From: an uncultured Saprospiraceae bacterium
GTDB taxonomy: Bacteria > Bacteroidota > Bacteroidia > Chitinophagales > Saprospiraceae
Assembly (NCBI GenBank): GCA_937995755.1
Contig: CALKJD010000115.1
Location: 1 to 64,000 of the forward strand
DNA length: 64,000 bases
Direction of reading: 5' to 3'
Within the stretch, counting starts at the first letter, position 1. Every line of letters starts with the position of its first letter. The notes beneath the pieces are model-generated. The model was not told where the DNA came from and made no database searches. It saw nothing but the letters and a program-made list of their open reading frames with translations. Shown here in pieces: positions 1 to 64,000 of the stretch. Made by a program: the position numbers and the translations under genes.

Positions 1-2
1 CA

Positions 3-131
3 TTAGTATCCGATGGATCTACAATTTTGAGCGATAATGTTAATGTGAGGTTATATCCTCCCTATTTTGGGACAATTCACTATGAGGATTCAGGATTATT
101 GTTAATTTCAATGGTCGTCATGCAGCGTTAA
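3..131 (+). CDS. 3' end of an unknown protein (partial)
   Basis: An open frame enters from the left edge and ends at TAA 129-131, giving 42 visible residues that finish in VVMQR. The frame is plausible because it is open to the edge and stops 29 bases before the next signal-peptide gene on the same strand. It is too short to show a domain and I do not recognise it. It could be the tail of another secreted protein of this locus, but no sorting-domain motif can be seen in it. Confidence 0.4.
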   Translation, partial: LVSDGSTILSDNVNVRLYPPYFGTIHYEDSGLLLISMVVMQR

Positions 132-160
132 TCATAAAAAACACCTCTTAATATTTAGAA

Positions 161-2047
161 ATGCTAATCAAAATCAGACATATCGTCATCTTGTTTTTAC
201 TTGCCTATCATGTTGCGTGTGGTCAAGATTTTACCAGCGATTGTATCTATATAGATTTTGAAACGATACCTAATGGTCAGCTTATCGATGACATGGATAT
301 TTTTGATCAATATTCAGATATCTTCGGAGTTACATTCTCATTAGAAGGTGGAGTGCCTGCTAGATTAGCAAAAGTAGGGCCTCCGATGACTGCTTTTCAA
401 GGCCCTAATAATGGTGCAGATCAACCCGCAGCAGGAGTAGATATAGGCCAGTACTTTTTAACTGATAATGGTACGGTGGCAGGACTAAATGCAGATCCTA
501 TCTATGTTAATTTCCTTAGCCCTATGGATAGTGTAAGCGGTTGCATACTTGATATGGATTTTGGTGAGCGATTTGTCGTACATGCCCTTGGTGAATTTGG
601 AGATATTATCTTTGCAGATACTATTTTTTCTTCCACTATAGTGAATAGTGTTACGATACCTGGGGATCCTGGGACAGGTGATGGGTTATGTACTGAGTGG
701 GGTTTTCGATTAGATGAGTGCGAAGGTTCTATATTTAGCGTTAAGCTAGATGGTTTTAGGGTTACTGATGGAGGTTTTGGCCTTGGTTTAGATAATCTTA
801 CCTTTTGTAAATTTGGAGCTAAGCTTAATCAAGATTTTGAAATTAATCAAACCGATATCATTTGTGGTAATGAATCTGGAAGCATATCTGTAAATACATT
901 ATCGGATCAGAATCTTGTTTATTCTATTAATGGAGGCGAATTTGTAAGCGAACTTAGCTTTTCTGAGTTAGAAGAAGGAAAGTATGAAATAACAGTTAGA
1001 AATGAATTAGGCTGTGAAGACATTTACAAAGTAAGTATTGATGATATACCGGAGCCTGTAATTACATCTGTGGCAGAAGTAGATACAGAGTGTGGGTTAG
1101 ATAATGGTGTGATAACTCTAGCTGTAGAAGGTGGATTTGGTGAAATTAGCTATACCTATGATGGACAAAATTTTGTTTCAGATGGTGTTTTTAATAATGT
1201 CGCTCCAGGCGATTATACTATTTTTATTGTAGATGCATTGGGCTGTCAAGATTTAATAACGGCAAGTGTGGAGCCAAGTTTGGGGCCAACTATATTAGGT
1301 GCTGTAGTGGAGGATGCTAGTTGCGATTTTTCGAATGGTAAAATAACTTTAGGTGCAATAGCACCAACACCATTTATAGAATATTCGATAGATGATGGGC
1401 CATGGCAGTCAGAACCAGACTTTAGTGATCTAGCACCAAATACTGAATATCGAATTACCATAAGAGATGATATGGGATGTACAAGAGACACATTTGTCGA
1501 AGTTGGTGCCTATCCACTTATCGAGATCAGAGATGTAGCTGAGACTGTTCCAGAGTGTTTATTAGATAATGGTACGATTACGGTTACATACGACGGTGGA
1601 GTAGGCGATGTCGAATATTCTATTGACGGTGGATTTAGTTATCAGTTTAGCAATGTATTTACTGGATTAGCGCCAGGTACATATCAGATTACCCTCAAAG
1701 ATGAAAAGGAATGCGAGCTTATAGTGGATGCATTAGTACCTCCTTATGTTTGTCCTGTGTATGTAGGTAATATTTTTGCCCCTAATAATAACGGAGCGAA
1801 TGAATTTTTTCCTGTCATTACCGCTTTAGAGTATCCTGCGAGGATATTAAAGTATAGTATTTATGATAGATGGGGGGAGCTAATTTATGATGCAGAAAAC
1901 TTTTCTATACATGATAATTCCTATTATTGGGATGGAAAATTTAAAGGACAAACAGCAGTTCTTGGAGTTTATGTATATTTGATACAGGTGGGACACCTTG
2001 ATGGGAGTACAGAATATCTTTCAGGTGATGTCACTATGATCAAATAA
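161..2047 (+). CDS. secreted SprB-repeat protein with type-B T9SS sorting domain
   Basis: A 628-residue surface or secreted protein. Residues 1-21 are a signal peptide (hydrophobic ILFLLAYHVACG). Residues about 25-215 form a beta-rich N-terminal domain that I cannot name. From about 231 to 525 there are four SprB-like repeats, each opening with a Cys followed by D/S-NG-x-I and closing with a YSIDG-type strand and an aromatic-x-x-L-x-x-G-x-Y turn. Residues about 532-628 are a gliding-motility-type C-terminal domain: FAPN, then YDRWGELIY, WDGKF, then YVYLIQV near the end. In known systems this domain sends the protein through the type IX secretion system. No enzyme motif is visible, so an adhesive role is an inference. 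It is followed 15 bases later by a small secreted protein on the same strand. Confidence 0.85.
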   Translation: MLIKIRHIVILFLLAYHVACGQDFTSDCIYIDFETIPNGQLIDDMDIFDQYSDIFGVTFSLEGGVPARLAKVGPPMTAFQGPNNGADQPAAGVDIGQYFLTDNGTVAGLNADPIYVNFLSPMDSVSGCILDMDFGERFVVHALGEFGDIIFADTIFSSTIVNSVTIPGDPGTGDGLCTEWGFRLDECEGSIFSVKLDGFRVTDGGFGLGLDNLTFCKFGAKLNQDFEINQTDIICGNESGSISVNTLSDQNLVYSINGGEFVSELSFSELEEGKYEITVRNELGCEDIYKVSIDDIPEPVITSVAEVDTECGLDNGVITLAVEGGFGEISYTYDGQNFVSDGVFNNVAPGDYTIFIVDALGCQDLITASVEPSLGPTILGAVVEDASCDFSNGKITLGAIAPTPFIEYSIDDGPWQSEPDFSDLAPNTEYRITIRDDMGCTRDTFVEVGAYPLIEIRDVAETVPECLLDNGTITVTYDGGVGDVEYSIDGGFSYQFSNVFTGLAPGTYQITLKDEKECELIVDALVPPYVCPVYVGNIFAPNNNGANEFFPVITALEYPARILKYSIYDRWGELIYDAENFSIHDNSYYWDGKFKGQTAVLGVYVYLIQVGHLDGSTEYLSGDVTMIK

Positions 2048-2062
2048 CTAGGCCCATATTTT

Positions 2063-2503
2063 ATGAAAATTTTCTATGTATTGCTATTCAGTTTTGTAGC
2101 TCAATTGTCATTCGCTCAGTGCGATGATACTCAATTTTTTACGGAAGTTGAAAAAGAGAATTTCGTCAAAACGTATCTAGCCGTCAAAAGTGAAAAGCCA
2201 CAGTCTCAAGACAAACAATGGGATGATCTAGCGACTAAGTATAGTATCACACCGCAATCATTTAGAGACATTCAACATCGTAAAAATAACAAACAGTCAT
2301 TAACTGATAATCAGAAGCATTTCATCGTAGAACTGGAAGAGTTAAAGTCTAAATATAAGTTAGATCTGAAAGCTATAGAAGTAAGCAAATGTGAAGAAGT
2401 ACAACTCAATTATGAGTTATATCTTAAAATACAACATCAATATAGATCATGCATGAAATTTCAGAGATCTTTATCTAGTCATTTTAATAAATGGATAAAG
2501 TAA
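2063..2503 (+). CDS. small secreted protein of unknown function
   Basis: 146 residues. A clear signal peptide (MKIFYVLLFSFVAQLSFAQ) is followed by a Lys/Glu-rich, probably helical body with three Cys. It lies between the sorted adhesin and the esterase-like gene. Its stop codon TAA overlaps the ATG at 2503 (TAATG), so it is probably translationally coupled to the next gene. No domain is recognised and no sorting domain or lipobox is present, so a periplasmic location is likely. Confidence 0.7.
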   Translation: MKIFYVLLFSFVAQLSFAQCDDTQFFTEVEKENFVKTYLAVKSEKPQSQDKQWDDLATKYSITPQSFRDIQHRKNNKQSLTDNQKHFIVELEELKSKYKLDLKAIEVSKCEEVQLNYELYLKIQHQYRSCMKFQRSLSSHFNKWIK

Positions 2504-4035
2504 TGAGATATCAACTGACCATAATTGTAATTTGTATTAGCCTGTGTCTATCTGCACAATCTTTGCCTAATAGATATCAAGAAGAGGTTTTTAGTTCTTG
2601 GACAGAGACTACCGAATTGTTTAGTACAGGTGTACCTCAGCCAGTTCCTGGAGGTGGAGGATACGAATGGACGACAGGATATCCACTCAACGTAGATGAA
2701 TTTATCACCACGAGTAAAAATCTCTATATGGATATTTATCAACCTGTGGGGGATACGCTCAGCCAAAGACCTTTGGTCATTATTTGTTTTGGGGGTGGGT
2801 TTTTAGATGGAAGTAAAGATCACTGGAGTATAAAATTGTTAGCTGAAAAATTAGCGAAGAAAGGTTTTGTTACAGCTACGATAGACTATCGTTTAGGTAT
2901 GAATATTTTCGATTCAGATCTTGCTAATAGGGCAGTGTACCGAGGATTGCAAGATGGAAGATCGGCAGTTCGATTTTTTAGAGCGGATGCAGCAGAAAAC
3001 AATATTTATAAGATAGATCCAGATCAGATTTTTATTGGAGGACATAGTTCAGGAGCATTTATCGCAACACACAATGCGTTTCTCGATAAGGAAATAGAAA
3101 GACCACTTTCAACTTACCAATGGACTCAAGAAGGTAACTCATGTATTGATCTAGGTTGTCTAGATTGTGCAGGGGATAATCAAGAATATAGTGGAAAAGC
3201 TAATGGGATATTTAGTCTAGCTGGCGCTATAGGATTTACGGACTTTATAGAGAGTAGTGATGATACTCGGATGGTTATGTTTCATAGTTCCGATGATGGC
3301 ACAGTGCCATACACTAATGGTGAGCCATTTAGTAGTTATCTATGGCTTATTATAGGTGACGATTTACCTACCGTACATGGTAGTTCTGACATGGCTGATA
3401 GAGCGGATGAGGTTGGATTGCCATATGAATTTTACAGTTACAGTAATAGAGGTCATGGAGTACATGAAAATGATCCTATTCTTTATACGGATATCGTTCC
3501 AGGTATCGAAAATTGGTTTTATAATGATAGACTAAAGCCAATGGATATTAGTTTGACTGGAGATTCTATTGTTTGTGCAGATGCGCTGTTTAGTGATTTT
3601 TTAGCTACTGATATCAGTAATGGTTATTACGATTGGGTGATCGATGGTGCAGAGTCAGTTGTTGGTAATGTGACCAGCAATACAGTTTCTATCGATTGGG
3701 ATGAAAATGCTGCTAACCTCAATGTTTCGTTACTGCCTTATAGCAAACACAGAGCTAGAGGAGATAGTATCCACATCACTGTAGAAAAACAAGATGTACG
3801 TACTATTACTTGGTTGAGTAGTGGAGGGACTTGGAGTGCAGTTTCAAGTTGGTCTGAATTAAGATTGCCTAGATATTGTGATGATGTGATATTGCCCACT
3901 AATACCGGCCCATATATACTTACTTTGCCATCAGGTGTTGAGTCAATAGTAAGATCCGTCACAATTTCAGAACAAGCAGCTATTCTGATGTCTACAGGTT
4001 CTTCGTTGAAGATTAAGGATGTTGTCGAAGAGTAA
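2503..4035 (+). CDS. secreted alpha/beta-hydrolase (esterase-like)
   Basis: About 510 residues. I place the start at 2503, where TAATG overlaps the previous stop and gives a clean signal peptide (MRYQLTIIVICISLCLSAQ); an ATG at 2491 is in frame and also possible. The hydrolase fold shows an oxyanion-type ICFGGGF (about residue 95), nucleophile elbow GHSSGA (about 180), an acid in HSSDDGTVPY (about 262) and the final histidine in RGHGVH (about 318). This resembles the BD-FAE/carboxylesterase branch; the substrate is unknown. After the catalytic domain comes a roughly 160-residue beta-rich tail with GGTWSAVSSW and regularly spaced Val/Ile strands, like repeats in secreted Bacteroidota proteins. 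The protein ends without a complete sorting domain, so its final location is uncertain. Confidence 0.75.
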   Translation: MRYQLTIIVICISLCLSAQSLPNRYQEEVFSSWTETTELFSTGVPQPVPGGGGYEWTTGYPLNVDEFITTSKNLYMDIYQPVGDTLSQRPLVIICFGGGFLDGSKDHWSIKLLAEKLAKKGFVTATIDYRLGMNIFDSDLANRAVYRGLQDGRSAVRFFRADAAENNIYKIDPDQIFIGGHSSGAFIATHNAFLDKEIERPLSTYQWTQEGNSCIDLGCLDCAGDNQEYSGKANGIFSLAGAIGFTDFIESSDDTRMVMFHSSDDGTVPYTNGEPFSSYLWLIIGDDLPTVHGSSDMADRADEVGLPYEFYSYSNRGHGVHENDPILYTDIVPGIENWFYNDRLKPMDISLTGDSIVCADALFSDFLATDISNGYYDWVIDGAESVVGNVTSNTVSIDWDENAANLNVSLLPYSKHRARGDSIHITVEKQDVRTITWLSSGGTWSAVSSWSELRLPRYCDDVILPTNTGPYILTLPSGVESIVRSVTISEQAAILMSTGSSLKIKDVVEE

Positions 4036-4139
4036 ATTTCAGTTAGGTAAAAGTTTCAACAATAATTTATATTTAATCCTTTAATCGATAAGTGATTTTA
4101 TTGATAAGTTAAGGGTTAGCTTTGGTGCTTGATTAAGCA

Positions 4140-4147
4140 TACTTTTG
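4140..4147 (+). promoter_or_regulatory. TAnnTTTG promoter-like box upstream of ppc
   Basis: TACTTTTG matches the Bacteroidota -7 consensus TAnnTTTG. A TTTG lies 16 bases upstream at 4121-4124, closer than usual for the -33 element. A second match, TAGCTTTG, is at 4117-4124. Either would give a leader of about 170-190 bases before the ppc start. Confidence 0.35.
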
Positions 4148-4321
4148 CTATGAATTACTATATGAAGTGTTCATGTGAATATTGAATATAAATCATTAGT
4201 AACGAGAGGATATTTGATTTGTTAAGCTGTTACTTCATTTTGCTTTGTTGGATGGTTATGTGCAGAGAAAAAGTTGTGTGATATTTGGATATGCAATTAC
4301 AGTTTTAAAAAGTTGATACAG

Positions 4322-6835
4322 ATGAACTATAATATAAAGAAGAAATTTCAAATTTATAACGCACTCTTTTTAAACCTAAGTTATGAAGGTGCTAATGATT
4401 TCGCTAATCTCATTCCTATACTCGGAGCAATTACTAAACAAAATCTAGAACGAGGAGAAGATCCTATAATGGTGTTTAATGATTTCTTTGATGATTATAA
4501 AGAAATGATAGGTGTAGATAAGTTAGATTTTATGTTTAAGGTGATACAATACGTCGAGAGACAAATTGTTTTATTTGATAGTGTAGAAGATAGTATATCA
4601 CCTTATGATCTAGAAGATCAGGATTCTATATTAATAGATACTATGGTGTCTAAGTGTCAGTCAGATACTGAGGTCAATGATCTATTGAAAAGCCTTAATG
4701 AATTTGCAGTTCGCATAGTGTTGACTGCCCATCCCACACAGTTTTATAGAGCTCCGGTGCTAGACATCATTGCGAAGTTGAGAAAAGGGGTAAGAGGGAG
4801 TAAGGTAGAAGAAATAGATCGACTATTACATCAGTTAGGATTGACTAGTCTTGTTAACACTACTTCTCCTACACCTATCGAAGAGGCTAAAAATATTATT
4901 CACTTTTGTAGGTATGAATATTATAATGCGATAGGTGATTTTATATATGCCTTAGAGCAAAAGTATCCTAATTTCGATAATGTAGATTTAGTAAAAATTG
5001 GATTTTGGCCATGTGGAGATAGAGACGGTAATGCCTTTGTGACTCATAATGTAACTAGAGAAGTTGTAGATACATTGAGAATGACACTTGTTAAATGTTA
5101 CTATAATGATGTGAAGGCGCTTAGGTCCAAGTTGACATTTAAAGGATTGGAGGCTCCTTTAGAAAAGCTTCAAGATAAGCTGTATAAGGCAATGTTTGAT
5201 CCGTCTGAGATATTGGATCATAAGTGGATGCTGAATTCGCTCGACGAAGTTAGATCAATCTTAGTTGACAAATATGAAAGCCTTTACTTGGAAGATCTCG
5301 ATAAGCTAGTAGTCAAGATTAAAGTATTTAAAACGCATTTTGCATCGCTAGATATTCGACAAGATCATTCTGTTCATGTAGATTGTATTCAGCAGATTTT
5401 AAAGTCAAATGGTCTAATTCAAAATTCAATTAAAGAATTAGATGAAAGTAGTCTCATAAAAATTTTGACAGAAGATTTTTTAGAGATTCCAGATGCTAGC
5501 GAATTAGAGGGTTTAGTAAAAGATACGATCCGGAATATCGAGCAACTGCCTACACTACAGAAGTATAATGGTGAACAAGGTTGCCATAGATATATCATTA
5601 GTAATTCCGAGGATATCTATTCTGTACTCTTTGTTTTTGGACTATTTAGATGGATTCATAAATCAGAGGCTATGTCCTTCGATATCATACCTCTTTTTGA
5701 GACAATGGTAGGTATGGAAGTTAGCGAAAGTGTGATGGATCAATTGTACAAGCTTAAACCCTATAAACTACATTTAGAATCTAGAGAAGCAAAGCAAACT
5801 GTGATGTTAGGCTTTTCTGACGGCACTAAAGATGGCGGTTATTTGAAAGCCAACTGGTCAATATATAAATGCAAAGAGGTGCTGTCTAAAGTGAGTAGGC
5901 GCAATAATATATCAGCTATATTCTTTGACGGTAGAGGTGGGCCCCCAGCAAGAGGTGGTGGCAAGACGTTTAATTTCTATGCAGCCAGAAGTAAAGAGAT
6001 CGCTAATAATGATATCCAACTTACGATACAAGGGCAAACAATCACCAGTACATATGGTACGAGCGAAAAATTTGTATTTAACGCTGAGCAGATGGTCAGT
6101 TCTGGACTTACAAGTCTCAAGTCAGATGGGCGTATGGAGATTTCTATTTCCCAGCGATCACTCTTAGAAGAACTTAGTGAATTAAGTTATAAAAAGTATA
6201 TCTCTCTAAAGGAGCATCCTAAGTTTTTACCATATCTGGAGAATATGACCACATTGCGATTCTACTCTAAAACTAAAGTAGGAAGTCGTCCTGGTAAACG
6301 TAGTAAAACGGCAAAATTGACTTTGGGTGATCTCCGCGCTATATCTTATGTAGGTTCGTGGTCACAGCTCAAGCAAAATATTCCAGGATACTACGGAGTA
6401 GGTACTGCAATCAGTCAATTAACAGATGCAGGACGTATGGAGGAGATGCAGAATCTCTATCAGGAAGTTCCGTTATTTAAGACATTAATAGATAACAGTA
6501 TGATGTCTTTAACGAAGTGCTTTTTTGAATTGACAAGCTATATGAGCAAGAATCCTGAATATGGTCCTTTTTGGAATATGCTCTATGATGAATATACGCT
6601 TAGTAAGAATATGATCCTTGAACTCACTCAAATGTCTGAATTGATGGAGACAGAGCAAAGATCTAAACAGTCCATTCAGATCAGAAACGAAATTGTGCGA
6701 CCATTGCTACTAATTCAGCATTACGCGCTACAAATGATAAATTCAGGAGCCGATCCAGAGAATTTGGAGATTTATGAAAAATTAGTGGTTAGGTCGCTAT
6801 ATGGCAATATCAATGCAAGTAGAAATTCGGCTTAA
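4322..6835 (+). CDS. ppc: phosphoenolpyruvate carboxylase
   Basis: Carboxylates phosphoenolpyruvate with bicarbonate to oxaloacetate, refilling the TCA cycle in the cytoplasm. The family signatures are all present: VLTAHPTQ with the catalytic His (about residue 137), GDRDGN (about 232), GFSDGTKDGG (about 500) and the glycine loop GRGGPPARGGG (about 540). I chose ATG 4322 (MNYNIKKKF) over the in-frame ATG at 4274, because the 16 extra residues look unlike a coding start. That gives 837 residues, slightly short for the family (usually about 850-950). The C-terminus ends in RNSA where many homologues end in RNTG. The gene stands alone between a 286-base and a 266-base non-coding stretch. Confidence 0.95.
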   Translation: MNYNIKKKFQIYNALFLNLSYEGANDFANLIPILGAITKQNLERGEDPIMVFNDFFDDYKEMIGVDKLDFMFKVIQYVERQIVLFDSVEDSISPYDLEDQDSILIDTMVSKCQSDTEVNDLLKSLNEFAVRIVLTAHPTQFYRAPVLDIIAKLRKGVRGSKVEEIDRLLHQLGLTSLVNTTSPTPIEEAKNIIHFCRYEYYNAIGDFIYALEQKYPNFDNVDLVKIGFWPCGDRDGNAFVTHNVTREVVDTLRMTLVKCYYNDVKALRSKLTFKGLEAPLEKLQDKLYKAMFDPSEILDHKWMLNSLDEVRSILVDKYESLYLEDLDKLVVKIKVFKTHFASLDIRQDHSVHVDCIQQILKSNGLIQNSIKELDESSLIKILTEDFLEIPDASELEGLVKDTIRNIEQLPTLQKYNGEQGCHRYIISNSEDIYSVLFVFGLFRWIHKSEAMSFDIIPLFETMVGMEVSESVMDQLYKLKPYKLHLESREAKQTVMLGFSDGTKDGGYLKANWSIYKCKEVLSKVSRRNNISAIFFDGRGGPPARGGGKTFNFYAARSKEIANNDIQLTIQGQTITSTYGTSEKFVFNAEQMVSSGLTSLKSDGRMEISISQRSLLEELSELSYKKYISLKEHPKFLPYLENMTTLRFYSKTKVGSRPGKRSKTAKLTLGDLRAISYVGSWSQLKQNIPGYYGVGTAISQLTDAGRMEEMQNLYQEVPLFKTLIDNSMMSLTKCFFELTSYMSKNPEYGPFWNMLYDEYTLSKNMILELTQMSELMETEQRSKQSIQIRNEIVRPLLLIQHYALQMINSGADPENLEIYEKLVVRSLYGNINASRNSA

Positions 6836-6886
6836 ACTGGTAATAGAAAGCATTCTATTAAATAGAAGCAAATCAAGAATGATACT

Positions 6887-6925
6887 GTGACTCTAGTGGA
6901 TATATTCATTAGAGTCACTTTCGTT
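6887..6925 (+). terminator. terminator after ppc
   Basis: The 12-base arms GTGACTCTAGTG and CATTAGAGTCAC (one wobble pair) enclose an 8-base loop and are followed by TTTCGTTTA. It lies 51 bases after the ppc stop, so it probably ends that transcript. The T-run is short. Confidence 0.6.
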
Positions 6926-7062
6926 TAGGGCATAATAACCTTTGAGAATACGAGCTTCTAACTATACTAGAGTATTATCTTCTGTCAAACATAAGTCTGT
7001 AGCCACAGCTTAAGAATAATGCCTAGAGATCTAGTAGTATTGGGCCTATATCGCTGTAAACG

Positions 7063-7096
7063 AAAAAGAGGTTGCTATCTTTCGATAACAACCTCT
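7063..7096 (-). terminator. terminator of tRNA-His
   Basis: The 13-base arms AGAGGTTGCTATC and GATAACAACCTCT pair with one wobble around a 4-base loop. On the minus strand the hairpin is followed by TTTTT. It sits directly downstream of the tRNA 3' end. Confidence 0.75.
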
Positions 7097-7101
7097 GAAA
7101 A

Positions 7102-7179
7102 TGGGGTAGAAGATGGGATTCGAACCCACGGCCTCCGGAACCACAAACCGGCGCTCTAACCAACTGAGCTACAACTACC
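7102..7179 (-). tRNA. tRNA-His (GTG)
   Basis: Cloverleaf on the minus strand with G-1 at 7179, D-arm GCTC...GAGC, anticodon loop TTGTGGT (anticodon GTG, U33 present), T-loop TTCGAAT, discriminator C73 paired with G-1 as is typical for tRNA-His, and an encoded CCA (7104-7102). By my pairing, acceptor positions 5:68 and 6:67 are T-T, and so is 31:39 at the base of the anticodon loop; see findings. An open frame at 7113-7397 on the other strand is an artefact of this tRNA. Confidence 0.9.
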
Positions 7180-7306
7180 ATTTTTACTTTAAAGCGAAAG
7201 CGATTTTCGCGGCTGCAAAATTATCAATTCCTTTTGATCTTAAAAGCTTTCATCAATGTATTTTTCAATTTATTTTAAATAAAATTTCATTGACTCAATT
7301 TTTATC

Positions 7307-8113
7307 TCATTGTCTGCTTTGTAAAGGAATTTCATCATCTTTTAGAGTGAAAGTTCTTTTTACAGGGTTGTACGGTGAATTGATTGCTTTACCTTGACCA
7401 TCTAAGAGTGTAAGTTCAATTGTATTTTCTCCCATTGGAAGCCCCTCGATATAGTAAGGTTGCCATTTGTCGATAGTATGTATTTCGCCGTTAATATTAG
7501 CGGTTAGACCATATCCATTGGCTAAGTCGGCATTAAGTAAGTAGAAATCTAGCATTACTTTGTCTGTTTCATTTTTACCGACGTAAGTTCCTTTTGGTCT
7601 GCTATACATTACCATAGCTTCAGAGATACCGTCTATTTGAGTAAGCTTTTTGTCTTTCACTTGTATTTTAGCATGTATTGCCGCCTTAAGTGTCTTGATA
7701 CTCTCATGATACGATCTCGATAAAAACGCCAATAAGTAATGTTCGCCATCAGCTACATCGTATTCAAATGTAGATGTGTATTTAGCTGCATAAGGCTCAT
7801 TGTTTAAAATTAGGTGAATATGTTGCCCTTTTCCAGAGTTTGCACACATTTTACTGTCTTTGTCTGGTGTCTGCTGGCCTAATTCATATCCTTCACCGCC
7901 AACAGTAAAGTTGAAAATACCATCGTTGTAAGTCATGTTCTGTAATTCAGCTCCAGAAAAGTCTTGTGAGGGGGCAAAAGGAGTTAAAGTATACTTGTTA
8001 CTCGTAGATTTAATAGTTTTTGTCTCTGCGTCAGCCGACGATGTACTATTGTCATTCTTACAGGAGAAAAGACTAATGGCTAATAATAAAAGAAAGGCAT
8101 TTTGGATCTTCAT
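7307..8113 (-). CDS. lipoprotein of unknown function
   Basis: 268 residues when started at 8113 (MKIQNAFLLLLAISLFSC), which puts a lipobox (LFSC) directly after a hydrophobic core. The 47 extra residues upstream in the longer open frame have no signal character. The predicted mature protein begins CKNDN. The body is beta-rich, with GKGQHIHLILNN at about residue 100 and a C-terminal strand rich in polar residues (EGLPMGENTIELTLLDGQG). The GQHIHL-type segment faintly recalls DUF4399-like domains, but I would not assign it. It is transcribed toward the tRNA gene and has no obvious operon partner. Confidence 0.75.
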   Translation of the reverse strand: MKIQNAFLLLLAISLFSCKNDNSTSSADAETKTIKSTSNKYTLTPFAPSQDFSGAELQNMTYNDGIFNFTVGGEGYELGQQTPDKDSKMCANSGKGQHIHLILNNEPYAAKYTSTFEYDVADGEHYLLAFLSRSYHESIKTLKAAIHAKIQVKDKKLTQIDGISEAMVMYSRPKGTYVGKNETDKVMLDFYLLNADLANGYGLTANINGEIHTIDKWQPYYIEGLPMGENTIELTLLDGQGKAINSPYNPVKRTFTLKDDEIPLQSRQ

Positions 8114-8318
8114 TATATTCGATTTTGATGTAAAAAGGGAAGAATTAGAATCGTTTCTAAAATTCACTTCGATTTTCATAACGGAAAGATAGAAATTATG
8201 TTTAGATTGCCACCTATGTATTAGAGATACAAGACTAAAATGTGTGCTTTTCATTCACCTTCTCTAAATGAAAGTTGATTTGATATATTTATTTATTTTT
8301 ACATGTTAAAAGCATTGA

Positions 8319-8876
8319 ATGTCAAGGTCTCCCAGTGAAGTAGCAGATTTTATGCGAGCTGATCCAGAAGCTTGCTTGGCAGAGCTATATTCGGATTATT
8401 ATGAATATTTGGTGAACAGCGTATATCGTATGGTTCCAGATCAGAGTACTGCAGAAGATTTAGCGCAAGAGGTTTTTTTTGAAATTTGGAAGAAAAGAGA
8501 ACAGCTAGAATTCAGAACATCAGTTGGCGCTTATCTGCGAAGAGCAGTGACCAATAGAGCTCTCAATTATATTAGAGCCAAGAAGATGGATTTTGAAGGA
8601 GAAGATGCTGCCTTACTTTTGAGGTCTACAGACATCAACTCCGCAAAAAAATTAGAAATAGACGATCTACAGCAGTTAATCAACGAAAGTATAGATGAAC
8701 TTCCTGAGAAATGTCGTGCAGTTTTCTCTATGAGTCGATTTGAAGAGATGAAATATGCAGAAATAGCTGAATCTTTGGGGATATCCATTAAGACAGTAGA
8801 AAACCATATTTCTAAAGCATTGAAAATACTTAAAACAAAGGTGAGCCCACACCTTGCTGATCATATTTATGATTGA
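8319..8876 (+). CDS. ECF-type RNA polymerase sigma factor
   Basis: 185 residues. Region 2 is at about 20-90 (EDLAQEVFFEIWKKREQ, then AYLRRAVTNRALNYIR) and region 4 at about 125-180, with the helix-turn-helix KYAEIAESLGISIKTVENHI. This is the size and layout of the FecI/sigma-70 family of Bacteroidota. A FecR-type anti-sigma factor gene follows after 121 bases and a TonB-dependent receptor after that, the standard cell-surface-signalling order. The expected role is to transcribe the neighbouring uptake genes when the anti-sigma factor releases it. Confidence 0.92.
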   Translation: MSRSPSEVADFMRADPEACLAELYSDYYEYLVNSVYRMVPDQSTAEDLAQEVFFEIWKKREQLEFRTSVGAYLRRAVTNRALNYIRAKKMDFEGEDAALLLRSTDINSAKKLEIDDLQQLINESIDELPEKCRAVFSMSRFEEMKYAEIAESLGISIKTVENHISKALKILKTKVSPHLADHIYD

Positions 8877-8997
8877 CGTGAAACAGATGTTTTGATTGAA
8901 AAATGGATAGTTTGACATTTTTCTTAAAAAGATTAAAATTTAATAGGGGTAAGTACATATTATAGTGTCTATAGCATAAGATTAGATACCAATTGAA

Positions 8998-9996
8998 ATG
9001 AAAGAATTAGATTACATATCCATAATACATAAAGAGCTGGTAGGCGAACTATCAGACACTGAGTCCGTACAGTTACAGGAATGGAAGGCAGATAACGAGG
9101 ATAACCTCGCTACCTATCATGATACTGTAGAGATATGGAAGCTAACCTCTAACTATACTCCTCCCAAGCTTGAGATTAATGTTTCTAGGGCAATAGAAGA
9201 TCAATTAAGTAGGATTCGTCAAGAATCTAAGCAGGAAGAAGTAAGTACAGCTAAAGTAGTAAGGTTAAGACCTACTCAATGGGCAATGAGGATTGCTGCG
9301 GCGTTTGTGTTTGTTCTATCAGCAACTTTTGTATTTCAATCAATGAATTCTGGCGAAACTTATACGGCAGGAAACGATATTAAATTTGTGCAATTATCTG
9401 ATGGTAGTAATATCTGGTTAGATAAGAACAGCACGCTTACTATTCATAACTCATTTGGCGACACGCAAAGACAAGTCGCTCTAGAAGGAAGAGCATTCTT
9501 CGATATCGCAAGAGACGAAGCTAGACCATTCCTTATCGAAGCGAATCATGTAGATGTACAAGTTCTAGGGACTTCGTTTACTGTAGATGCTAATGACAAT
9601 ACGCCAATGGTATCTGTAAAGTCAGGTAGAGTAGAGGTGAAAGCAGATGCAGAAACTAAGATCATTACTAAAGGTCAGCAACTAGAAGCTACTATATCTG
9701 GTAGTCTTACTGAATCAGATGTAGATATGGACACTGCTTTTGATTGGACTAACGGAGATCTTTCTTTTAAAGATGCACCGCTTACTAAAGTTTTAGCAGA
9801 TTTAGGAAATCACTTCAATGTAGACTTCAAATACAGAGGAGGAGTGGATTTGGATGAATGTCCGTTTACTTCGTTGAGTCTAGCAGATACTTCATTAGAT
9901 GATGTACTAGATATATTAGCGCTCACTTATGATATGAATATCGTGAAGAAGTCCGAAAAAGAAATCAAATTATCTAGAATCAAATGCCGTAAGTAA
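8998..9996 (+). CDS. FecR-family anti-sigma factor
   Basis: 332 residues. An N-terminal cytoplasmic segment (about 1-90, with LSDTESVQLQEW) precedes one membrane helix (about 97-116, IAAAFVFVLSATFVFQSM). A periplasmic FecR domain follows (about 130-225: LSDGSNIWLDKNSTL, GRAFFDIARDEARPF, VLGTSFTVDA, VKSGRVEV). The C-terminal DUF4974-type segment carries LSFKDAPLTKVLADLGNHF. It is expected to hold the upstream sigma factor inactive and to read the state of an outer-membrane receptor. A strong terminator at 10031-10066 separates it from the receptor gene, which seems to have its own promoter. Confidence 0.93.
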   Translation: MKELDYISIIHKELVGELSDTESVQLQEWKADNEDNLATYHDTVEIWKLTSNYTPPKLEINVSRAIEDQLSRIRQESKQEEVSTAKVVRLRPTQWAMRIAAAFVFVLSATFVFQSMNSGETYTAGNDIKFVQLSDGSNIWLDKNSTLTIHNSFGDTQRQVALEGRAFFDIARDEARPFLIEANHVDVQVLGTSFTVDANDNTPMVSVKSGRVEVKADAETKIITKGQQLEATISGSLTESDVDMDTAFDWTNGDLSFKDAPLTKVLADLGNHFNVDFKYRGGVDLDECPFTSLSLADTSLDDVLDILALTYDMNIVKKSEKEIKLSRIKCRK

Positions 9997-10030
9997 TAGC
10001 TTATTCTAAGATATTAATAAAGAATACAAA

Positions 10031-10066
10031 TCTACTAAGCGTTCATTCGCTTAGTAGATTTTTTTT
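10031..10066 (+). terminator. terminator after the anti-sigma factor gene
   Basis: The perfect 11-base arms TCTACTAAGCG and CGCTTAGTAGA, with a 6-base loop, are followed by eight T. It sits between the fecR-like gene and the receptor gene. Confidence 0.85.
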
Positions 10067-10154
10067 GTGGCTAGATTATAAGCAAATTCCTTATTAGTTT
10101 TCATGCGGATTAGTAACATTATATGAGTTTTTACAACACTCAATGTTATTATGG

Positions 10155-10162
10155 TAGTTTTG
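10155..10162 (+). promoter_or_regulatory. TAnnTTTG promoter-like box of the TonB receptor gene
   Basis: TAGTTTTG fits the Bacteroidota -7 consensus, 54 bases before the chosen ATG at 10217. No clear -33 TTG is seen at the usual distance. Its position argues against the longer open frame that starts at 10151. Confidence 0.4.
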
Positions 10163-10216
10163 TGGTATGGTTTTGGCAAACTCAACCATAGGAATACTAA
10201 GAATTATCTACATTCG

Positions 10217-12865
10217 ATGAAGAGAATATTAACCAGCCTTGTGATAATGGTGTTTTTTGCCACTATCGCTCTATCACAGACATTACCGGATGAGGTAATA
10301 GTCAGTTACACCTGTGCTAATAAGCCTCTTACGACTGTTCTTGATGAACTCACTAATCGGTCTCAAGTCAATATTATCTATTCGGCTAAGAGGCTTCCCA
10401 AAAGAAAAAAAGTTACTATTCAAGCTTCTAACGAACAGTTGGGAGTAGTCCTCAATGTCATATTATCTGATTTTGGCTATAAGTATAAGATTGTAGGTAA
10501 TCAGTTAGTAATAGTTAGAGATGATCTAGAAGAAGTAGAGGATCTCATTACTATTAGTGGATATGTTCAAGATTCTTTATCCGGAGAAAGACTGGTGTAT
10601 GCCAATATTTACTTACTAGATAATACAAAGGGCACTGAAACAAACGAATATGGTTTTTTCAGTTTTACGCTCCCTAAAGGAGATCAAAGGGTATACTACT
10701 CGTATCTTGGATATAAGCAGAGAGCGATAGACTTTAGGCTCAAAGAGGATAGTACTGTGGTAATCGATATGATTCCAGATGTACAACTTAATGAGATAGT
10801 TATACTAGATGGTAATGAGGTAGAAGCTGATCAAAATACGAGTACCGAAAGTAGAATGAATTACGATGAGCTACAATCTATGACTTCTCTTGGTGGAGAG
10901 GCAGATGTGGTGCGCTTTGCTAATATGCTTCCAGGTGTGGCTTCAGGAGCTGATGGTTTTGGTGGCCTTAATGTGAGAGGGGGATCTTCTGACCAAAATC
11001 TAGTTTTGTTTGATGGTGTACCTGTGTATAATCCAGGTCATGCATTAGGTATATTTTCGATATTTAATTCTAATGTAGTCAAAAGTGCGACCCTTATAAA
11101 AGGTGGATTCCCAGCAAGATACGGAGGTCGACTATCATCAGTACTTGATGTAAGGACAAGAGAGGGAAGTACTAAGAAGATGGAAGGGGCAGTCTCGATT
11201 AGCGCGGTCGCAATGAAAGCGAGTATCGAAGGGCCGATTGGTAAAAATGGTAGTTCTTACCTTTTCTCAGGAAGAAGAACTTTTGTGGATCGATGGATTA
11301 AGAGTATTACAAGTTACAACTATAGATCTAATGGAAATGGTGATATAGGCTTTAGCAATTACTATTTCTATGATCTCAATGGGAAATTGAATTTTCAATT
11401 AGGAAAGAAACATAAATTGCTCATCAGCGCCTATAATGGTAAAGATGAATTTGAAAATGAAGTAGATCGAGTTAGAGAACAAGGAGAGGTGGTAGAAAGA
11501 AGCGAAAACTTTTTCGGTTGGAATAATCGCTTGGCAACGGTAAGATTGAACTCGGAATTGAGTAAAAAACTGTTTTCTAAAGTATCGATCTATACGAGTG
11601 ATTATGACTTTAATAGTTACGATTACGATCGGTTTGAAAATTACGACGCTAATAATGATCCAATAGCCTTTAACTTTAAAGCGAGTTCCTATTTATCGCG
11701 TATCGCTGATAAGGGAGCAAGAATAGACTTCGATTACATTCCTTCGCCTTCACATTTTATCAAATTTGGAGGAGGGCTGATACAGCATAGCTATAATCCA
11801 GGCCTTGCTAATGTAAATGTCAACGATTCATTAATTACCATTGATGAGCCTTTACTCAAGGCAGATGTAGAAAGTAAAATCGAAAGTCCGAAATTAGTAG
11901 GAGACGAGTACTTTGGATATCTCGAGGATCAGATTTCTATTGGTTATGGTTTTATGTTAAACTTAGGGGTGCACACTAGTTATATTTCTACAGATAATAC
12001 TAACTATCTTAATTGGCAACCTAGAGCTGCATTGATGCTTAGAGGTGAGTCCATTTACTTCAAGGCAAGTGTGAGTAAGATGAATCAATATCTTCACCTT
12101 ATATCTAATAATGGGCTGGGCTTGCCGGCAGAGATATGGTTGCCGAGTACGGATCGTCTTAAGCCGCAAGGCAGTTGGATATACTCTACTACTATGGCTT
12201 ATCATAGCGATGATGGATATCATCTTGGTGGAGAAGCGTTCTATAAGACTTTTGATGATCTATCGGCTTTCAACGAAGGTTCTGCAATCGAAATTAGCGA
12301 TGGTAAAGCATGGGAAAATAGAATTCCGTTGGGTGGAGGTAAAGCCTATGGTCTAGAGTTCTTTTTGAATAAAGTAGCAGGGAAGACTACATGGATGGCC
12401 AACTATACGTATACACATTCAAGTAGGCAGTTTGACCAACTCAATAACGGTGAAGAGTTTTTGCATAAATTTAGTTTGGATCATAATATGAAGTTGTCAT
12501 TAAGGCATAGACTTACAGCAGATGCAGAGTTTAGTCTTAATTATCATATGTCGACAGGAAGTCGTGTGACCACACCGTCTGGAGTAGTGACTGTAGGGCC
12601 AAATGGTCAAATACTTGTAGAATATGATGAAAAAAATAATGAAGTACTACAGTCATACCAAAGATTAGATATCGGGTTTAATTTTTATAATAAATATAAG
12701 TGGGGGAGGCAGAAAATATCGATTGGCGCCTATAACATATTTGATAAAAGAAATCCGTTTTACATTGATATTCAGCGAAATGTGAATAATCCGAATGAAT
12801 TTCAGCTCGTGAGATTTACAATTTTACCAGTCTTTCCTGCCATAAGTTATAGTCTGTCCTTCTGA
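10217..12865 (+). CDS. TonB-dependent outer-membrane receptor with STN domain
   Basis: 882 residues from ATG 10217 (signal peptide MKRILTSLVIMVFFATIALS). Order: an STN domain at about 27-110 (PLTTVLDELTNRSQVNIIYS, with QLVIVRD closing), the module known to talk to a FecR anti-sigma factor; a carboxypeptidase-regulatory-like beta domain at about 118-200 (ISGYVQDSLSGERLVYANIY, FFSFTLP); a plug domain at about 225-350 (NVRGGSSDQNLVLFDGVPVY, KGGFPARYGGRLSSVLDV); then a 22-strand-type barrel to the end, which is aromatic (PAISYSLSF). It imports a ligand using TonB energy; the substrate cannot be read from sequence. There is no SusD gene. A DUF4249-like lipoprotein follows, a pairing common in Bacteroidota. 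Confidence 0.93.
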   Translation: MKRILTSLVIMVFFATIALSQTLPDEVIVSYTCANKPLTTVLDELTNRSQVNIIYSAKRLPKRKKVTIQASNEQLGVVLNVILSDFGYKYKIVGNQLVIVRDDLEEVEDLITISGYVQDSLSGERLVYANIYLLDNTKGTETNEYGFFSFTLPKGDQRVYYSYLGYKQRAIDFRLKEDSTVVIDMIPDVQLNEIVILDGNEVEADQNTSTESRMNYDELQSMTSLGGEADVVRFANMLPGVASGADGFGGLNVRGGSSDQNLVLFDGVPVYNPGHALGIFSIFNSNVVKSATLIKGGFPARYGGRLSSVLDVRTREGSTKKMEGAVSISAVAMKASIEGPIGKNGSSYLFSGRRTFVDRWIKSITSYNYRSNGNGDIGFSNYYFYDLNGKLNFQLGKKHKLLISAYNGKDEFENEVDRVREQGEVVERSENFFGWNNRLATVRLNSELSKKLFSKVSIYTSDYDFNSYDYDRFENYDANNDPIAFNFKASSYLSRIADKGARIDFDYIPSPSHFIKFGGGLIQHSYNPGLANVNVNDSLITIDEPLLKADVESKIESPKLVGDEYFGYLEDQISIGYGFMLNLGVHTSYISTDNTNYLNWQPRAALMLRGESIYFKASVSKMNQYLHLISNNGLGLPAEIWLPSTDRLKPQGSWIYSTTMAYHSDDGYHLGGEAFYKTFDDLSAFNEGSAIEISDGKAWENRIPLGGGKAYGLEFFLNKVAGKTTWMANYTYTHSSRQFDQLNNGEEFLHKFSLDHNMKLSLRHRLTADAEFSLNYHMSTGSRVTTPSGVVTVGPNGQILVEYDEKNNEVLQSYQRLDIGFNFYNKYKWGRQKISIGAYNIFDKRNPFYIDIQRNVNNPNEFQLVRFTILPVFPAISYSLSF

Positions 12866-12935
12866 TAATCAGTGAGTTGTATCTAATATGACATTGCAAA
12901 TGTGACTTATTGTCAATAATTCGTCTTATATTTGT

Positions 12936-13883
12936 ATGACATATACGAGAACCACATTGAAAAAAAATATTTACACTCTTACATTGAGCCTTTTAGCTTT
13001 AGTTTCTATGCAATCCTGTGTAGATAGTATTCCTATTCCAGTTGAGGATGTGAATGCAATGCTAGTATTTGAGAGTGATATCAATAACTCTAATGGTTTT
13101 AGTGCCAAAATTTCTACTTCTACTGGTTTGACTGATGTAACTGCAATATCATTTCCGACGGATTTGAATGTGGATGTAAGTTATGGAGATGAAGATGCTT
13201 TTGATTTGGATTATTCTATGGGATGTAAATGTTACCGTAGTGATACAAAGCCTATCTCTGGTGTACAGTATAAAGTTAATGCCAGCTCGCCCACTAACAA
13301 AAACTATCAAGATATTGAAGCTAAAATGGTGTTTCCAGTTAAAACACAGTTAGCTGAGTTGAAAGCAGTTAGAAATATAGAGACTGATGGGATTACTACT
13401 CTTGATGTAAATGTTACTCTTGATGGAAAGTCTCACTCTAGTAACTATTATCATATCATACCTTATCGTAAGGTTACTGAAATAGTAATAATCGGAGGAG
13501 AGGAACATGAGAGATATACTGGAGATAGAAAATATCTTGATTTAGTAGATTTCGATAACAATAATCTTTACATAGAATCTCATCACAATAGACCTGGGTT
13601 TTTAGTAGATTTTAACGACGAAGACCTTTTGTCGAATACTTTGAATCTGGTACTTTATACTCCTGAAGTTATTGATTACGAGAATGAAGCATTCACAAAA
13701 ATATTTTTTGAAGTAAGATCAGTAACAGAGTCTTACTATAAGTACGAAATCTATCAAAGTCGCAAGATCCAAAGTTTGGAAGGTGGTATTGTAGAGGCTC
13801 CTATAAGCTATGGTAACATAACTAATGGTCTCGGATACTTTGGTGGATATACCACTTCATTAGACTCCATGTTTGTCGAATAA
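12936..13883 (+). CDS. DUF4249-like lipoprotein
   Basis: 315 residues from ATG 12936. The signal peptide ends in a lipobox (VSMQSC). The ATG lies two bases after a TAnnTTTG-like string, and an in-frame TTG at 12957 would give the tidier KKNIYTLTLSLLALVSMQSC, so the start is uncertain. After Cys come PIPVEDVNAMLVFESDINN, which resembles the opening strands of DUF4249 proteins, then a long beta-rich body and a glycine/aromatic C-terminus (NGLGYFGGYTTSLDSMFV), also typical of that family. Such proteins sit beside TonB receptors, as here (70-base gap), and probably form part of the surface complex. Function otherwise unknown. Confidence 0.75.
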   Translation: MTYTRTTLKKNIYTLTLSLLALVSMQSCVDSIPIPVEDVNAMLVFESDINNSNGFSAKISTSTGLTDVTAISFPTDLNVDVSYGDEDAFDLDYSMGCKCYRSDTKPISGVQYKVNASSPTNKNYQDIEAKMVFPVKTQLAELKAVRNIETDGITTLDVNVTLDGKSHSSNYYHIIPYRKVTEIVIIGGEEHERYTGDRKYLDLVDFDNNNLYIESHHNRPGFLVDFNDEDLLSNTLNLVLYTPEVIDYENEAFTKIFFEVRSVTESYYKYEIYQSRKIQSLEGGIVEAPISYGNITNGLGYFGGYTTSLDSMFVE

Positions 13884-13915
13884 CAACGTCCCATTAATTT
13901 TCTAGATTGTTAGTG

Positions 13916-13961
13916 TAATTTCCTAGTTCTTGATTAAAAGGACTAGAAATTCTTATTTTAT
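13916..13961 (+). terminator. terminator after the DUF4249-like gene
   Basis: Arms AATTTCCTAGTTC (13917-13929) and GGACTAGAAATT (13940-13951) pair with one bulged C and one wobble around a 10-base loop and are followed by CTTATTTTA. Confidence 0.55.
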
Positions 13962-14528
13962 ATAGTTGCGAATGCAATTCAATAATTGTGTATATATATA
14001 TCCATAACAGTCCTCATATAGATATCTCATATCAGTTAAGAATCACCTTTCAAAGTTGTGTGTGAATTGAAGCATTATATATGCTAGACAGTAAGCAGCC
14101 CTAAGCGTCTTTCTACAGTATACTGGGTAATAGATCTTATTTTATTATTATAACATTGGCAAAAAAAGTATTTAGCTGTAAATCATTAATTAGAAGTATA
14201 GCCATGTATGGTTGTGTATTTATTGAGTGTTTCATCTATATGTTGAATTGTATTTAATAAGTATCAATGTTCTATATATAAATAATTAAAATTTGGCTCC
14301 GTAGTTAGAGAATGTTTTGGCTTTCTGTGTGGTTTGGCGATAAATAAAATATATTAAGTATATACTTTCTGATATTTTAAGTGTCTGATAATCAATTGTA
14401 TATATATCTAATGTTTGTTTTTGGCATATGTATGTTATTTATTAGGATGAAATCGTGATTTGCAATAGGGGTGACATATGTCTGTGTGTGTCTTTAGGGT
14501 GTATTACAACAATATAAAATTTACAATA
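13962..14528 (+). other. long AT-rich non-coding stretch before the Crp/Fnr gene
   Basis: About 570 bases without a credible gene. It is very AT-rich with runs of alternating TATATA near 13990, 14273 and 14400. I found no clear TAnnTTTG box, hairpin terminator or RNA signature. It presumably contains the promoter of the Crp/Fnr-type regulator. Confidence 0.5.
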
Positions 14529-15221
14529 ATGCAAATCCTTACTACAGTGAACGAACAGATATTAAGCAACTTGAGAGACTTTGAGCTTTTCAATGTTCTT
14601 TCAGAAGCGGAGTTGAAAGACTTAGCGGAAATGAGCAGAATCAGAACTGTTTCTAAGCATAGATTCGTGTTTAATCAAGGAGATAAGAGCGATTATCTTT
14701 ACTTTTTGATACAAGGAACTATCAAGTTTGGTATTCATTCAGAAGATGACAAAGAGGTAATCAAGTCGATTTTGCATCCAAGAGCTTTGTTCGGAGAACA
14801 AGCGATATTAGGCGATTATGAAAGAGATAATTTTGCCAAAGCAATGGATGAGGTAATATACATTGAAGTCAAAGTAGCAGACTTTAAGCAAATAATGAGA
14901 AGAAATTTTGATCTTAACCTTAATGTTATTGATTTATTAGGTAAGAAGATCAGATTAGCTGAGAAGAGATTAGAATCTTTAGTGCTTCAAGATGCTCGTA
15001 CTCGTATTATAGAGTTTATCAAAGAAAACGCTAAGAACTTCGGTAAGCAAGTAGGGTATGAGATGTTATTAAAGCACAGCTTAACACAACAAGATATAGC
15101 GAATTTCACAGGTACATCTAGACAGACGGTTACTTCTGTACTGAACGACCTTAAGAAATCAAATCAAATATATTTCAAAAGAAAAAGTATACTTATTAGA
15201 GATATGGCGTCATTGTCATAA
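14529..15221 (+). CDS. Crp/Fnr-family transcription regulator
   Basis: 230 residues from ATG 14529 (MQILTTVNEQIL); the 17-residue extension of the longer open frame has no homologous character. The N-terminal cyclic-nucleotide-binding-type beta roll spans about 20-130 (NQGDKSDYLYFLIQGTIKFG, LFGEQAILGDYERDNFAKA). A dimer helix follows. The C-terminal winged helix has TQQDIANFTGTSRQTVTSVL at about 186-205. There are no Fnr-type N-terminal cysteines, so an oxygen-sensing iron-sulfur cluster is unlikely. The GEQAILGDYERDNFA segment departs from the Crp cAMP pocket pattern, so the ligand is unknown. It is monocistronic with a strong terminator. Confidence 0.92.
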   Translation: MQILTTVNEQILSNLRDFELFNVLSEAELKDLAEMSRIRTVSKHRFVFNQGDKSDYLYFLIQGTIKFGIHSEDDKEVIKSILHPRALFGEQAILGDYERDNFAKAMDEVIYIEVKVADFKQIMRRNFDLNLNVIDLLGKKIRLAEKRLESLVLQDARTRIIEFIKENAKNFGKQVGYEMLLKHSLTQQDIANFTGTSRQTVTSVLNDLKKSNQIYFKRKSILIRDMASLS

Positions 15222-15291
15222 TTAATAAGTGCAAGATGTAAGTTTAATATAGAGTTTTCTCGAATATTGAATTCTTATAATTCCTAGTTAT

Positions 15292-15331
15292 AATAAGGTC
15301 TCCTTTAAAGAAAGGTGACCTTATTTTTTTT
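15292..15331 (+). terminator. terminator of the Crp/Fnr gene
   Basis: Perfect 9-base arms AATAAGGTC and GACCTTATT, extended inside by CCTTT and AAAGG, are followed by a T-run. It lies between convergent genes; the T-run fits the plus strand. Confidence 0.85.
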
Positions 15332-15355
15332 ATTGAAATTTCTTAATCTTATACA

Positions 15356-16483
15356 CTAAAGCAGATTATGGTAAGGCTTCTCACTATGGCTGGCCCATTG
15401 CTTGATATTTTTATGGAAGGCATCATAAGACTTATATATTTTCGCCGATGCTGTATCATTGGCGGTGATGTCATCTAGCATTTCATTTGTGAATTCCTTC
15501 AGCTGACTTAATACGTCACTTGAAAACTGTCTGAGTTCTACATTTTCCTCATGGATTAGTTTCTGTAGGTATTCATTATTCTTGGCTTCAAACTCAGCCA
15601 ATGTCCATGCATTCATTCTGTATGCAGCAGTTTCTAATATAGCTTTTAATCTAGGCTCTAATCCATCAAATAGACGTTTATTGAAAAATACCTCTAAAGT
15701 GCTGCCGGTTTCATGCCATCCAGGTGCATAATAGTATTTCGCTATTTTATGAAATCCCATCTTGTAATCATGATATGGTCCGATCCATTCTGTAGCATCG
15801 ATGACTCCTCGCTCTAGATTGGTATAAATTTCACTACCAGCACTCAATACGGCTGATCCACCTGCTTTCTCTATTACTTTGCCACCAAGGCCAGGCATTC
15901 GCATTTTTAGGCCTTTAAAGTCTTCAATAGTGTTGATTTCACGATTAAACCATCCAGCCATTTGTACACCGGTATTGCCTGCAGGAAAGGGTACAAGATT
16001 ATAGTCAGCGTAAAGTTCATTCCATAATGCTTGACCACCTCCGGCATAAAGCCAAGAATTCATTTGTTGGGCATTCATCCCAAAGGGTACTGAGGTGAAA
16101 AACTGTGTGGCTGGAGATCTACCAGCCCAGTAATAAGATGCACCACTACCGATTTCTGCGGCGCCACCAGATACGGCCTCGAAGCATTCCATAGCAGGGA
16201 TCAATTCACCACCGCCGTAGACATTAATCGTGATCTGACCGCCAGTCATCTCTTCAACCCATTGAGCAAAGTAATTGCAAGCTTCTCCAAGAACAGGAAA
16301 ATTAGGTGGCCATGTGGTAACCATCTTCCATTTGTACTTCTTCTGAGTTATCAAAGCAGGGAAATCTTCTTTGGTTTCTGATTGAGGTTTACACGATAGT
16401 ATTCCTGTACCTGCTGCAACAGCCAATGCCGTTTTTTTAATGAAGTTCTTTCTATTGATTTTGTTCTTGCTCATGGAGTTCAT
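15356..16483 (-). CDS. TRAP-type transporter solute-binding lipoprotein
   Basis: 375 residues. The N-terminus NRKNFIKKTALAVAAG with a lipobox-like GILSC suggests an exported lipoprotein, perhaps a weak Tat signal. The body is a DctP/TakP-type periplasmic binding protein: WKMVTTWPPNFPVLGEA, YGGGELIPAMECFEAVSGG, SGASYYWAGRSPATQFFTS, FPAGNTGVQMAGWFNREI, DFKGLKMRMPGLGGKV, GVIDATEWIGPYHDYKMGF. TakP relatives bind 2-oxoacids, so an organic-acid ligand is likely but not shown. The membrane subunits (DctQ and DctM) are not in the window. Ten bases upstream is a metzincin lipoprotein gene on the same strand, so the two may be co-transcribed. ATG 16474 is an alternative start. Confidence 0.9.
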   Translation of the reverse strand: MNSMSKNKINRKNFIKKTALAVAAGTGILSCKPQSETKEDFPALITQKKYKWKMVTTWPPNFPVLGEACNYFAQWVEEMTGGQITINVYGGGELIPAMECFEAVSGGAAEIGSGASYYWAGRSPATQFFTSVPFGMNAQQMNSWLYAGGGQALWNELYADYNLVPFPAGNTGVQMAGWFNREINTIEDFKGLKMRMPGLGGKVIEKAGGSAVLSAGSEIYTNLERGVIDATEWIGPYHDYKMGFHKIAKYYYAPGWHETGSTLEVFFNKRLFDGLEPRLKAILETAAYRMNAWTLAEFEAKNNEYLQKLIHEENVELRQFSSDVLSQLKEFTNEMLDDITANDTASAKIYKSYDAFHKNIKQWASHSEKPYHNLL

Positions 16484-16493
16484 GTAGATATCA

Positions 16494-17462
16494 TTAATTA
16501 GCTAGAGAGGGTTGAATGAGGTGATTTCGGACATTGCTCAGAGCTGCAGTGCGCATTACGATATATTGCTCCTCAGTGAAAGCAAAAGCCTTGCGATAAC
16601 ATGGATAGTAATAACTCATGTAATTATTAATCATAGGCTTGTATTCATATCCATTCTCATCTATATATCCAATCATTTCGCATCTAGTATAATCTATATA
16701 GACGCTATATAGTGGTCCAGGGTCAGCAGGCGTGGAGCATATATGATCTCCTGTGGTTTCACAGTCAGCTCTCATAATACTTTCTTCACCTTCGACTGAT
16801 CTATGTGTATGAAATAAGCCAAAAAAATGGCCCATTTCATGTGGCATAACTTTCTCATTGAGTAAATCAGGTTTACTAAGTACAATATTAGGATATTGAT
16901 AATTGAGGATATATGTAAATCCGTGAACACGACGACAACTCACTACTTCGTTGACCTTGTCACAATATTGACCATTATCATCTAATAAATGAATGGTGAT
17001 TGCGTTTTTTACATCATGCTGTAGTGAAAAGTCAGGATAGGCTTCATAGCTGTTTTGAGTAACTTGCTGTAGATTTTTAGCATCAGAAACAGTTTCTATT
17101 GATCTTAATTCAAATCTTATTGCCGAAGGCGCAAAAGCTTTATTTAATACTTCTATAGATTTAGTAACCTCTCGAGGGTCTACTTTTCGAGCATTTTCGT
17201 TTTGATTATGAATTTTGAATACTAGCGGAAAAGTAATGGTCTCATCCATGTCGTAATACATGTCAGGAGGCATATTACCATATATAGTATCTATATGTCC
17301 ATGATATATCTTGGCGCAGAGTGTGTCAGCACAATAGAAGACATCTTCTGATTCATTGCAATCAACGATTCGTTGCTGTTGGGCAGATCTACAGCTAAGG
17401 CCAATAGTGATAAGAATGGCTATTGAAGTAATATATAGAAAAGAAAGATTAATGCTCCACAT
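16494..17462 (-). CDS. metzincin-type zinc metalloprotease, lipoprotein
   Basis: 322 residues. Signal peptide with lipobox (IGLSC). Zinc site HEMGHFFGLFH (about 206-216) is the full HExxHxxGxxH signature, and NNYMSYY at about 280 gives the Met-turn. The spacing and the CRRVHGFTYIL segment resemble the M43 (pappalysin/cytophagalysin) group. Cysteines in DCETTGDHICSTPADPG just after the zinc site are also usual for that group. It is expected to cleave peptides at the cell surface or in the periplasm. It precedes the TRAP binding-protein gene by 10 bases. Confidence 0.88.
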   Translation of the reverse strand: MWSINLSFLYITSIAILITIGLSCRSAQQQRIVDCNESEDVFYCADTLCAKIYHGHIDTIYGNMPPDMYYDMDETITFPLVFKIHNQNENARKVDPREVTKSIEVLNKAFAPSAIRFELRSIETVSDAKNLQQVTQNSYEAYPDFSLQHDVKNAITIHLLDDNGQYCDKVNEVVSCRRVHGFTYILNYQYPNIVLSKPDLLNEKVMPHEMGHFFGLFHTHRSVEGEESIMRADCETTGDHICSTPADPGPLYSVYIDYTRCEMIGYIDENGYEYKPMINNYMSYYYPCYRKAFAFTEEQYIVMRTAALSNVRNHLIQPSLAN

Positions 17463-17505
17463 GTTAATAAAGGTAACTAAAATCTCAATGCTTAGAATGT
17501 CAGTA

Positions 17506-17513
17506 TAGGTTTG
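17506..17513 (+). promoter_or_regulatory. TAnnTTTG promoter-like box before the MazG-like gene
   Basis: TAGGTTTG matches the -7 consensus, 82 bases upstream of ATG 17595. No good -33 element is visible. Confidence 0.3.
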
Positions 17514-17594
17514 TCGGTGAACTATTTTCTATAAGCTCCAATTATAATAATATCAATATATTCGCCGATCGTTATACAAATAGGAAATACAGAT

Positions 17595-18080
17595 ATGAGT
17601 AAGAAATACAATGAGCCAGCAGGATTAACAGATGTAGCTAAGTTTCATGATACATTTGGTGCACCGATTTTAGATCAACCAACTATTCCAGCTAAGGATC
17701 GATGTGAACTACGAGTATCATTGTTACAAGAAGAACTCAATGAGCTCAAAGAAGCTATTGCAGATAATGATATGGTTGAAGTTGCGGATGCGCTTGCAGA
17801 TATCCAGTACGTCTTATCTGGAGCGATATTAGAATTTGGACTTGCAGATAGATTCAAAGAGATATTTGATGAAGTGCAACGCTCTAATATGAGTAAAACG
17901 TGTAAGTCTATGGACGAAGCGGTAAAAACTCAAGCGCATTACAAGGCGACTAAAGGCGTAGATTCTAAGATAGTCGAGAAGAATAGTGAATTCTTAGTAT
18001 ATAGAATTCCAGACGACAAAGTATTGAAATCAGTAGCTTATTCTCCAGCAGATCTCAAGAAAATAGTAGAAAGATCATAG
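17595..18080 (+). CDS. MazG-like nucleoside triphosphate pyrophosphohydrolase
   Basis: 161 residues, all-alpha. The metal-binding pattern of the all-alpha NTP pyrophosphatase superfamily is visible: LLQEELNELKEAI (about 43-55) and EVADALADIQYVL (about 61-73). These enzymes hydrolyse NTP or dNTP to the monophosphate and pyrophosphate, often for pool cleaning. The C-terminal half (RIPDDKVLKSVAYSPADLKK) is typical of the Bacteroidota version. The gene converges with the phosphoribosyltransferase gene, with 11 bases between them. Exact nucleotide substrate unknown. Confidence 0.85.
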   Translation: MSKKYNEPAGLTDVAKFHDTFGAPILDQPTIPAKDRCELRVSLLQEELNELKEAIADNDMVEVADALADIQYVLSGAILEFGLADRFKEIFDEVQRSNMSKTCKSMDEAVKTQAHYKATKGVDSKIVEKNSEFLVYRIPDDKVLKSVAYSPADLKKIVERS

Positions 18081-18091
18081 CTTAAATAGAC

Positions 18092-18586
18092 CTAATCGAG
18101 GCAAACTTCTAGTTCGTCCACATCTATTAGTCTGACATCTATATTGTCTTTTAGGGTAGTTGCTAATGATAGTCCGACATAATCTACCTGAATAGGAAAT
18201 GATTTGTGTTTGCGATCAACGAGTACAGCGACTTGCATTTTTTTGACTAGAATTCCCATAAATGGCTTGAAAGCATAGAAAAGCGTTCTACCCGTATTGG
18301 CTACATCGTCTACTAGAATAATGGTCTTATTCTTTAGTTCGGCAGCTGAAAGTGAAACGACAACATCTTCAGCGATAGGTTTTGCTGGATTGAGTGTGAT
18401 CTGGCAAAGTGTAATGGTGTTGTCTGTCAACTTTTTAACTTCTTTGGTTAAAAGCTTGGCAAACCCTAGACCATTATTGTTAATACCTGCAAAAATGATT
18501 TCAGATGTACCAAAGTTTTGCTCCACAATCTCTACTGCGAGTCTTTTAATTTTCTGCTTAATTTGACCTTGTTCTAGTATTTTCAT
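18092..18586 (-). CDS. phosphoribosyltransferase (PyrR-like)
   Basis: 164 residues. The PRPP-binding signature IILVDDVANTGRT (about 89-101) and the type I PRTase fold are clear. An N-terminal AVEIVEQNFGTSEIIFAGIN and a hood-like start resemble PyrR and uracil/hypoxanthine-type enzymes. The YVGLSLATTLKDNI segment near the end (about 145) also fits PyrR relatives. No pyrimidine operon is adjacent, so regulation of pyr genes is not supported here and a salvage role is equally possible. Divergent from the iron-sulfur protein gene across 133 bases. Confidence 0.82.
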   Translation of the reverse strand: MKILEQGQIKQKIKRLAVEIVEQNFGTSEIIFAGINNNGLGFAKLLTKEVKKLTDNTITLCQITLNPAKPIAEDVVVSLSAAELKNKTIILVDDVANTGRTLFYAFKPFMGILVKKMQVAVLVDRKHKSFPIQVDYVGLSLATTLKDNIDVRLIDVDELEVCLD

Positions 18587-18613
18587 CTTCTTGACAGTAT
18601 GTTATCTATAGTC

Positions 18614-18621
18614 CAAAGATA
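18614..18621 (-). promoter_or_regulatory. TAnnTTTG promoter-like box of the phosphoribosyltransferase gene
   Basis: On the minus strand TATCTTTG matches the Bacteroidota -7 consensus, 27 bases before the ATG at 18586. A 6-1-6 palindrome TAGAATcATTCTA lies just upstream (18634-18646), where a regulator could bind. Confidence 0.45.
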
Positions 18622-18719
18622 AGGAAGTCATAATAGAATCATTCTAATTTAAGCAATCTCTTACATTAACTATTTATGTAATGCTTTACTTCTTTGTATT
18701 TTGCAGCAAATAATGATCC

Positions 18720-20087
18720 ATGGGTATACAGCAAATCATATTTCTATTAGTAATCGCAATTACATTCAAAGTTGCCTATAAGGCTTATGCGGCGATATAC
18801 AGAAATATCAATCTAGGTAAAGACAGAGTGATAGAAGGTAGCGAAGGCGCAAGATGGAAGAATGTATTCTTGATTGCATTCGGACAGAAAAAGATGTTCA
18901 AAAGATGGATACCTGCGGTATTGCATGGATTTATATATGTAGCTTTCTTATTTACTCAGATAGAATTAATAGAAATCATCATAGATGGACTCTTTGGTAC
19001 ACATAGATTTTTCCTTCCATACCTAGGAGGCTTATATACAGTGATTATCAATTCGATAGAGATTCTTACCGTGTTGGCTTTGATTGGTACTATCGCCTTC
19101 TTATCTCGTCGTAATCTTCTAAAAGTACCGAGACTGGTAATGCCAGAAATGAATGGTTGGCCTAAGCTTGATGGAAATCTGATCCTAATAGGAGAGTTAG
19201 TGCTAATCACAGGAATAGTATGTATGAATGGAGCGGATGTGATGCTTCAAAAACTTGATCCTACACACTTTCACGATACAGGATATTTAGCTTTGAGTAG
19301 TACTTGGGCTCCTGTAGTTCTTGGTGGTTGGGGACAGGAAGCATTACAGGTATTAGAAAGGTTTGGATGGTGGTTGCACCTATTTGCGGTATTAGGTTTC
19401 ATTCTTTATTTACCCTTGAGTAAGCATCTTCATATATTCTTAGCTTTCTTTAATGTATATTTTACTCCGATTAAGTCAAGAGGTGAAATGGTGAATATGC
19501 CAGATATAATGGGCGAAGTGCAATCAATGATGGGCATCACACCAGAAGGTGAAGTACCAGAAATGACTGACGAATTACCAGATTTTGGAGCTAATGATGT
19601 GACAAATTTACCATGGACTAATATACTTGGAGCTTTTAGTTGTACTGAGTGTGGAAGATGTACTTCTGTATGTCCAGCGAATCAGACAGGAAAGAAACTA
19701 TCTCCGCGTAAAATAATGATGGATATAAGAGATCGAGCGACAGAGATAGGAGAGAAGATTGATAGCGGACAGACTAAATATATAGCGGCAGATAAAGCAG
19801 GTGAAACGGTTCTTACTGCAGATAATTTTGATGATGGGAAATCATTGTTTGACTATATCAGCCAAGAGGAAATCAATGCTTGTACTACGTGTAATGCATG
19901 TGTGGAAGCATGTCCTATTATGATCAATCCGCTTGAGCCCATTCTTGAGTTGCGTAGGTATGAGATACTCACTAATAGTGCAGGACCTGCAGATTGGATG
20001 CCGATGTTTAACGCGGTAGAAAATAGCGGTAGTGTATGGACGATTCCTGATGCAAGAGATGCATGGACAGCAGATGTGGAAGATTAA
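18720..20087 (+). CDS. membrane-bound (Fe-S) oxidoreductase subunit
   Basis: 455 residues. About five membrane helices fill residues 1-255, resembling the NarI-like cytochrome b module of heterodisulfide-reductase-type proteins. A soluble ferredoxin domain follows with two 4Fe-4S motifs: CTECGRCTSVCPAN (about 308) and CTTCNACVEACPIM (about 388). With the next gene (90 bases downstream, two CCG domains) it forms the two-part (Fe-S)-binding unit common in Bacteroidota, probably passing electrons between the quinone pool and a soluble partner. The exact donor and acceptor are unknown. Confidence 0.88.
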   Translation: MGIQQIIFLLVIAITFKVAYKAYAAIYRNINLGKDRVIEGSEGARWKNVFLIAFGQKKMFKRWIPAVLHGFIYVAFLFTQIELIEIIIDGLFGTHRFFLPYLGGLYTVIINSIEILTVLALIGTIAFLSRRNLLKVPRLVMPEMNGWPKLDGNLILIGELVLITGIVCMNGADVMLQKLDPTHFHDTGYLALSSTWAPVVLGGWGQEALQVLERFGWWLHLFAVLGFILYLPLSKHLHIFLAFFNVYFTPIKSRGEMVNMPDIMGEVQSMMGITPEGEVPEMTDELPDFGANDVTNLPWTNILGAFSCTECGRCTSVCPANQTGKKLSPRKIMMDIRDRATEIGEKIDSGQTKYIAADKAGETVLTADNFDDGKSLFDYISQEEINACTTCNACVEACPIMINPLEPILELRRYEILTNSAGPADWMPMFNAVENSGSVWTIPDARDAWTADVED

Positions 20088-20176
20088 TTGATTATAAATG
20101 GATTGGATTATTGATTCAATTGTTACGTTTTTATTTCGCATAGTCGCGAAATCGTAAATTCACAAACTCGAAAACA

Positions 20177-20959
20177 ATGAAGAAAATAAAGATAATGTCA
20201 GAGATGGCAGCAGAGAATATGAAGCCAGAAATTTTATTCTGGGTAGGATGTGCAGGTAGTTATGATGCTCGTGCGCAGCGTGTGACTAAGGCACTCAGTA
20301 CTATCTTACAGAATGTTGGAATCGACTTTGCGATATTAGGTACAGAAGAGAGTTGTACAGGTGATCCAGCACGTCGTGCAGGAAATGAATTTATATTTCA
20401 GATGACTGCCAATCAAAATGTGCAGACGATGAATATGTACGAGGTGAAAAAGATCGTAACTGCCTGTCCACATTGCTTCAATACTATCAAGAATGAATAT
20501 CCTGCGTTAGGAGGAAATTATGATGTAGTGCACCATACACAATTGATCAGTACCTTGATGGAAGAGGGGAGACTAAGCATCGAAGGTGGAGCATACAAAG
20601 GAAAGAAAATCACTTATCACGACTCATGTTATCTAGGTCGTGTCAATGGGGAATACGAAGCGCCAAGAAAGGCCATAGAAGCCCTTGACGGAGACTTAAC
20701 AGAACTGAAGCGTAGTAGAGCGAACGGACTATGCTGTGGCGCTGGAGGCGCTCAAATGTTTAAAGAAGATGAGCCAGGAGACAAGCGTATCAATATGGAA
20801 AGAGCAGAAGAGGTGCTCGCTAGTGGTGCAGATATTGTAGCTGCGAATTGTCCGTTTTGTATTACGATGATCAGTGATGGAATTACCGCGAAAGAAAAGC
20901 AAGATGATGTAATGGTATTCGACATATCAGAATTGATCGTTAATGCTAATGGATGGTAA
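20177..20959 (+). CDS. CCG-domain (heterodisulfide reductase B-like) iron-sulfur protein
   Basis: 260 residues, cytoplasmic. Two CCG-type cysteine clusters are visible: the first includes FWVGCAGSYDAR, EESCTGDPARRAGNE and ACPHCFNT; the second includes YHDSCYLGR, GLCCGAGGAQM and NCPFCI. Such domains bind iron-sulfur clusters in HdrB, LutA and GlpC. It pairs with the upstream membrane subunit. A short inverted repeat ATTTCGC/GCGAAAT (20133-20152) lies in the gap. The ATG at 20195 (MSEMAAENMKPE) is an alternative start. Confidence 0.88.
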   Translation: MKKIKIMSEMAAENMKPEILFWVGCAGSYDARAQRVTKALSTILQNVGIDFAILGTEESCTGDPARRAGNEFIFQMTANQNVQTMNMYEVKKIVTACPHCFNTIKNEYPALGGNYDVVHHTQLISTLMEEGRLSIEGGAYKGKKITYHDSCYLGRVNGEYEAPRKAIEALDGDLTELKRSRANGLCCGAGGAQMFKEDEPGDKRINMERAEEVLASGADIVAANCPFCITMISDGITAKEKQDDVMVFDISELIVNANGW

Positions 20960-20961
20960 GA

Positions 20962-21002
20962 GCGTTTTAGTTTTTAAAGCGGAGCTTTAAAAATTAAAAC
21001 GC
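20962..21002 (+). terminator. long hairpin after the iron-sulfur operon
   Basis: 19-base arms with one wobble, GCGTTTTAGTTTTTAAAGC and GCTTTAAAAATTAAAACGC, enclose a 3-base loop GGA. It starts 3 bases after the stop codon. There is no T-run after it, so it may be a 3'-end stabiliser as much as a terminator. Confidence 0.55.
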
Positions 21003-21338
21003 GGACAGCGAAGTCAGGCAGAGATTGGCACAATCGCGTTGACTTTGCCACGATAAATGCATTAAAGCGAAGTCAGGCAAGTGTTTGCGTTTTGCAAACA
21101 CGTCGTCGGAGAGAGAATGTGGATTGCGTAGCAAACACATGGACTACGACAGAATAACTTTGAAAGAATGACTCCAAAACACGGACTCCGAAATAAAAAT
21201 GACTTGACCTAAAGAGGGAAAGGTTTAGGAGTATGTGGAGTTTACTTTGGAGTATGATATAAGTACTTGAAATCTATATCTCGACCGTAGTCTTAATTGG
21301 ACACTGGTGAAAATGATGCCAGCATTAGACGATAATTT
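21003..21338 (+). repeat. repeat-rich non-coding region with palindromes
   Basis: No gene is visible. It holds the direct repeat GCGAAGTCAGGCA at 21008-21020 and 21067-21079, the perfect palindrome GTGTTTGC-GTTTT-GCAAACAC at 21081-21101, and a 31-base segment at 21114-21144 that recurs in inverted orientation at 22881-22911 (26 of 31 identical). Its base composition is more GC-rich than the flanking genes. It looks like a cluster of small intergenic repeats. Confidence 0.6.
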
Positions 21339-22208
21339 ATGAAACCACTGATAAGTAATTTAATCATCTGGATTAAAAAACCAGATGATATAGTACTAGA
21401 AATAAATCTTAAAGATAAGCTCATTCTCTTCGTTAAGCTTTTTTTCTTGGATATCTTGATTGGGGTAATGTTTATGATCTTATTGTACTGGATCCATTTT
21501 TATATTGTCAAGCTAGACGACCCTTTATTGGATGATAGTCCATTTATGATTTTTTTATTGGCAGTGGTGATTGCTCCTTTAATCGAAGAATTAGTTTTTC
21601 GACTTCCGCTTAAGTATGAAAGAAATTATTTTGCTCAAATCCTCGATACTTATTTTAATGATTGGATCAAGGATAGGTGGGGCTGTATTTTTAAATATTT
21701 CCTCTATTTCATGGTGTTAGCTTTTGGTTTGATTCATTTGTCAAACTTCAATAATAACGAATCTATTTTCTATATTTTAGGTCCGATCATTGTTGGGAGC
21801 CAATTAGTGGGTGGGCTGTTGATTAGTTATGTCCGTATTAAATTAGGCTTTCTTTGGGGAGTTTTGCAACATAGTTTGTTCAACTTCGTAGGTGTTGTGT
21901 TTGTGATGTTATTTTTTCATAATCAAGATGTCATTGATCTTTCAACTCCTAGATACAACTTACAAGTTATTGAGTTGATGTACATACATAAAGAGGATTC
22001 CAATTATTCATCAGATTTTGAAAACAATATTATATATTCTATTGAAGCTGAGAATGTCAGCCTTCAAAGAGTTATTAATAATTGGAGTGTTGAGCAAGAA
22101 CAGCTATATGATGATATGTGGGTAGACTTTCATTTTGAATGTAAAGAAGGTATTGATTCTAAAGAATTAATAGAAATATTGAAAGAGAAGATTAAATTTG
22201 AAGAATAA
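21339..22208 (+). CDS. CPBP-family intramembrane metalloprotease
   Basis: 289 residues with about six membrane helices. The conserved motifs are present: EELVFR (about 84-89), GLIHL with the second-motif His (about 131), and HSLFN (about 178). These CAAX-protease/bacteriocin-processing-type proteins cleave substrates inside the membrane, and some give bacteriocin immunity; the substrate here is unknown. The last 90 residues are a soluble acidic tail. The gene is flanked upstream by repeat-rich non-coding DNA and followed by a small conserved gene after 89 bases. Confidence 0.85.
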   Translation: MKPLISNLIIWIKKPDDIVLEINLKDKLILFVKLFFLDILIGVMFMILLYWIHFYIVKLDDPLLDDSPFMIFLLAVVIAPLIEELVFRLPLKYERNYFAQILDTYFNDWIKDRWGCIFKYFLYFMVLAFGLIHLSNFNNNESIFYILGPIIVGSQLVGGLLISYVRIKLGFLWGVLQHSLFNFVGVVFVMLFFHNQDVIDLSTPRYNLQVIELMYIHKEDSNYSSDFENNIIYSIEAENVSLQRVINNWSVEQEQLYDDMWVDFHFECKEGIDSKELIEILKEKIKFEE

Positions 22209-22297
22209 GAAATCATTCTTATTTTAGTTATTGAGCATGATGCTTTCATGTTAGTTTGGAATAGTGATGATGATTATAAAAGATAAAAAATATACAA

Positions 22298-22780
22298 ATG
22301 ATACTCGACCTTATAGCCTTAGACAATAGTGCCAAAGTATGGATCTATCAAGCGGATAGAGAATTCAGTTATGACGAACTGGATGAGATTCGGCCTATGA
22401 TATTTGATTTTCTGGATCAATGGACGAGCCATCAAAATATGCTAATGACCTATGGAAATGTATTTCATAGAAGGTTCTTAGCGTTATTTGTTGATGAATC
22501 CTTAGCGGGTGCAAGTGGTTGTTCAATTGATACTTCTGTAAGATTTGTAAAGGATTTAGAAGCCAAGTTTAATGTATCTCTCATGGGGCGTGATCAAGTC
22601 GCCTATATGATCGATGAAGAGATTAGTATTATACCATTAATAGAATTGGGCGCATCAGTAAAAGACGGCAAACTCAAAGAAGATACTTTCGTCTTCGATA
22701 ATCTAGTGAAAAACAAAGATGCCTTTCTCAAAGAATGGTGCAAGCCGATGAATGAAAGCTGGCATAAGAGATTTATGTAA
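22298..22780 (+). CDS. conserved Bacteroidota protein of unknown function
   Basis: 160 residues, cytoplasmic. It opens with KVWIYQADREFSYDELDEI and has the conserved core FLDQWTSHQNMLMTYGNVFH then ALFVDESLAGASGCSIDTSV. I recognise this as the family often labelled ABC transporter ATPase in Bacteroidota genomes. It has no Walker A or B motif, so that label is not supported. The GASGCSIDTSV centre is the likely functional site. Partner unknown. Confidence 0.8.
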   Translation: MILDLIALDNSAKVWIYQADREFSYDELDEIRPMIFDFLDQWTSHQNMLMTYGNVFHRRFLALFVDESLAGASGCSIDTSVRFVKDLEAKFNVSLMGRDQVAYMIDEEISIIPLIELGASVKDGKLKEDTFVFDNLVKNKDAFLKEWCKPMNESWHKRFM

Positions 22781-22830
22781 CTACGTCGCCCTTGAGACTC
22801 CCAAGCTCGCAGAGACTGGTAAGCTCAAGG

Positions 22831-22867
22831 AATTTCAGATTTATAATTTATTCTGAAATATTTTTAG
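22831..22867 (+). terminator. terminator after the 160-residue protein gene
   Basis: Perfect 8-base arms ATTTCAGA and TCTGAAAT around a 12-base loop are followed by ATTTTTAG. Confidence 0.55.
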
Positions 22868-22880
22868 CCTGTCAATCAGA

Positions 22881-22911
22881 GTCCACGTGTTTGCGATGCG
22901 AGCCACATTCT
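22881..22911 (-). repeat. inverted copy of the 21114-21144 repeat
   Basis: Read on the minus strand it matches 21114-21144 at 26 of 31 positions, sharing AGAATGTGG, GCAAACAC and TGGAC. The two copies bracket the CPBP protease gene and its neighbour. Confidence 0.6.
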
Positions 22912-22972
22912 ACTTGCACAACGTGCGTTTTCTACGAAAGTCGTCACTTGATAGCTAGCGTTCCTAAGGGTC

Positions 22973-23014
22973 TAAAAAACAAAATCCACCTGATATTTAA
23001 ATCAGAGTGGATTT
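22973..23014 (-). terminator. terminator of the head-repeat adhesin gene
   Basis: 14-base arms AAAATCCACCTGAT and ATCAG-A-GTGGATTTT with one bulge. On the minus strand a T-rich tail follows (TTTTGTTTTTTAG). The gene ends at 23085. Confidence 0.75.
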
Positions 23015-23084
23015 TATTAATTAGGGAAATTCTACTAAGTAGTTAGAGTATAATTAATCAAAGTATCTTATTATGCGACTTATG

Positions 23085-25592
23085 TTAATTTTCATTGGAG
23101 TAAAATAATTGAATAGTAACCTTACCATGATTTCCGTTCGCACCGGCTGTTGCAGGTTCACTATAGGATTCAGCAACAATGCAAGATACTTGATTGCCAA
23201 ATCCCTGTCCTCCGTTACCTCCGAAATTAGAATTAGTGTCATTTATGCTGTAGACCTCATGCCAATTTTGCTGAGCGCCTTCAAAGTATGTAAGACTCGA
23301 TTTGTATCGATAGTTGTCCGGTCCACAATAGTCAGAAATTAAATTATAAGTTTCGTGTACGCAATCAGCTCCATTATATCCATCGCCATTGTTTATGATT
23401 TCAAATCCTGTAGAGTTAGATGATCCACCAGCTCCACCAATTCCACCTGGTGCAACTCCTGTACTAGAGTTGGCACTGGAGCCAGCAGTACCACCTCCAC
23501 CACCAGTTACAGATACAATTGTAAGATTGTTACTATTAGTAACACTCGTAGTGCCACCATCAGTACCATCATTACCTATGCTCCCAGATAATCCTCTTTC
23601 CCCAACTACTATCGTGTAAGTATCTCCAGGAATGATAGAAACGTTTTTTTTCATTTGATACCATTGACCTCCGGAGCCACCATTACTGCTCCCAAGATTA
23701 ATAGTTTCACAATTAGTAATTGTTCCGCTTGGCTGGGCACCGCCACCACCGCCACCACCAGAACTTCCTTTGACAGTAAATACTGCATGGTAGTAGTCTT
23801 CTGGGCAAGTCCATGTATAGGTTCCAGGAGTGGAGAATGTAACTGTCTCTTGCACTCCGTAGTTCGGTTTGATCCAAATCAGATTTCCGTTCGGTGCTGC
23901 CATGAGTACTTCACCTACAGCAGGCGCTTCATCTGGTAAGACATATTTGTTTTCGACTTCTATCTTTCCGTTTACAACTAGAGCAGGCTCGTTAGCTCCA
24001 GTGGCTGGGGTTGTACCGATGGCAACATTGGCATTCAATTGTAATAGATCGTTATCAAATTCTCCATAAATCAGTGCATCAGTAGATCCTGCAGAAGTAT
24101 TTTCAATATATAATTTATCAGAGCCTATTTCATTTTCACCTGCTTGCCTTCCTATAAATACATTATCGTCACCTAAGGCATTATATCCAGCCTTAAACCC
24201 TAGGGCTATATTGTAACTCCCTTGTACATTAGAGTAAAGAGAAACGGAACCCAAGGCAATGTTTCGAGTCCCTGAGTTATTAGAGAATTGAGACTGATAA
24301 CCATATGCGATATTACCGTTTCCAGTTGTATTATATGTTAATGCTTGAATGCCAGTAGCAATGTTACCATTTCCACTTCTGTTATTAACCAAGGTTTGAT
24401 ATCCATTCGCTATATTATCTATTCCGATTATGTTGGATTTAAGAGCTTGATATCCGTTGGCTATATTATTATTGTTATTTGGCCATTCTATTCTAGTTCG
24501 TCCTACAGAGTCGCTGATAATTCTTAGTTTCTCTTGGCCTTTGATATCCATACGTATGATGTCGTCATCTGCAGTTTCTTCTACTTGAATCTTGGTATCT
24601 CCATCTGCATCAGTCCATCCATCTCGCATGATTACTTGGGCATTAAGTCTCAGTAAGTCGTTATCAAATTCTCCATAGATCAATGCAGCGGTAGAGTCAG
24701 CATTAGAGCTTTCGATATAGAGTTTTTCTGATCCAGTTTCGTAGAATCCTGATTCGGCCCCAATCATAATATTTTTGTATCCGAAAGTATTGAATCCAGC
24801 ACGATACCCCAATGCTATATTATCGGAGCCTGTGCTATTATTGCCGAGGGCATAGTAGCCTTGGGCGATATTATTATTTCCAGATGAGTTATACCCTAGA
24901 GCACTATAGCCCTGTGCTATATTGTGCGCACCAGTGGAATTGCCAGAGAGGGCATATGTTCCATGAGCTATATTTCCATTACCAGTTGTATTAGACGTAA
25001 GAGAACTGAATCCGAAAGCGAGGTTGTTAAATCCTGTGACATTAGACCTAAGGGCAAAAGTACCTAGAGCAATATTCCATCCTCCTGTGGTATTATTTTC
25101 TAGCGTATTCAGTCCGTTAGCAATATTATTTTTTCCAAATGTATTAGCAGCTAGAGCATTTAAACCATTTGCTATGTTTCCTCTGTTGTCTGGCCACTCT
25201 ATTCTAGTTCTACCTGACGAGTCACTGATTATACTTAGCCGCTCAGCGCCCTTTATATCCATACGGATAATGTCTTCGTCTGCAGTTTTCTCTACTTGTA
25301 TTTTGGTATCTCCGTCAGCATCTGCGATTTCGTTTTGTACCACTGTGCCCAATTTTTGCCATTCCGTTCCATTGTAAAAGTAAAAGCCATTATCACTAGG
25401 CTGGTAGACCATAAGACCAGTAGCAGGAGATGCTACAGATGAGGTTTCTACTCGTGGAATGAGTAACCCCTTATCAGTTGCGTTTATGTCTAGCGCTGCA
25501 CTAGGTTCAGGAGATTCTGTATTGATGCCTACTTGCGTGTATGATGTGTGTACTGAACATACTAAAGCGATGAATAGAATTACATTTTTCAT
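23085..25592 (-). CDS. large secreted protein with YadA-head-like 17-residue repeats
   Basis: 835 residues with a signal peptide (MKNVILFIALVCSVHTSYTQ). The opening VGINTESPEPSAALDIN and GLLIPRV is typical of Bacteroidota fibre-like proteins. Two cassettes follow. Each starts DADGDTKIQVE, continues with RTRIEWP, and then carries runs of a 17-residue unit of the form NIAxGxxALxxNxxGxx: about eight units in the first and six in the second. Each cassette ends with a YGEFDNDLL segment. The C-terminal part has a Gly-rich stretch (SSGGGGGGGAQPSG) and beta-rich sequence, ending FYSNEN with no sorting domain. The repeats resemble trimeric-adhesin head or tail-fibre repeats. A LytTR regulator gene is 61 bases upstream on the same strand. 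Confidence 0.8.
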   Translation of the reverse strand: MKNVILFIALVCSVHTSYTQVGINTESPEPSAALDINATDKGLLIPRVETSSVASPATGLMVYQPSDNGFYFYNGTEWQKLGTVVQNEIADADGDTKIQVEKTADEDIIRMDIKGAERLSIISDSSGRTRIEWPDNRGNIANGLNALAANTFGKNNIANGLNTLENNTTGGWNIALGTFALRSNVTGFNNLAFGFSSLTSNTTGNGNIAHGTYALSGNSTGAHNIAQGYSALGYNSSGNNNIAQGYYALGNNSTGSDNIALGYRAGFNTFGYKNIMIGAESGFYETGSEKLYIESSNADSTAALIYGEFDNDLLRLNAQVIMRDGWTDADGDTKIQVEETADDDIIRMDIKGQEKLRIISDSVGRTRIEWPNNNNNIANGYQALKSNIIGIDNIANGYQTLVNNRSGNGNIATGIQALTYNTTGNGNIAYGYQSQFSNNSGTRNIALGSVSLYSNVQGSYNIALGFKAGYNALGDDNVFIGRQAGENEIGSDKLYIENTSAGSTDALIYGEFDNDLLQLNANVAIGTTPATGANEPALVVNGKIEVENKYVLPDEAPAVGEVLMAAPNGNLIWIKPNYGVQETVTFSTPGTYTWTCPEDYYHAVFTVKGSSGGGGGGGAQPSGTITNCETINLGSSNGGSGGQWYQMKKNVSIIPGDTYTIVVGERGLSGSIGNDGTDGGTTSVTNSNNLTIVSVTGGGGGTAGSSANSSTGVAPGGIGGAGGSSNSTGFEIINNGDGYNGADCVHETYNLISDYCGPDNYRYKSSLTYFEGAQQNWHEVYSINDTNSNFGGNGGQGFGNQVSCIVAESYSEPATAGANGNHGKVTIQLFYSNEN

Positions 25593-25653
25593 TATGCGTG
25601 TTTTTTCAATATGATTAAGTTATAAGGTAAAATGATACAGTCACAATATGTGA

Positions 25654-26034
25654 TTAAGTCATTAAGTCTTTAACTAGCGATTTATTGGTTCTAGATACTG
25701 TCACGTAGGCGCCTGATGACATTCTGATGAGTGAATCTTTAATATTATATATAGCCATGTGCCTCATATTTGCTATGTAAGATTTATGCGTTCTTATAAA
25801 AGTATTATCAAGATCTTCTAAAAGGCCTTTGAGCGTTTTGGAAATCAGCAAACGTTCATGATTGATCAAGTGTATATGACAATAATTACTATCAGCTTTT
25901 ATATATTCGATATGCTCAAAATTAATCAGTCGAATGCAACCATCTTGATGGACAACTAGGCGTTGTAATTTATTGAAAGAAGGCTTTTGACCGTTTGGCA
26001 GTTGGTTGTTGATATTTAATTTTCGAATGATCAT
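25654..26034 (-). CDS. LytTR-type DNA-binding protein without receiver
   Basis: 126 residues. A single LytTR domain covers about 25-125: GCIRLINFEHIEYIKADSN, then LLISKTLKGLLEDLDNTFIR, THKSYIANMRHM and VTVSRTNKSLV. There is no receiver or membrane domain, so its input is unknown. The gene lies directly upstream of the repeat adhesin gene (61 bases, same strand) and downstream of a hybrid sensor-regulator gene (218 bases), so it may control the adhesin; this is inferred from position. Confidence 0.85.
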   Translation of the reverse strand: MIIRKLNINNQLPNGQKPSFNKLQRLVVHQDGCIRLINFEHIEYIKADSNYCHIHLINHERLLISKTLKGLLEDLDNTFIRTHKSYIANMRHMAIYNIKDSLIRMSSGAYVTVSRTNKSLVKDLMT

Positions 26035-26252
26035 TTAGTGTTTTAATTGCTAGAATAATATGCTATTAAATAGGGGTTTATATTATGTTCTTGGATTTAA
26101 TGAATAATCACAAAACAAATCTCCGATTAATGCGCACCTTGCATCTGCACTAGTTTGTTATTCTACTGGATTTATCAACCATAACGCATAGAAATACTAG
26201 CACAAAATTTACATTATGATTGTACGATATGTGCTAAAGTGTTGTTTTCTAG

Positions 26253-29200
26253 TTAGTTGCGATGGTCTCTTGGCGATTTGCCAAATTCTTTGTGAAAGGC
26301 TCTAGAGAAGTAATTAGGATCACTAAATCCTACGCTATAGGCAATCTCTGAGATAGACAAATCGCTCTCTCGTACGAGCTTTTTACCCATTAAGAGACGC
26401 TGTCTGCGGATATAGGTTGATGGGGTTTGACCAGTGAGCGCTTTTAGTTTTCTATAGACTTGTGTAGTACTCATATGTACTGCTTGAGCCAATTCCGATA
26501 CGCCAAATTCATTATTGCTAATATGCTCTTCGATAGTCTCATTGATTTTGAGTAGGAAAGGCTCTTGGGCTAAGATGATAGGTTCATCCGACTTCTGGTG
26601 GGCGTCGATATTGATATAGTCCTGTATCTGCTGTCGTATAGCTACTAATTTTTTTAGTCTCACCATTAGTTCAGCTTTGTTAAACGGCTTAGTGAGGTAG
26701 GCATCAGCACCATGTTGTAGTCCTGCCAATTTAGCTTCTTCGCCTGCTTTAGCAGTTAGTAATATGATAGGTATATGGCTAGTCCGTTTATCTTCTTTTA
26801 GTGTTTTGCAGACTTCATATCCGTCCTTTATGGGCATCATCACATCACTGATAATAATGTCTGGTATAGCTTCTATTGCTTTCTCTATTCCCAATGCTCC
26901 ATTCTTGGCACTGAGTATCTGATAGTCCTTATCTAGTATCGATTTGAGATATAGTATAATGTCTGGATTATCTTCTATGATCAGTAGGGTAGGATCGTGA
27001 CTTATATGTTGCTCCTCTTTATTTGCAGGAGTTGGTATTAGATCAGCTTTATCTACAGTAGTTTTTGACTTTTCAGTTTGAACGGTAATTTCACTTAGTA
27101 CCGCTTTGTTTTCTATTGGTAACCAGATCGTAAATTCTGTAAGTGCACTACTATTATTGATGTTTTGATCTGCAGGCGTACTCGATACTTCTATTTTGCC
27201 ATCCATGATTTGGACTAGTTCATGAGTTAGAGAGAGTCCGATACCAGTTCCCTCTCCTTTACGAGTGCTAGAGTTATCTGCTTGGTAAAATCTATCAAAT
27301 AGATGTGGGATGACTTCGGCTGAGATACCAATCCCTGTGTCTTGTACTTTTATTCTTAGATGCTTTTTATCTTGGGCGATTACTTTACTGAGATGCACGA
27401 TTATTTTACCGTCTTCATTGGTGAATTTGATGGCATTGGACAATAGGTTGTAGAGTATATGCTGAATCTTAATCTCATCAAAATCCATAATTACCTCTGG
27501 CTCTTCAGAATAGAATGTAAGCCTGATCCCTTTATCCGTAGCCATCGAATAGAATGATTCTGTAAGATATCTGAGATAAGAGACTATATCCGATTGTATG
27601 TTATTGATGTTTAGATTTTTGGCATCCGCTTTAGATAAGTCTAGCAGCTGATTGACGAGTCGTAATAGGTTTTTACTATTTCGCTGAATCAGATTTTTTT
27701 CTTTAGGGTGATTTCTAATATTGTCTACCATACCCATGATCACCGTGAGCGGCGTACGAAATTCGTGAGTGATATTAGTAAACAATCTTCCTTTAAGTTC
27801 ATCTAGTTCTTTGAGTCTTTTTGCTTCAGCTTGTTCTTGTTCTTGGCGAATCTTAGTTTTCTCTAATCGATAGTAATGCTGCGATATGAAGAAGGCGAGC
27901 ATCGCAAGCACTACTAAGCAAAGCAGGTAAAACCACCAAGATCGATACCACGCTTCCTTGACTGTGATAGAAATTTCAAGAGGTTCACTACTCCATATTC
28001 CATTACCAGTATTTGCTCTTAGTTTCAAGTTATAATCTCCTGCGGGTAGGCTGGTATAAGTAACCGTATTGGAGCTTATTGGTGCTGACCAGTCAGTATC
28101 ATATCCTTCTAACCAATGCGAATATTGATGATCTTTAGGACTATCAAAATTCAAAAATGAAAATTGTAGGTTGAGTAATTTATCATTATGACTTAATACT
28201 ATGGCTTGTGTTTTATCTGAGGTAAAATAATTATATATATGCACCGAATCCAATGCACCGTCCAAGGTAGAGTAAGACTCTAGTCGAATAGGTTTTTTTG
28301 TTGTATTTTGAATGTTTTCTTTGTAATTAGATATCAATGAGTCTGGATGGAAGATATAGAGTCCGTTAAACGTTCCCATGGCTAGTTTACCATTGGTAAG
28401 TAGTTTGAAGTTTCTAATTCCTTCTCCTACATCGAGGCCATCGTTAGCAGAGAAATGAATGATCTCTCTTGTAGAAAAATTGTAATTGCTTAATCGTCTT
28501 CCATTGCCATACCAAGCAGAATTGCGATCTATATAAGTGGCATCTATGGTTTTCGTTTCAAGATATTCTGTAGATATATATTCTAGTACTTCATTGGTAG
28601 CTGTATTCAATATAGCCAATCCATTATGAATTTTTAGTCCTAACATACCTTCTTCTAAGTGCTGGACGTTTGAGCCTTTGCCGATTTTTAGATATAGAGA
28701 ATCACCCTTATAAATTGCATTAGGATCTTGTTTAATGATAAGACCATTTTCTGCATTAATTTTATAAAGACCATTATAATTAATCGCCCAGAGATTGCCT
28801 TTGTCATCTTCTGTCATCGAACTGGTCGAGAGGGTTTTGCCATTACTGTCAAAATATTCTCCAGTATAGCTTAGCGTATTGGGATCGATTTTAGCAAATA
28901 GTGGATTGTAGTCTTCGTCCCTATAGCCACTGAGCCATAGCGTTCCATCCGACTGCTGGAATATTTTTTCTATTCTTTTAAAATCATAGAGACGCTTCTT
29001 GTTTTTGAAGTCTTCGTCTAAGGTGTAGACTCTATTCCAAATAGATAATAGCCGGACAGAGTCATTAATGAAGAAAGTTATTTTACTACTAATGTTTTCA
29101 GTAGGTAAGATTTCTATCTCATGATCATCATGATGCACTTTGAATAAAAAGCGTTGATCGGTAAAATATATATTCTCATTGTCGTCCTGTTGAATGGAAG

Positions 29201-30368
29201 AAACAATCGTCGCCTTGTGACCAAACTTACCGTATCTTTTCAAAGTTCGATTGATATGTGGTAGGTCTTTATATATTTGGTGATTCTCATTTTGTGTGTC
29301 TACTGCATATTTTTCGAATAGAGATTTTTTTTCAGTTATTTTGAATATGCCGCCTCTTTTTCTGCCCCATATATTTCCACTAGCATCTTCGATGAGTTGT
29401 ATAATGTCTCCTTCTTGTCCTCCTAGATGATCTACTATTTCTTTTCCGAAAAATGTTAATCGGTTTCTGTCTTCTTCGTATAGATAAAGATTAGAATCTT
29501 CTCCGCCTAGCCAAAGTCTATTTTTACTATCTCTGTATATCGTCTTTAGTCTAACCCGTTGATTATAATTCATACATAGATTATGTACATCTACCTGATC
29601 ACTAATTGGGTGACGTTCAAATTGTCTTGTGGTTCTATTCAGCAATTCGACTTGGTCTTTATAAATCCTCCATACTCCATTGGAATTATCTATTTTGAAT
29701 AGACTACAATCATAGTTCTTTGTGAGATCTTCAGAATCTACCAGGTCTAACGTTTCGCTTTTACCTTCATTATTTAGAATGTTGATTCCATAATTTTCAT
29801 AGAGAAAATGTAGTTTTCCACCCACATCTTTTATGCCGTAGGTATATTGGGGTTTAACCTTGCTATACTTGTCATCTAAGTCGTAAGCTAATTTGAATTC
29901 TCCATCCTTATTGTATTTGTATAATTGAGACTTATTTTTGCCTGAGTGTGTAATGAATAGCCAAATGTCACCGTTGTCGTCTTGGTACGAGTAATCATAG
30001 GTATATCCAACAGGTAATTTCCAGAGTGTCTCATAAGTCTCATCTGATGGATTGAATAAATATACCTCAGTACCATGAGATATAAGTAGCTTATTATCGA
30101 TGAAGATTACTTGGCCCTTGTAGTTGCCATCTAATTGTAAGGGGAAGTAGCTTTTATACAATTGGCCTCCATAGTATTTGATAACTTCTAATTCGTCTTT
30201 GTAAATACCTATAGTCCATGGATATCCGAGACGGTCAAATCCAAAAGCATCAACTGATTTATCTAATGGATATTCGATTTTAAATCTATCGACTTGTGCA
30301 GATAATATATCTGGACTAAAAAATATCGCAAAAGCAAATAGTATAATATGTAAAATGTTTCTTAACAA
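26253..30368 (-). CDS. hybrid two-component sensor-regulator (HTCS type)
   Basis: 1371 residues. Signal peptide (IILFAFAIFFSPDILSAQ), then a propeller-type periplasmic sensor to about 740 with repeated segments such as DDNGDIWLF, DSKNRLWLGG and DASGNIWGR. A Y_Y_Y-type domain is at about 745-800 (LPAGDYNLKLRA). A membrane helix spans about 812-832. The histidine kinase has the H-box THEFRTPLTVIMGM (about 864), N-box NLLSNAIKFT, and G-boxes DTGIGIS and GEGTGIGLSL. The receiver is at about 1129-1245 with phospho-acceptor Asp in IIISDVMMPIKDG. The C-terminal AraC helix-turn-helix has SVGFSDPNYFSRAFHKEFG. Such proteins usually read glycan fragments; no SusC/SusD or glycosidase gene is near. Confidence 0.95.
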   Translation of the reverse strand: MLRNILHIILFAFAIFFSPDILSAQVDRFKIEYPLDKSVDAFGFDRLGYPWTIGIYKDELEVIKYYGGQLYKSYFPLQLDGNYKGQVIFIDNKLLISHGTEVYLFNPSDETYETLWKLPVGYTYDYSYQDDNGDIWLFITHSGKNKSQLYKYNKDGEFKLAYDLDDKYSKVKPQYTYGIKDVGGKLHFLYENYGINILNNEGKSETLDLVDSEDLTKNYDCSLFKIDNSNGVWRIYKDQVELLNRTTRQFERHPISDQVDVHNLCMNYNQRVRLKTIYRDSKNRLWLGGEDSNLYLYEEDRNRLTFFGKEIVDHLGGQEGDIIQLIEDASGNIWGRKRGGIFKITEKKSLFEKYAVDTQNENHQIYKDLPHINRTLKRYGKFGHKATIVSSIQQDDNENIYFTDQRFLFKVHHDDHEIEILPTENISSKITFFINDSVRLLSIWNRVYTLDEDFKNKKRLYDFKRIEKIFQQSDGTLWLSGYRDEDYNPLFAKIDPNTLSYTGEYFDSNGKTLSTSSMTEDDKGNLWAINYNGLYKINAENGLIIKQDPNAIYKGDSLYLKIGKGSNVQHLEEGMLGLKIHNGLAILNTATNEVLEYISTEYLETKTIDATYIDRNSAWYGNGRRLSNYNFSTREIIHFSANDGLDVGEGIRNFKLLTNGKLAMGTFNGLYIFHPDSLISNYKENIQNTTKKPIRLESYSTLDGALDSVHIYNYFTSDKTQAIVLSHNDKLLNLQFSFLNFDSPKDHQYSHWLEGYDTDWSAPISSNTVTYTSLPAGDYNLKLRANTGNGIWSSEPLEISITVKEAWYRSWWFYLLCLVVLAMLAFFISQHYYRLEKTKIRQEQEQAEAKRLKELDELKGRLFTNITHEFRTPLTVIMGMVDNIRNHPKEKNLIQRNSKNLLRLVNQLLDLSKADAKNLNINNIQSDIVSYLRYLTESFYSMATDKGIRLTFYSEEPEVIMDFDEIKIQHILYNLLSNAIKFTNEDGKIIVHLSKVIAQDKKHLRIKVQDTGIGISAEVIPHLFDRFYQADNSSTRKGEGTGIGLSLTHELVQIMDGKIEVSSTPADQNINNSSALTEFTIWLPIENKAVLSEITVQTEKSKTTVDKADLIPTPANKEEQHISHDPTLLIIEDNPDIILYLKSILDKDYQILSAKNGALGIEKAIEAIPDIIISDVMMPIKDGYEVCKTLKEDKRTSHIPIILLTAKAGEEAKLAGLQHGADAYLTKPFNKAELMVRLKKLVAIRQQIQDYINIDAHQKSDEPIILAQEPFLLKINETIEEHISNNEFGVSELAQAVHMSTTQVYRKLKALTGQTPSTYIRRQRLLMGKKLVRESDLSISEIAYSVGFSDPNYFSRAFHKEFGKSPRDHRN

Positions 30369-30420
30369 AGTCTAGTAGGGGCTAGGTTGCTGAGCTTAAA
30401 TATACTTTTTCTTTCTAAAT

Positions 30421-30455
30421 TAAAAGTGCATTCGACTTTGACTGGTCGAATGCAC
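30421..30455 (-). terminator. terminator of ettA
   Basis: Perfect 11-base arms GTGCATTCGAC and GTCGAATGCAC around an 8-base loop. On the minus strand it is followed by TTTTAATTT, 39 bases past the ettA stop. Confidence 0.75.
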
Positions 30456-30493
30456 GAAAAATATTTTATTGTTATAGGTAATATCTTCTTTAA

Positions 30494-32164
30494 TTACAAT
30501 AAGTTCTTAAATCTAGGTCTTCTCGGAGCCACATCACCCAGTCTTGCTTTTTTATCCTTCTCATAAGCAGAGTAGTTACCTTCAAAGAATCTTACCTCAC
30601 CCTCATCCTCATAAGAGAGTATATGAGTGGCTAATCTATCGATAAACCATCTATCGTGACTAATCACTAATACACAACCAGCGAAGTTTTCGATCGCTTC
30701 CTCTAATGCTCTCAATGTATTGACATCTATATCGTTAGTAGGCTCATCCAGTAGGATTACATTCCCTCCTTCCTTTAGAGTGATAGCAAGATGTAATCGG
30801 TTACGCTCTCCACCGGATAGTACACCTACTTTCTTTTGTTGATCTCCACCTGCAAAGTTGAATTTACTAATATAGGCACGAACATTCATATCCTTACCTT
30901 GTACTTGCATCAGATCTTGACCGTCACCAACTACTTCAAATATCGTCTTTTCTGGTTTTAGCGATTCGTGTGACTGATCTACGTATGCAAGCTGTACAGT
31001 TTCACCTACAGTTACACTTCCGCTATCCGGCTTTTCTTCACCCATAATCATTCGAAATAGGGTAGACTTACCTACACCGTTAGGACCTACGATTCCAACA
31101 ATTGCATTCTTAGGGATCGACATATTTAATCCATCAATAAGGACTCTATTATCAAAAGATTTTACTAAGTCTTTAATCTCGATTACGGTATCTCCCAAAC
31201 GTGGTCCAGGTGGTATGATGAGCTCTAGTTTAGCTTCTTTCTCTTTCTGTTCGGCATTATTTAACGCATCGTAGGCATTCAAACGCGCCTTACCTTTAGT
31301 CTGTTGACCTTTAGCTTTTGATCTTACCCATTCGAGCTCACGCTTGAGGGCTTTTTGTCTCTTACTAGCTGCTTTCTCTTCGTTAGCCATACGATTGGAC
31401 TTCTGCTCTAGCCATGTACTATAGTTTCCTTCCCATGGGATACCTTCTCCACGATCAAGCTCTAATATCCAACCAGCGACATTGTCAAGGAAGTACCTAT
31501 CGTGAGTTACTGCTATGACTGTACCTGGAAAAGATTTGAGAAATTGCTCAAGCCAATGCACACTCTCGGCATCCAAGTGGTTAGTAGGCTCATCGAGTAG
31601 TAAGATATCTGGCTTACTCAGTAGTAATCTACAAAGCGCGACTCTACGACGCTCTCCCCCAGATAGGTTTTTTACTTCTGCATCATCAGGTGGACATCTC
31701 AGTGCCTCCATTGCTACATCTAAGGTGTGGTCAACGTCCCAGCCGCCTACATGATCCATTTTCTCTAAGAGTTCACCTTGCTCATTGATGACTTTCATCA
31801 TTTCATCGTCAGACATAGGCTCTGCTAACTTAGCGGATACCGCCTCATACGCATTGACGACATCCATGATCTCTTTGAGACCTTCTTGCACTACCTCTTT
31901 GACGGTTTTAGTTTCGTCTAGTACAGGCTCTTGGGCGAGATATCCGATCTTATATTCTTTGTCGAATGTGATCTTACCTTCGTAGTTGGTGTCTAGGCCA
32001 GCAATCAGCTTCAGTAAGCTTGATTTTCCTGATCCGTTGAGACCGAGTACACCTATCTTAGCTCCATAGTAGAATGAGAGCCATATATTATTGAGTACTT
32101 TCTTAGATGGTGGGAAGGTCTTACTGACGCCCTCCATTGCGAAGATTACTTTATTATCTGCCAT
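30494..32164 (-). CDS. ettA: energy-dependent translational throttle protein EttA (ABC-F)
   Basis: 556 residues, the usual EttA length. There are two ABC ATPase domains without membrane segments: Walker A GLNGSGKSSLLK with signature LSGGERRRVAL and DEPTNHLD, then Walker A GPNGVGKSTLFRM with LSGGERNRLHL and DEPTNDID. A linker rich in Lys/Glu (KRELEWVRSKAKGQQTKGKA) lies between them. EttA binds the ribosomal E site and gates the first elongation steps according to energy state. The C-terminal KKARLGDVAPRRPRFKNL is typical. It is monocistronic, with its own terminator. Confidence 0.95.
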   Translation of the reverse strand: MADNKVIFAMEGVSKTFPPSKKVLNNIWLSFYYGAKIGVLGLNGSGKSSLLKLIAGLDTNYEGKITFDKEYKIGYLAQEPVLDETKTVKEVVQEGLKEIMDVVNAYEAVSAKLAEPMSDDEMMKVINEQGELLEKMDHVGGWDVDHTLDVAMEALRCPPDDAEVKNLSGGERRRVALCRLLLSKPDILLLDEPTNHLDAESVHWLEQFLKSFPGTVIAVTHDRYFLDNVAGWILELDRGEGIPWEGNYSTWLEQKSNRMANEEKAASKRQKALKRELEWVRSKAKGQQTKGKARLNAYDALNNAEQKEKEAKLELIIPPGPRLGDTVIEIKDLVKSFDNRVLIDGLNMSIPKNAIVGIVGPNGVGKSTLFRMIMGEEKPDSGSVTVGETVQLAYVDQSHESLKPEKTIFEVVGDGQDLMQVQGKDMNVRAYISKFNFAGGDQQKKVGVLSGGERNRLHLAITLKEGGNVILLDEPTNDIDVNTLRALEEAIENFAGCVLVISHDRWFIDRLATHILSYEDEGEVRFFEGNYSAYEKDKKARLGDVAPRRPRFKNLL

Positions 32165-32304
32165 TTATGTTTTGTTCTTTGATTTGTATTATTTGAATAT
32201 ATGCGAATATAAGGAAATGAGTAGACCCAATATAATACAAATGACATATCTATCTTCATAGATAAAGTCAATAAATAGGAATAATACTAGAATGGAAGAT
32301 TGAG

Positions 32305-32952
32305 TTAAAATTGCATCCCTATACCAATGGCAAGCAATTGTTGCCAAGATTTGATTTTGTCTGATTCTGGAGTGGTATATTCTTCTCCTATTCCGTAATA
32401 TAGATTGTACTGTGGAATGATACTCAGCCCATTATTTAGCATGAAGTTATAATGTACGCGGACTGTAGCTCCGTAACTTATGTCTTTATGAAATTCTGAG
32501 GCATCCAGGTTTACTTCGCCATATAGCAGATATCCAGGTTCATTCGTTTCAAACATTCCAGCACTATTGTTACTCATGGTGAAGTTTCCTTGTAGTCCAA
32601 AGCTGACATATACGTTTTGGATAATAAAGGTGAATGGATATATACCTAGATTAATAGAATTCTTTTCTAATGCAACGTTTGTGGACTGCATTATCCCTGG
32701 GCTAATGTTTTTAATAGTATTTACATTTCCCTTTACCTTGCTATAGCTCACGGTAATCCTACTAGCAATCCCATTCATATTAGGGTTGTCAAAACTAAAA
32801 CCTACAGTATACCCTTTACCTGACTTGAATTCTGAATTGTCATTGCTGTCAAATATGTGGTTGGAATTGATTCCTCCAAAAAGCTCTATTTGTTGAGCTG
32901 ATAGATGAATAGACAGTGATATAGAAAGGCAGAGTAGTATTAAATAGCGCAT
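32305..32952 (-). CDS. outer-membrane beta-barrel-like protein
   Basis: 215 residues. Signal peptide (LILLCLSISLSIHLSAQ). The mature part is made of amphipathic strands (IELFGGINSNHIFD, SIIPQYNLYYGIGEEY, QQLLAIGIGMQF) ending in Phe, as outer-membrane barrels do. It fits the porin-family/opacity-type small barrels of Bacteroidota. Its start lies 7 bases after the stop of the FG-GAP gene, so the two are probably co-transcribed. Confidence 0.75.
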   Translation of the reverse strand: MRYLILLCLSISLSIHLSAQQIELFGGINSNHIFDSNDNSEFKSGKGYTVGFSFDNPNMNGIASRITVSYSKVKGNVNTIKNISPGIMQSTNVALEKNSINLGIYPFTFIIQNVYVSFGLQGNFTMSNNSAGMFETNEPGYLLYGEVNLDASEFHKDISYGATVRVHYNFMLNNGLSIIPQYNLYYGIGEEYTTPESDKIKSWQQLLAIGIGMQF

Positions 32953-32959
32953 ATTAGGT

Positions 32960-34804
32960 TTATTGGATGATGAAAGGTAAGCTTATGACCTTACGTCCAC
33001 CATCGGTTACTCGTGCAAAATAAGAGCCTGAGTTTAGTTTATGTGTATGAGAGTATAGAAATGATAAATATTTGTCATCTCTGCTTATTTCTTTGAATCT
33101 ATCAACCACTTGCCCATTCGAATTAATGATCTCACAAATTGGACTATTTTTTCTTGAATCGTACTCTATTTCTAATGTTATATGACTTGACGATGGGTTA
33201 GGGTAGACTGTCGCATATGTAATGGCATTATCGATAGTGGTGATCGATACATTAAGTTTAGTAATAGCAAGTTGTTGGTTTGCTTCTACATCATAATAGG
33301 ATTGTATGGATCCATCTTGCCACTCTATGATGAGACTATCGATAAGTTCTGTTGTGCCCAGTCCAAAATGCGCATTCATCGGATCTTGTGATGTATAGTT
33401 TGAGCCACATCTAATTTCTCTCAGTTGTGTAAGAGCATGGGTATGAACGCTGACTTTTGCACCTAAGGCCATTCGATTGACCTCTGGTTCAGTTAGGCTT
33501 ACGGTCAGATAATTGTTATCATTATTTAAGTTGTTACGCCAGAGAGATACGGCTCCATTAATATTAGTAATAAATACGTCTAAATCACCATCCAAATCAT
33601 AATCGAAAGCAGATAATCCTCGTCCTTGTAAAGAGTCTAAGAGTCCAGTTGTCTTTGTAATATCTTCAAAATATTCACTTTCTCGAGAAATAAAAACTCG
33701 GGTGTGATCTTTCTGAAATTGATCATTGTTATAAGGCCAACCATTAGTGGCGATGAGATCGAGATATCCATCATTGTCTAAATCTGAAAAGGATGTTCCC
33801 CATCCCCAGTCCGTATTATTTACGCCTCGGATCTCTGCTTCTTCAGTAAATATTCCGTTGCCATCGTTGACATATAATTTGTTGCCGGAAGTGCCCCAAT
33901 TACCTTCTATTATACCATCGTTATCATATATGTTGGTCATATACCAATCCATATCTCCATCATTATCAAAGTCGGCTACAGTAGATCCCATTCCATTTTC
34001 ATCGGTTAAGACATTAAGTGTATCGAGTTCGAATCTTTCCCCACCTTTATTGATCCATATTTGACTTGTTCCAAAATCTGAAGCGGCCAATAGATCTGGC
34101 CAATCATCACCATTGATATCAGAGAAATTAGTAGCGTGGAAATTTTCAACATTTACAAATGGATTGTAAAATTGTAAGAGACTGTCTACATTGCTGAAGC
34201 TTCCATCTCCATTGTTTTTCCAAAAATGATTTTCTTGAAAATTTTCTAACCAATGTGACATAAACAAATCTTGGTAACCATCCTTGTTATAATCCATAGA
34301 GGTGATGGTAAACGTATTTTCAAAATTCAATATTTGGAATTCCGGTCTTTCCATTTTGCTAAAGCTAAGATCTCCATTATTTACAAATATGATCGGTGGC
34401 TTACCAAAATGACTGCCTATAATAAGATCAATAAATTCATCTTGATTGTAATCAAAAAATAAAGGACCAGAACCATAAAATGGAAAAGCATTATCTCCAG
34501 TAAATCCTTCTATTTCGCTGAACGTACCGTCACCATTATTATGAACCATGACTCCACTTTGTTCATCTCCTAAGGTGAAAAATAGATCTAAGAATCCATC
34601 ATTGTCGATGTCTCCAGTAGCAGAGCCTCCTCCTATTACAAATGCCATTGGTGGGACAGAAGATGTATAGTTATGGACATAGTCAAGTCCAGCATCGATA
34701 CTAACATTAGTAAAACTGAGTGTTTGTGCTAATGCGCTAGTGCTGAGCAGTAAGGCTACTATAATGATTTGAATTCTTGTAGAATGATATCGTGATTTGA
34801 GCAT
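32960..34804 (-). CDS. FG-GAP/ASPIC repeat protein with type-A T9SS sorting domain
   Basis: 614 residues from ATG 34804 (MLKSRYHSTRIQIIIVALLL), which gives a proper signal peptide; an upstream in-frame ATG at 34852 adds a non-signal stretch. Multiple FG-GAP/VCBS-type repeats with the calcium-binding-like pattern GDIDNDGFLDLFF, DYNKDGYQDLFM and DYDLDGDLDVFI form a propeller to about 430. An ASPIC/UnbV-type domain follows (HFGLGTTELIDSLIIEW). A type-A sorting domain closes the protein (VYPNPSSSHITLEIEY ... SGSYFARV). Expected to be exported by the type IX system to the surface. Function is unknown; such propellers often mediate binding. Confidence 0.88.
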   Translation of the reverse strand: MLKSRYHSTRIQIIIVALLLSTSALAQTLSFTNVSIDAGLDYVHNYTSSVPPMAFVIGGGSATGDIDNDGFLDLFFTLGDEQSGVMVHNNGDGTFSEIEGFTGDNAFPFYGSGPLFFDYNQDEFIDLIIGSHFGKPPIIFVNNGDLSFSKMERPEFQILNFENTFTITSMDYNKDGYQDLFMSHWLENFQENHFWKNNGDGSFSNVDSLLQFYNPFVNVENFHATNFSDINGDDWPDLLAASDFGTSQIWINKGGERFELDTLNVLTDENGMGSTVADFDNDGDMDWYMTNIYDNDGIIEGNWGTSGNKLYVNDGNGIFTEEAEIRGVNNTDWGWGTSFSDLDNDGYLDLIATNGWPYNNDQFQKDHTRVFISRESEYFEDITKTTGLLDSLQGRGLSAFDYDLDGDLDVFITNINGAVSLWRNNLNNDNNYLTVSLTEPEVNRMALGAKVSVHTHALTQLREIRCGSNYTSQDPMNAHFGLGTTELIDSLIIEWQDGSIQSYYDVEANQQLAITKLNVSITTIDNAITYATVYPNPSSSHITLEIEYDSRKNSPICEIINSNGQVVDRFKEISRDDKYLSFLYSHTHKLNSGSYFARVTDGGRKVISLPFIIQ

Positions 34805-34870
34805 ACGGCATGTAAGATAAATATTATTTGTAGATGTAATACGCTCTTCCAAGGATGTTTTGCGAGAAAC

Positions 34871-34901
34871 AAAAAAGCCACTAATCCTTTGATTAGTGGC
34901 T
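34871..34901 (-). terminator. terminator of the fasciclin gene
   Basis: Perfect 11-base arms AGCCACTAATC and GATTAGTGGCT with a 4-base loop. On the minus strand it is followed by six T. It lies 50 bases past the fasciclin stop. Confidence 0.85.
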
Positions 34902-34951
34902 GAGGTATTAAACTTAAGGTAATTACTGACACATATTTAATCTTCATTCTA

Positions 34952-35914
34952 TTATGGTAAGAGTACAGTATCTATTACATGTACTACGCCATTATATGAT
35001 TGTATATCAGTAGCGATTATATTTGATGGTTCACCTGCACCTTCTTTTATTTGTGCTCCATTAGTAAGGTCTATCGTTAAGTCAGACCCTTGGAAAGTAG
35101 TAACAGATTGCTCATCTGTCAATGTCTCAGCTAGTACGTTAGCTCCTGCGATTACGTGGTAACTAAGTACATCTTGTAAGGTTTGATCATCTACATCATC
35201 TAGACTGTCTGCATCTAAAAAACCTAGTAGTTTTACGAATGCTGCATTATTAGGAGCAAATACTGTAAATGGCGCATTCGCAGAACCACCTAATATATCA
35301 GTAAAAGTAGAACCAAATGATGGTCTAGTTAACGCTTGAACCAATATAGAAAGATCAGGATTAGTAATAGCAAACGTAACAATTGTAGGAAGGTCAATCA
35401 CGGTGTCGACGATATGCACTGTTCCATTAGTTGCTGAAACGTCGGCAGTAGTTACTGTACTTTGTCCATTGATCGTTACGGCTCCATCTGTATCAATGTA
35501 TAGATTTACGTTATTCATTGTTGTAGCTTCTGTAGCGAGATTAGAGTAATATCCTGTTGATAAATCTGTAGATTTTACATCGCCAGCGACTACATGGTTT
35601 AGTAAAATTTGGGTTAGAACATCAGTAGGTACGTCATCTAAATTTGCAAATCCTTTAGCGGTTAAGAATGCACCGAAAGCATCATTGCCAGGAGCAAAAA
35701 CAGTATACATATCTGTACCATTTAACACTGCAGTAAGTGATGTTTTTTCTAATGCAGCTAAAAGTGATGTGAAATTATCATTGTCTTGAACAATTTCTGC
35801 AATTGTCATTTCTACTGGTGGATCTACTACTGGATCATCATCGCCGCAAGATGACATTGTAAACATCATCGATCCAAACATAAGAAGAGCTAAAAGGTAT
35901 TGATTGATTTTCAT
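34952..35914 (-). CDS. two-domain fasciclin lipoprotein
   Basis: 320 residues. Signal peptide with lipobox (MFTMSSC) followed by an acidic GDDDPV linker that usually marks surface-exposed lipoproteins. Two fasciclin (FAS1) domains: about 35-170 (TVFAPGNDAFGAFL, ILLNHVVAGDVKS, NGTVHIVDTVI) and about 180-318 (FTVFAPNNAAFVKLL, VLSYHVIAGANV, NGVVHVIDTVLLP). FAS1 domains mediate adhesion. A 10-base inverted repeat lies in the leader just upstream of the start. Confidence 0.93.
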   Translation of the reverse strand: MKINQYLLALLMFGSMMFTMSSCGDDDPVVDPPVEMTIAEIVQDNDNFTSLLAALEKTSLTAVLNGTDMYTVFAPGNDAFGAFLTAKGFANLDDVPTDVLTQILLNHVVAGDVKSTDLSTGYYSNLATEATTMNNVNLYIDTDGAVTINGQSTVTTADVSATNGTVHIVDTVIDLPTIVTFAITNPDLSILVQALTRPSFGSTFTDILGGSANAPFTVFAPNNAAFVKLLGFLDADSLDDVDDQTLQDVLSYHVIAGANVLAETLTDEQSVTTFQGSDLTIDLTNGAQIKEGAGEPSNIIATDIQSYNGVVHVIDTVLLP

Positions 35915-35921
35915 AGTAATT

Positions 35922-35956
35922 GAGTATTAAATTTTTGAATAATTGTTTTAATACTC
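35922..35956 (-). promoter_or_regulatory. inverted repeat in the fasciclin leader
   Basis: Perfect 10-base arms GAGTATTAAA and TTTAATACTC, separated by 15 bases, lie 8 bases upstream of the start codon. It could be an operator or a leader hairpin that covers the start; the sequence does not decide which. Confidence 0.4.
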
Positions 35957-36011
35957 TCTTATATGCGAGAAGAAACAGAAGGGTTGCCTAGGTATGAAAT
36001 ATTTTCTCTAT

Positions 36012-36845
36012 TTATTTTATGTTGAGAATTCGTTGACTATTTATTAGTTGTCCATCATCATGGATTTTAATAATATATACGCCACTTGGTAGATGACTTA
36101 TGTCAATGATTTGATCTATTTTTATAGATTGTCTCAAAAGTATTTTACCCGCATTGTCATATATTTCTAAACCTATTTTTTGTGACTGTAATTGATCGCC
36201 AATTATCTTTAATTTTCCTGCGGATGGATTGGGGTAGATTTCTGCTCTGGTTTGTAGTTTTTCAGTATTACATGTAAGAGTAGCTGTACCTTTATGTACA
36301 ATACGGTATTCCGTATCATTTTTGCTGAAGTTGTAGATAGCTACATATAAGATATCGCCAGCATTGACAATTACAGGCGCTACATAGTTATCGTCAAAGT
36401 AATCGCATCCAGAATATTCATAAGTATCAGTAGATGTATCGCTTAGTCCTGTAGTACCCATACATCTTGGATTATCATCTGATCCGGAGAGCATACATCT
36501 AATATTGGTCAAAGAATTACAGTCTCCCTTACTGCTAAATACGTAAAAGTCAAGATCTGTATGCATCGAGTTGGGGTAGAGTGTGAATCGAAAGTCTCCA
36601 GCACTGGCAAATTCGTATCTCAACCAATTAGCACCTTCATACAAGGTTGAAATGGATAAATTGTCTAAGCCACAGACTTCATCGACAATATCATTGATTT
36701 CGGTAGTGATCTTATGACTTGTAAGAGGAATGGTTGCTAACTCACATACTTGAATTGGATTTTCACAAGAGCTTGGAAGCTGAGCTATAGACTGGTTACC
36801 TACAGTCCAAAGTAAAGCGGTGACATATAATACGTATTTTGGCAT
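36012..36845 (-). CDS. secreted protein with type-A T9SS sorting domain
   Basis: 277 residues. Signal peptide (LYVTALLWTVGNQSIAQ). Residues about 22-185 form a cysteine-rich beta domain (SSCENPIQVCEL, WLRYEFASAGDFRFTLYP, DLDFYVFSSKGDCNSLTNI, GDILYVAIYNFS) like the pre-peptidase-type beta sandwiches seen in many sorted proteins. The sorting domain starts IYPNPSAGKLKI and ends GVYIIKIHDDGQ ... RILNIK. Function unknown. It is divergent from the large VWA gene. Confidence 0.85.
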   Translation of the reverse strand: MPKYVLYVTALLWTVGNQSIAQLPSSCENPIQVCELATIPLTSHKITTEINDIVDEVCGLDNLSISTLYEGANWLRYEFASAGDFRFTLYPNSMHTDLDFYVFSSKGDCNSLTNIRCMLSGSDDNPRCMGTTGLSDTSTDTYEYSGCDYFDDNYVAPVIVNAGDILYVAIYNFSKNDTEYRIVHKGTATLTCNTEKLQTRAEIYPNPSAGKLKIIGDQLQSQKIGLEIYDNAGKILLRQSIKIDQIIDISHLPSGVYIIKIHDDGQLINSQRILNIK

Positions 36846-37245
36846 CTAGACTCTATATAGTTAAATGTTATTAAGTGTTAGGTTTGGTCACTTAGCAGTG
36901 TAATTATAAGTAAGTGTATTGAAGGCACATAATAATGTCCAGAAGATTATAAATGATTGATAATGAAAAAAATAAGAGCAGTATTGTTTATCGTATTAAT
37001 GCCATTTATAATTCGGGTAGACGCAAGGTAATTAGTTTGACCAAATCGGAAAATAGTTTTGTTAGATGTCGTTAGTTTAATTGCTGGTATTTATTATTTT
37101 CAAATATTAGATTCTAAAGGTGTTATCACTCAAGGTAGGTTTATGAAGGGTTATTCTATAGATTTGTGAGCAATAAGTATGATCGTCAATATCAGATATT
37201 TTTTGTAATTTGTATAAGAAATAATATTCAGATAAATCCAATGCC
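36846..37245. other. 400-base divergent intergenic region
   Basis: It lies between two divergent surface-protein genes. It contains a 22-codon signal-peptide-like frame (36963-37031, listed separately) and a TAnnTTTG match TAGTTTTG at 37054-37061 on the plus strand, which could be a promoter of the 1518-residue protein gene. No other structure is evident. Confidence 0.45.
36963..37031 (+). pseudogene. possible remnant: signal peptide with immediate stop
   Basis: ATG opens a 22-residue frame, MKKIRAVLFIVLMPFIIRV plus DAR, then TAA. It reads as a complete signal peptide (KK-charged start and hydrophobic core) cut off where a mature protein would begin. No continuation is obvious in the next 200 bases. 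It is either a relic of a lost secreted-protein gene or chance. Confidence 0.3.
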
Positions 37246-40200
37246 ATGAATGCACATGCCCCTTTAGTCACATTTCGAATTTTATTTTCACTTCTATTTC
37301 TAGGTTTGCATCTTGTATCCAATGCTCAAAATGTTGAACTAAGGTCTCAAGCTGATGTAGATGCATTTGATCCATTGACTACCGAAATAAATGGAACATT
37401 GCTGTTGGGAGATCAAGGTTCTAATACTTCTAATATTGTAGACATAAGTAATTTGTCCAATATAGAACGCGTGTATGGCGATCTAATTATATCTAGAAAT
37501 GTGAATCTCTTAGATATAGACGAGCTCAATAATATTACCAGAATAGGAGGTTACTTATCAGTGACTACTAATGAAAATCTTAAGAATATCGATGGCTTAA
37601 GTAATTTGTTTAGAATGGGATTGGAAAAAGACTTAATAATATATGAAAATTCTAGCCTTGAAAATATTGATGGATTAAGTAACTTAAAAGCAGATGTTGG
37701 TATTCTCCGTATTTTTAACAACTCCACTTTGGCTAATCTTAATGGTCTGAAGAGTATTGAAAAAATACAATCTGTAGAAATAGAATATAATGATGGACTA
37801 GTTAGTTTAAGCGGCTTTGAAGGTTTGTCTATAATAAGTGGGAATACTAGAATCAGAAGCAATATTTATCTTGAGACCATTACTGGTTTTAATAATGTAA
37901 AAGAATTAGGAATATTTCAGATCTACGAAAATCCATCCTTGATCAATGTTGAAATGTATACAACGAGGGAAACCTTAAAGGGGGCATTATCGATTTTTCG
38001 TAATGATGCTTTGGAGGGTATTAACGGATTTGATTCGCTTCGTTACGTCAGCGGATCACTTTCGATTTCAAATAATGCTAATCTTATTTCCATTGACGGA
38101 TTAAAGAATATCATTTCAGTAAGTAGAGATTTACAAATTAGTGGTAGTCGTGTTTTGACTAATGTAGACGCTCTAAGTAATCTCTCAAGTGTAGGTAATG
38201 TTATGCGGATTATATCTAATGAAAAGTTGAGTAATTGTTGTGCTATTAGAGATTTAGTTGAAGATAGTGAAATCGCAATTGGAGATACTTTATTTATTGA
38301 TAACAATGCTTATGGCTGTGATACGATCCCTGAAATCCTTGAAATTAGTTGCGAGATGAGACTTAATTGTGCTATGTCACCACCATGTGTAGGAGGACAG
38401 AATGGAGCAATACACTTGTTTGTAGATAATTATACGTCTGTACCATTTAGTTATTCTTGGCATAAGCAAGAAGACAATACTATGGGAAGTGGTAGCTCGG
38501 AATCAGATAATTTCAACATTGATATGTTATCAGGCGGTACGTATGATATTACGGTGACTACACCTACACCAGATACGATAATAAAATCTAATGTAGTGTT
38601 ATTAGAAACTGAAGGTTCGTTATTTGAAGTAATAGAAATTAATAGTCTTAACAGTTCTAATGGATTAAGTAACGGTAGTCTCTCTCTTACTGTAGATGGA
38701 GGAGTAGCGCCATATTCATATTCGTGGACTGGTCCTGAAGAAGGATCTCAATTAGGGATAAACACGGCTGATTATACTATTGGTGGATTGAGGTATGGTG
38801 AGTATACTATTGTCATAGAAGATGACGAAGGATCTATGGTTACGATAGAGGTTACATTGTTAGATGATGAAGTGCAAGTGATAGATTGCGAAGAGCCTTT
38901 GGATATAGTAATATTGAATGATGTCTCTACATCTGTGGATGCACTAGAGTACCGACAATCACAAAAGTTTTTCGTTGATTTCTTAAAATTTCTAAATATT
39001 GGGACAGGAGACAATGATAGTAGAGCTGCCATTATAGAGTGGGCGTATTCTCAAGATATAAAAATTCCGATAACTGGAGATATATCTGAGTTGGAATCCT
39101 ATACTAATCTAACCCGATCTTTTGAAGGAGCTACAGCAGCACACGATGCTATGCAATATGCACAATTGTATCTTGATGAAAAAGCAAGACCTAATGCAAC
39201 TAAGGTTTTAATCTTATCTACGGATGCGACAAGTGGACAAATCTCTTCTTCATTGTCTCAACTTGCAAATCAACTTAAGGATAATGGATATCACATAGTG
39301 ACCATCGCAATTGATAATGCATATAACAGTCCTGCGGTTAGGGAACGACTTAGGGATATTGCTTCTTTTGATTTATTAGCTCCAGGTGCCACTTCTTATA
39401 ATGATCTCGATAGTCAAGTGGCAGAGGATATAGCTGGAATATACTTATGTCCGATAGACCCAGGAAGTTCGGCTACGGCCTATTTTAATCGTGATGGAGA
39501 GATCGAAATTACAGAGATAAATGTAGTAGGGGATTGTCCATTCCCAGATTTTATAGAAGTGACTATAGATATTAGTGCATTGAGAGAGCTATCAGTTCCA
39601 GCGGGTACGCCTGTTACTTTTTATTCTAACGATCCTTTTTTATATAGCGCAATTCCTATTTTTACATGGTATGTACCCTGTGGTATTCTAGCGAACACTA
39701 CAGAAACTTTTACGATTACGGTTCCTGTTGACGGACCTACCAATCTTTTTGCAATACTAAATGATGATGGCTTACTAAATCCACCTATCAGTTTTCCTAT
39801 TACTTCTATAGAAGAATTAGCGTATTCAAATAATCAAGATAGTGCACAGATTTGTACGAATGGCATAGCTGCAATTCAAGCTTTCAAGTTTATTGACTTA
39901 CCTGTGCCAGGTTGTGATACATTGGTTAATTATACGATTAATGTTTGTAATGTAAGTGAGATAAATGCATTCGGTGTTGTTGTTGAGGATAGACCTCCAC
40001 CAGGCTTTGAATTAACTAATAGTGTTTTTATTGATAATGGTTGTGCGACAGCTGTTGATTTTCTATTCTATAATTTGCCAGCAGGTTGTTGTTTTTCGCT
40101 TTACTTGACTTACGATGCATCAGAAGCTGAGTCCGGTTTTTATGGAGACCAAGATGTCATTCTTAGTGGCCCTGATAATAATATCTATTATAATTTTGAT

Positions 40201-41802
40201 GGTAGTACGACTACTGCAGAAGATGTTACAATAGATGGAACTATTGATTGTAATTCGCCTATTATAGAATTTAGTAAATCTGTCAACTTAGAGGAATCAT
40301 GTGATGATGGCTTTGTAGAATTTACATTTACGATTAATAATGAAATGAATATTCCATTGAAGGGACTTACATTCAAAGATCTCCTTCCTGATCCATGTAC
40401 TTGGATATTTATGCCTTATGGTGCAGAAGGTTTATCGATTGGGAATACAGAGCTAAATGGAAATGAAGCCATCTTTACTATTGATGAAGTGCAACCTAAT
40501 ACGATTGCTACTTTTCATATCGATGCTAGTCTCAATTCATGGGATGCTGATGGAGTTTTAAATAATACAGCTTCCCTAAGCAATGTTCCAGATGTGATCA
40601 ATGGTGGTGTTACAACATTGTTCTCTAATACTACACAAACTGAAATCACTTCGTCTCCTAAGTTGATAATCCCAGATACGATCATAGTGGATCGGAGTAG
40701 TGAAGTCGTAAATTTGTCACCTCTGATTTCTACCGACGCGAATGTATTTTGGACTACCGACGGTGATGGGTATTTTTCAAATCCGACGATGGAAAATACT
40801 TCTTACTTTATTGGTGAACAAGATTTGATCATTGGTGAAGTAGGTTTATTTGTTTCGGCGATGTCAGACTGTAATGAAACGGGTGCTTCTGCAGTAATTA
40901 AAATTGTTGATTGTAGTCTAGAGGTTGAAATTGTAGAGATTGGTGACTGTAATGATATGGGTACACCTTTGGATGAAAGCGATGATGTTTACGAAGTTAC
41001 TTTTGTGGTTTCATCAGATAATATTACTGAAGGAGATCAATTCTTTATGTCTGTAAATGATGATAGAGATACGTTATCGTATTTGACAGAACATACTATT
41101 GTTCTGATGGCAAATGGTATAGTTGATTTTCTCTCTTTTGAAAATCAAGATTCATGTTTTGTTTTTGTAGAACTATATCAAGAAGCGTGCGCAGATGCTT
41201 GCGTTACTATTGCAGAGGTAGAGGATTTAACTATTTATGATTGTAATGATAATGGTACTCCTCAAGATTCTACAGATGACTTTTACGGAGTTGAATTTAC
41301 AATACAATCTGACAATGCTACTAGTGATCATACTTTTGTTACTTCTTATAAGAATGAAATTTATGGACCTTATGACTATGGAGATTTAGTTTCGATGACA
41401 CTAGATGCCGATTTGTTTCTGGATTCTATTTGGGTGATCGATAGTAATATAGATACCTGTTCATTTTTGCTTTTTGCTAATCAAGAAAGTTGTTCTTCAG
41501 AAATACCTTGTACCAATGGACTCCAATGGCCGAAAGTATTTTTTCCGAATGGGATGGATGAATTAAATAGAAACTTTGGTCCATACAATCCTTGTGATTT
41601 GATTGTAAGTAATTACTCCCTCAAGATTTTTAATAGATGGGGCAACGAAGTTTTTGCTACGAATGATTATAGCATAGAATGGGATGGGAGGCATAATGAA
41701 TCTGAAAGTGCAACGGCTGTTTATGTTTACGTGGCAGAGTATTCTCTCAACGGTGTTAGACAGCCGGTTAAAAAAGGAGATGTTACATTATTACGCGATT
41801 AA
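37246..41802 (+). CDS. 1518-residue surface protein: L-domain, VWA and type-B sorting domain
   Basis: Signal peptide at 1-27 (SLLFLGLHLVSNAQ). Residues about 30-360 are receptor-L-like leucine-rich repeats (NLSNIERVYGDLIIS, NNITRIGGYLSVTTN, then a two-Cys cap). An SprB-like module is at about 465-545. A von Willebrand A domain is at about 550-740 with MIDAS start NDVSTS and VLILSTDATSG. DUF11-like adhesion modules occupy about 880-1150. Two copies of a DCNDxGTPxDxxDD module are at about 1234 and 1332. The type-B sorting domain is at about 1424-1518 (FFPNGMDELNRNFG, IFNRWGNEVF, EWDGRHN). It is expected at the cell surface in adhesion or gliding. Long single-gene unit, divergent from 36845. Confidence 0.9.
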   Translation: MNAHAPLVTFRILFSLLFLGLHLVSNAQNVELRSQADVDAFDPLTTEINGTLLLGDQGSNTSNIVDISNLSNIERVYGDLIISRNVNLLDIDELNNITRIGGYLSVTTNENLKNIDGLSNLFRMGLEKDLIIYENSSLENIDGLSNLKADVGILRIFNNSTLANLNGLKSIEKIQSVEIEYNDGLVSLSGFEGLSIISGNTRIRSNIYLETITGFNNVKELGIFQIYENPSLINVEMYTTRETLKGALSIFRNDALEGINGFDSLRYVSGSLSISNNANLISIDGLKNIISVSRDLQISGSRVLTNVDALSNLSSVGNVMRIISNEKLSNCCAIRDLVEDSEIAIGDTLFIDNNAYGCDTIPEILEISCEMRLNCAMSPPCVGGQNGAIHLFVDNYTSVPFSYSWHKQEDNTMGSGSSESDNFNIDMLSGGTYDITVTTPTPDTIIKSNVVLLETEGSLFEVIEINSLNSSNGLSNGSLSLTVDGGVAPYSYSWTGPEEGSQLGINTADYTIGGLRYGEYTIVIEDDEGSMVTIEVTLLDDEVQVIDCEEPLDIVILNDVSTSVDALEYRQSQKFFVDFLKFLNIGTGDNDSRAAIIEWAYSQDIKIPITGDISELESYTNLTRSFEGATAAHDAMQYAQLYLDEKARPNATKVLILSTDATSGQISSSLSQLANQLKDNGYHIVTIAIDNAYNSPAVRERLRDIASFDLLAPGATSYNDLDSQVAEDIAGIYLCPIDPGSSATAYFNRDGEIEITEINVVGDCPFPDFIEVTIDISALRELSVPAGTPVTFYSNDPFLYSAIPIFTWYVPCGILANTTETFTITVPVDGPTNLFAILNDDGLLNPPISFPITSIEELAYSNNQDSAQICTNGIAAIQAFKFIDLPVPGCDTLVNYTINVCNVSEINAFGVVVEDRPPPGFELTNSVFIDNGCATAVDFLFYNLPAGCCFSLYLTYDASEAESGFYGDQDVILSGPDNNIYYNFDGSTTTAEDVTIDGTIDCNSPIIEFSKSVNLEESCDDGFVEFTFTINNEMNIPLKGLTFKDLLPDPCTWIFMPYGAEGLSIGNTELNGNEAIFTIDEVQPNTIATFHIDASLNSWDADGVLNNTASLSNVPDVINGGVTTLFSNTTQTEITSSPKLIIPDTIIVDRSSEVVNLSPLISTDANVFWTTDGDGYFSNPTMENTSYFIGEQDLIIGEVGLFVSAMSDCNETGASAVIKIVDCSLEVEIVEIGDCNDMGTPLDESDDVYEVTFVVSSDNITEGDQFFMSVNDDRDTLSYLTEHTIVLMANGIVDFLSFENQDSCFVFVELYQEACADACVTIAEVEDLTIYDCNDNGTPQDSTDDFYGVEFTIQSDNATSDHTFVTSYKNEIYGPYDYGDLVSMTLDADLFLDSIWVIDSNIDTCSFLLFANQESCSSEIPCTNGLQWPKVFFPNGMDELNRNFGPYNPCDLIVSNYSLKIFNRWGNEVFATNDYSIEWDGRHNESESATAVYVYVAEYSLNGVRQPVKKGDVTLLRD

Positions 41803-41832
41803 ACTCTAGCAACTCACTATAAAGGCTATCAG

Positions 41833-42573
41833 TTAAGCTTTTGTATATTCTTCAATCATGAAGGCAGGATCTTGCTTAAGTAGATCCACCATAGTAGCAT
41901 AGATGTCAGGTAGATAAGTTTTGAATGCTATAGGCTGCTCAAAGAAGGCCTCAATGCATACAGCAAACATTTCCATCATATTGTGACCACCATAGTTTTT
42001 GAGAAATAGATTTTGACCTTGTCTGATTATTTCCATTTTTTCAGCAGCGAGTTGTGCCCATTGCACCCATTCAAAGCGCTCAAAGAAATTAGTGAATATA
42101 TCATGAAATCCATTTTCAGCTTCTAGTACGTGTGCCATTTCGTGAAGCGCTACATTTACCGCATCATCAGGCACCAAATATCCATGTTGTACATCTTCCC
42201 ATGAAAAAAAAATAGTATTGGTATTATGATCGGTATGCCCTAGGAAAGGTTCGCCAAAGCCAGGGTACATATATCTACGCGGTAATACTACTACGTTAGT
42301 AAATTTAGTAGGAATATAATTATCTAGTCCTAAAGTTATCTTGATAATAGCACTGCCAATTACAACACGCATCTCTCTTGAGATGATCCGTATTTGCATA
42401 GATCCAAATGATAATACATTGAGTAGGCGGTATAATCTTAAACGAAATTTCTCCTTGAGTAATGGATCAAGCATCTGATAGTATGTAGAGTATGCCATCA
42501 AAATTTCGTGGTAATCAGCATCAATAGCTCTTGGAACTTTGCGATGAAATAATTTAAGAAAGTATATTTTCAT
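41833..42573 (-). CDS. zinc-dependent peptidase of the MtfA (M90) family
   Basis: 246 residues, probably cytoplasmic (no signal peptide). The zinc motif HEMAH (about 144-148) with HVLEAENGF directly after and an EMFAVCIEAFFEQP segment (about 212-226) match the MtfA-type signature, as do FSWEDVQHGYL and VNVALHEMAH. In E. coli MtfA binds Mlc, the glucose-uptake repressor; no Mlc is known here, so the partner is unknown. It lies 138 bases downstream of the phosphodiesterase-like gene on the same strand. Confidence 0.88.
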   Translation of the reverse strand: MKIYFLKLFHRKVPRAIDADYHEILMAYSTYYQMLDPLLKEKFRLRLYRLLNVLSFGSMQIRIISREMRVVIGSAIIKITLGLDNYIPTKFTNVVVLPRRYMYPGFGEPFLGHTDHNTNTIFFSWEDVQHGYLVPDDAVNVALHEMAHVLEAENGFHDIFTNFFERFEWVQWAQLAAEKMEIIRQGQNLFLKNYGGHNMMEMFAVCIEAFFEQPIAFKTYLPDIYATMVDLLKQDPAFMIEEYTKA

Positions 42574-42711
42574 TGAGGAGTAGTTATTCTAATCCCTCAC
42601 AAAATGTGAAATAATCTATATAACTCCTAGTAATTGAACGTTTAATGCTATACTTTTCGTGCGATCACTTTGGATACTGACGTGATCTCTACAGAATTAA
42701 GTTGCCGAAGT

Positions 42712-43437
42712 TTACCTCATTATAGATTTGTATAGAGTGTATTTTTCTAAATCATCTACACCAATAATATCTACACCCAATGCTCTAAGTACATTCCATG
42801 CATGTTGGTTATTATCCACATTCCAAAAACGAATCATTCTGCCAGAATCATGTACTTGATCAATAAAGGATTTTAGTTTCTTTGCTTGTCTTTGAGTGAT
42901 TTTTCGACATCCTTTCCATCCTGTGATATCTGTGATTTCAATACTTATAATAGGCATTTGTTTGATTGAGATATTACTTTTTATCAGTTCCTTGCGACCA
43001 TCTATAAGTAGATCTTGAAAGGTGGACTGTTTAGACAATCCTTCTCTATCCACGTTTCCTGATAATAATATGGTTGCATCATTGAAAGTTTGTAATTGGC
43101 TTTTTCTTAAAAGGGCTATATGATCTATGATCTTTGGGTCGTCATCCTTAATGTCAAGCATTAAAGTAATATTGCGTCTTATATCATAAGGGTATTGACT
43201 TAAAGGAGTTATATACATTTCTAGCAAAGTCGGCGCCTGATCAATCTCATCTTCGTCATGACAAACTACGAGCGAACTATCACGTAGATATATGTCAGCT
43301 TCTATAATCTCATAACCGAGAGCGAGTGCATGATGTAGAGGAATATTTTGCTTGTAATCATTGTGCGATAATAAGATTTGTCCTCTTAATAGGAGAGGGC
43401 TGAATATCAAAACTAGCAGTGCGATTCTAATTATCAT
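42712..43437 (-). CDS. secreted GDPD/PI-PLC-like phosphodiesterase
   Basis: 241 residues. Signal peptide (IALLVLIFSPLLLRGQ). The motifs SHNDYKQNIPLHHALALGYE (about 24-43), IEADIYLRDSSLVVCHDEDEID (about 45-66, with the E-x-D and the CHDE acidic/His site) and VWNVDNNQ-like FWNVDNNQH near 204 fit the PI-PLC/glycerophosphodiester phosphodiesterase-like TIM barrel. Substrate unknown. It is close to its upstream neighbour (6 bases), so it is probably co-transcribed with the small genes above it. Confidence 0.8.
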   Translation of the reverse strand: MIIRIALLVLIFSPLLLRGQILLSHNDYKQNIPLHHALALGYEIIEADIYLRDSSLVVCHDEDEIDQAPTLLEMYITPLSQYPYDIRRNITLMLDIKDDDPKIIDHIALLRKSQLQTFNDATILLSGNVDREGLSKQSTFQDLLIDGRKELIKSNISIKQMPIISIEITDITGWKGCRKITQRQAKKLKSFIDQVHDSGRMIRFWNVDNNQHAWNVLRALGVDIIGVDDLEKYTLYKSIMR

Positions 43438-43443
43438 GTTCTC

Positions 43444-43869
43444 TTAATCTATGATATCATGCATATCTACATAAACGATTTCTAGCATCCCATCTCTTGT
43501 TTCAATATCCCATTCTAAGTCAAATAACTCATTAGGATATGATTTGCCATTAGTTTTTTTCATGCCAGTCAACTTACCTAATTTGTCTATGGTCAATAAT
43601 ACATCGAGACAATTAGCTGAATTCCTGAAGTTGACCAACATGAATGTTCTATTGTCAATTTCATGAAAAGATTTGAAAAAGTAACGGAAATTTTCAGGCT
43701 TACTCACTCTAAGTATTGTATATAGTTCTTGGATAGAATACCCATCGCTACCAAATTCCATTTGTGTCTTAGTACTATCGCAAATTGGTGGTGTATCAAA
43801 GTAATGCTTTGGATAATCACAAGAGTAGACGCAAAGTAGGACTAGAATGAATAGAATAGATTGTTTCAT
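43444..43869 (-). CDS. small lipoprotein of unknown function
   Basis: 141 residues with a lipobox (LCVYSC). The body is alpha/beta with three further Cys (PPICDSTKTQM, NSANCLDVLLTIDK). No domain is recognised. It sits 18 bases after the 125-residue gene and 6 bases before the phosphodiesterase-like gene, in the same transcription direction. Confidence 0.7.
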   Translation of the reverse strand: MKQSILFILVLLCVYSCDYPKHYFDTPPICDSTKTQMEFGSDGYSIQELYTILRVSKPENFRYFFKSFHEIDNRTFMLVNFRNSANCLDVLLTIDKLGKLTGMKKTNGKSYPNELFDLEWDIETRDGMLEIVYVDMHDIID

Positions 43870-43887
43870 GTAGCTTCCTTTAAAGTA

Positions 43888-44265
43888 TTATAGAGTGCTA
43901 AAAATTCTTTCTTTTACCATACTATTGATGCGCCTCTTATATTCGGATTCTTTAGATAAGTAGATGTTCAGTTCTTCTGTCGTGAATAATCCTATCACCA
44001 TGCCTGTAAGCTCCTGTTTGATTTTGTTGTCCTTGAGTATTACTTTTTCCAAAAAACGCTCTTTCTCTATCGTGATAAGACTTCCAAACTTACTATTTCT
44101 GTTTAAAGCTTTAGATATACTATATTGAACGATTAAATCATTTTGATATTTTAAGATAGGACGAATTACTTCATTTTGAAATATTTCAATATCAGACATA
44201 TCATTCATCGTTTTGATGGTATGTATCTGTGGTCGTAGTGCAGTGATAGATTCGTTTCTCATCAT
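43888..44265 (-). CDS. conserved small Bacteroidota protein (often mislabelled glyoxalase)
   Basis: 125 residues, no signal peptide, mostly helical. The pattern LRPQIHTIKTM, then FQNEVIRPILKYQNDLIV, then GMVIGLFTTEELNIYL, then RINSMVKERI is that of a small Bacteroidota family usually annotated as glyoxalase. It has none of the metal ligands or fold length of a glyoxalase, so I treat the function as unknown. Its ATG follows the EamA stop by 2 bases, which indicates translational coupling. Confidence 0.75.
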   Translation of the reverse strand: MMRNESITALRPQIHTIKTMNDMSDIEIFQNEVIRPILKYQNDLIVQYSISKALNRNSKFGSLITIEKERFLEKVILKDNKIKQELTGMVIGLFTTEELNIYLSKESEYKRRINSMVKERIFSTL

Positions 44266-44267
44266 TA

Positions 44268-45110
44268 TTATGATACTGTTTTTGTTTTACCTTTGGCCCA
44301 TACGTTAGTCAGCATTCCGCCGATAATTAATACAATGCCCATTAGTGGTAATAGTTCATACGTTTCGTCGAACATAAAGTATCCCATGATCATAGCAAAG
44401 ATCAGTTCCATATATTTAAAAGGAGCCAAGACGCTTGTTTCTTCTGTTTGGAAGGCTCTAGTCATATAGATTTGACCAATAAGTCCTGCTACTCCAATCC
44501 CACATACAGGAAGCCATTCTTCGCCTATAGGCATCTTCCAGTAATGAATAAAGCAAATGCTTAAAAGTAAAGCGCATATCATAAAGTAATTGATGATGGT
44601 TAAGAAGTGTTCTTTATCACTGAGATATCTGATTAAGACAAAAACACCACCCACTAAAATAGCTGATGCGAGTAAAAGTCCTAGACTGATAAAATCTATT
44701 CGAAGGTCAAAGCCTTTTAAAACAATTACTCCAGTAAATGCAACGACAAAACTTAACCACTGAATCCAATTTACCTTTTCTTTGAGATAATGGTATGCTA
44801 GTATAGCACCGAATATAGGACCTAAATACCTTATTGATATAGCGGAGCCTAATGGTATACGCTGTACAGCTATAAAGAAGAAAGCTAATGATAGTACACC
44901 TATTACGCCTCTAGTGATTAAAGGCTTGAAATGAGAGCCTTTGACTGATATGCCACTATACAGCATGTAGGGAAAAATAAAAATCCATGTACCTAATGCT
45001 CTGAAGAAAACAACTTGCATGGGATGGAAATCAGACAGCTCTTTTGCCATAACGTTCATAAAAGCAAAGGCTAGTGTAGCAAATAAGATGTATCGAATAC
45101 CTTGAGACAT
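44268..45110 (-). CDS. EamA/DMT-family transporter
   Basis: 280 residues, ten membrane helices in two EamA repeats (FAFMNVMAKELSDFHPMQVV opening the first; the second opens near LLASAILVGGVFVLI and includes PFKYMELIFAMIMGYFMFDE). The drug/metabolite transporter superfamily exports small metabolites; the substrate here is unknown. It follows the LodB-like gene after 59 bases on the same strand and is coupled to the next small gene, so it may belong to the quinoprotein operon. Confidence 0.88.
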   Translation of the reverse strand: MSQGIRYILFATLAFAFMNVMAKELSDFHPMQVVFFRALGTWIFIFPYMLYSGISVKGSHFKPLITRGVIGVLSLAFFFIAVQRIPLGSAISIRYLGPIFGAILAYHYLKEKVNWIQWLSFVVAFTGVIVLKGFDLRIDFISLGLLLASAILVGGVFVLIRYLSDKEHFLTIINYFMICALLLSICFIHYWKMPIGEEWLPVCGIGVAGLIGQIYMTRAFQTEETSVLAPFKYMELIFAMIMGYFMFDETYELLPLMGIVLIIGGMLTNVWAKGKTKTVS

Positions 45111-45169
45111 ATAATGTATTGATGTGTAAAGATAGCTTTAGTTAGCTTATCTCATATGTCCGACTATAT

Positions 45170-46285
45170 TTAATTTCTTCTTGACCAGAATGTACTAGAA
45201 GACCATCTTTTTTCTTGTTGGTAATAGTTTTTTTTAGTTTGCAGATATTGCATAAAATGATTTTGAAGATCTTTTTGGTATTGGACAGATGTGAGGTTAC
45301 TATTTACTTTTAGTTGGGTGGAGACAAGATTTGCAGCATGGCAGCCAGAAGTCATAGCAAAGCCGATTCCCATAGATGAGATAGGATCAAATGATACTGC
45401 AGCATCACCGATGGCGATGAAATTTGCTTTTTGTGAGGTATTAGTAATTTTAGATCCAGCATCACGAACATATAATTTGGGCGATTTTGAAATCATTCCA
45501 GAGACGATATGTTTGAGGTGTTTAGTTTCTGCTAATGCAGTATTCCAGTTGGCAGTTTCGCTTAGTTTATGCTCTGATATTATATCTGCATCAGTAAAAA
45601 GGGTGACAGCGATAGTGTTGTTGGGTAATTGGCTTGTGTACCACCAACCGTATTCGATAGTTTCTATTATTTGCCGATGAGGTATTTTTTGATTGGTATT
45701 GGCTTGAAGAAAAGTGCCAACACCAATTAGCTTATCTATTGTGGTGGTGGGAATTCCTACTTGACGACACACATTACTTTTTCTCCCTGTAGCATCTATA
45801 AGGTATTTGCAATTGATATTTATTTCACCATGCTCTGTATGGGTAGCTTTAATAGACCAATGGTTATCATCTGTTTGTTCATAGTTTTTACAACTCATTC
45901 TCGGTACCACTTTTCCTCCAAGATCTACGACTTTTTTTAATAGCATAAAGTCGAATTCTTGTCTATCCAATTGATAACTCTCATTTTCTGTTGTAAATAT
46001 AGAATCGTTACGAGAGGGTAGATCAGAGCCCCAATAGGAGGTACTGCTGTAACTAGGTACAGTGCATTGATCTATTACTTCTTTTCTATCTAATTTGAGG
46101 TAATCAGTCAAGTCTAATACACTGGCCGAAACATGTTCTCCCACTTTAGTAGTACTCAGATTTGATTTCTCTACAATGGTGACAGATAGGTCTGAGTATA
46201 ATAATAAACTTATCGCGGCGGAAGTCCCAGAAGGACCTCCGCCGACGATAAGTACGTCTGTGTTTATATGCATAGGATGAGTCAT
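45170..46285 (-). CDS. LodB-like FAD-dependent oxidoreductase
   Basis: 371 residues, no signal peptide. FAD-binding motif VLIVGGGPSGTSAAISLL (about 9-26), GG motif near YLIDATGRKSNVCRQVG, and GDAAVSFDPISSMGIGFAM (about 293-311) place it in the halogenase/GoxB-LodB flavoprotein group. In Marinomonas, LodB is needed to make the cysteine tryptophylquinone of LodA. The gene starts 9 bases after the stop of the LodA-like gene, so the pair is an operon. Expected role: hydroxylation of the LodA tryptophan during cofactor formation (known for the family, inferred here). Confidence 0.9.
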   Translation of the reverse strand: MTHPMHINTDVLIVGGGPSGTSAAISLLLYSDLSVTIVEKSNLSTTKVGEHVSASVLDLTDYLKLDRKEVIDQCTVPSYSSTSYWGSDLPSRNDSIFTTENESYQLDRQEFDFMLLKKVVDLGGKVVPRMSCKNYEQTDDNHWSIKATHTEHGEININCKYLIDATGRKSNVCRQVGIPTTTIDKLIGVGTFLQANTNQKIPHRQIIETIEYGWWYTSQLPNNTIAVTLFTDADIISEHKLSETANWNTALAETKHLKHIVSGMISKSPKLYVRDAGSKITNTSQKANFIAIGDAAVSFDPISSMGIGFAMTSGCHAANLVSTQLKVNSNLTSVQYQKDLQNHFMQYLQTKKNYYQQEKRWSSSTFWSRRN

Positions 46286-46294
46286 TGAATTTTG

Positions 46295-48337
46295 CTATCG
46301 TCTACGTGTTCCAGATTTTGGTAGGGGTAACCCATCTTTATGCACGGAGATTGGCTTGAATGCTCTTTCCTCTAAGTAATTTAACATCAATTTTGCTTTC
46401 GATCCTTTCTCTTTTATATTATCACTATTTTTCTCTATAAAGAATACAGGGATTAGCGTTTCGGCATCATCAGTATTTCCACTAATCTGACTTACGGGTA
46501 CATCGTCATAAGTAAATAATGCATTGTTACGTTCTGTCTCGGAGAAATAGGGGAATCCTACAGAACCAGAATTACTATCTCGGATAAATGCTAATGCTGA
46601 CCAATGCTCAACCATCTGTACAAAACTATTGATACCTCGAGCATAATTCATTTGTTGGCCAGCAGGCATATAATTTTGTGATTGTCCTTCTGCAGTTAAT
46701 TCACCAGTAAGTACATCCCAAGGACTTTGTGGTGGCCACCAATAACTATAGTAAGTTGGAGTTACGGGTGTTGGGTTATCGCCATTCGTTTTATTCGCGT
46801 TAGGATCTGTAAAGTTGATGTATTGGATGGTACATTGGAAGAAATCTGCTTGCCAAGGACAGGCCATACGTTTGGTAAGATCTCCTGGTTCACAGCCACC
46901 ACCTTCGCATTCATCTCTTGATGGAGTCAGTCCAGTACTATTATAACCTCCCATTCCTTTCTGATCAGATATCACGAAAGGTGCAGAATATATATTTGGA
47001 TTTTGTACACTCCAGGTTACTTCTATTCCTGGACACATTGGTAACCCAACACAATTACCAACAGCAGCTTGATCCATCTCACTGATAGGATATGGTGTAT
47101 AGTTAGGATCGTTATCAAATAACCCTTTGGCCCATTGTCCTAGTAAGAAATATTGTGTTTCATCGAGACTTAAAAATTTCACTATGATATCGTTGCTCAC
47201 AGAATTACTTCCAGAGTTAAGTGGCATCATTGGAAATTTGTCAGCACCATTTTCTAGCATAAGTTGACCTTGCGGTTGACCTGCTTGATCTGTTGATTTA
47301 TCATTGGGTTGACGGAAGTAGGAAAAGTAGCTCTGACGATTAGCTAAGTTACTCTCACTATTGTCTCCAAAGTCAAAAATGTTTGAAGCAAATGCAGCCA
47401 TAGATTGCACATTAGCGACCCATTGATATCTACCGATACGATTGATAATAGGTAATATATCTCTCTGATAGTTTGCTCTATAGTCAGGGTTGAAGTTACC
47501 TCCCAAACACATATCTTCAACAAGTTCAAAATTCCTAATGGCAATATCAAACATGGAATCACTGAGGTTAGATATATTCACTATTTCTGGTGCGAAATCT
47601 GGGGATCCTACAATACACCAAGCTTGTAGATTTGCAGTAGGTGTACCATCGTTAAATGTAATGGTACAATATACAGGTCCATCAGAAATGTCATCATGCC
47701 ATGTGTTAGATCCTCCGTAACTTGTAAGGGGTTCGTTGCCACCTGCATTACCATACCCACCAAGTACTACGAGTCTTCCTTTGCTGTCTGTAACTATAGT
47801 CCCCAAAGTTTTGATAGGACTTCCATTAGTCACAGAAGGTGAAGGAAAGCTTACAGGATAATTGTTATGTACGGTATTGTCAAATTCTGCACGTTTACAT
47901 GCCTCATTTAAAGTTCGTGGTCCTGGATCTATAATAAGTGCTTGCCTATCTGATTCGTCAGTTACATTAGCATTTCTTAGAGGGACTTTTTGATTGGTAT
48001 AACTATTCTGCTCACCATATAGCAAGTTGCCACTTAGCTCGCTGTAATTATACCATGCAGCTTTTTTATTAGCTAGATGAACAGTCCACTCTATAGAATC
48101 GACGTTAGAAGAATCTAAAGTAATCTCCTTGTTCGATTCATCATAGATTTTGAAAGGTTGTCCTTGTCGACGCACTCTTCCAGCACTATCTTTAAAGTTT
48201 TGAATAGGGCCTAGTTGATTGCCAAATTCATCTGATTCATATGGCAAACCACCTATACTATCAGGGGAAAGGCAAAATTGTCCAGGACTGTTTCCAAGTC
48301 TTGCGACACCTATTGAGGGTTTGATTGAAAAACTCAT
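46295..48337 (-). CDS. LodA-like cysteine-tryptophylquinone amino-acid oxidase
   Basis: 680 residues, no signal peptide. The opening IKPSIGVARLGNSPGQF matches LodA/GoxA proteins, as does MCPGIEVTWSVQNPNIYSAP (about 434-453). The cofactor cysteine is probably C502 in PWQADFFQC, with Asp498 four residues before it, the spacing known for LodA. The partner tryptophan is W533 or W534 in YSYWWPPQSPW, about 31 residues later (65 in LodA). Such enzymes oxidatively deaminate an amino acid (lysine for LodA, glycine for GoxA) and release hydrogen peroxide; several act as antibacterials when secreted. The substrate is not readable here. Divergent from the proline-iminopeptidase-like gene. Confidence 0.9.
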   Translation of the reverse strand: MSFSIKPSIGVARLGNSPGQFCLSPDSIGGLPYESDEFGNQLGPIQNFKDSAGRVRRQGQPFKIYDESNKEITLDSSNVDSIEWTVHLANKKAAWYNYSELSGNLLYGEQNSYTNQKVPLRNANVTDESDRQALIIDPGPRTLNEACKRAEFDNTVHNNYPVSFPSPSVTNGSPIKTLGTIVTDSKGRLVVLGGYGNAGGNEPLTSYGGSNTWHDDISDGPVYCTITFNDGTPTANLQAWCIVGSPDFAPEIVNISNLSDSMFDIAIRNFELVEDMCLGGNFNPDYRANYQRDILPIINRIGRYQWVANVQSMAAFASNIFDFGDNSESNLANRQSYFSYFRQPNDKSTDQAGQPQGQLMLENGADKFPMMPLNSGSNSVSNDIIVKFLSLDETQYFLLGQWAKGLFDNDPNYTPYPISEMDQAAVGNCVGLPMCPGIEVTWSVQNPNIYSAPFVISDQKGMGGYNSTGLTPSRDECEGGGCEPGDLTKRMACPWQADFFQCTIQYINFTDPNANKTNGDNPTPVTPTYYSYWWPPQSPWDVLTGELTAEGQSQNYMPAGQQMNYARGINSFVQMVEHWSALAFIRDSNSGSVGFPYFSETERNNALFTYDDVPVSQISGNTDDAETLIPVFFIEKNSDNIKEKGSKAKLMLNYLEERAFKPISVHKDGLPLPKSGTRRR

Positions 48338-48545
48338 GTACTTATATTTTTGAGGTTATATAAATCTAGAGCAAGGGCTATCTTGCCTCGCTGAAAAATG
48401 AAAGCATCAAGAAGTAAAAGGGGGGAAGCACTAAGACAATAAATATTATCTAATGCTTTATGTAAAGATGAACGTAAAGATTATTTATATTGAGAGTAGA
48501 AATACGTAAACGTAACTAAGTACTCTTACTAAATATCACAGATCG

Positions 48546-49601
48546 ATGAAAAAACTGATTTCAATATTTGCAACGCTGCTAATCGTTTTTGTAATGGTTT
48601 CTTGTCAGTCCAATGATCAATCTGTTCAGCATCCATGCATGGCTCAAGACTATATATCTAGCGATGGATTATCAGATCAATCTATGGGGGGAATAAAGAT
48701 GATCCCCATAGATACACCAAAAGGTAATTTTAAGGTATGGACTAAAAGAATTGGTAATAGTCAGACGATGAAAGTATTATTGTTGCATGGTGGTCCTGGT
48801 ATGACTCATGAGATATACGAAAGCTTCGAAGGTTATTTTCCACAAGCTAATATCGAGTTTTATTATTACGATCAATTGGGATCTTATTATAGTGATCAGC
48901 CAGAAGATCTAAGTCTTTGGAATCTAGAAAGATTTGTAGAAGAAGTAGAACAGGTGAGGGTGGCCCTAGACCTCAATGATGACAACTTTTATCTCTATGG
49001 ACAATCTTGGGGTGGGATATTAGCGATGCAGTATGCTCTTAAATATCAAGATAATATAAAAGGACTGATTATATCTAATATGGTTTCTTCGATTCCTGAT
49101 TATATGAAATACTCTGATGAAGTATTGGCTCCCCAATTACCAAAGGAGGTGTATGAGGAAATAATGAAATACGAAGATGCCGAAGATTATAGTAATCAAC
49201 GATATCTGGATCTAGTCACGGAGCATTACTATACAAAACATATTATACGAATGCCACAGAGTGAATGGCCTGATCCAGTGCAAAGAGGATTTAAACATCT
49301 CAATCCGGATGTATATGTAACAATGCAAGGGCCAAGCGAATTTGGAATCAAAGGTGACGCAACGCTCAAAGGTTGGGATGTAAAAGCAGAACTACCTAGT
49401 ATAAAAGTACCGACATTAACCATAGGGGCAGAATACGATACGATGGATCCTAAACATATGGAATGGATATCTGAGACGGTACAGAATGGAAGATATTTGT
49501 ATTGTCCTAATGGTAGTCATTTATCTCAGTTTGATGATCAAGAGCATTTCTTTCCAGGCTTAATTAAGTTTATCAAGGATGTAGATAATAATCAGTTTTA
49601 G
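48546..49601 (+). CDS. proline iminopeptidase-like alpha/beta-hydrolase lipoprotein
   Basis: 351 residues. Signal peptide with lipobox (VFVMVSC). Hydrolase motifs: oxyanion HGGPG (about 81), nucleophile GQSWGG (about 152-157), acid in EYDTMD (about 297), and His in NGSHLSQFD (about 323). The YYDQLGS segment (about 110) and HGGPGM pattern fit the S33 proline iminopeptidase family. It should remove N-terminal Pro or hydrophobic residues from peptides at the membrane surface. It faces away from the LodA-like gene. Confidence 0.88.
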   Translation: MKKLISIFATLLIVFVMVSCQSNDQSVQHPCMAQDYISSDGLSDQSMGGIKMIPIDTPKGNFKVWTKRIGNSQTMKVLLLHGGPGMTHEIYESFEGYFPQANIEFYYYDQLGSYYSDQPEDLSLWNLERFVEEVEQVRVALDLNDDNFYLYGQSWGGILAMQYALKYQDNIKGLIISNMVSSIPDYMKYSDEVLAPQLPKEVYEEIMKYEDAEDYSNQRYLDLVTEHYYTKHIIRMPQSEWPDPVQRGFKHLNPDVYVTMQGPSEFGIKGDATLKGWDVKAELPSIKVPTLTIGAEYDTMDPKHMEWISETVQNGRYLYCPNGSHLSQFDDQEHFFPGLIKFIKDVDNNQF

Positions 49602-49616
49602 AAAATAGGATGCACT

Positions 49617-50303
49617 TTATCTTGTCATCATCACAAGGGCTCCAATCGCGGTCATCACGAGAATAAATTTTCTAAACTGGTGCTCTTTAAATTTATCGAC
49701 GACTTTCAATCCAATATAGAATCCTATAAATATGCCAGGAATCAATGTTAAATCAATGGCAAGAGTGTTACTGTCTATTGTCTTCCAACTCCATATATGG
49801 AAAGGTAGTTTGAAAATATTAATGAAGAAAAATAACCATGCAGCCGTACCGATAAATTCGACTTTTGGTATTCTACTGGCGAGAAAAAAGATATTTGAAA
49901 ATGCACCTGCTAGGTTGCCAATCATAGTAGTGAAACCTGCTGCAAATCCCATTGATCCAGCAAACCACCAAGTATCAGGTATATTGCTTTTGTCATACCT
50001 TTCCCAGGCAAACATGATCACGACACTAATTAAAATAATTGCGGCCATTCCTTTTTTAAAAATTTCTTCAGGCATCTCTTTGCCGACAATCGCGCCAACA
50101 ATTACGCCTGTCACCATCCATGGCAAAAATCTCCATAAATAATCCCAACGTACTGATCGACGATAATATATTACCGCGATAATATCAGCAGTAATAAGCA
50201 TAGGTAATAGTATGCCTGTAGAAGCTTTAGCTTCGTATACAAGTGCCATCAGAGTGACTACTAAGATTCCCATACCCTTGAGCCCAGCCTTAGACATGCC
50301 CAA
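49617..50303 (-). CDS. TauE/SafE-family permease (start uncertain)
   Basis: 228 residues from the TTG at 50303, multi-pass (LGMSKAGLKGMG, then WFAGSMGFAAGFTTMIGNLAGAFSNIFFL near the middle). The family exports sulfite or organosulfonates. The open frame continues 5' to 50351 with INYFIALSAACIL, an obvious first helix, but contains no ATG, GTG or TTG upstream of 50303. The natural start position would be the ATC at 50337-50339, two bases after the upstream stop; see findings. The previous gene ends at 50342, so the two are tightly linked. Confidence 0.82.
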   Translation of the reverse strand: MGMSKAGLKGMGILVVTLMALVYEAKASTGILLPMLITADIIAVIYYRRSVRWDYLWRFLPWMVTGVIVGAIVGKEMPEEIFKKGMAAIILISVVIMFAWERYDKSNIPDTWWFAGSMGFAAGFTTMIGNLAGAFSNIFFLASRIPKVEFIGTAAWLFFFINIFKLPFHIWSWKTIDSNTLAIDLTLIPGIFIGFYIGLKVVDKFKEHQFRKFILVMTAIGALVMMTR

Positions 50304-50341
50304 GATGCACGCTGCAGATAATGCTATAAAATAGTTGATAG

Positions 50342-51088
50342 TTAAATGGATTTATGATTAGGAATTAAGGTCCTGATAATGGTGAGTACTATCGCTGCAA
50401 AACAAGTAAGGGCAGTCCACTGGATAGATGGAATAAGGTCCCAATGTCTAAGAGATATAGCAAGTAATGCCCAAGCTCCAACAGCTCCGTAAGCTTTTAC
50501 ACCTTTCCATCTAACGACATAAATATTGATGACTGTAGCAACTATGATCATTAGAAGTGTCCAGTTAATTTCGCTTAATAAGGGATGCCAATCTGATCGA
50601 CTAAGATGTGCTGATATGTTAGCTATGATAGCTACAGATATCCATCCTGAATATATAGCTATAGGAAATCTGACCAACCAGCGATGAACAGGTAATTGTA
50701 TCACTTGATGGAGAGTATATAACAGAGCTATTAGTATACTTATCATAATGAGAACGCTCAATCCAGTTAGCTCTGATAGCCAAGCCCATGTCCATACTCC
50801 AGTACCAATGTAGGCCACTAATAAGCTCCAACCTATTTTGGGAATCCATTTATTTTCTTTGTTGTCTGTCCATACTGTCTTCAGCATATATCCACTCAGC
50901 GCAATAAGGCTTAAAAAGATAAGTCCCCAAATAGAAAAGGCATAACCGGCAGGTGTAAATAGATTGCCAAATTTATCACTCATGCTACCTACATCATTAC
51001 CATTGTAGCCGTAAGCCGCAGTATAGTAATTCCAGTAAATAACGATTACAATTGCAATTAGATTTAATATGGATATCAACTTACTCAT
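50342..51088 (-). CDS. TspO/tryptophan-rich sensory-like membrane protein
   Basis: 248 residues, about seven or eight helices. FTPAGYAFSIWGLIF (about 45-59), TGVWTWAWLSELTG (about 96) and the overall Trp-rich composition resemble the TspO/MBR-related proteins of Bacteroidota, which are larger than the five-helix TspO. Ligand unknown. Immediately upstream of, and nearly overlapping, the TauE-like gene. Confidence 0.75.
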   Translation of the reverse strand: MSKLISILNLIAIVIVIYWNYYTAAYGYNGNDVGSMSDKFGNLFTPAGYAFSIWGLIFLSLIALSGYMLKTVWTDNKENKWIPKIGWSLLVAYIGTGVWTWAWLSELTGLSVLIMISILIALLYTLHQVIQLPVHRWLVRFPIAIYSGWISVAIIANISAHLSRSDWHPLLSEINWTLLMIIVATVINIYVVRWKGVKAYGAVGAWALLAISLRHWDLIPSIQWTALTCFAAIVLTIIRTLIPNHKSI

Positions 51089-51135
51089 AATTCATTGTTT
51101 TTAATATACAAAATTGGTCTTGGGCCTATTAGATT

Positions 51136-51699
51136 TTAAACTACGATAAGTTTATAATTACTTAATAAGCCTATCAACTCGGACTGAGATATTTTCATTT
51201 TAAGTATTTGGTTGTCTCTGGGATTAATTCTTATCTCAGTAGATTCTCTTAGGTCAGCACCTATTAGGTTAGTATCGTGGAAAAGGGCACCAGTGAGCGT
51301 GCAGTTTGTCATTTCTATCTTCTGTAAATTTGCTTCTGCAAAGTCAACATCCTTAAGACTACATGCCATCAAGTTACATTTTCTTAAATCAACCTTAGTA
51401 AATATACAATAGTCTAATACACTACTAGTCATCTCCATAGCTAATCCAAAATGGTTGCAAGTATCAAATCGTAGACCTATCATTTTACAAGAAGCAAATC
51501 GTACATTTCTGAATGCAGTACCGTGTATATCGCAATTGCTAAGATCGCATTCTTCAAAAGTACAATCTATAAATTTGGATTCTCCCATTTTAAGAGACTC
51601 CATATTGCAGTTTCTAAAAGTGCAGGATTCGTAAGTAGCCATTTCAAATATACCATTGTACGTTTGGTCGACATATTGTATTTCATAGTACTCTTCCAT
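51136..51699 (-). CDS. pentapeptide-repeat protein
   Basis: 187 residues. Repeats of the A(D/N)LxX type run from about 20 to 145: YESCTFRNCNMESLKMGESK, FEECDLSNCDIHGTAF, VDLRKCNLMACSLKDVDFA, EANLQKIEMTNCTLTGALFH, TNLIGADLRES. This forms a right-handed quadrilateral helix. A QnrB/McbG-like role in gyrase protection is possible for such proteins but is not supported specifically here. Divergent from the small lipoprotein gene. Confidence 0.88.
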   Translation of the reverse strand: MEEYYEIQYVDQTYNGIFEMATYESCTFRNCNMESLKMGESKFIDCTFEECDLSNCDIHGTAFRNVRFASCKMIGLRFDTCNHFGLAMEMTSSVLDYCIFTKVDLRKCNLMACSLKDVDFAEANLQKIEMTNCTLTGALFHDTNLIGADLRESTEIRINPRDNQILKMKISQSELIGLLSNYKLIVV

Positions 51700-51765
51700 T
51701 TTCTAAGTATGCTTTTTTCTTGTATCGTAATATATAGATTATTCTTATTTAAAGACGAATTCCCT

Positions 51766-51773
51766 TACGTTTG
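51766..51773 (+). promoter_or_regulatory. TAnnTTTG promoter-like box before the 51805 lipoprotein
   Basis: TACGTTTG fits the -7 consensus, 32 bases before the ATG. No convincing -33 element is seen. Confidence 0.4.
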
Positions 51774-51804
51774 TGAAAACTACTAAAATATAACTTACCA
51801 AATC

Positions 51805-52179
51805 ATGAGAAATTCATTATTGATGATTACCATTTCTATTAGTGTATTACTTGGATTGTCTTGTAAATCCAACAAGTATATGGAAAAGGAGGTCAATTAT
51901 ATATTGCAACTCAAAAGTGCAAAAGCCGCTCATTCATTGGATAGAGACTATGAAAGCTATAAAATCTCTAATGTCAAGCGCTTGAGTAAGAGTAAATATG
52001 AGTATCGTGCTACATTCGTCTGTGGTGAGAAGGGCTGTGAGGCATTGGAGTTGCAACTTTCATCAGATGAATCGGTTGTCAACTATACGCTAATGGATAA
52101 TACGATAGGTCCTGTGGAGGCATCAAAAGGTTCCAAAGCACATAGAACAGGTCCAATCGGGTCTCAAGGCGGACAATAG
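51805..52179 (+). CDS. small lipoprotein of unknown function
   Basis: 124 residues with a lipobox (LGLSC) after MRNSLLMITISISVL. The mature part is short, with one Cys pair (CGEKGC), a repeat of basic residues and a Gly-rich end (HRTGPIGSQGGQ). No domain is recognised. Confidence 0.65.
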   Translation: MRNSLLMITISISVLLGLSCKSNKYMEKEVNYILQLKSAKAAHSLDRDYESYKISNVKRLSKSKYEYRATFVCGEKGCEALELQLSSDESVVNYTLMDNTIGPVEASKGSKAHRTGPIGSQGGQ

Positions 52180-52348
52180 TTTTATAAAATGTCTATTTAA
52201 ATAGCAGTATGATAAGGGAATTTGATTTCTTAATCGACTATTATGTAGAAGAGAATTTTAAAATTCATTAGGCATTACATTATAGCGATAAATAAAGATT
52301 CAATTCCGATTAACGATAAAGCCATTTAGAAAATAATTAAACATAAAT

Positions 52349-55300
52349 ATGCAAAAGATTACACTCATTATTATTGGACTTGGTCTGTGTTTAGGATTGT
52401 CAGCCCAACAAGTTACATCAAAGAAAGTCGAAGGGGTGTCGGTTTCTACTAGTACAGTAAAGCTTATGGGCAAGTCCCAGCCGATTAGAAATTTGACGAG
52501 CAAGAACGCTATGTCTAAGGAGAAGAAAGACATTCTCAAGAAAGAAAGAATAACTCCAGATAACTTTAAAGGTAGAAGAGGTTCGAGTATGGCGAAAAAT
52601 GCCGCAAAAGAACATCAAGGAGTAGATCTATTAAGGCAGATGGATTTTGGGGCGAACAAAAAAAAGGTAGCCGCCGAAATATTAGTAAATATTGATGGAG
52701 TAGGAAATGGATCTCCATTGGATCCTACAGGAGATGTAAGTAATAGCCACTACGTACAAGCGGTCAATGCAACAATAGTTGCGGTATACGATCTAGAAGG
52801 TAACTTAGTAGAGCAATTTCAAATGCAAACATTGTGGTCAGAATTTAATGCACAATCTATGGGTGATCCTATCATTTTGTTTGACGAAGTAGCTAATCAG
52901 TGGTTTATTACGGAGTTTACAGACCCTGCAAATTTATTGATTGCAGTAAGTGAGACTGATGATCCATTGGGTAGTTATTATGCATATACATTTTCTACGC
53001 CTAACTTCCCTGATTATCCGAAGTATGCCATTACACCTAAGTCTCTAGTTGTTACTTCTAACGAAGAAGGTGCAGGAGTGTTACATCAGTACTTTATAGA
53101 AAGAGAAGCATTGCTAGCTGGGGAAGATGATGTAATCATGCAGAGAGTTGAAATAGAAGGAAGTCCAAATGCTGAGCAGAACTTTATAGTTTCGACACCG
53201 GCGGATTGGAATGGTACTAATCTTCCATATGATGATAGACCTATAGCACTAAAGCTGAATGATAGCTCTTGGGCAGATGGTCCAGAGGAAGATCAGATTG
53301 AGCTTTACTCTTTTGATATTGATTATGAAGACCAGAACAATACTCAGGTGACTCAGACAAGTATTGTAGTTTCTCCTTATGATGCATATCCTTGTTCTTC
53401 AAGTGGATTTGGATTTGCATGTGTGCCGCAGAGCGGTGGTGGTGGACTTGATGCCATTCCTGAAGTGATAATGAATGTTCCTCATCAGAGAAATTTCGGT
53501 ACGCATGAATCATTGGTATTTAACTTTGTTACTGATGTGACTGATGGAGATAACCTATCAGGAATCAGATGGATGGAACTAAGACGTACTTCAGCGGATG
53601 AAGAGTGGTACTTATATCAAGAAGGTACGTTTGCGCCAGACGACGGTAAGGATCGATTTATGGGATCTATAGCAATTGATAAAAATGGTAACATTGGTCT
53701 CGGTTATAATATCTCAAGTGAAGATGATTTTGTTGGAGTGAGATTAACAGGAAGATTTGCAACGGATACTTTAGGTCTTATGACTGTTGAAGAATATGAG
53801 CCTGTTGCTGGACTAGGTACTATCCAAAGTGGAGGTAGATTTGGTGATTATTCACAAATGAGTGTATCGCCTGATGGTGGTACATTTTGGTTTACTACGG
53901 AGTATGCTGGCGACGGCAATTTTGTGACAGAATCGAGAATTGTGTCATTCAAACTAGCAAAAGATTCTTTTGACCTTGCGGTAACATCTATTATCGAACC
54001 AACGACATCGTCGCAGTTGACAGATAGTGAACTAGTGACTGCCAGGATAACGAATACAGGTGTAAATGTTATTTCTTCTTATATCGCTACATTGATGATT
54101 AACGATGTAGAAATTGAATCAAAAAGTATCAATGATGCATTAGGCGAGGCTGAAAACATAGAAGTACAATTTGATACTCCTATTGATATGTCTAGTTTAG
54201 GAGACTACAATATCACAGTTGCGGTATCTACTGAAATAGATTTCAATCCTCTAAATGATACTCTAAGAACGCGTGTTTCTCAATTGCCAGCATTAGAAGC
54301 TGCTCTGACTGCTACGGCAGAAACAGGGATATGTGCAGAAGAAATAGGATCAGTAGTAACGATAGAAAACATTGGAGATTTTGACATCACCTCAGCTGTG
54401 ATCAATGTCAACATCAATGGCGTAGATGTAGATCAAATTGTTTTTACAGGATCTATCGAGACTGGTGCGACTTCTACTTTGGAACAGTTATTATCTACAG
54501 GCTTAGAAACAGGAGAGAATACGGTGGTTTTTTCATTAATTGAAATCAATGCTGAAACTTCAGATTTTAATCCTGTTAATAACTCTGCTACTGTGGTCAC
54601 AACGTTATTAGATGATTCTAACTTTCTTACGCTTGTATTCAATGCCGATAACTATGCGGATGAAATTTCTTGGATCCTCACTAATACCACATCAGGTAAT
54701 GTAATCAGTGAAGGAGAATTAGTAACTAATAATGGAACTTATAGAGAAGATATTTGTGTACCTGAGGGCGATTGCTTCACGCTAGAGGTAATTGATTCAT
54801 ATGGTGATGGTATGTGCTGTCAATTTGGGTCGGGTAACTTTAGTGTGCTCAATATGGATGGAGAATTACTTCTTTATAATGATGGAGACTTTAATGACGG
54901 TACAATAGAGTCGTTTTGTCAAGACCCAATATTATGTTTATTAACAGCCGTGATTACAACGTCTGACGCATCCGGAGATGGTGTTTCTGATGGAACGATC
55001 ATTATAGATGCGAGTAACGCAATAGCGCCGTATACTTATAGTATTAATGGTAATTCAGCACAGGAAAGCTCAATATTTACTAATCTCGTTTCTGGTGATT
55101 ATGATGTGAGAGTTATCGATGCATCTGAAGCTTGTATTTATGAAGAGACAGTAACAGTAGGTACCATGACTAGTGTTGTCGATATCGATGGAGTAGCAGT
55201 AGAGCTTACTGTAATTCCTAATCCTACGGATGGAGTATTCAAATTGAAATTAGATAATCTACCTTCATCTGATAAGTTTATCAATGTTGAAATTATTGAT

Positions 55301-55453
55301 ATAACTGGTAAGGTAGTACAAAATAGAATTGTCGGTAAATATGATGATTCTTTCATTGGTACATTCTCTCTTATGAGTTATCCTAATGGGGTCTACTTTG
55401 TAAGAGTATTACACCCGACAGCTAATATTTTAGAAAGAGTAATAAAGCAATAA
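52349..55453 (+). CDS. large secreted multidomain protein with type-A T9SS sorting domain
   Basis: 1034 residues. Signal peptide (ITLIIIGLGLCLGLSAQ). A basic linker (residues 25-110) precedes a roughly 410-residue propeller- or sandwich-like domain with GDPIILFDEVANQWFITEF, PKYAITPKSLVVTSNE and SIAIDKNGNIGLGYN. CARDB-like modules follow at about 545-640 and 650-755, then a DSYGDGMCCQFG Cys-rich module (about 810), an SprB-like module, and a type-A sorting domain (VIPNPTDGVFKLKLDN ... GVYFVRV). It should be exported by the type IX system. Enzymatic function not evident; adhesin or surface-layer-type role inferred. Confidence 0.87.
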   Translation: MQKITLIIIGLGLCLGLSAQQVTSKKVEGVSVSTSTVKLMGKSQPIRNLTSKNAMSKEKKDILKKERITPDNFKGRRGSSMAKNAAKEHQGVDLLRQMDFGANKKKVAAEILVNIDGVGNGSPLDPTGDVSNSHYVQAVNATIVAVYDLEGNLVEQFQMQTLWSEFNAQSMGDPIILFDEVANQWFITEFTDPANLLIAVSETDDPLGSYYAYTFSTPNFPDYPKYAITPKSLVVTSNEEGAGVLHQYFIEREALLAGEDDVIMQRVEIEGSPNAEQNFIVSTPADWNGTNLPYDDRPIALKLNDSSWADGPEEDQIELYSFDIDYEDQNNTQVTQTSIVVSPYDAYPCSSSGFGFACVPQSGGGGLDAIPEVIMNVPHQRNFGTHESLVFNFVTDVTDGDNLSGIRWMELRRTSADEEWYLYQEGTFAPDDGKDRFMGSIAIDKNGNIGLGYNISSEDDFVGVRLTGRFATDTLGLMTVEEYEPVAGLGTIQSGGRFGDYSQMSVSPDGGTFWFTTEYAGDGNFVTESRIVSFKLAKDSFDLAVTSIIEPTTSSQLTDSELVTARITNTGVNVISSYIATLMINDVEIESKSINDALGEAENIEVQFDTPIDMSSLGDYNITVAVSTEIDFNPLNDTLRTRVSQLPALEAALTATAETGICAEEIGSVVTIENIGDFDITSAVINVNINGVDVDQIVFTGSIETGATSTLEQLLSTGLETGENTVVFSLIEINAETSDFNPVNNSATVVTTLLDDSNFLTLVFNADNYADEISWILTNTTSGNVISEGELVTNNGTYREDICVPEGDCFTLEVIDSYGDGMCCQFGSGNFSVLNMDGELLLYNDGDFNDGTIESFCQDPILCLLTAVITTSDASGDGVSDGTIIIDASNAIAPYTYSINGNSAQESSIFTNLVSGDYDVRVIDASEACIYEETVTVGTMTSVVDIDGVAVELTVIPNPTDGVFKLKLDNLPSSDKFINVEIIDITGKVVQNRIVGKYDDSFIGTFSLMSYPNGVYFVRVLHPTANILERVIKQ

Positions 55454-55477
55454 ACTTCATAGGTTTATAAAATTAAT

Positions 55478-55519
55478 ATAGTCCACTTCATCTTTATTGG
55501 TGAAGTGGACTATTTTTAT
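55478..55519 (+). terminator. terminator of the 52349 gene
   Basis: Perfect 13-base arms ATAGTCCACTTCA and TGAAGTGGACTAT around a 10-base loop, followed by TTTTATT. Confidence 0.85.
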
Positions 55520-55711
55520 TAGGATTGACCCTCTAAATGGAGTAGTACGAAGTATAGCAATGATAGGATTGCCGAATGCGCATTTGCACTTCGACTGCAG
55601 CGCTACATTAAGAGTCTACTATATATAGTCGTTGAGAATAGGAGAGTAGAGAATCGACAAGAAAGCCTTATTAAGCTATGCTAGAGATCGGCTAGCTCTA
55701 TTTGTAATTAC

Positions 55712-58700
55712 TTAATTACTTGTACTACAACCGTTGCTATCTACTACTTCAAAGCAATATGTGACACCTCCAGTCAATCCATAGATAGTATGATTTCCAT
55801 GGAAGTTAAACACTTCAGATCCTGTCTCAGGGCCATCTTCTGATTTCCAATAAATGGTATATGGGATAACACCTCCAGATACATTGATAGTCACTGAACC
55901 TTCTCCGATTTGACAATCGTCATTTATATTGGCAACTATAGTGGCTTGAGGATCAGGGGTAGTGATTTCTATATCCGTAGGCCAAACATCTTGACAGCCA
56001 GTCTCAAGAGAAGTGATTGTTATATCGGAGTATGTACCTTCGCATAGACCATCTATAAGTATATCTCCAGCAAAGTTGTAAGGTCCATCGGTAATGGTGT
56101 TTCCGTCGTATGTATATGTAATTTCAAATTCTCCAGTGACTCCGAGGTTGGCATCTACAGTGAAGCTTCCATCGCATACACCACTACAGTTACTCACACC
56201 ACTAGTTAATGTAACGTGTTCCCAGTCAGCATGCGATTCACTTATTTCGATATCGTCTCCAGTCCATATATCTGTACAACCCGTATTAGTACCTTGGATA
56301 GTAATATTGGAATAAGACCCTGCACATAGATCACCAATAACTATAGCCGTATCTGGTTCAACACCAAAGTCGTAAGGCCCAGCAGAAAATGTTGTTCCAC
56401 CATAATCATAATAAACTATAAATGGTCCAGTTACTGAGTAGTCGACTTCAATAATCATATCTCCAGTACAGCTACCATCACAAGCTACGTTCGATCCAAG
56501 AGTAACATTTTCTATTTCTGCATCATTTACTGTGATACTAATGTCATCAACGACTTGACACATATTATTATCAGTAATGGTCACGGTATATGTAGTACTA
56601 CTGGTTGGATTGACAGTAATAGTTGGTGTAGAAGGTCCATTACTCCATTGGTAACTATAAGTAAATCCTGACATCGTATTAGTTACGGAAGCCGTAATAT
56701 TAATTTCAGCTCCATTACATGACGAAGTATTGTCTGCAGTGATAGATACTTCTGGTAAAGGATTGACCGCTACCGTAATATCCGCGGTAGAAGTACAGCC
56801 GTCATTATTAGTGACAGTAACTACATACGTAGTAGTAGATAGCGGTGATACGCTAACTTGATCTGTAGTGGCGCCTCCTGCAAATGCGTTCCACTGATAA
56901 GTTAAACCTGAAGGACTCGCGGTCAGAATAGTAGCTGAGCCATAGCATATGTCCTCATCGCCATTGACAGTAGGGACAAATGGGGGCAGAACTTCTACGG
57001 AATCTTCTGCAGTACAGCCATTATTATCGGTCACAGTCACACTATATACGCCAGCTGAAGTGACTACAGGGTTTTGGTCGGTAGACACGAATCCATTGGG
57101 TCCAGTATATGAGAAGGTATAGCCAGGAGATCCACCTGTTACATCTAAATCTAGTTGAGTATTGCCAACTTCAAAACAATTAGATCCGTTAATGCTAAGG
57201 TCAGTTGTTGGAGGTTGATTTACAGTTACATTGATAAATGTAGCGGCGGTACATCCATTGTCGTCAGTTACGGTTACTTTATATTGTGTATTCGCTATTG
57301 GACTTACAGTATGGCTAGCTGCATCACTCAATCCATTATCCCAAGTGTATACAAAAGGTGCATCACCAGTTGATGTAGGCGCTTCTATTAATACAGATTC
57401 GCCTGCACATATTTCACCTGGAGTAGCGGAGCCTGTAATGTTAACTTCATTTACATCTACGACATCTGTTGATGTAACATCACAGCCATCATTAGTAGTA
57501 TAAGTATATGTAATGGTGTGAGATCCTGTGCCTGCCACATAAGAGTTGAACGTAGTACCATCAATTATTCCAGGTCCAGAATAAGTGCCACCGAGAGGGA
57601 GACCACCCGAAAGTACAAAGTTGACATCTTCAATACAAAAGGCTTCAAATGGTAAGTTGAGAGTTACGTCTGGAGTCTCTATGATTTCAACATCATCGAT
57701 GGCGGCTTCCAGTTTACTTCCTCCACCGTAATCAGAAGATCTAACCCTTATGTATATTGTCTTTCCAGCATGTGCAGTCAAGGTTGTTGATGCACTAGTC
57801 CAAACAGCATTTCTATTGGATGCAGCACCAATTTCTGATACTACAGTAGTCAATACATTATCATTTGAAGCATCTAATATTTCTACATATAAGTAATCCG
57901 AACTGCTACTATTACTATAATGCGCAAAGTAATACTGTAGGTCAAAGGCAATATTGGTTACATTGGTGGATAAGTTAATATCTCTAGACCTAGCGACGGT
58001 TTCACCTCCATCAAGGTCTTGCTGGTTTCCATTCCCTGTTAAAAGGTCTTGGCTACCTCTATAGGGGACGATCTCCATTAAGATACCATTAGTATTGTAT
58101 GGATTAGGTGATCCTATTTCAAAATTACCATCGGAGGCGCCATTGGTAAACGTCCATGCGTTATCTCCACTTGTATTTTCAAAGTTGGCTCTGAAAGCAT
58201 TATCTATTCCGATACATGCACAGTTAGAGGGTGATATACTTAAAGGATTGTTAGAATAGCCAGCAAGACATCCTGTGATCGTATTCCGGATTACTATAGT
58301 ATAGTTTCTTGGTACTAGATTGTCAAAAGTATTTGAAGATTGGTAAGAGACGCCACCATCAATACTATATTCTAAATCACTACCACTCGCAGAAATGGTT
58401 AAGCTTCCATTATCATTTTCTGGACAATTGGAAGGGTCTGTTACAACGATGTTTGTAATTTCGCCAACACCACAGGCAGGGTCTTCACAATCCGTAAGTC
58501 CATTACCATCATTATCTATACCATCATCACATATCTCAACACAAATTGGATCTTCTATAATGACAGGATTAAAGGCATAATCTATATTACATCCAGTCAA
58601 AGAATTTTGGACCCAGATATTATACGTGCCTGCAGTAAGATTTAAAAACTCATTACTTGTCTGGTAAGTGATTCCGCCATCAACACTGTATTCTAGGTCA

Positions 58701-61700
58701 GAGCCAATGGCCTGTATACTGATCGTTCCATTGTCAAGAATGGGGCAGTTGTCTGTATTAGTAGAGCTAAGGAAAGTAATGACTGGATTACAATCGTCAT
58801 CAGCACAATCTGTAAGTCCATCGCCATCATTATCGATGCCATCATCACATATTTCTATCACCTGACATCCACTTTCGAATGTTGTATATCTACCAAGTCC
58901 TATTCTTTGATTACCACTATTAAATCTGTGATATGTTCCACTATTACCTTCGACATTTAAGGCATAATCAGTATATACAAACTGGACACTAGATACAGTA
59001 CCAGAATTATTTACTGTGATATTACCTGATGGATCAAAAGTTTGTGCTTGAATAACTTCGTGAATATCAGGGCGATCATTATTGTTATTGTCCGTAAAAT
59101 TGGCTCTCGCTACATCTCCAATTACTTTTACTTTATTACTATTGTATGGAGTAATTACATTATTGCCGGCACCTGAAAGTATTTGTACTTGATCAATGTA
59201 GGCACCTGCATAAGATCCGTTGTTGCCAGAGAGATCCATATCTATATCCACTATTGTATACTGAATATTAGAGAATGCTTGTCCATTATCAAGATACATC
59301 GTCACTGTCATGTTAGATGTATTATCTCTGTAGTAATTGATCGTACCATTTATATTTTCCTGACCTTGCAAATCAAGATCTATAACCGTCTGGGCTCCGT
59401 TATAAACAATCGATGGATCATTGGTATTAAATTCTGCGTCATTAAGGACTGCACCATTAGGGAAGTTGACCGCAGAACCACCAGCAGGTCCTCCTTCGAG
59501 TACCATAGATACAATGTAATTAAATCCTGCGTCTGAACCATCAGCAGCATAAAGAACATTACCTTCAGCTGTAGCTACCTTGTCACTAAATTTAGTTATG
59601 ACTGGCACATCCAAATCAAAATCAATCATGTAAGTATTAGATGCGTTTACACATTCTGAATCCTCGCAATCGATGTCACCATCACCATCATTATCGATAC
59701 CGTCATCACATATTTCTCCACATATTGGATCTTCTAATACAACAGGATTATTTGGGTAGGCGGTAGTACATCCAGTGGAAGAGTTAGCCAATATGATGTA
59801 GTAGTTTCCTGGTGCTAATCCAGCGAACATACTTGATGTTTGATAGGTAACTCCATTGTCAATACTGAATTGCAAGTCATTTCCAGATCCTGTAATAGAG
59901 ATCGTTCCGTTATCTAATACTGGACAATTATATGGAGGGTACGCGGTAACTAAACCAACCGTTGGAGCTCCACAGTTTCCATCAAGACAATCAATAAGTC
60001 CATCGCCGTCATTGTCAATTCCATCATCACATATCTCGTTACATGTGCTATTATATAAAGTTACTGTAGGGCCATTTCCTTCACAACCAGTTTCACTATT
60101 TCTAGCCCTTAGGTAATAGGTGCCTGCAGTAAGATTATCAAAAGATGGATCATCCTGGAACGTAGCTCCACCATCAATACTGTATTGTACATGAGATCCC
60201 ACAGCATCCATTAAAATGTTACCATTGTTTAAGGCGTAGCAGTTGTCAGGATCAGTATGATCTTCACCAATAGAAGAAGGTGTACCACAATCGCCATCTG
60301 CACAATCAATATTTCCATCTCCATCATTATCAATTCCATCATCGCATATTTCACCACATTCTGGATCCACTAGCACTAAAGGATTATTGACATAAGTGAG
60401 AACACAGCCACTTACTTTATTCCTTACTTTGATATTAAATGATCCGTTGTATAAACCAGAAAAAGTAGGTGAGTTTTGATAGATAATACCGTTAGTGATA
60501 CTATATTCTAAATCGTCTCCTGTAGCTATTATTATAATAGAACCATTATTCAAATCAGGACAGTTACTCGGATCTGCTGCAAGCACATTGTCTATAGTTG
60601 CTGGATTACATTCTGGATCATCACAATCGATAAGTCCATCACCATCATCATCTATATTGTTATTACAGATCTCTGCACAAACTTCTTCATTTACTACAAA
60701 AGGATTGAAAGGATAATCCACTTCACATCCTGTAATTCCATTTTTAATTACGACGGTGTAATTTCCAGAAACCAAACCAGTAAAAGTATTTGAAGTTTGA
60801 AATGTTACACCACCATTGACACTAAATTGTAAGTTATTTCCTGAAGCAGATATTGTTATATCTCCATTGTCTAGAGTAGGGCAGTTGTCAGCTGAGTTAC
60901 TAGTTACACTATTATAAGTTGGAGCTTCACAATCTGGATCATCACAATCTGCGTTACCATCACCATCATTATCAATACCATCACCACATATTTCTACACA
61001 TACTGGATCAGTAATCACGACGGAGTTGGATGCATAATCAATGTAACATCCTGATTCAGTATTTCTTACTCTGATGTCATAGTCGCCAGCAGAAAGATTA
61101 TTAAATTGATTGCTTATTTGATAAGTAGCTCCACCATCTATACTAAATTCTTTATCATCTCCTGAGGCGAAAATATTGATGTAACCGTTGTCTAGATCTG
61201 GACAGTTATCTGGATCACTAGATATCACTTGTATGATATTAGGAGTAGGACAATCCGTGTCATCACAATCTGCATTACCATCACCATCGTTATCAATACC
61301 GTCGCCACAAATTTCAACGCATACAGGATCTGTAAGTAATACATTATTACTGGCGTAGTCTACATAACATCCGGAAACGCTATTTCTAACTCGGATTGTA
61401 AATGATCCGTTTTCTAAATTATTAAAGATGTTACTTGACTGATAAGTTGAACCACCATTGATACTATACTCAAGATTAAGACCTAATGCTTCTATTGTGA
61501 TGAGACCATTATCAAGATTAGGACAGTTGTCTGGATGTGCAATGTTTACAGAAGAAATTGTAGGCATCCCACATTCTCCATCTGCACAATCTATCATGCC
61601 ATCACCATCGTTATCAATTCCATCATTACAAATTTCCGGACATGCAGCATCTATAAGCATGAGTGGATTAGAAGCATATTCTAGTTCACAATTAGAAATG

Positions 61701-64000
61701 GTATCTCTAATAACAATATTGTAATTGCCATTCATAAGAGAGGTGAATGCATTGGTCAGTTGAAAGGTATTTCCATTGTCTATACTATATACTATGTCTG
61801 TTCCTGTGGCAGTAATAGTAATAGTACCATTATCTAGTACAGGACAGTTATCTGGTCCAGAAGATGAAACCGCATCTATTGTGGCTGGCATACAATCTGG
61901 ATCAGCACAATCGATAAGTCCGTCACCATCATTGTCCACACCGTCGCTACAATCTTCAACACAGTTTCCATTTATAATTACAATGGGATTGTTGCCGTAA
62001 TCTGCAAAGCAATTGGTACCTATTCTTCTAATTCTTACGTTATAAGTTCCTGCAGTAAGTCCATTAAAATTTCTTCCATTTGTATAGAATGTTCCTCCAT
62101 CAATACTATATTCATAAGCATTGTTTTCTAATGAATTGATATGTATGAAAGCGTTATTCAGATTAGGGCAGTTGTCAGCATTTTTAACAGTAACACTTTC
62201 TAGGATAGGAAGACAATCGCTGTCATCACAATCTATGTCACCATCGCCATCATTATCTACACCATCAGTACAAATCTCTGGACAGTTTTCTGCTATTAAG
62301 ATGATAGGATTATTACTGTAGTCTATGTAACATTCGATGCCTACATATCTTATTCTTACATTATAAGTTCCAGCTATGAGGTTGTTGAATGTTGCGTTCG
62401 TCGACCAAGTTGAACCTCCATCAATACTATATTCTATGGAGCCACCAGGACCAGTACTTGTATTGGCACTTACACTTATCTGACCATCATTTAAATTAGT
62501 GCAATCTAGTATGTTTTGTTCATTTACAGAGGTGAAACTAGGTGTGCCACAGTCGCCATCGTCACAATCTATGTCACCATCTAAATCATTGTCAATTCCA
62601 TCATTACAAATCTCTGGACAAGCTATCTGAATTAAAGTAATAGTAGTAGTATGATCGATAAAACAGCCAGTTGAAGTATTCTGTATTCGTATATCATAAT
62701 CTCCAGGAACTAGATCAAGAAATGCATTACTTGCTTGGTAGGTAGTACCTCCATCGATACTGTAAGCAAGATTAGATCCATTAGCTGAAATAGTAATTGA
62801 TCCATTATCTAGATCTTGGCAATTACTTGGGTTTACAGGTGTGACAGATGTGATAGTTGGTTGTCCACAATCTGCATCATCACAATCTATATCGCCATCG
62901 CCATCATTATCAATGTTGTCATCACAGATCTCTGGACAATCGCCATTAGTTATTGTGATGCTAGAGGATACAGTACAACCATGTGTATCGGTTACTGTGA
63001 GACTGTAAGTACCATCGTTTGTAATTGATAAAGTATCATTAGTACTGTTATCATTCCAGATATAACTCAAGTCTAAGTTTCCACATAAAGTGATATCCGT
63101 AAAATAACTATAGCCATCTATATAGGCAGCTGTATTAGTGGATGAGTATAATGAATGGTCGTAATATAGAGTGCCAGTACTAGCTATTGCACTGGTGTAC
63201 ATCACATTGTTATCTAAGAGGTATTCTATAGTTGTACCAGTTCGGCGAATACACATAGTTTGACCAACAATCGAAGTCGCGCTGTCATATGCAATATTAA
63301 TTAGTGTTCCACTTTCTCTAATTTGTAAAGTGAATTTATTGATATCAGGTCGGATCGCAACATTGATGCCGAAGTCAATTCCAGAATAATTATTGTCTGT
63401 CGCTGGATCCGAATTAAGTCCAAAAGTTTGCAGAGATGAAAGGTTGAAATCTGATAATGTCCAACAGAGTTCTCCATCTCCACTTATACCTGATCCACCG
63501 GTAGCATATGAATTAGCCCACCCTTGAGTCATCAAAGGTCTTTGTGCACTTAAACTCTGATAGCTTTCGCATGTCTGACTCTCTATGGTGAATGATTCTC
63601 CTGGGCAAATCTCTGTATCTTCTACGGACAGATTCATGGTAGGTTGACAATCGGTATCGTTGCAATCTATTAAGCCATCACCGTCATCATCTATATTGTT
63701 ATCGCAGATTTCTACACATACTGGACTGTTGATATTTACTGGATTAGAATCGAATGTTACGGAGCAGCCTGTTACACTATTACGAACTGCAATCGTATAT
63801 GCACCTTGATTTAATGCCGTGAATGAATTACTAGTTTGATAGCTAGTTCCATTATTGATACTGTATTCAAGATTTTCACCATTTGCAGTAATACTTATTG
63901 ATCCATCATTGAGAGTGGGGCAGTTGTCAGCATGCGCATAACTTATACCCACTATTTCTGGAGTACAATCTAAGTCTGCGCAATCGATATCACCATTCCC
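55712..64000 (-). CDS. giant secreted repeat protein: metal-loop and SprB-like modules (N-terminus beyond the window)
   Basis: The frame is open to the right edge (the last codons read GNGDIDCADLDCTPEIV), so at least 2,762 residues are visible and the N-terminus is missing. The GTG at 63952 is internal. From 64000 to about 58230 there are about 15 units averaging 107 residues: EICDDGIDNDGDGLIDC-x-D-x-DC, then a module with DNGxIxIxAxG, YSIDGGxTYQ, FxNLxxGxY and a TGC. Domains are inserted into the unit starting at 63711 and the unit starting at 59723. From about 58230 to 55712 come an extracellular beta domain and several PKD/SprB-like modules (CAGESVLIEAP, VYTWDNGLSDAASHTV). The protein ends DSNGCSTSN with no recognisable sorting domain. 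A surface or matrix adhesin is likely. Confidence 0.88.
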   Translation of the reverse strand, partial: GNGDIDCADLDCTPEIVGISYAHADNCPTLNDGSISITANGENLEYSINNGTSYQTSNSFTALNQGAYTIAVRNSVTGCSVTFDSNPVNINSPVCVEICDNNIDDDGDGLIDCNDTDCQPTMNLSVEDTEICPGESFTIESQTCESYQSLSAQRPLMTQGWANSYATGGSGISGDGELCWTLSDFNLSSLQTFGLNSDPATDNNYSGIDFGINVAIRPDINKFTLQIRESGTLINIAYDSATSIVGQTMCIRRTGTTIEYLLDNNVMYTSAIASTGTLYYDHSLYSSTNTAAYIDGYSYFTDITLCGNLDLSYIWNDNSTNDTLSITNDGTYSLTVTDTHGCTVSSSITITNGDCPEICDDNIDNDGDGDIDCDDADCGQPTITSVTPVNPSNCQDLDNGSITISANGSNLAYSIDGGTTYQASNAFLDLVPGDYDIRIQNTSTGCFIDHTTTITLIQIACPEICNDGIDNDLDGDIDCDDGDCGTPSFTSVNEQNILDCTNLNDGQISVSANTSTGPGGSIEYSIDGGSTWSTNATFNNLIAGTYNVRIRYVGIECYIDYSNNPIILIAENCPEICTDGVDNDGDGDIDCDDSDCLPILESVTVKNADNCPNLNNAFIHINSLENNAYEYSIDGGTFYTNGRNFNGLTAGTYNVRIRRIGTNCFADYGNNPIVIINGNCVEDCSDGVDNDGDGLIDCADPDCMPATIDAVSSSGPDNCPVLDNGTITITATGTDIVYSIDNGNTFQLTNAFTSLMNGNYNIVIRDTISNCELEYASNPLMLIDAACPEICNDGIDNDGDGMIDCADGECGMPTISSVNIAHPDNCPNLDNGLITIEALGLNLEYSINGGSTYQSSNIFNNLENGSFTIRVRNSVSGCYVDYASNNVLLTDPVCVEICGDGIDNDGDGNADCDDTDCPTPNIIQVISSDPDNCPDLDNGYINIFASGDDKEFSIDGGATYQISNQFNNLSAGDYDIRVRNTESGCYIDYASNSVVITDPVCVEICGDGIDNDGDGNADCDDPDCEAPTYNSVTSNSADNCPTLDNGDITISASGNNLQFSVNGGVTFQTSNTFTGLVSGNYTVVIKNGITGCEVDYPFNPFVVNEEVCAEICNNNIDDDGDGLIDCDDPECNPATIDNVLAADPSNCPDLNNGSIIIIATGDDLEYSITNGIIYQNSPTFSGLYNGSFNIKVRNKVSGCVLTYVNNPLVLVDPECGEICDDGIDNDGDGNIDCADGDCGTPSSIGEDHTDPDNCYALNNGNILMDAVGSHVQYSIDGGATFQDDPSFDNLTAGTYYLRARNSETGCEGNGPTVTLYNSTCNEICDDGIDNDGDGLIDCLDGNCGAPTVGLVTAYPPYNCPVLDNGTISITGSGNDLQFSIDNGVTYQTSSMFAGLAPGNYYIILANSSTGCTTAYPNNPVVLEDPICGEICDDGIDNDGDGDIDCEDSECVNASNTYMIDFDLDVPVITKFSDKVATAEGNVLYAADGSDAGFNYIVSMVLEGGPAGGSAVNFPNGAVLNDAEFNTNDPSIVYNGAQTVIDLDLQGQENINGTINYYRDNTSNMTVTMYLDNGQAFSNIQYTIVDIDMDLSGNNGSYAGAYIDQVQILSGAGNNVITPYNSNKVKVIGDVARANFTDNNNNDRPDIHEVIQAQTFDPSGNITVNNSGTVSSVQFVYTDYALNVEGNSGTYHRFNSGNQRIGLGRYTTFESGCQVIEICDDGIDNDGDGLTDCADDDCNPVITFLSSTNTDNCPILDNGTISIQAIGSDLEYSVDGGITYQTSNEFLNLTAGTYNIWVQNSLTGCNIDYAFNPVIIEDPICVEICDDGIDNDGNGLTDCEDPACGVGEITNIVVTDPSNCPENDNGSLTISASGSDLEYSIDGGVSYQSSNTFDNLVPRNYTIVIRNTITGCLAGYSNNPLSISPSNCACIGIDNAFRANFENTSGDNAWTFTNGASDGNFEIGSPNPYNTNGILMEIVPYRGSQDLLTGNGNQQDLDGGETVARSRDINLSTNVTNIAFDLQYYFAHYSNSSSSDYLYVEILDASNDNVLTTVVSEIGAASNRNAVWTSASTTLTAHAGKTIYIRVRSSDYGGGSKLEAAIDDVEIIETPDVTLNLPFEAFCIEDVNFVLSGGLPLGGTYSGPGIIDGTTFNSYVAGTGSHTITYTYTTNDGCDVTSTDVVDVNEVNITGSATPGEICAGESVLIEAPTSTGDAPFVYTWDNGLSDAASHTVSPIANTQYKVTVTDDNGCTAATFINVTVNQPPTTDLSINGSNCFEVGNTQLDLDVTGGSPGYTFSYTGPNGFVSTDQNPVVTSAGVYSVTVTDNNGCTAEDSVEVLPPFVPTVNGDEDICYGSATILTASPSGLTYQWNAFAGGATTDQVSVSPLSTTTYVVTVTNNDGCTSTADITVAVNPLPEVSITADNTSSCNGAEINITASVTNTMSGFTYSYQWSNGPSTPTITVNPTSSTTYTVTITDNNMCQVVDDISITVNDAEIENVTLGSNVACDGSCTGDMIIEVDYSVTGPFIVYYDYGGTTFSAGPYDFGVEPDTAIVIGDLCAGSYSNITIQGTNTGCTDIWTGDDIEISESHADWEHVTLTSGVSNCSGVCDGSFTVDANLGVTGEFEITYTYDGNTITDGPYNFAGDILIDGLCEGTYSDITITSLETGCQDVWPTDIEITTPDPQATIVANINDDCQIGEGSVTINVSGGVIPYTIYWKSEDGPETGSEVFNFHGNHTIYGLTGGVTYCFEVVDSNGCSTSN
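58230..64000 (-). repeat. about 321-base tandem coding repeat array
   Basis: About 15 units of 315-330 bases lie within the giant frame (321 bases for the unit reading EICNDGIDNDGDGM). The protein copies vary widely (for example DGDGNADC, DLDGDIDC, DGNGLTDC) while the spacing and six cysteines hold, so the array is old rather than recently amplified. Two neighbouring units (starting EICGDGIDNDGDGNADC) are the most alike. The two inserted domains interrupt it at roughly 58870-59650 and 62930-63640. Confidence 0.8.

Follow-up and report, generated by a model that had tools for sequence, protein, structure and literature searches.

A predicted L-lysine epsilon-oxidase gene and its LodB maturase gene in an uncultured Saprospiraceae bacterium

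The lodA-lodB pair described here is an ordinary new member of the well-described LodA/LodB family. It lies in a 64,000-nucleotide stretch of DNA from an uncultured Saprospiraceae bacterium (hereafter the window). We put at about 90% the probability that lodA codes for an L-lysine 6-oxidase (epsilon-oxidase), that the adjoining LodB completes its cysteine tryptophylquinone (CTQ), and that the oxidation of lysine yields H2O2. The relevant features are the following.

46295-48337, minus strand: lodA, LodA of 680 aa, predicted CTQ-dependent L-lysine epsilon-oxidase (ORF; PF17990 and PF18417; NF038172; match to 3weu/2ymw); D498, C502 and W534 form the cofactor site, Y207 and C435 are LodA-type active-site residues
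46727..46861, minus strand: CTQ-site region of LodA, C493..Q537, comprising CPWQADFFQC, a variable loop (about residues 517-523) and YYSYWWPPQ (alignment to Marinomonas mediterranea LodA and 41 sequences)
45170-46285, minus strand: lodB, flavoprotein maturase LodB of 371 aa (ORF; NF038171; FAD motifs)
44268..45110, minus strand: EamA-family transporter (PF00892, E=5e-31), 59 bases past lodB on the same strand

The sequence-only reading of this DNA had proposed an operon for a CTQ oxidase of the LodA/LodB type in a Saprospiria-like bacterium. The type of operon, and a Saprospiraceae-like bacterium as its host, are borne out by Pfam, equivalog and PDB matches, by the relatives and by the tree. 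Its operon coordinates, the 9-nt gap between lodA and lodB (bases 46286-46294) and all the motifs that it named were recovered in the minus-strand ORFs: IKPSIGVARLGN, CPGIEVTW (with C435), CPWQADFFQC (with D498 and C502) and YWWPPQSPW (with W533 and W534).

The 680-aa protein contains LodA_N (E=1e-62) and LodA_C (E=4e-52) in a Pfam scan, it scores 1215.7 bits against the NCBIfam LodA equivalog NF038172 over model positions 2-683 of 684 (the curated cut-off is 600 bits), and it matches the LodA structures of the PDB (3weu/2ymw) with E~2e-248; these matches are far beyond chance. Membership of the GoxA family was considered and rejected, the score being 183.2 bits against a cut-off of 750 for NF038173. 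The 371-aa protein passes the cut-off of the LodB maturase model NF038171 (514.2 bits for a threshold of 400) and remains below those of GoxB (214 bits) and QhpG (163 bits). It has the GxGxxG motif of FAD binding (GGGPSG at 15-20) and GDAA at 293-296. The window LodA is the single LodA_C match in its genome.

D498, C502 and W534 align with D512, C516 and W581 of M. mediterranea LodA (3weu, 2ymw), which agrees with the initial placement of D498 and C502. These three residues are invariant in 41 sequences, and W533 is conserved at a level of at least 90% only. The tryptophan of the cofactor had been sought at W533 or W534, about 31 residues after the cysteine; since W534 is the residue that aligns with W581 and is invariant in the 41 sequences, we retain W534, which lies 32 residues after C502, and discard W533.

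The AlphaFold2 model of LodA, built with 41 sequences, has the overall fold of LodA (pLDDT 79.6, pTM 0.86). It superimposes on LodA structures with Z of 40-45 over about 620 residues (45.3 to 2ymw) and on GoxA with Z mostly of 29-30; the Foldseek TM scores are 0.85 to 3weu and approximately 0.58 to GoxA. The pLDDT falls below 50 just at the cofactor site, in the loops formed by residues 497-512 and 523-541, which is too low for the geometry of C502 and W534 to be read from the model.

The distance between the cysteine and the tryptophan had been presented as a distinguishing trait of the window protein, being shorter than in LodA. It is not distinctive, because a spacing of 29-37 is the commonest among LodA relatives and the 65 residues of M. 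mediterranea LodA come from a loop insertion; we therefore do not take the short spacing as the mark of a new variant. The spacing is 32 in the window LodA and in its same-genus relative, 29 in Rheinheimera A13L, 37 in Pseudoalteromonas flavipulchra, and 29-37 in most LodA relatives of Bacteroidota and Proteobacteria, all fetched relatives being considered. Values of 59-71 are found in M. mediterranea LodA, in one mostly Flavobacteriia subclade and in a few other sequences, and GoxA-like sequences have 15-17. The difference sits in the variable loop between NK and PPxYYSYWWPPQSPW, and on a tree from which the loop columns were excluded, short and long spacings have to be interchanged four times. 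Judging from the sequences, M. mediterranea LodA owes its spacing to a variable loop insertion that one subset carries, so that the less common case is the yardstick of the earlier comparison, not the window protein. Comparisons should not take the 65 residues of the crystallised LodA as their reference, since the loop is variable, and usually short.

Regarding the substrate, Y207 and C435 of the window LodA align with Y211 and C448 of LodA. The structures of GoxA carry F316 and H583 at these positions, and the GoxA-like sequences likewise have Phe and His; the Tyr/Cys pair is common to nearly all sequences that resemble group IA of the family. We take these positions to bear on activity, on the basis of the mutagenesis of LodA and GoxA. 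The PDB holds the F316A and H583C mutants of GoxA.

The phylogeny, a check that the sequence-only reading had called for, places the window protein inside the CTQ family, with the group IA types: it falls in one clade with M. mediterranea LodA, Rheinheimera A13L and P. flavipulchra types (99 SH-aLRT, 62 sequences). The matching clade of 34 sequences has a support of 100/100 under a mixture model in a 40-sequence tree. Exactly where M. mediterranea LodA (its residues 546-563 entered as X) branches within the clade is not settled, owing to the length of its branch. Two members of group IA, LodA and AlpP, are demonstrated lysine epsilon-oxidases, and the proteins of Rheinheimera A13L and of the species P. 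flavipulchra were assigned to this group in a survey (PMC4417212). Since the equivalog score, the clade and the Tyr/Cys pair all agree, L-lysine epsilon-oxidase is the best prediction for the window LodA, and the initial description of its substrate as unknown appears too pessimistic.

Lysine specificity is not certain, because group IA holds at least one strain, of P. flavipulchra, for which a wider use of amino acids has been reported (PMC4417212). The window protein may share the fold and the CTQ cofactor but oxidise another amino acid, or a range broader than lysine. The family does include glycine oxidases and many uncharacterised groups, and lysine oxidase detection failed for groups IB, IC and ID (PMC4417212); the nearest relatives of the window LodA are themselves uncharacterised. 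We nevertheless find this reading improbable: the protein groups with the IA types and reaches twice the LodA cut-off, its GoxA score is far too low, and it has the Tyr/Cys pair of nearly all IA-like sequences.

Departures from this pair are seen elsewhere among the relatives. In those of Aureispira (L061:6001-8151) and Sorangium (L063:6001-8091), serine replaces the cysteine at the position of C448, and in L064-L068, L071, L073 and L075, from Pseudomonas, Paraburkholderia, Alphaproteobacteria and Chlorobiota, phenylalanine replaces the tyrosine at the position of Y211 and the equivalent of Cys448 is kept. Such mixed LodA/GoxA-like signatures might go with other substrates.

The nearest relative of the window LodA (78% identity) comes from another Saprospiraceae genome that belongs to the window's genus (locus L008). 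The gene order around lodA and lodB is shared: the EamA transporter gene and small genes come after the pair, and the TauE gene with its neighbours comes before it. The window differs by an extra gene between TauE and lodA, coding for a hydrolase of the proline iminopeptidase family (48546-49601, divergent from lodA), which is missing at that place in L008. The LodB gene adjoins the LodA gene in most of the relatives fetched. The LodB-like ORFs beside LodA in L061 and L078 are short (234 and 258 aa, compared to approximately 370), possibly because they are frameshifted, cut by a contig end, or split. No LodA was seen in two other genomes of the window's genus, and among 395 genomes drawn from the phylum the LodA cut-off is passed by no genome other than that of the window; the operon is therefore sporadic.

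The EamA gene is possibly co-transcribed with lodAB. The same order after lodB was found only in L008, and the association may be simple synteny; no evidence of a role of the transporter in the LodA/LodB system was found, and the neighbouring genes examined gave no further sign of a larger system. That the short-loop LodA of Bacteroidota has a shifted substrate range, and that the co-oriented EamA transporter moves the substrate or the product, strikes us as very unlikely. Least credible of all is a decayed LodA homologue devoid of CTQ, for which we found no supporting point beyond the low model confidence of the cofactor region, and against which stand an intact ORF, the retention of all invariant residues in both the window protein and its same-genus orthologue, and an intact LodB alongside.

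The sequences themselves show what the genes are, which residues are conserved, the presence of the LodB partner and the clade. The mechanism that we propose for the predicted lysine epsilon-oxidase follows that of characterised relatives, from cofactor formation to substrate, chemistry and ecological role. In LodA/LodB, the first hydroxylation of the tryptophan is considered autocatalytic, and the finished cofactor requires LodB, that is, for the second oxygen and the Cys-Trp crosslink (PMC7876137, PMC4699246). In the window protein, C502 and W534, with D498 next to them, would likewise be converted after translation into cysteine tryptophylquinone, a process that the LodB flavoprotein would complete. 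A Schiff base would then form between the mature quinone and the epsilon-amino group of lysine, the aldehyde would be released, and re-oxidation of the quinone by O2 would give ammonia and H2O2.

Mature LodA oxidises lysine and releases H2O2, which results in antibacterial and biofilm effects (PMC7876137, PMC4699246), and the extracellular proteins (PfaP) of P. flavipulchra lose their antibacterial effect in the presence of catalase (PMC3853003). By analogy with Marinomonas and Pseudoalteromonas, the H2O2 would most likely help the bacterium to compete with others or to disperse biofilms. The window's genome encodes, on another contig, a two-domain catalase-peroxidase, whose presence is compatible with self-protection; the assembly, which is 92.7% complete, shows no heme catalase (PF00199) of the kind described near pfaP. 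For LodA we identified no secretion signal, and the Pfam scan detected no type IX C-terminal domain; a simple pattern for a Bacteroidota-type promoter motif had no match in the 208 bases upstream of lodA.

On either side of the operon the window also encodes large multidomain proteins: one at 37246-41799 with VWA, SprB and a CHU_C type IX secretion domain, one at 52349-55450 with Por_Secre_tail, and a 2640-aa protein at 55718-63637 with Ig/PKD-like matches. LodA matches none of these domains.

Last, we compare the window operon, a further case from Saprospiraceae of a known peroxide-producing lysine oxidase, to known systems. The LodA/LodB system of M. mediterranea (2ymw, 3weu, 3wev; NF038172/NF038171) shares with it both domains, the whole-length fold, the D/C/W and Tyr/Cys residues, and the lodA-lodB order (PMC4417212 for M. 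mediterranea). The two LodA are 58% identical over 675 residues; the stretch from Cys to Trp is 33 residues shorter in the window protein (32 versus 65), the shorter state being the commoner in the family. The antibacterial lysine oxidases of the PfaP/AlpP type from Pseudoalteromonas (group IA) belong to the same clade as the window LodA. The relative from P. flavipulchra (L057) shares with it 63% identity and the same five key residues, and has a spacing of 37; these types differ in coming from Gammaproteobacteria and in having a slightly longer loop. With the glycine oxidase GoxA/GoxB the window LodA has in common the fold, although the similarity is lower, and the D/C/W cofactor residues, but GoxA has Phe316 and His583 and the GoxA-like sequences a spacing of 15-17, whereas the window LodA has the Tyr/Cys pair and a spacing of 32.
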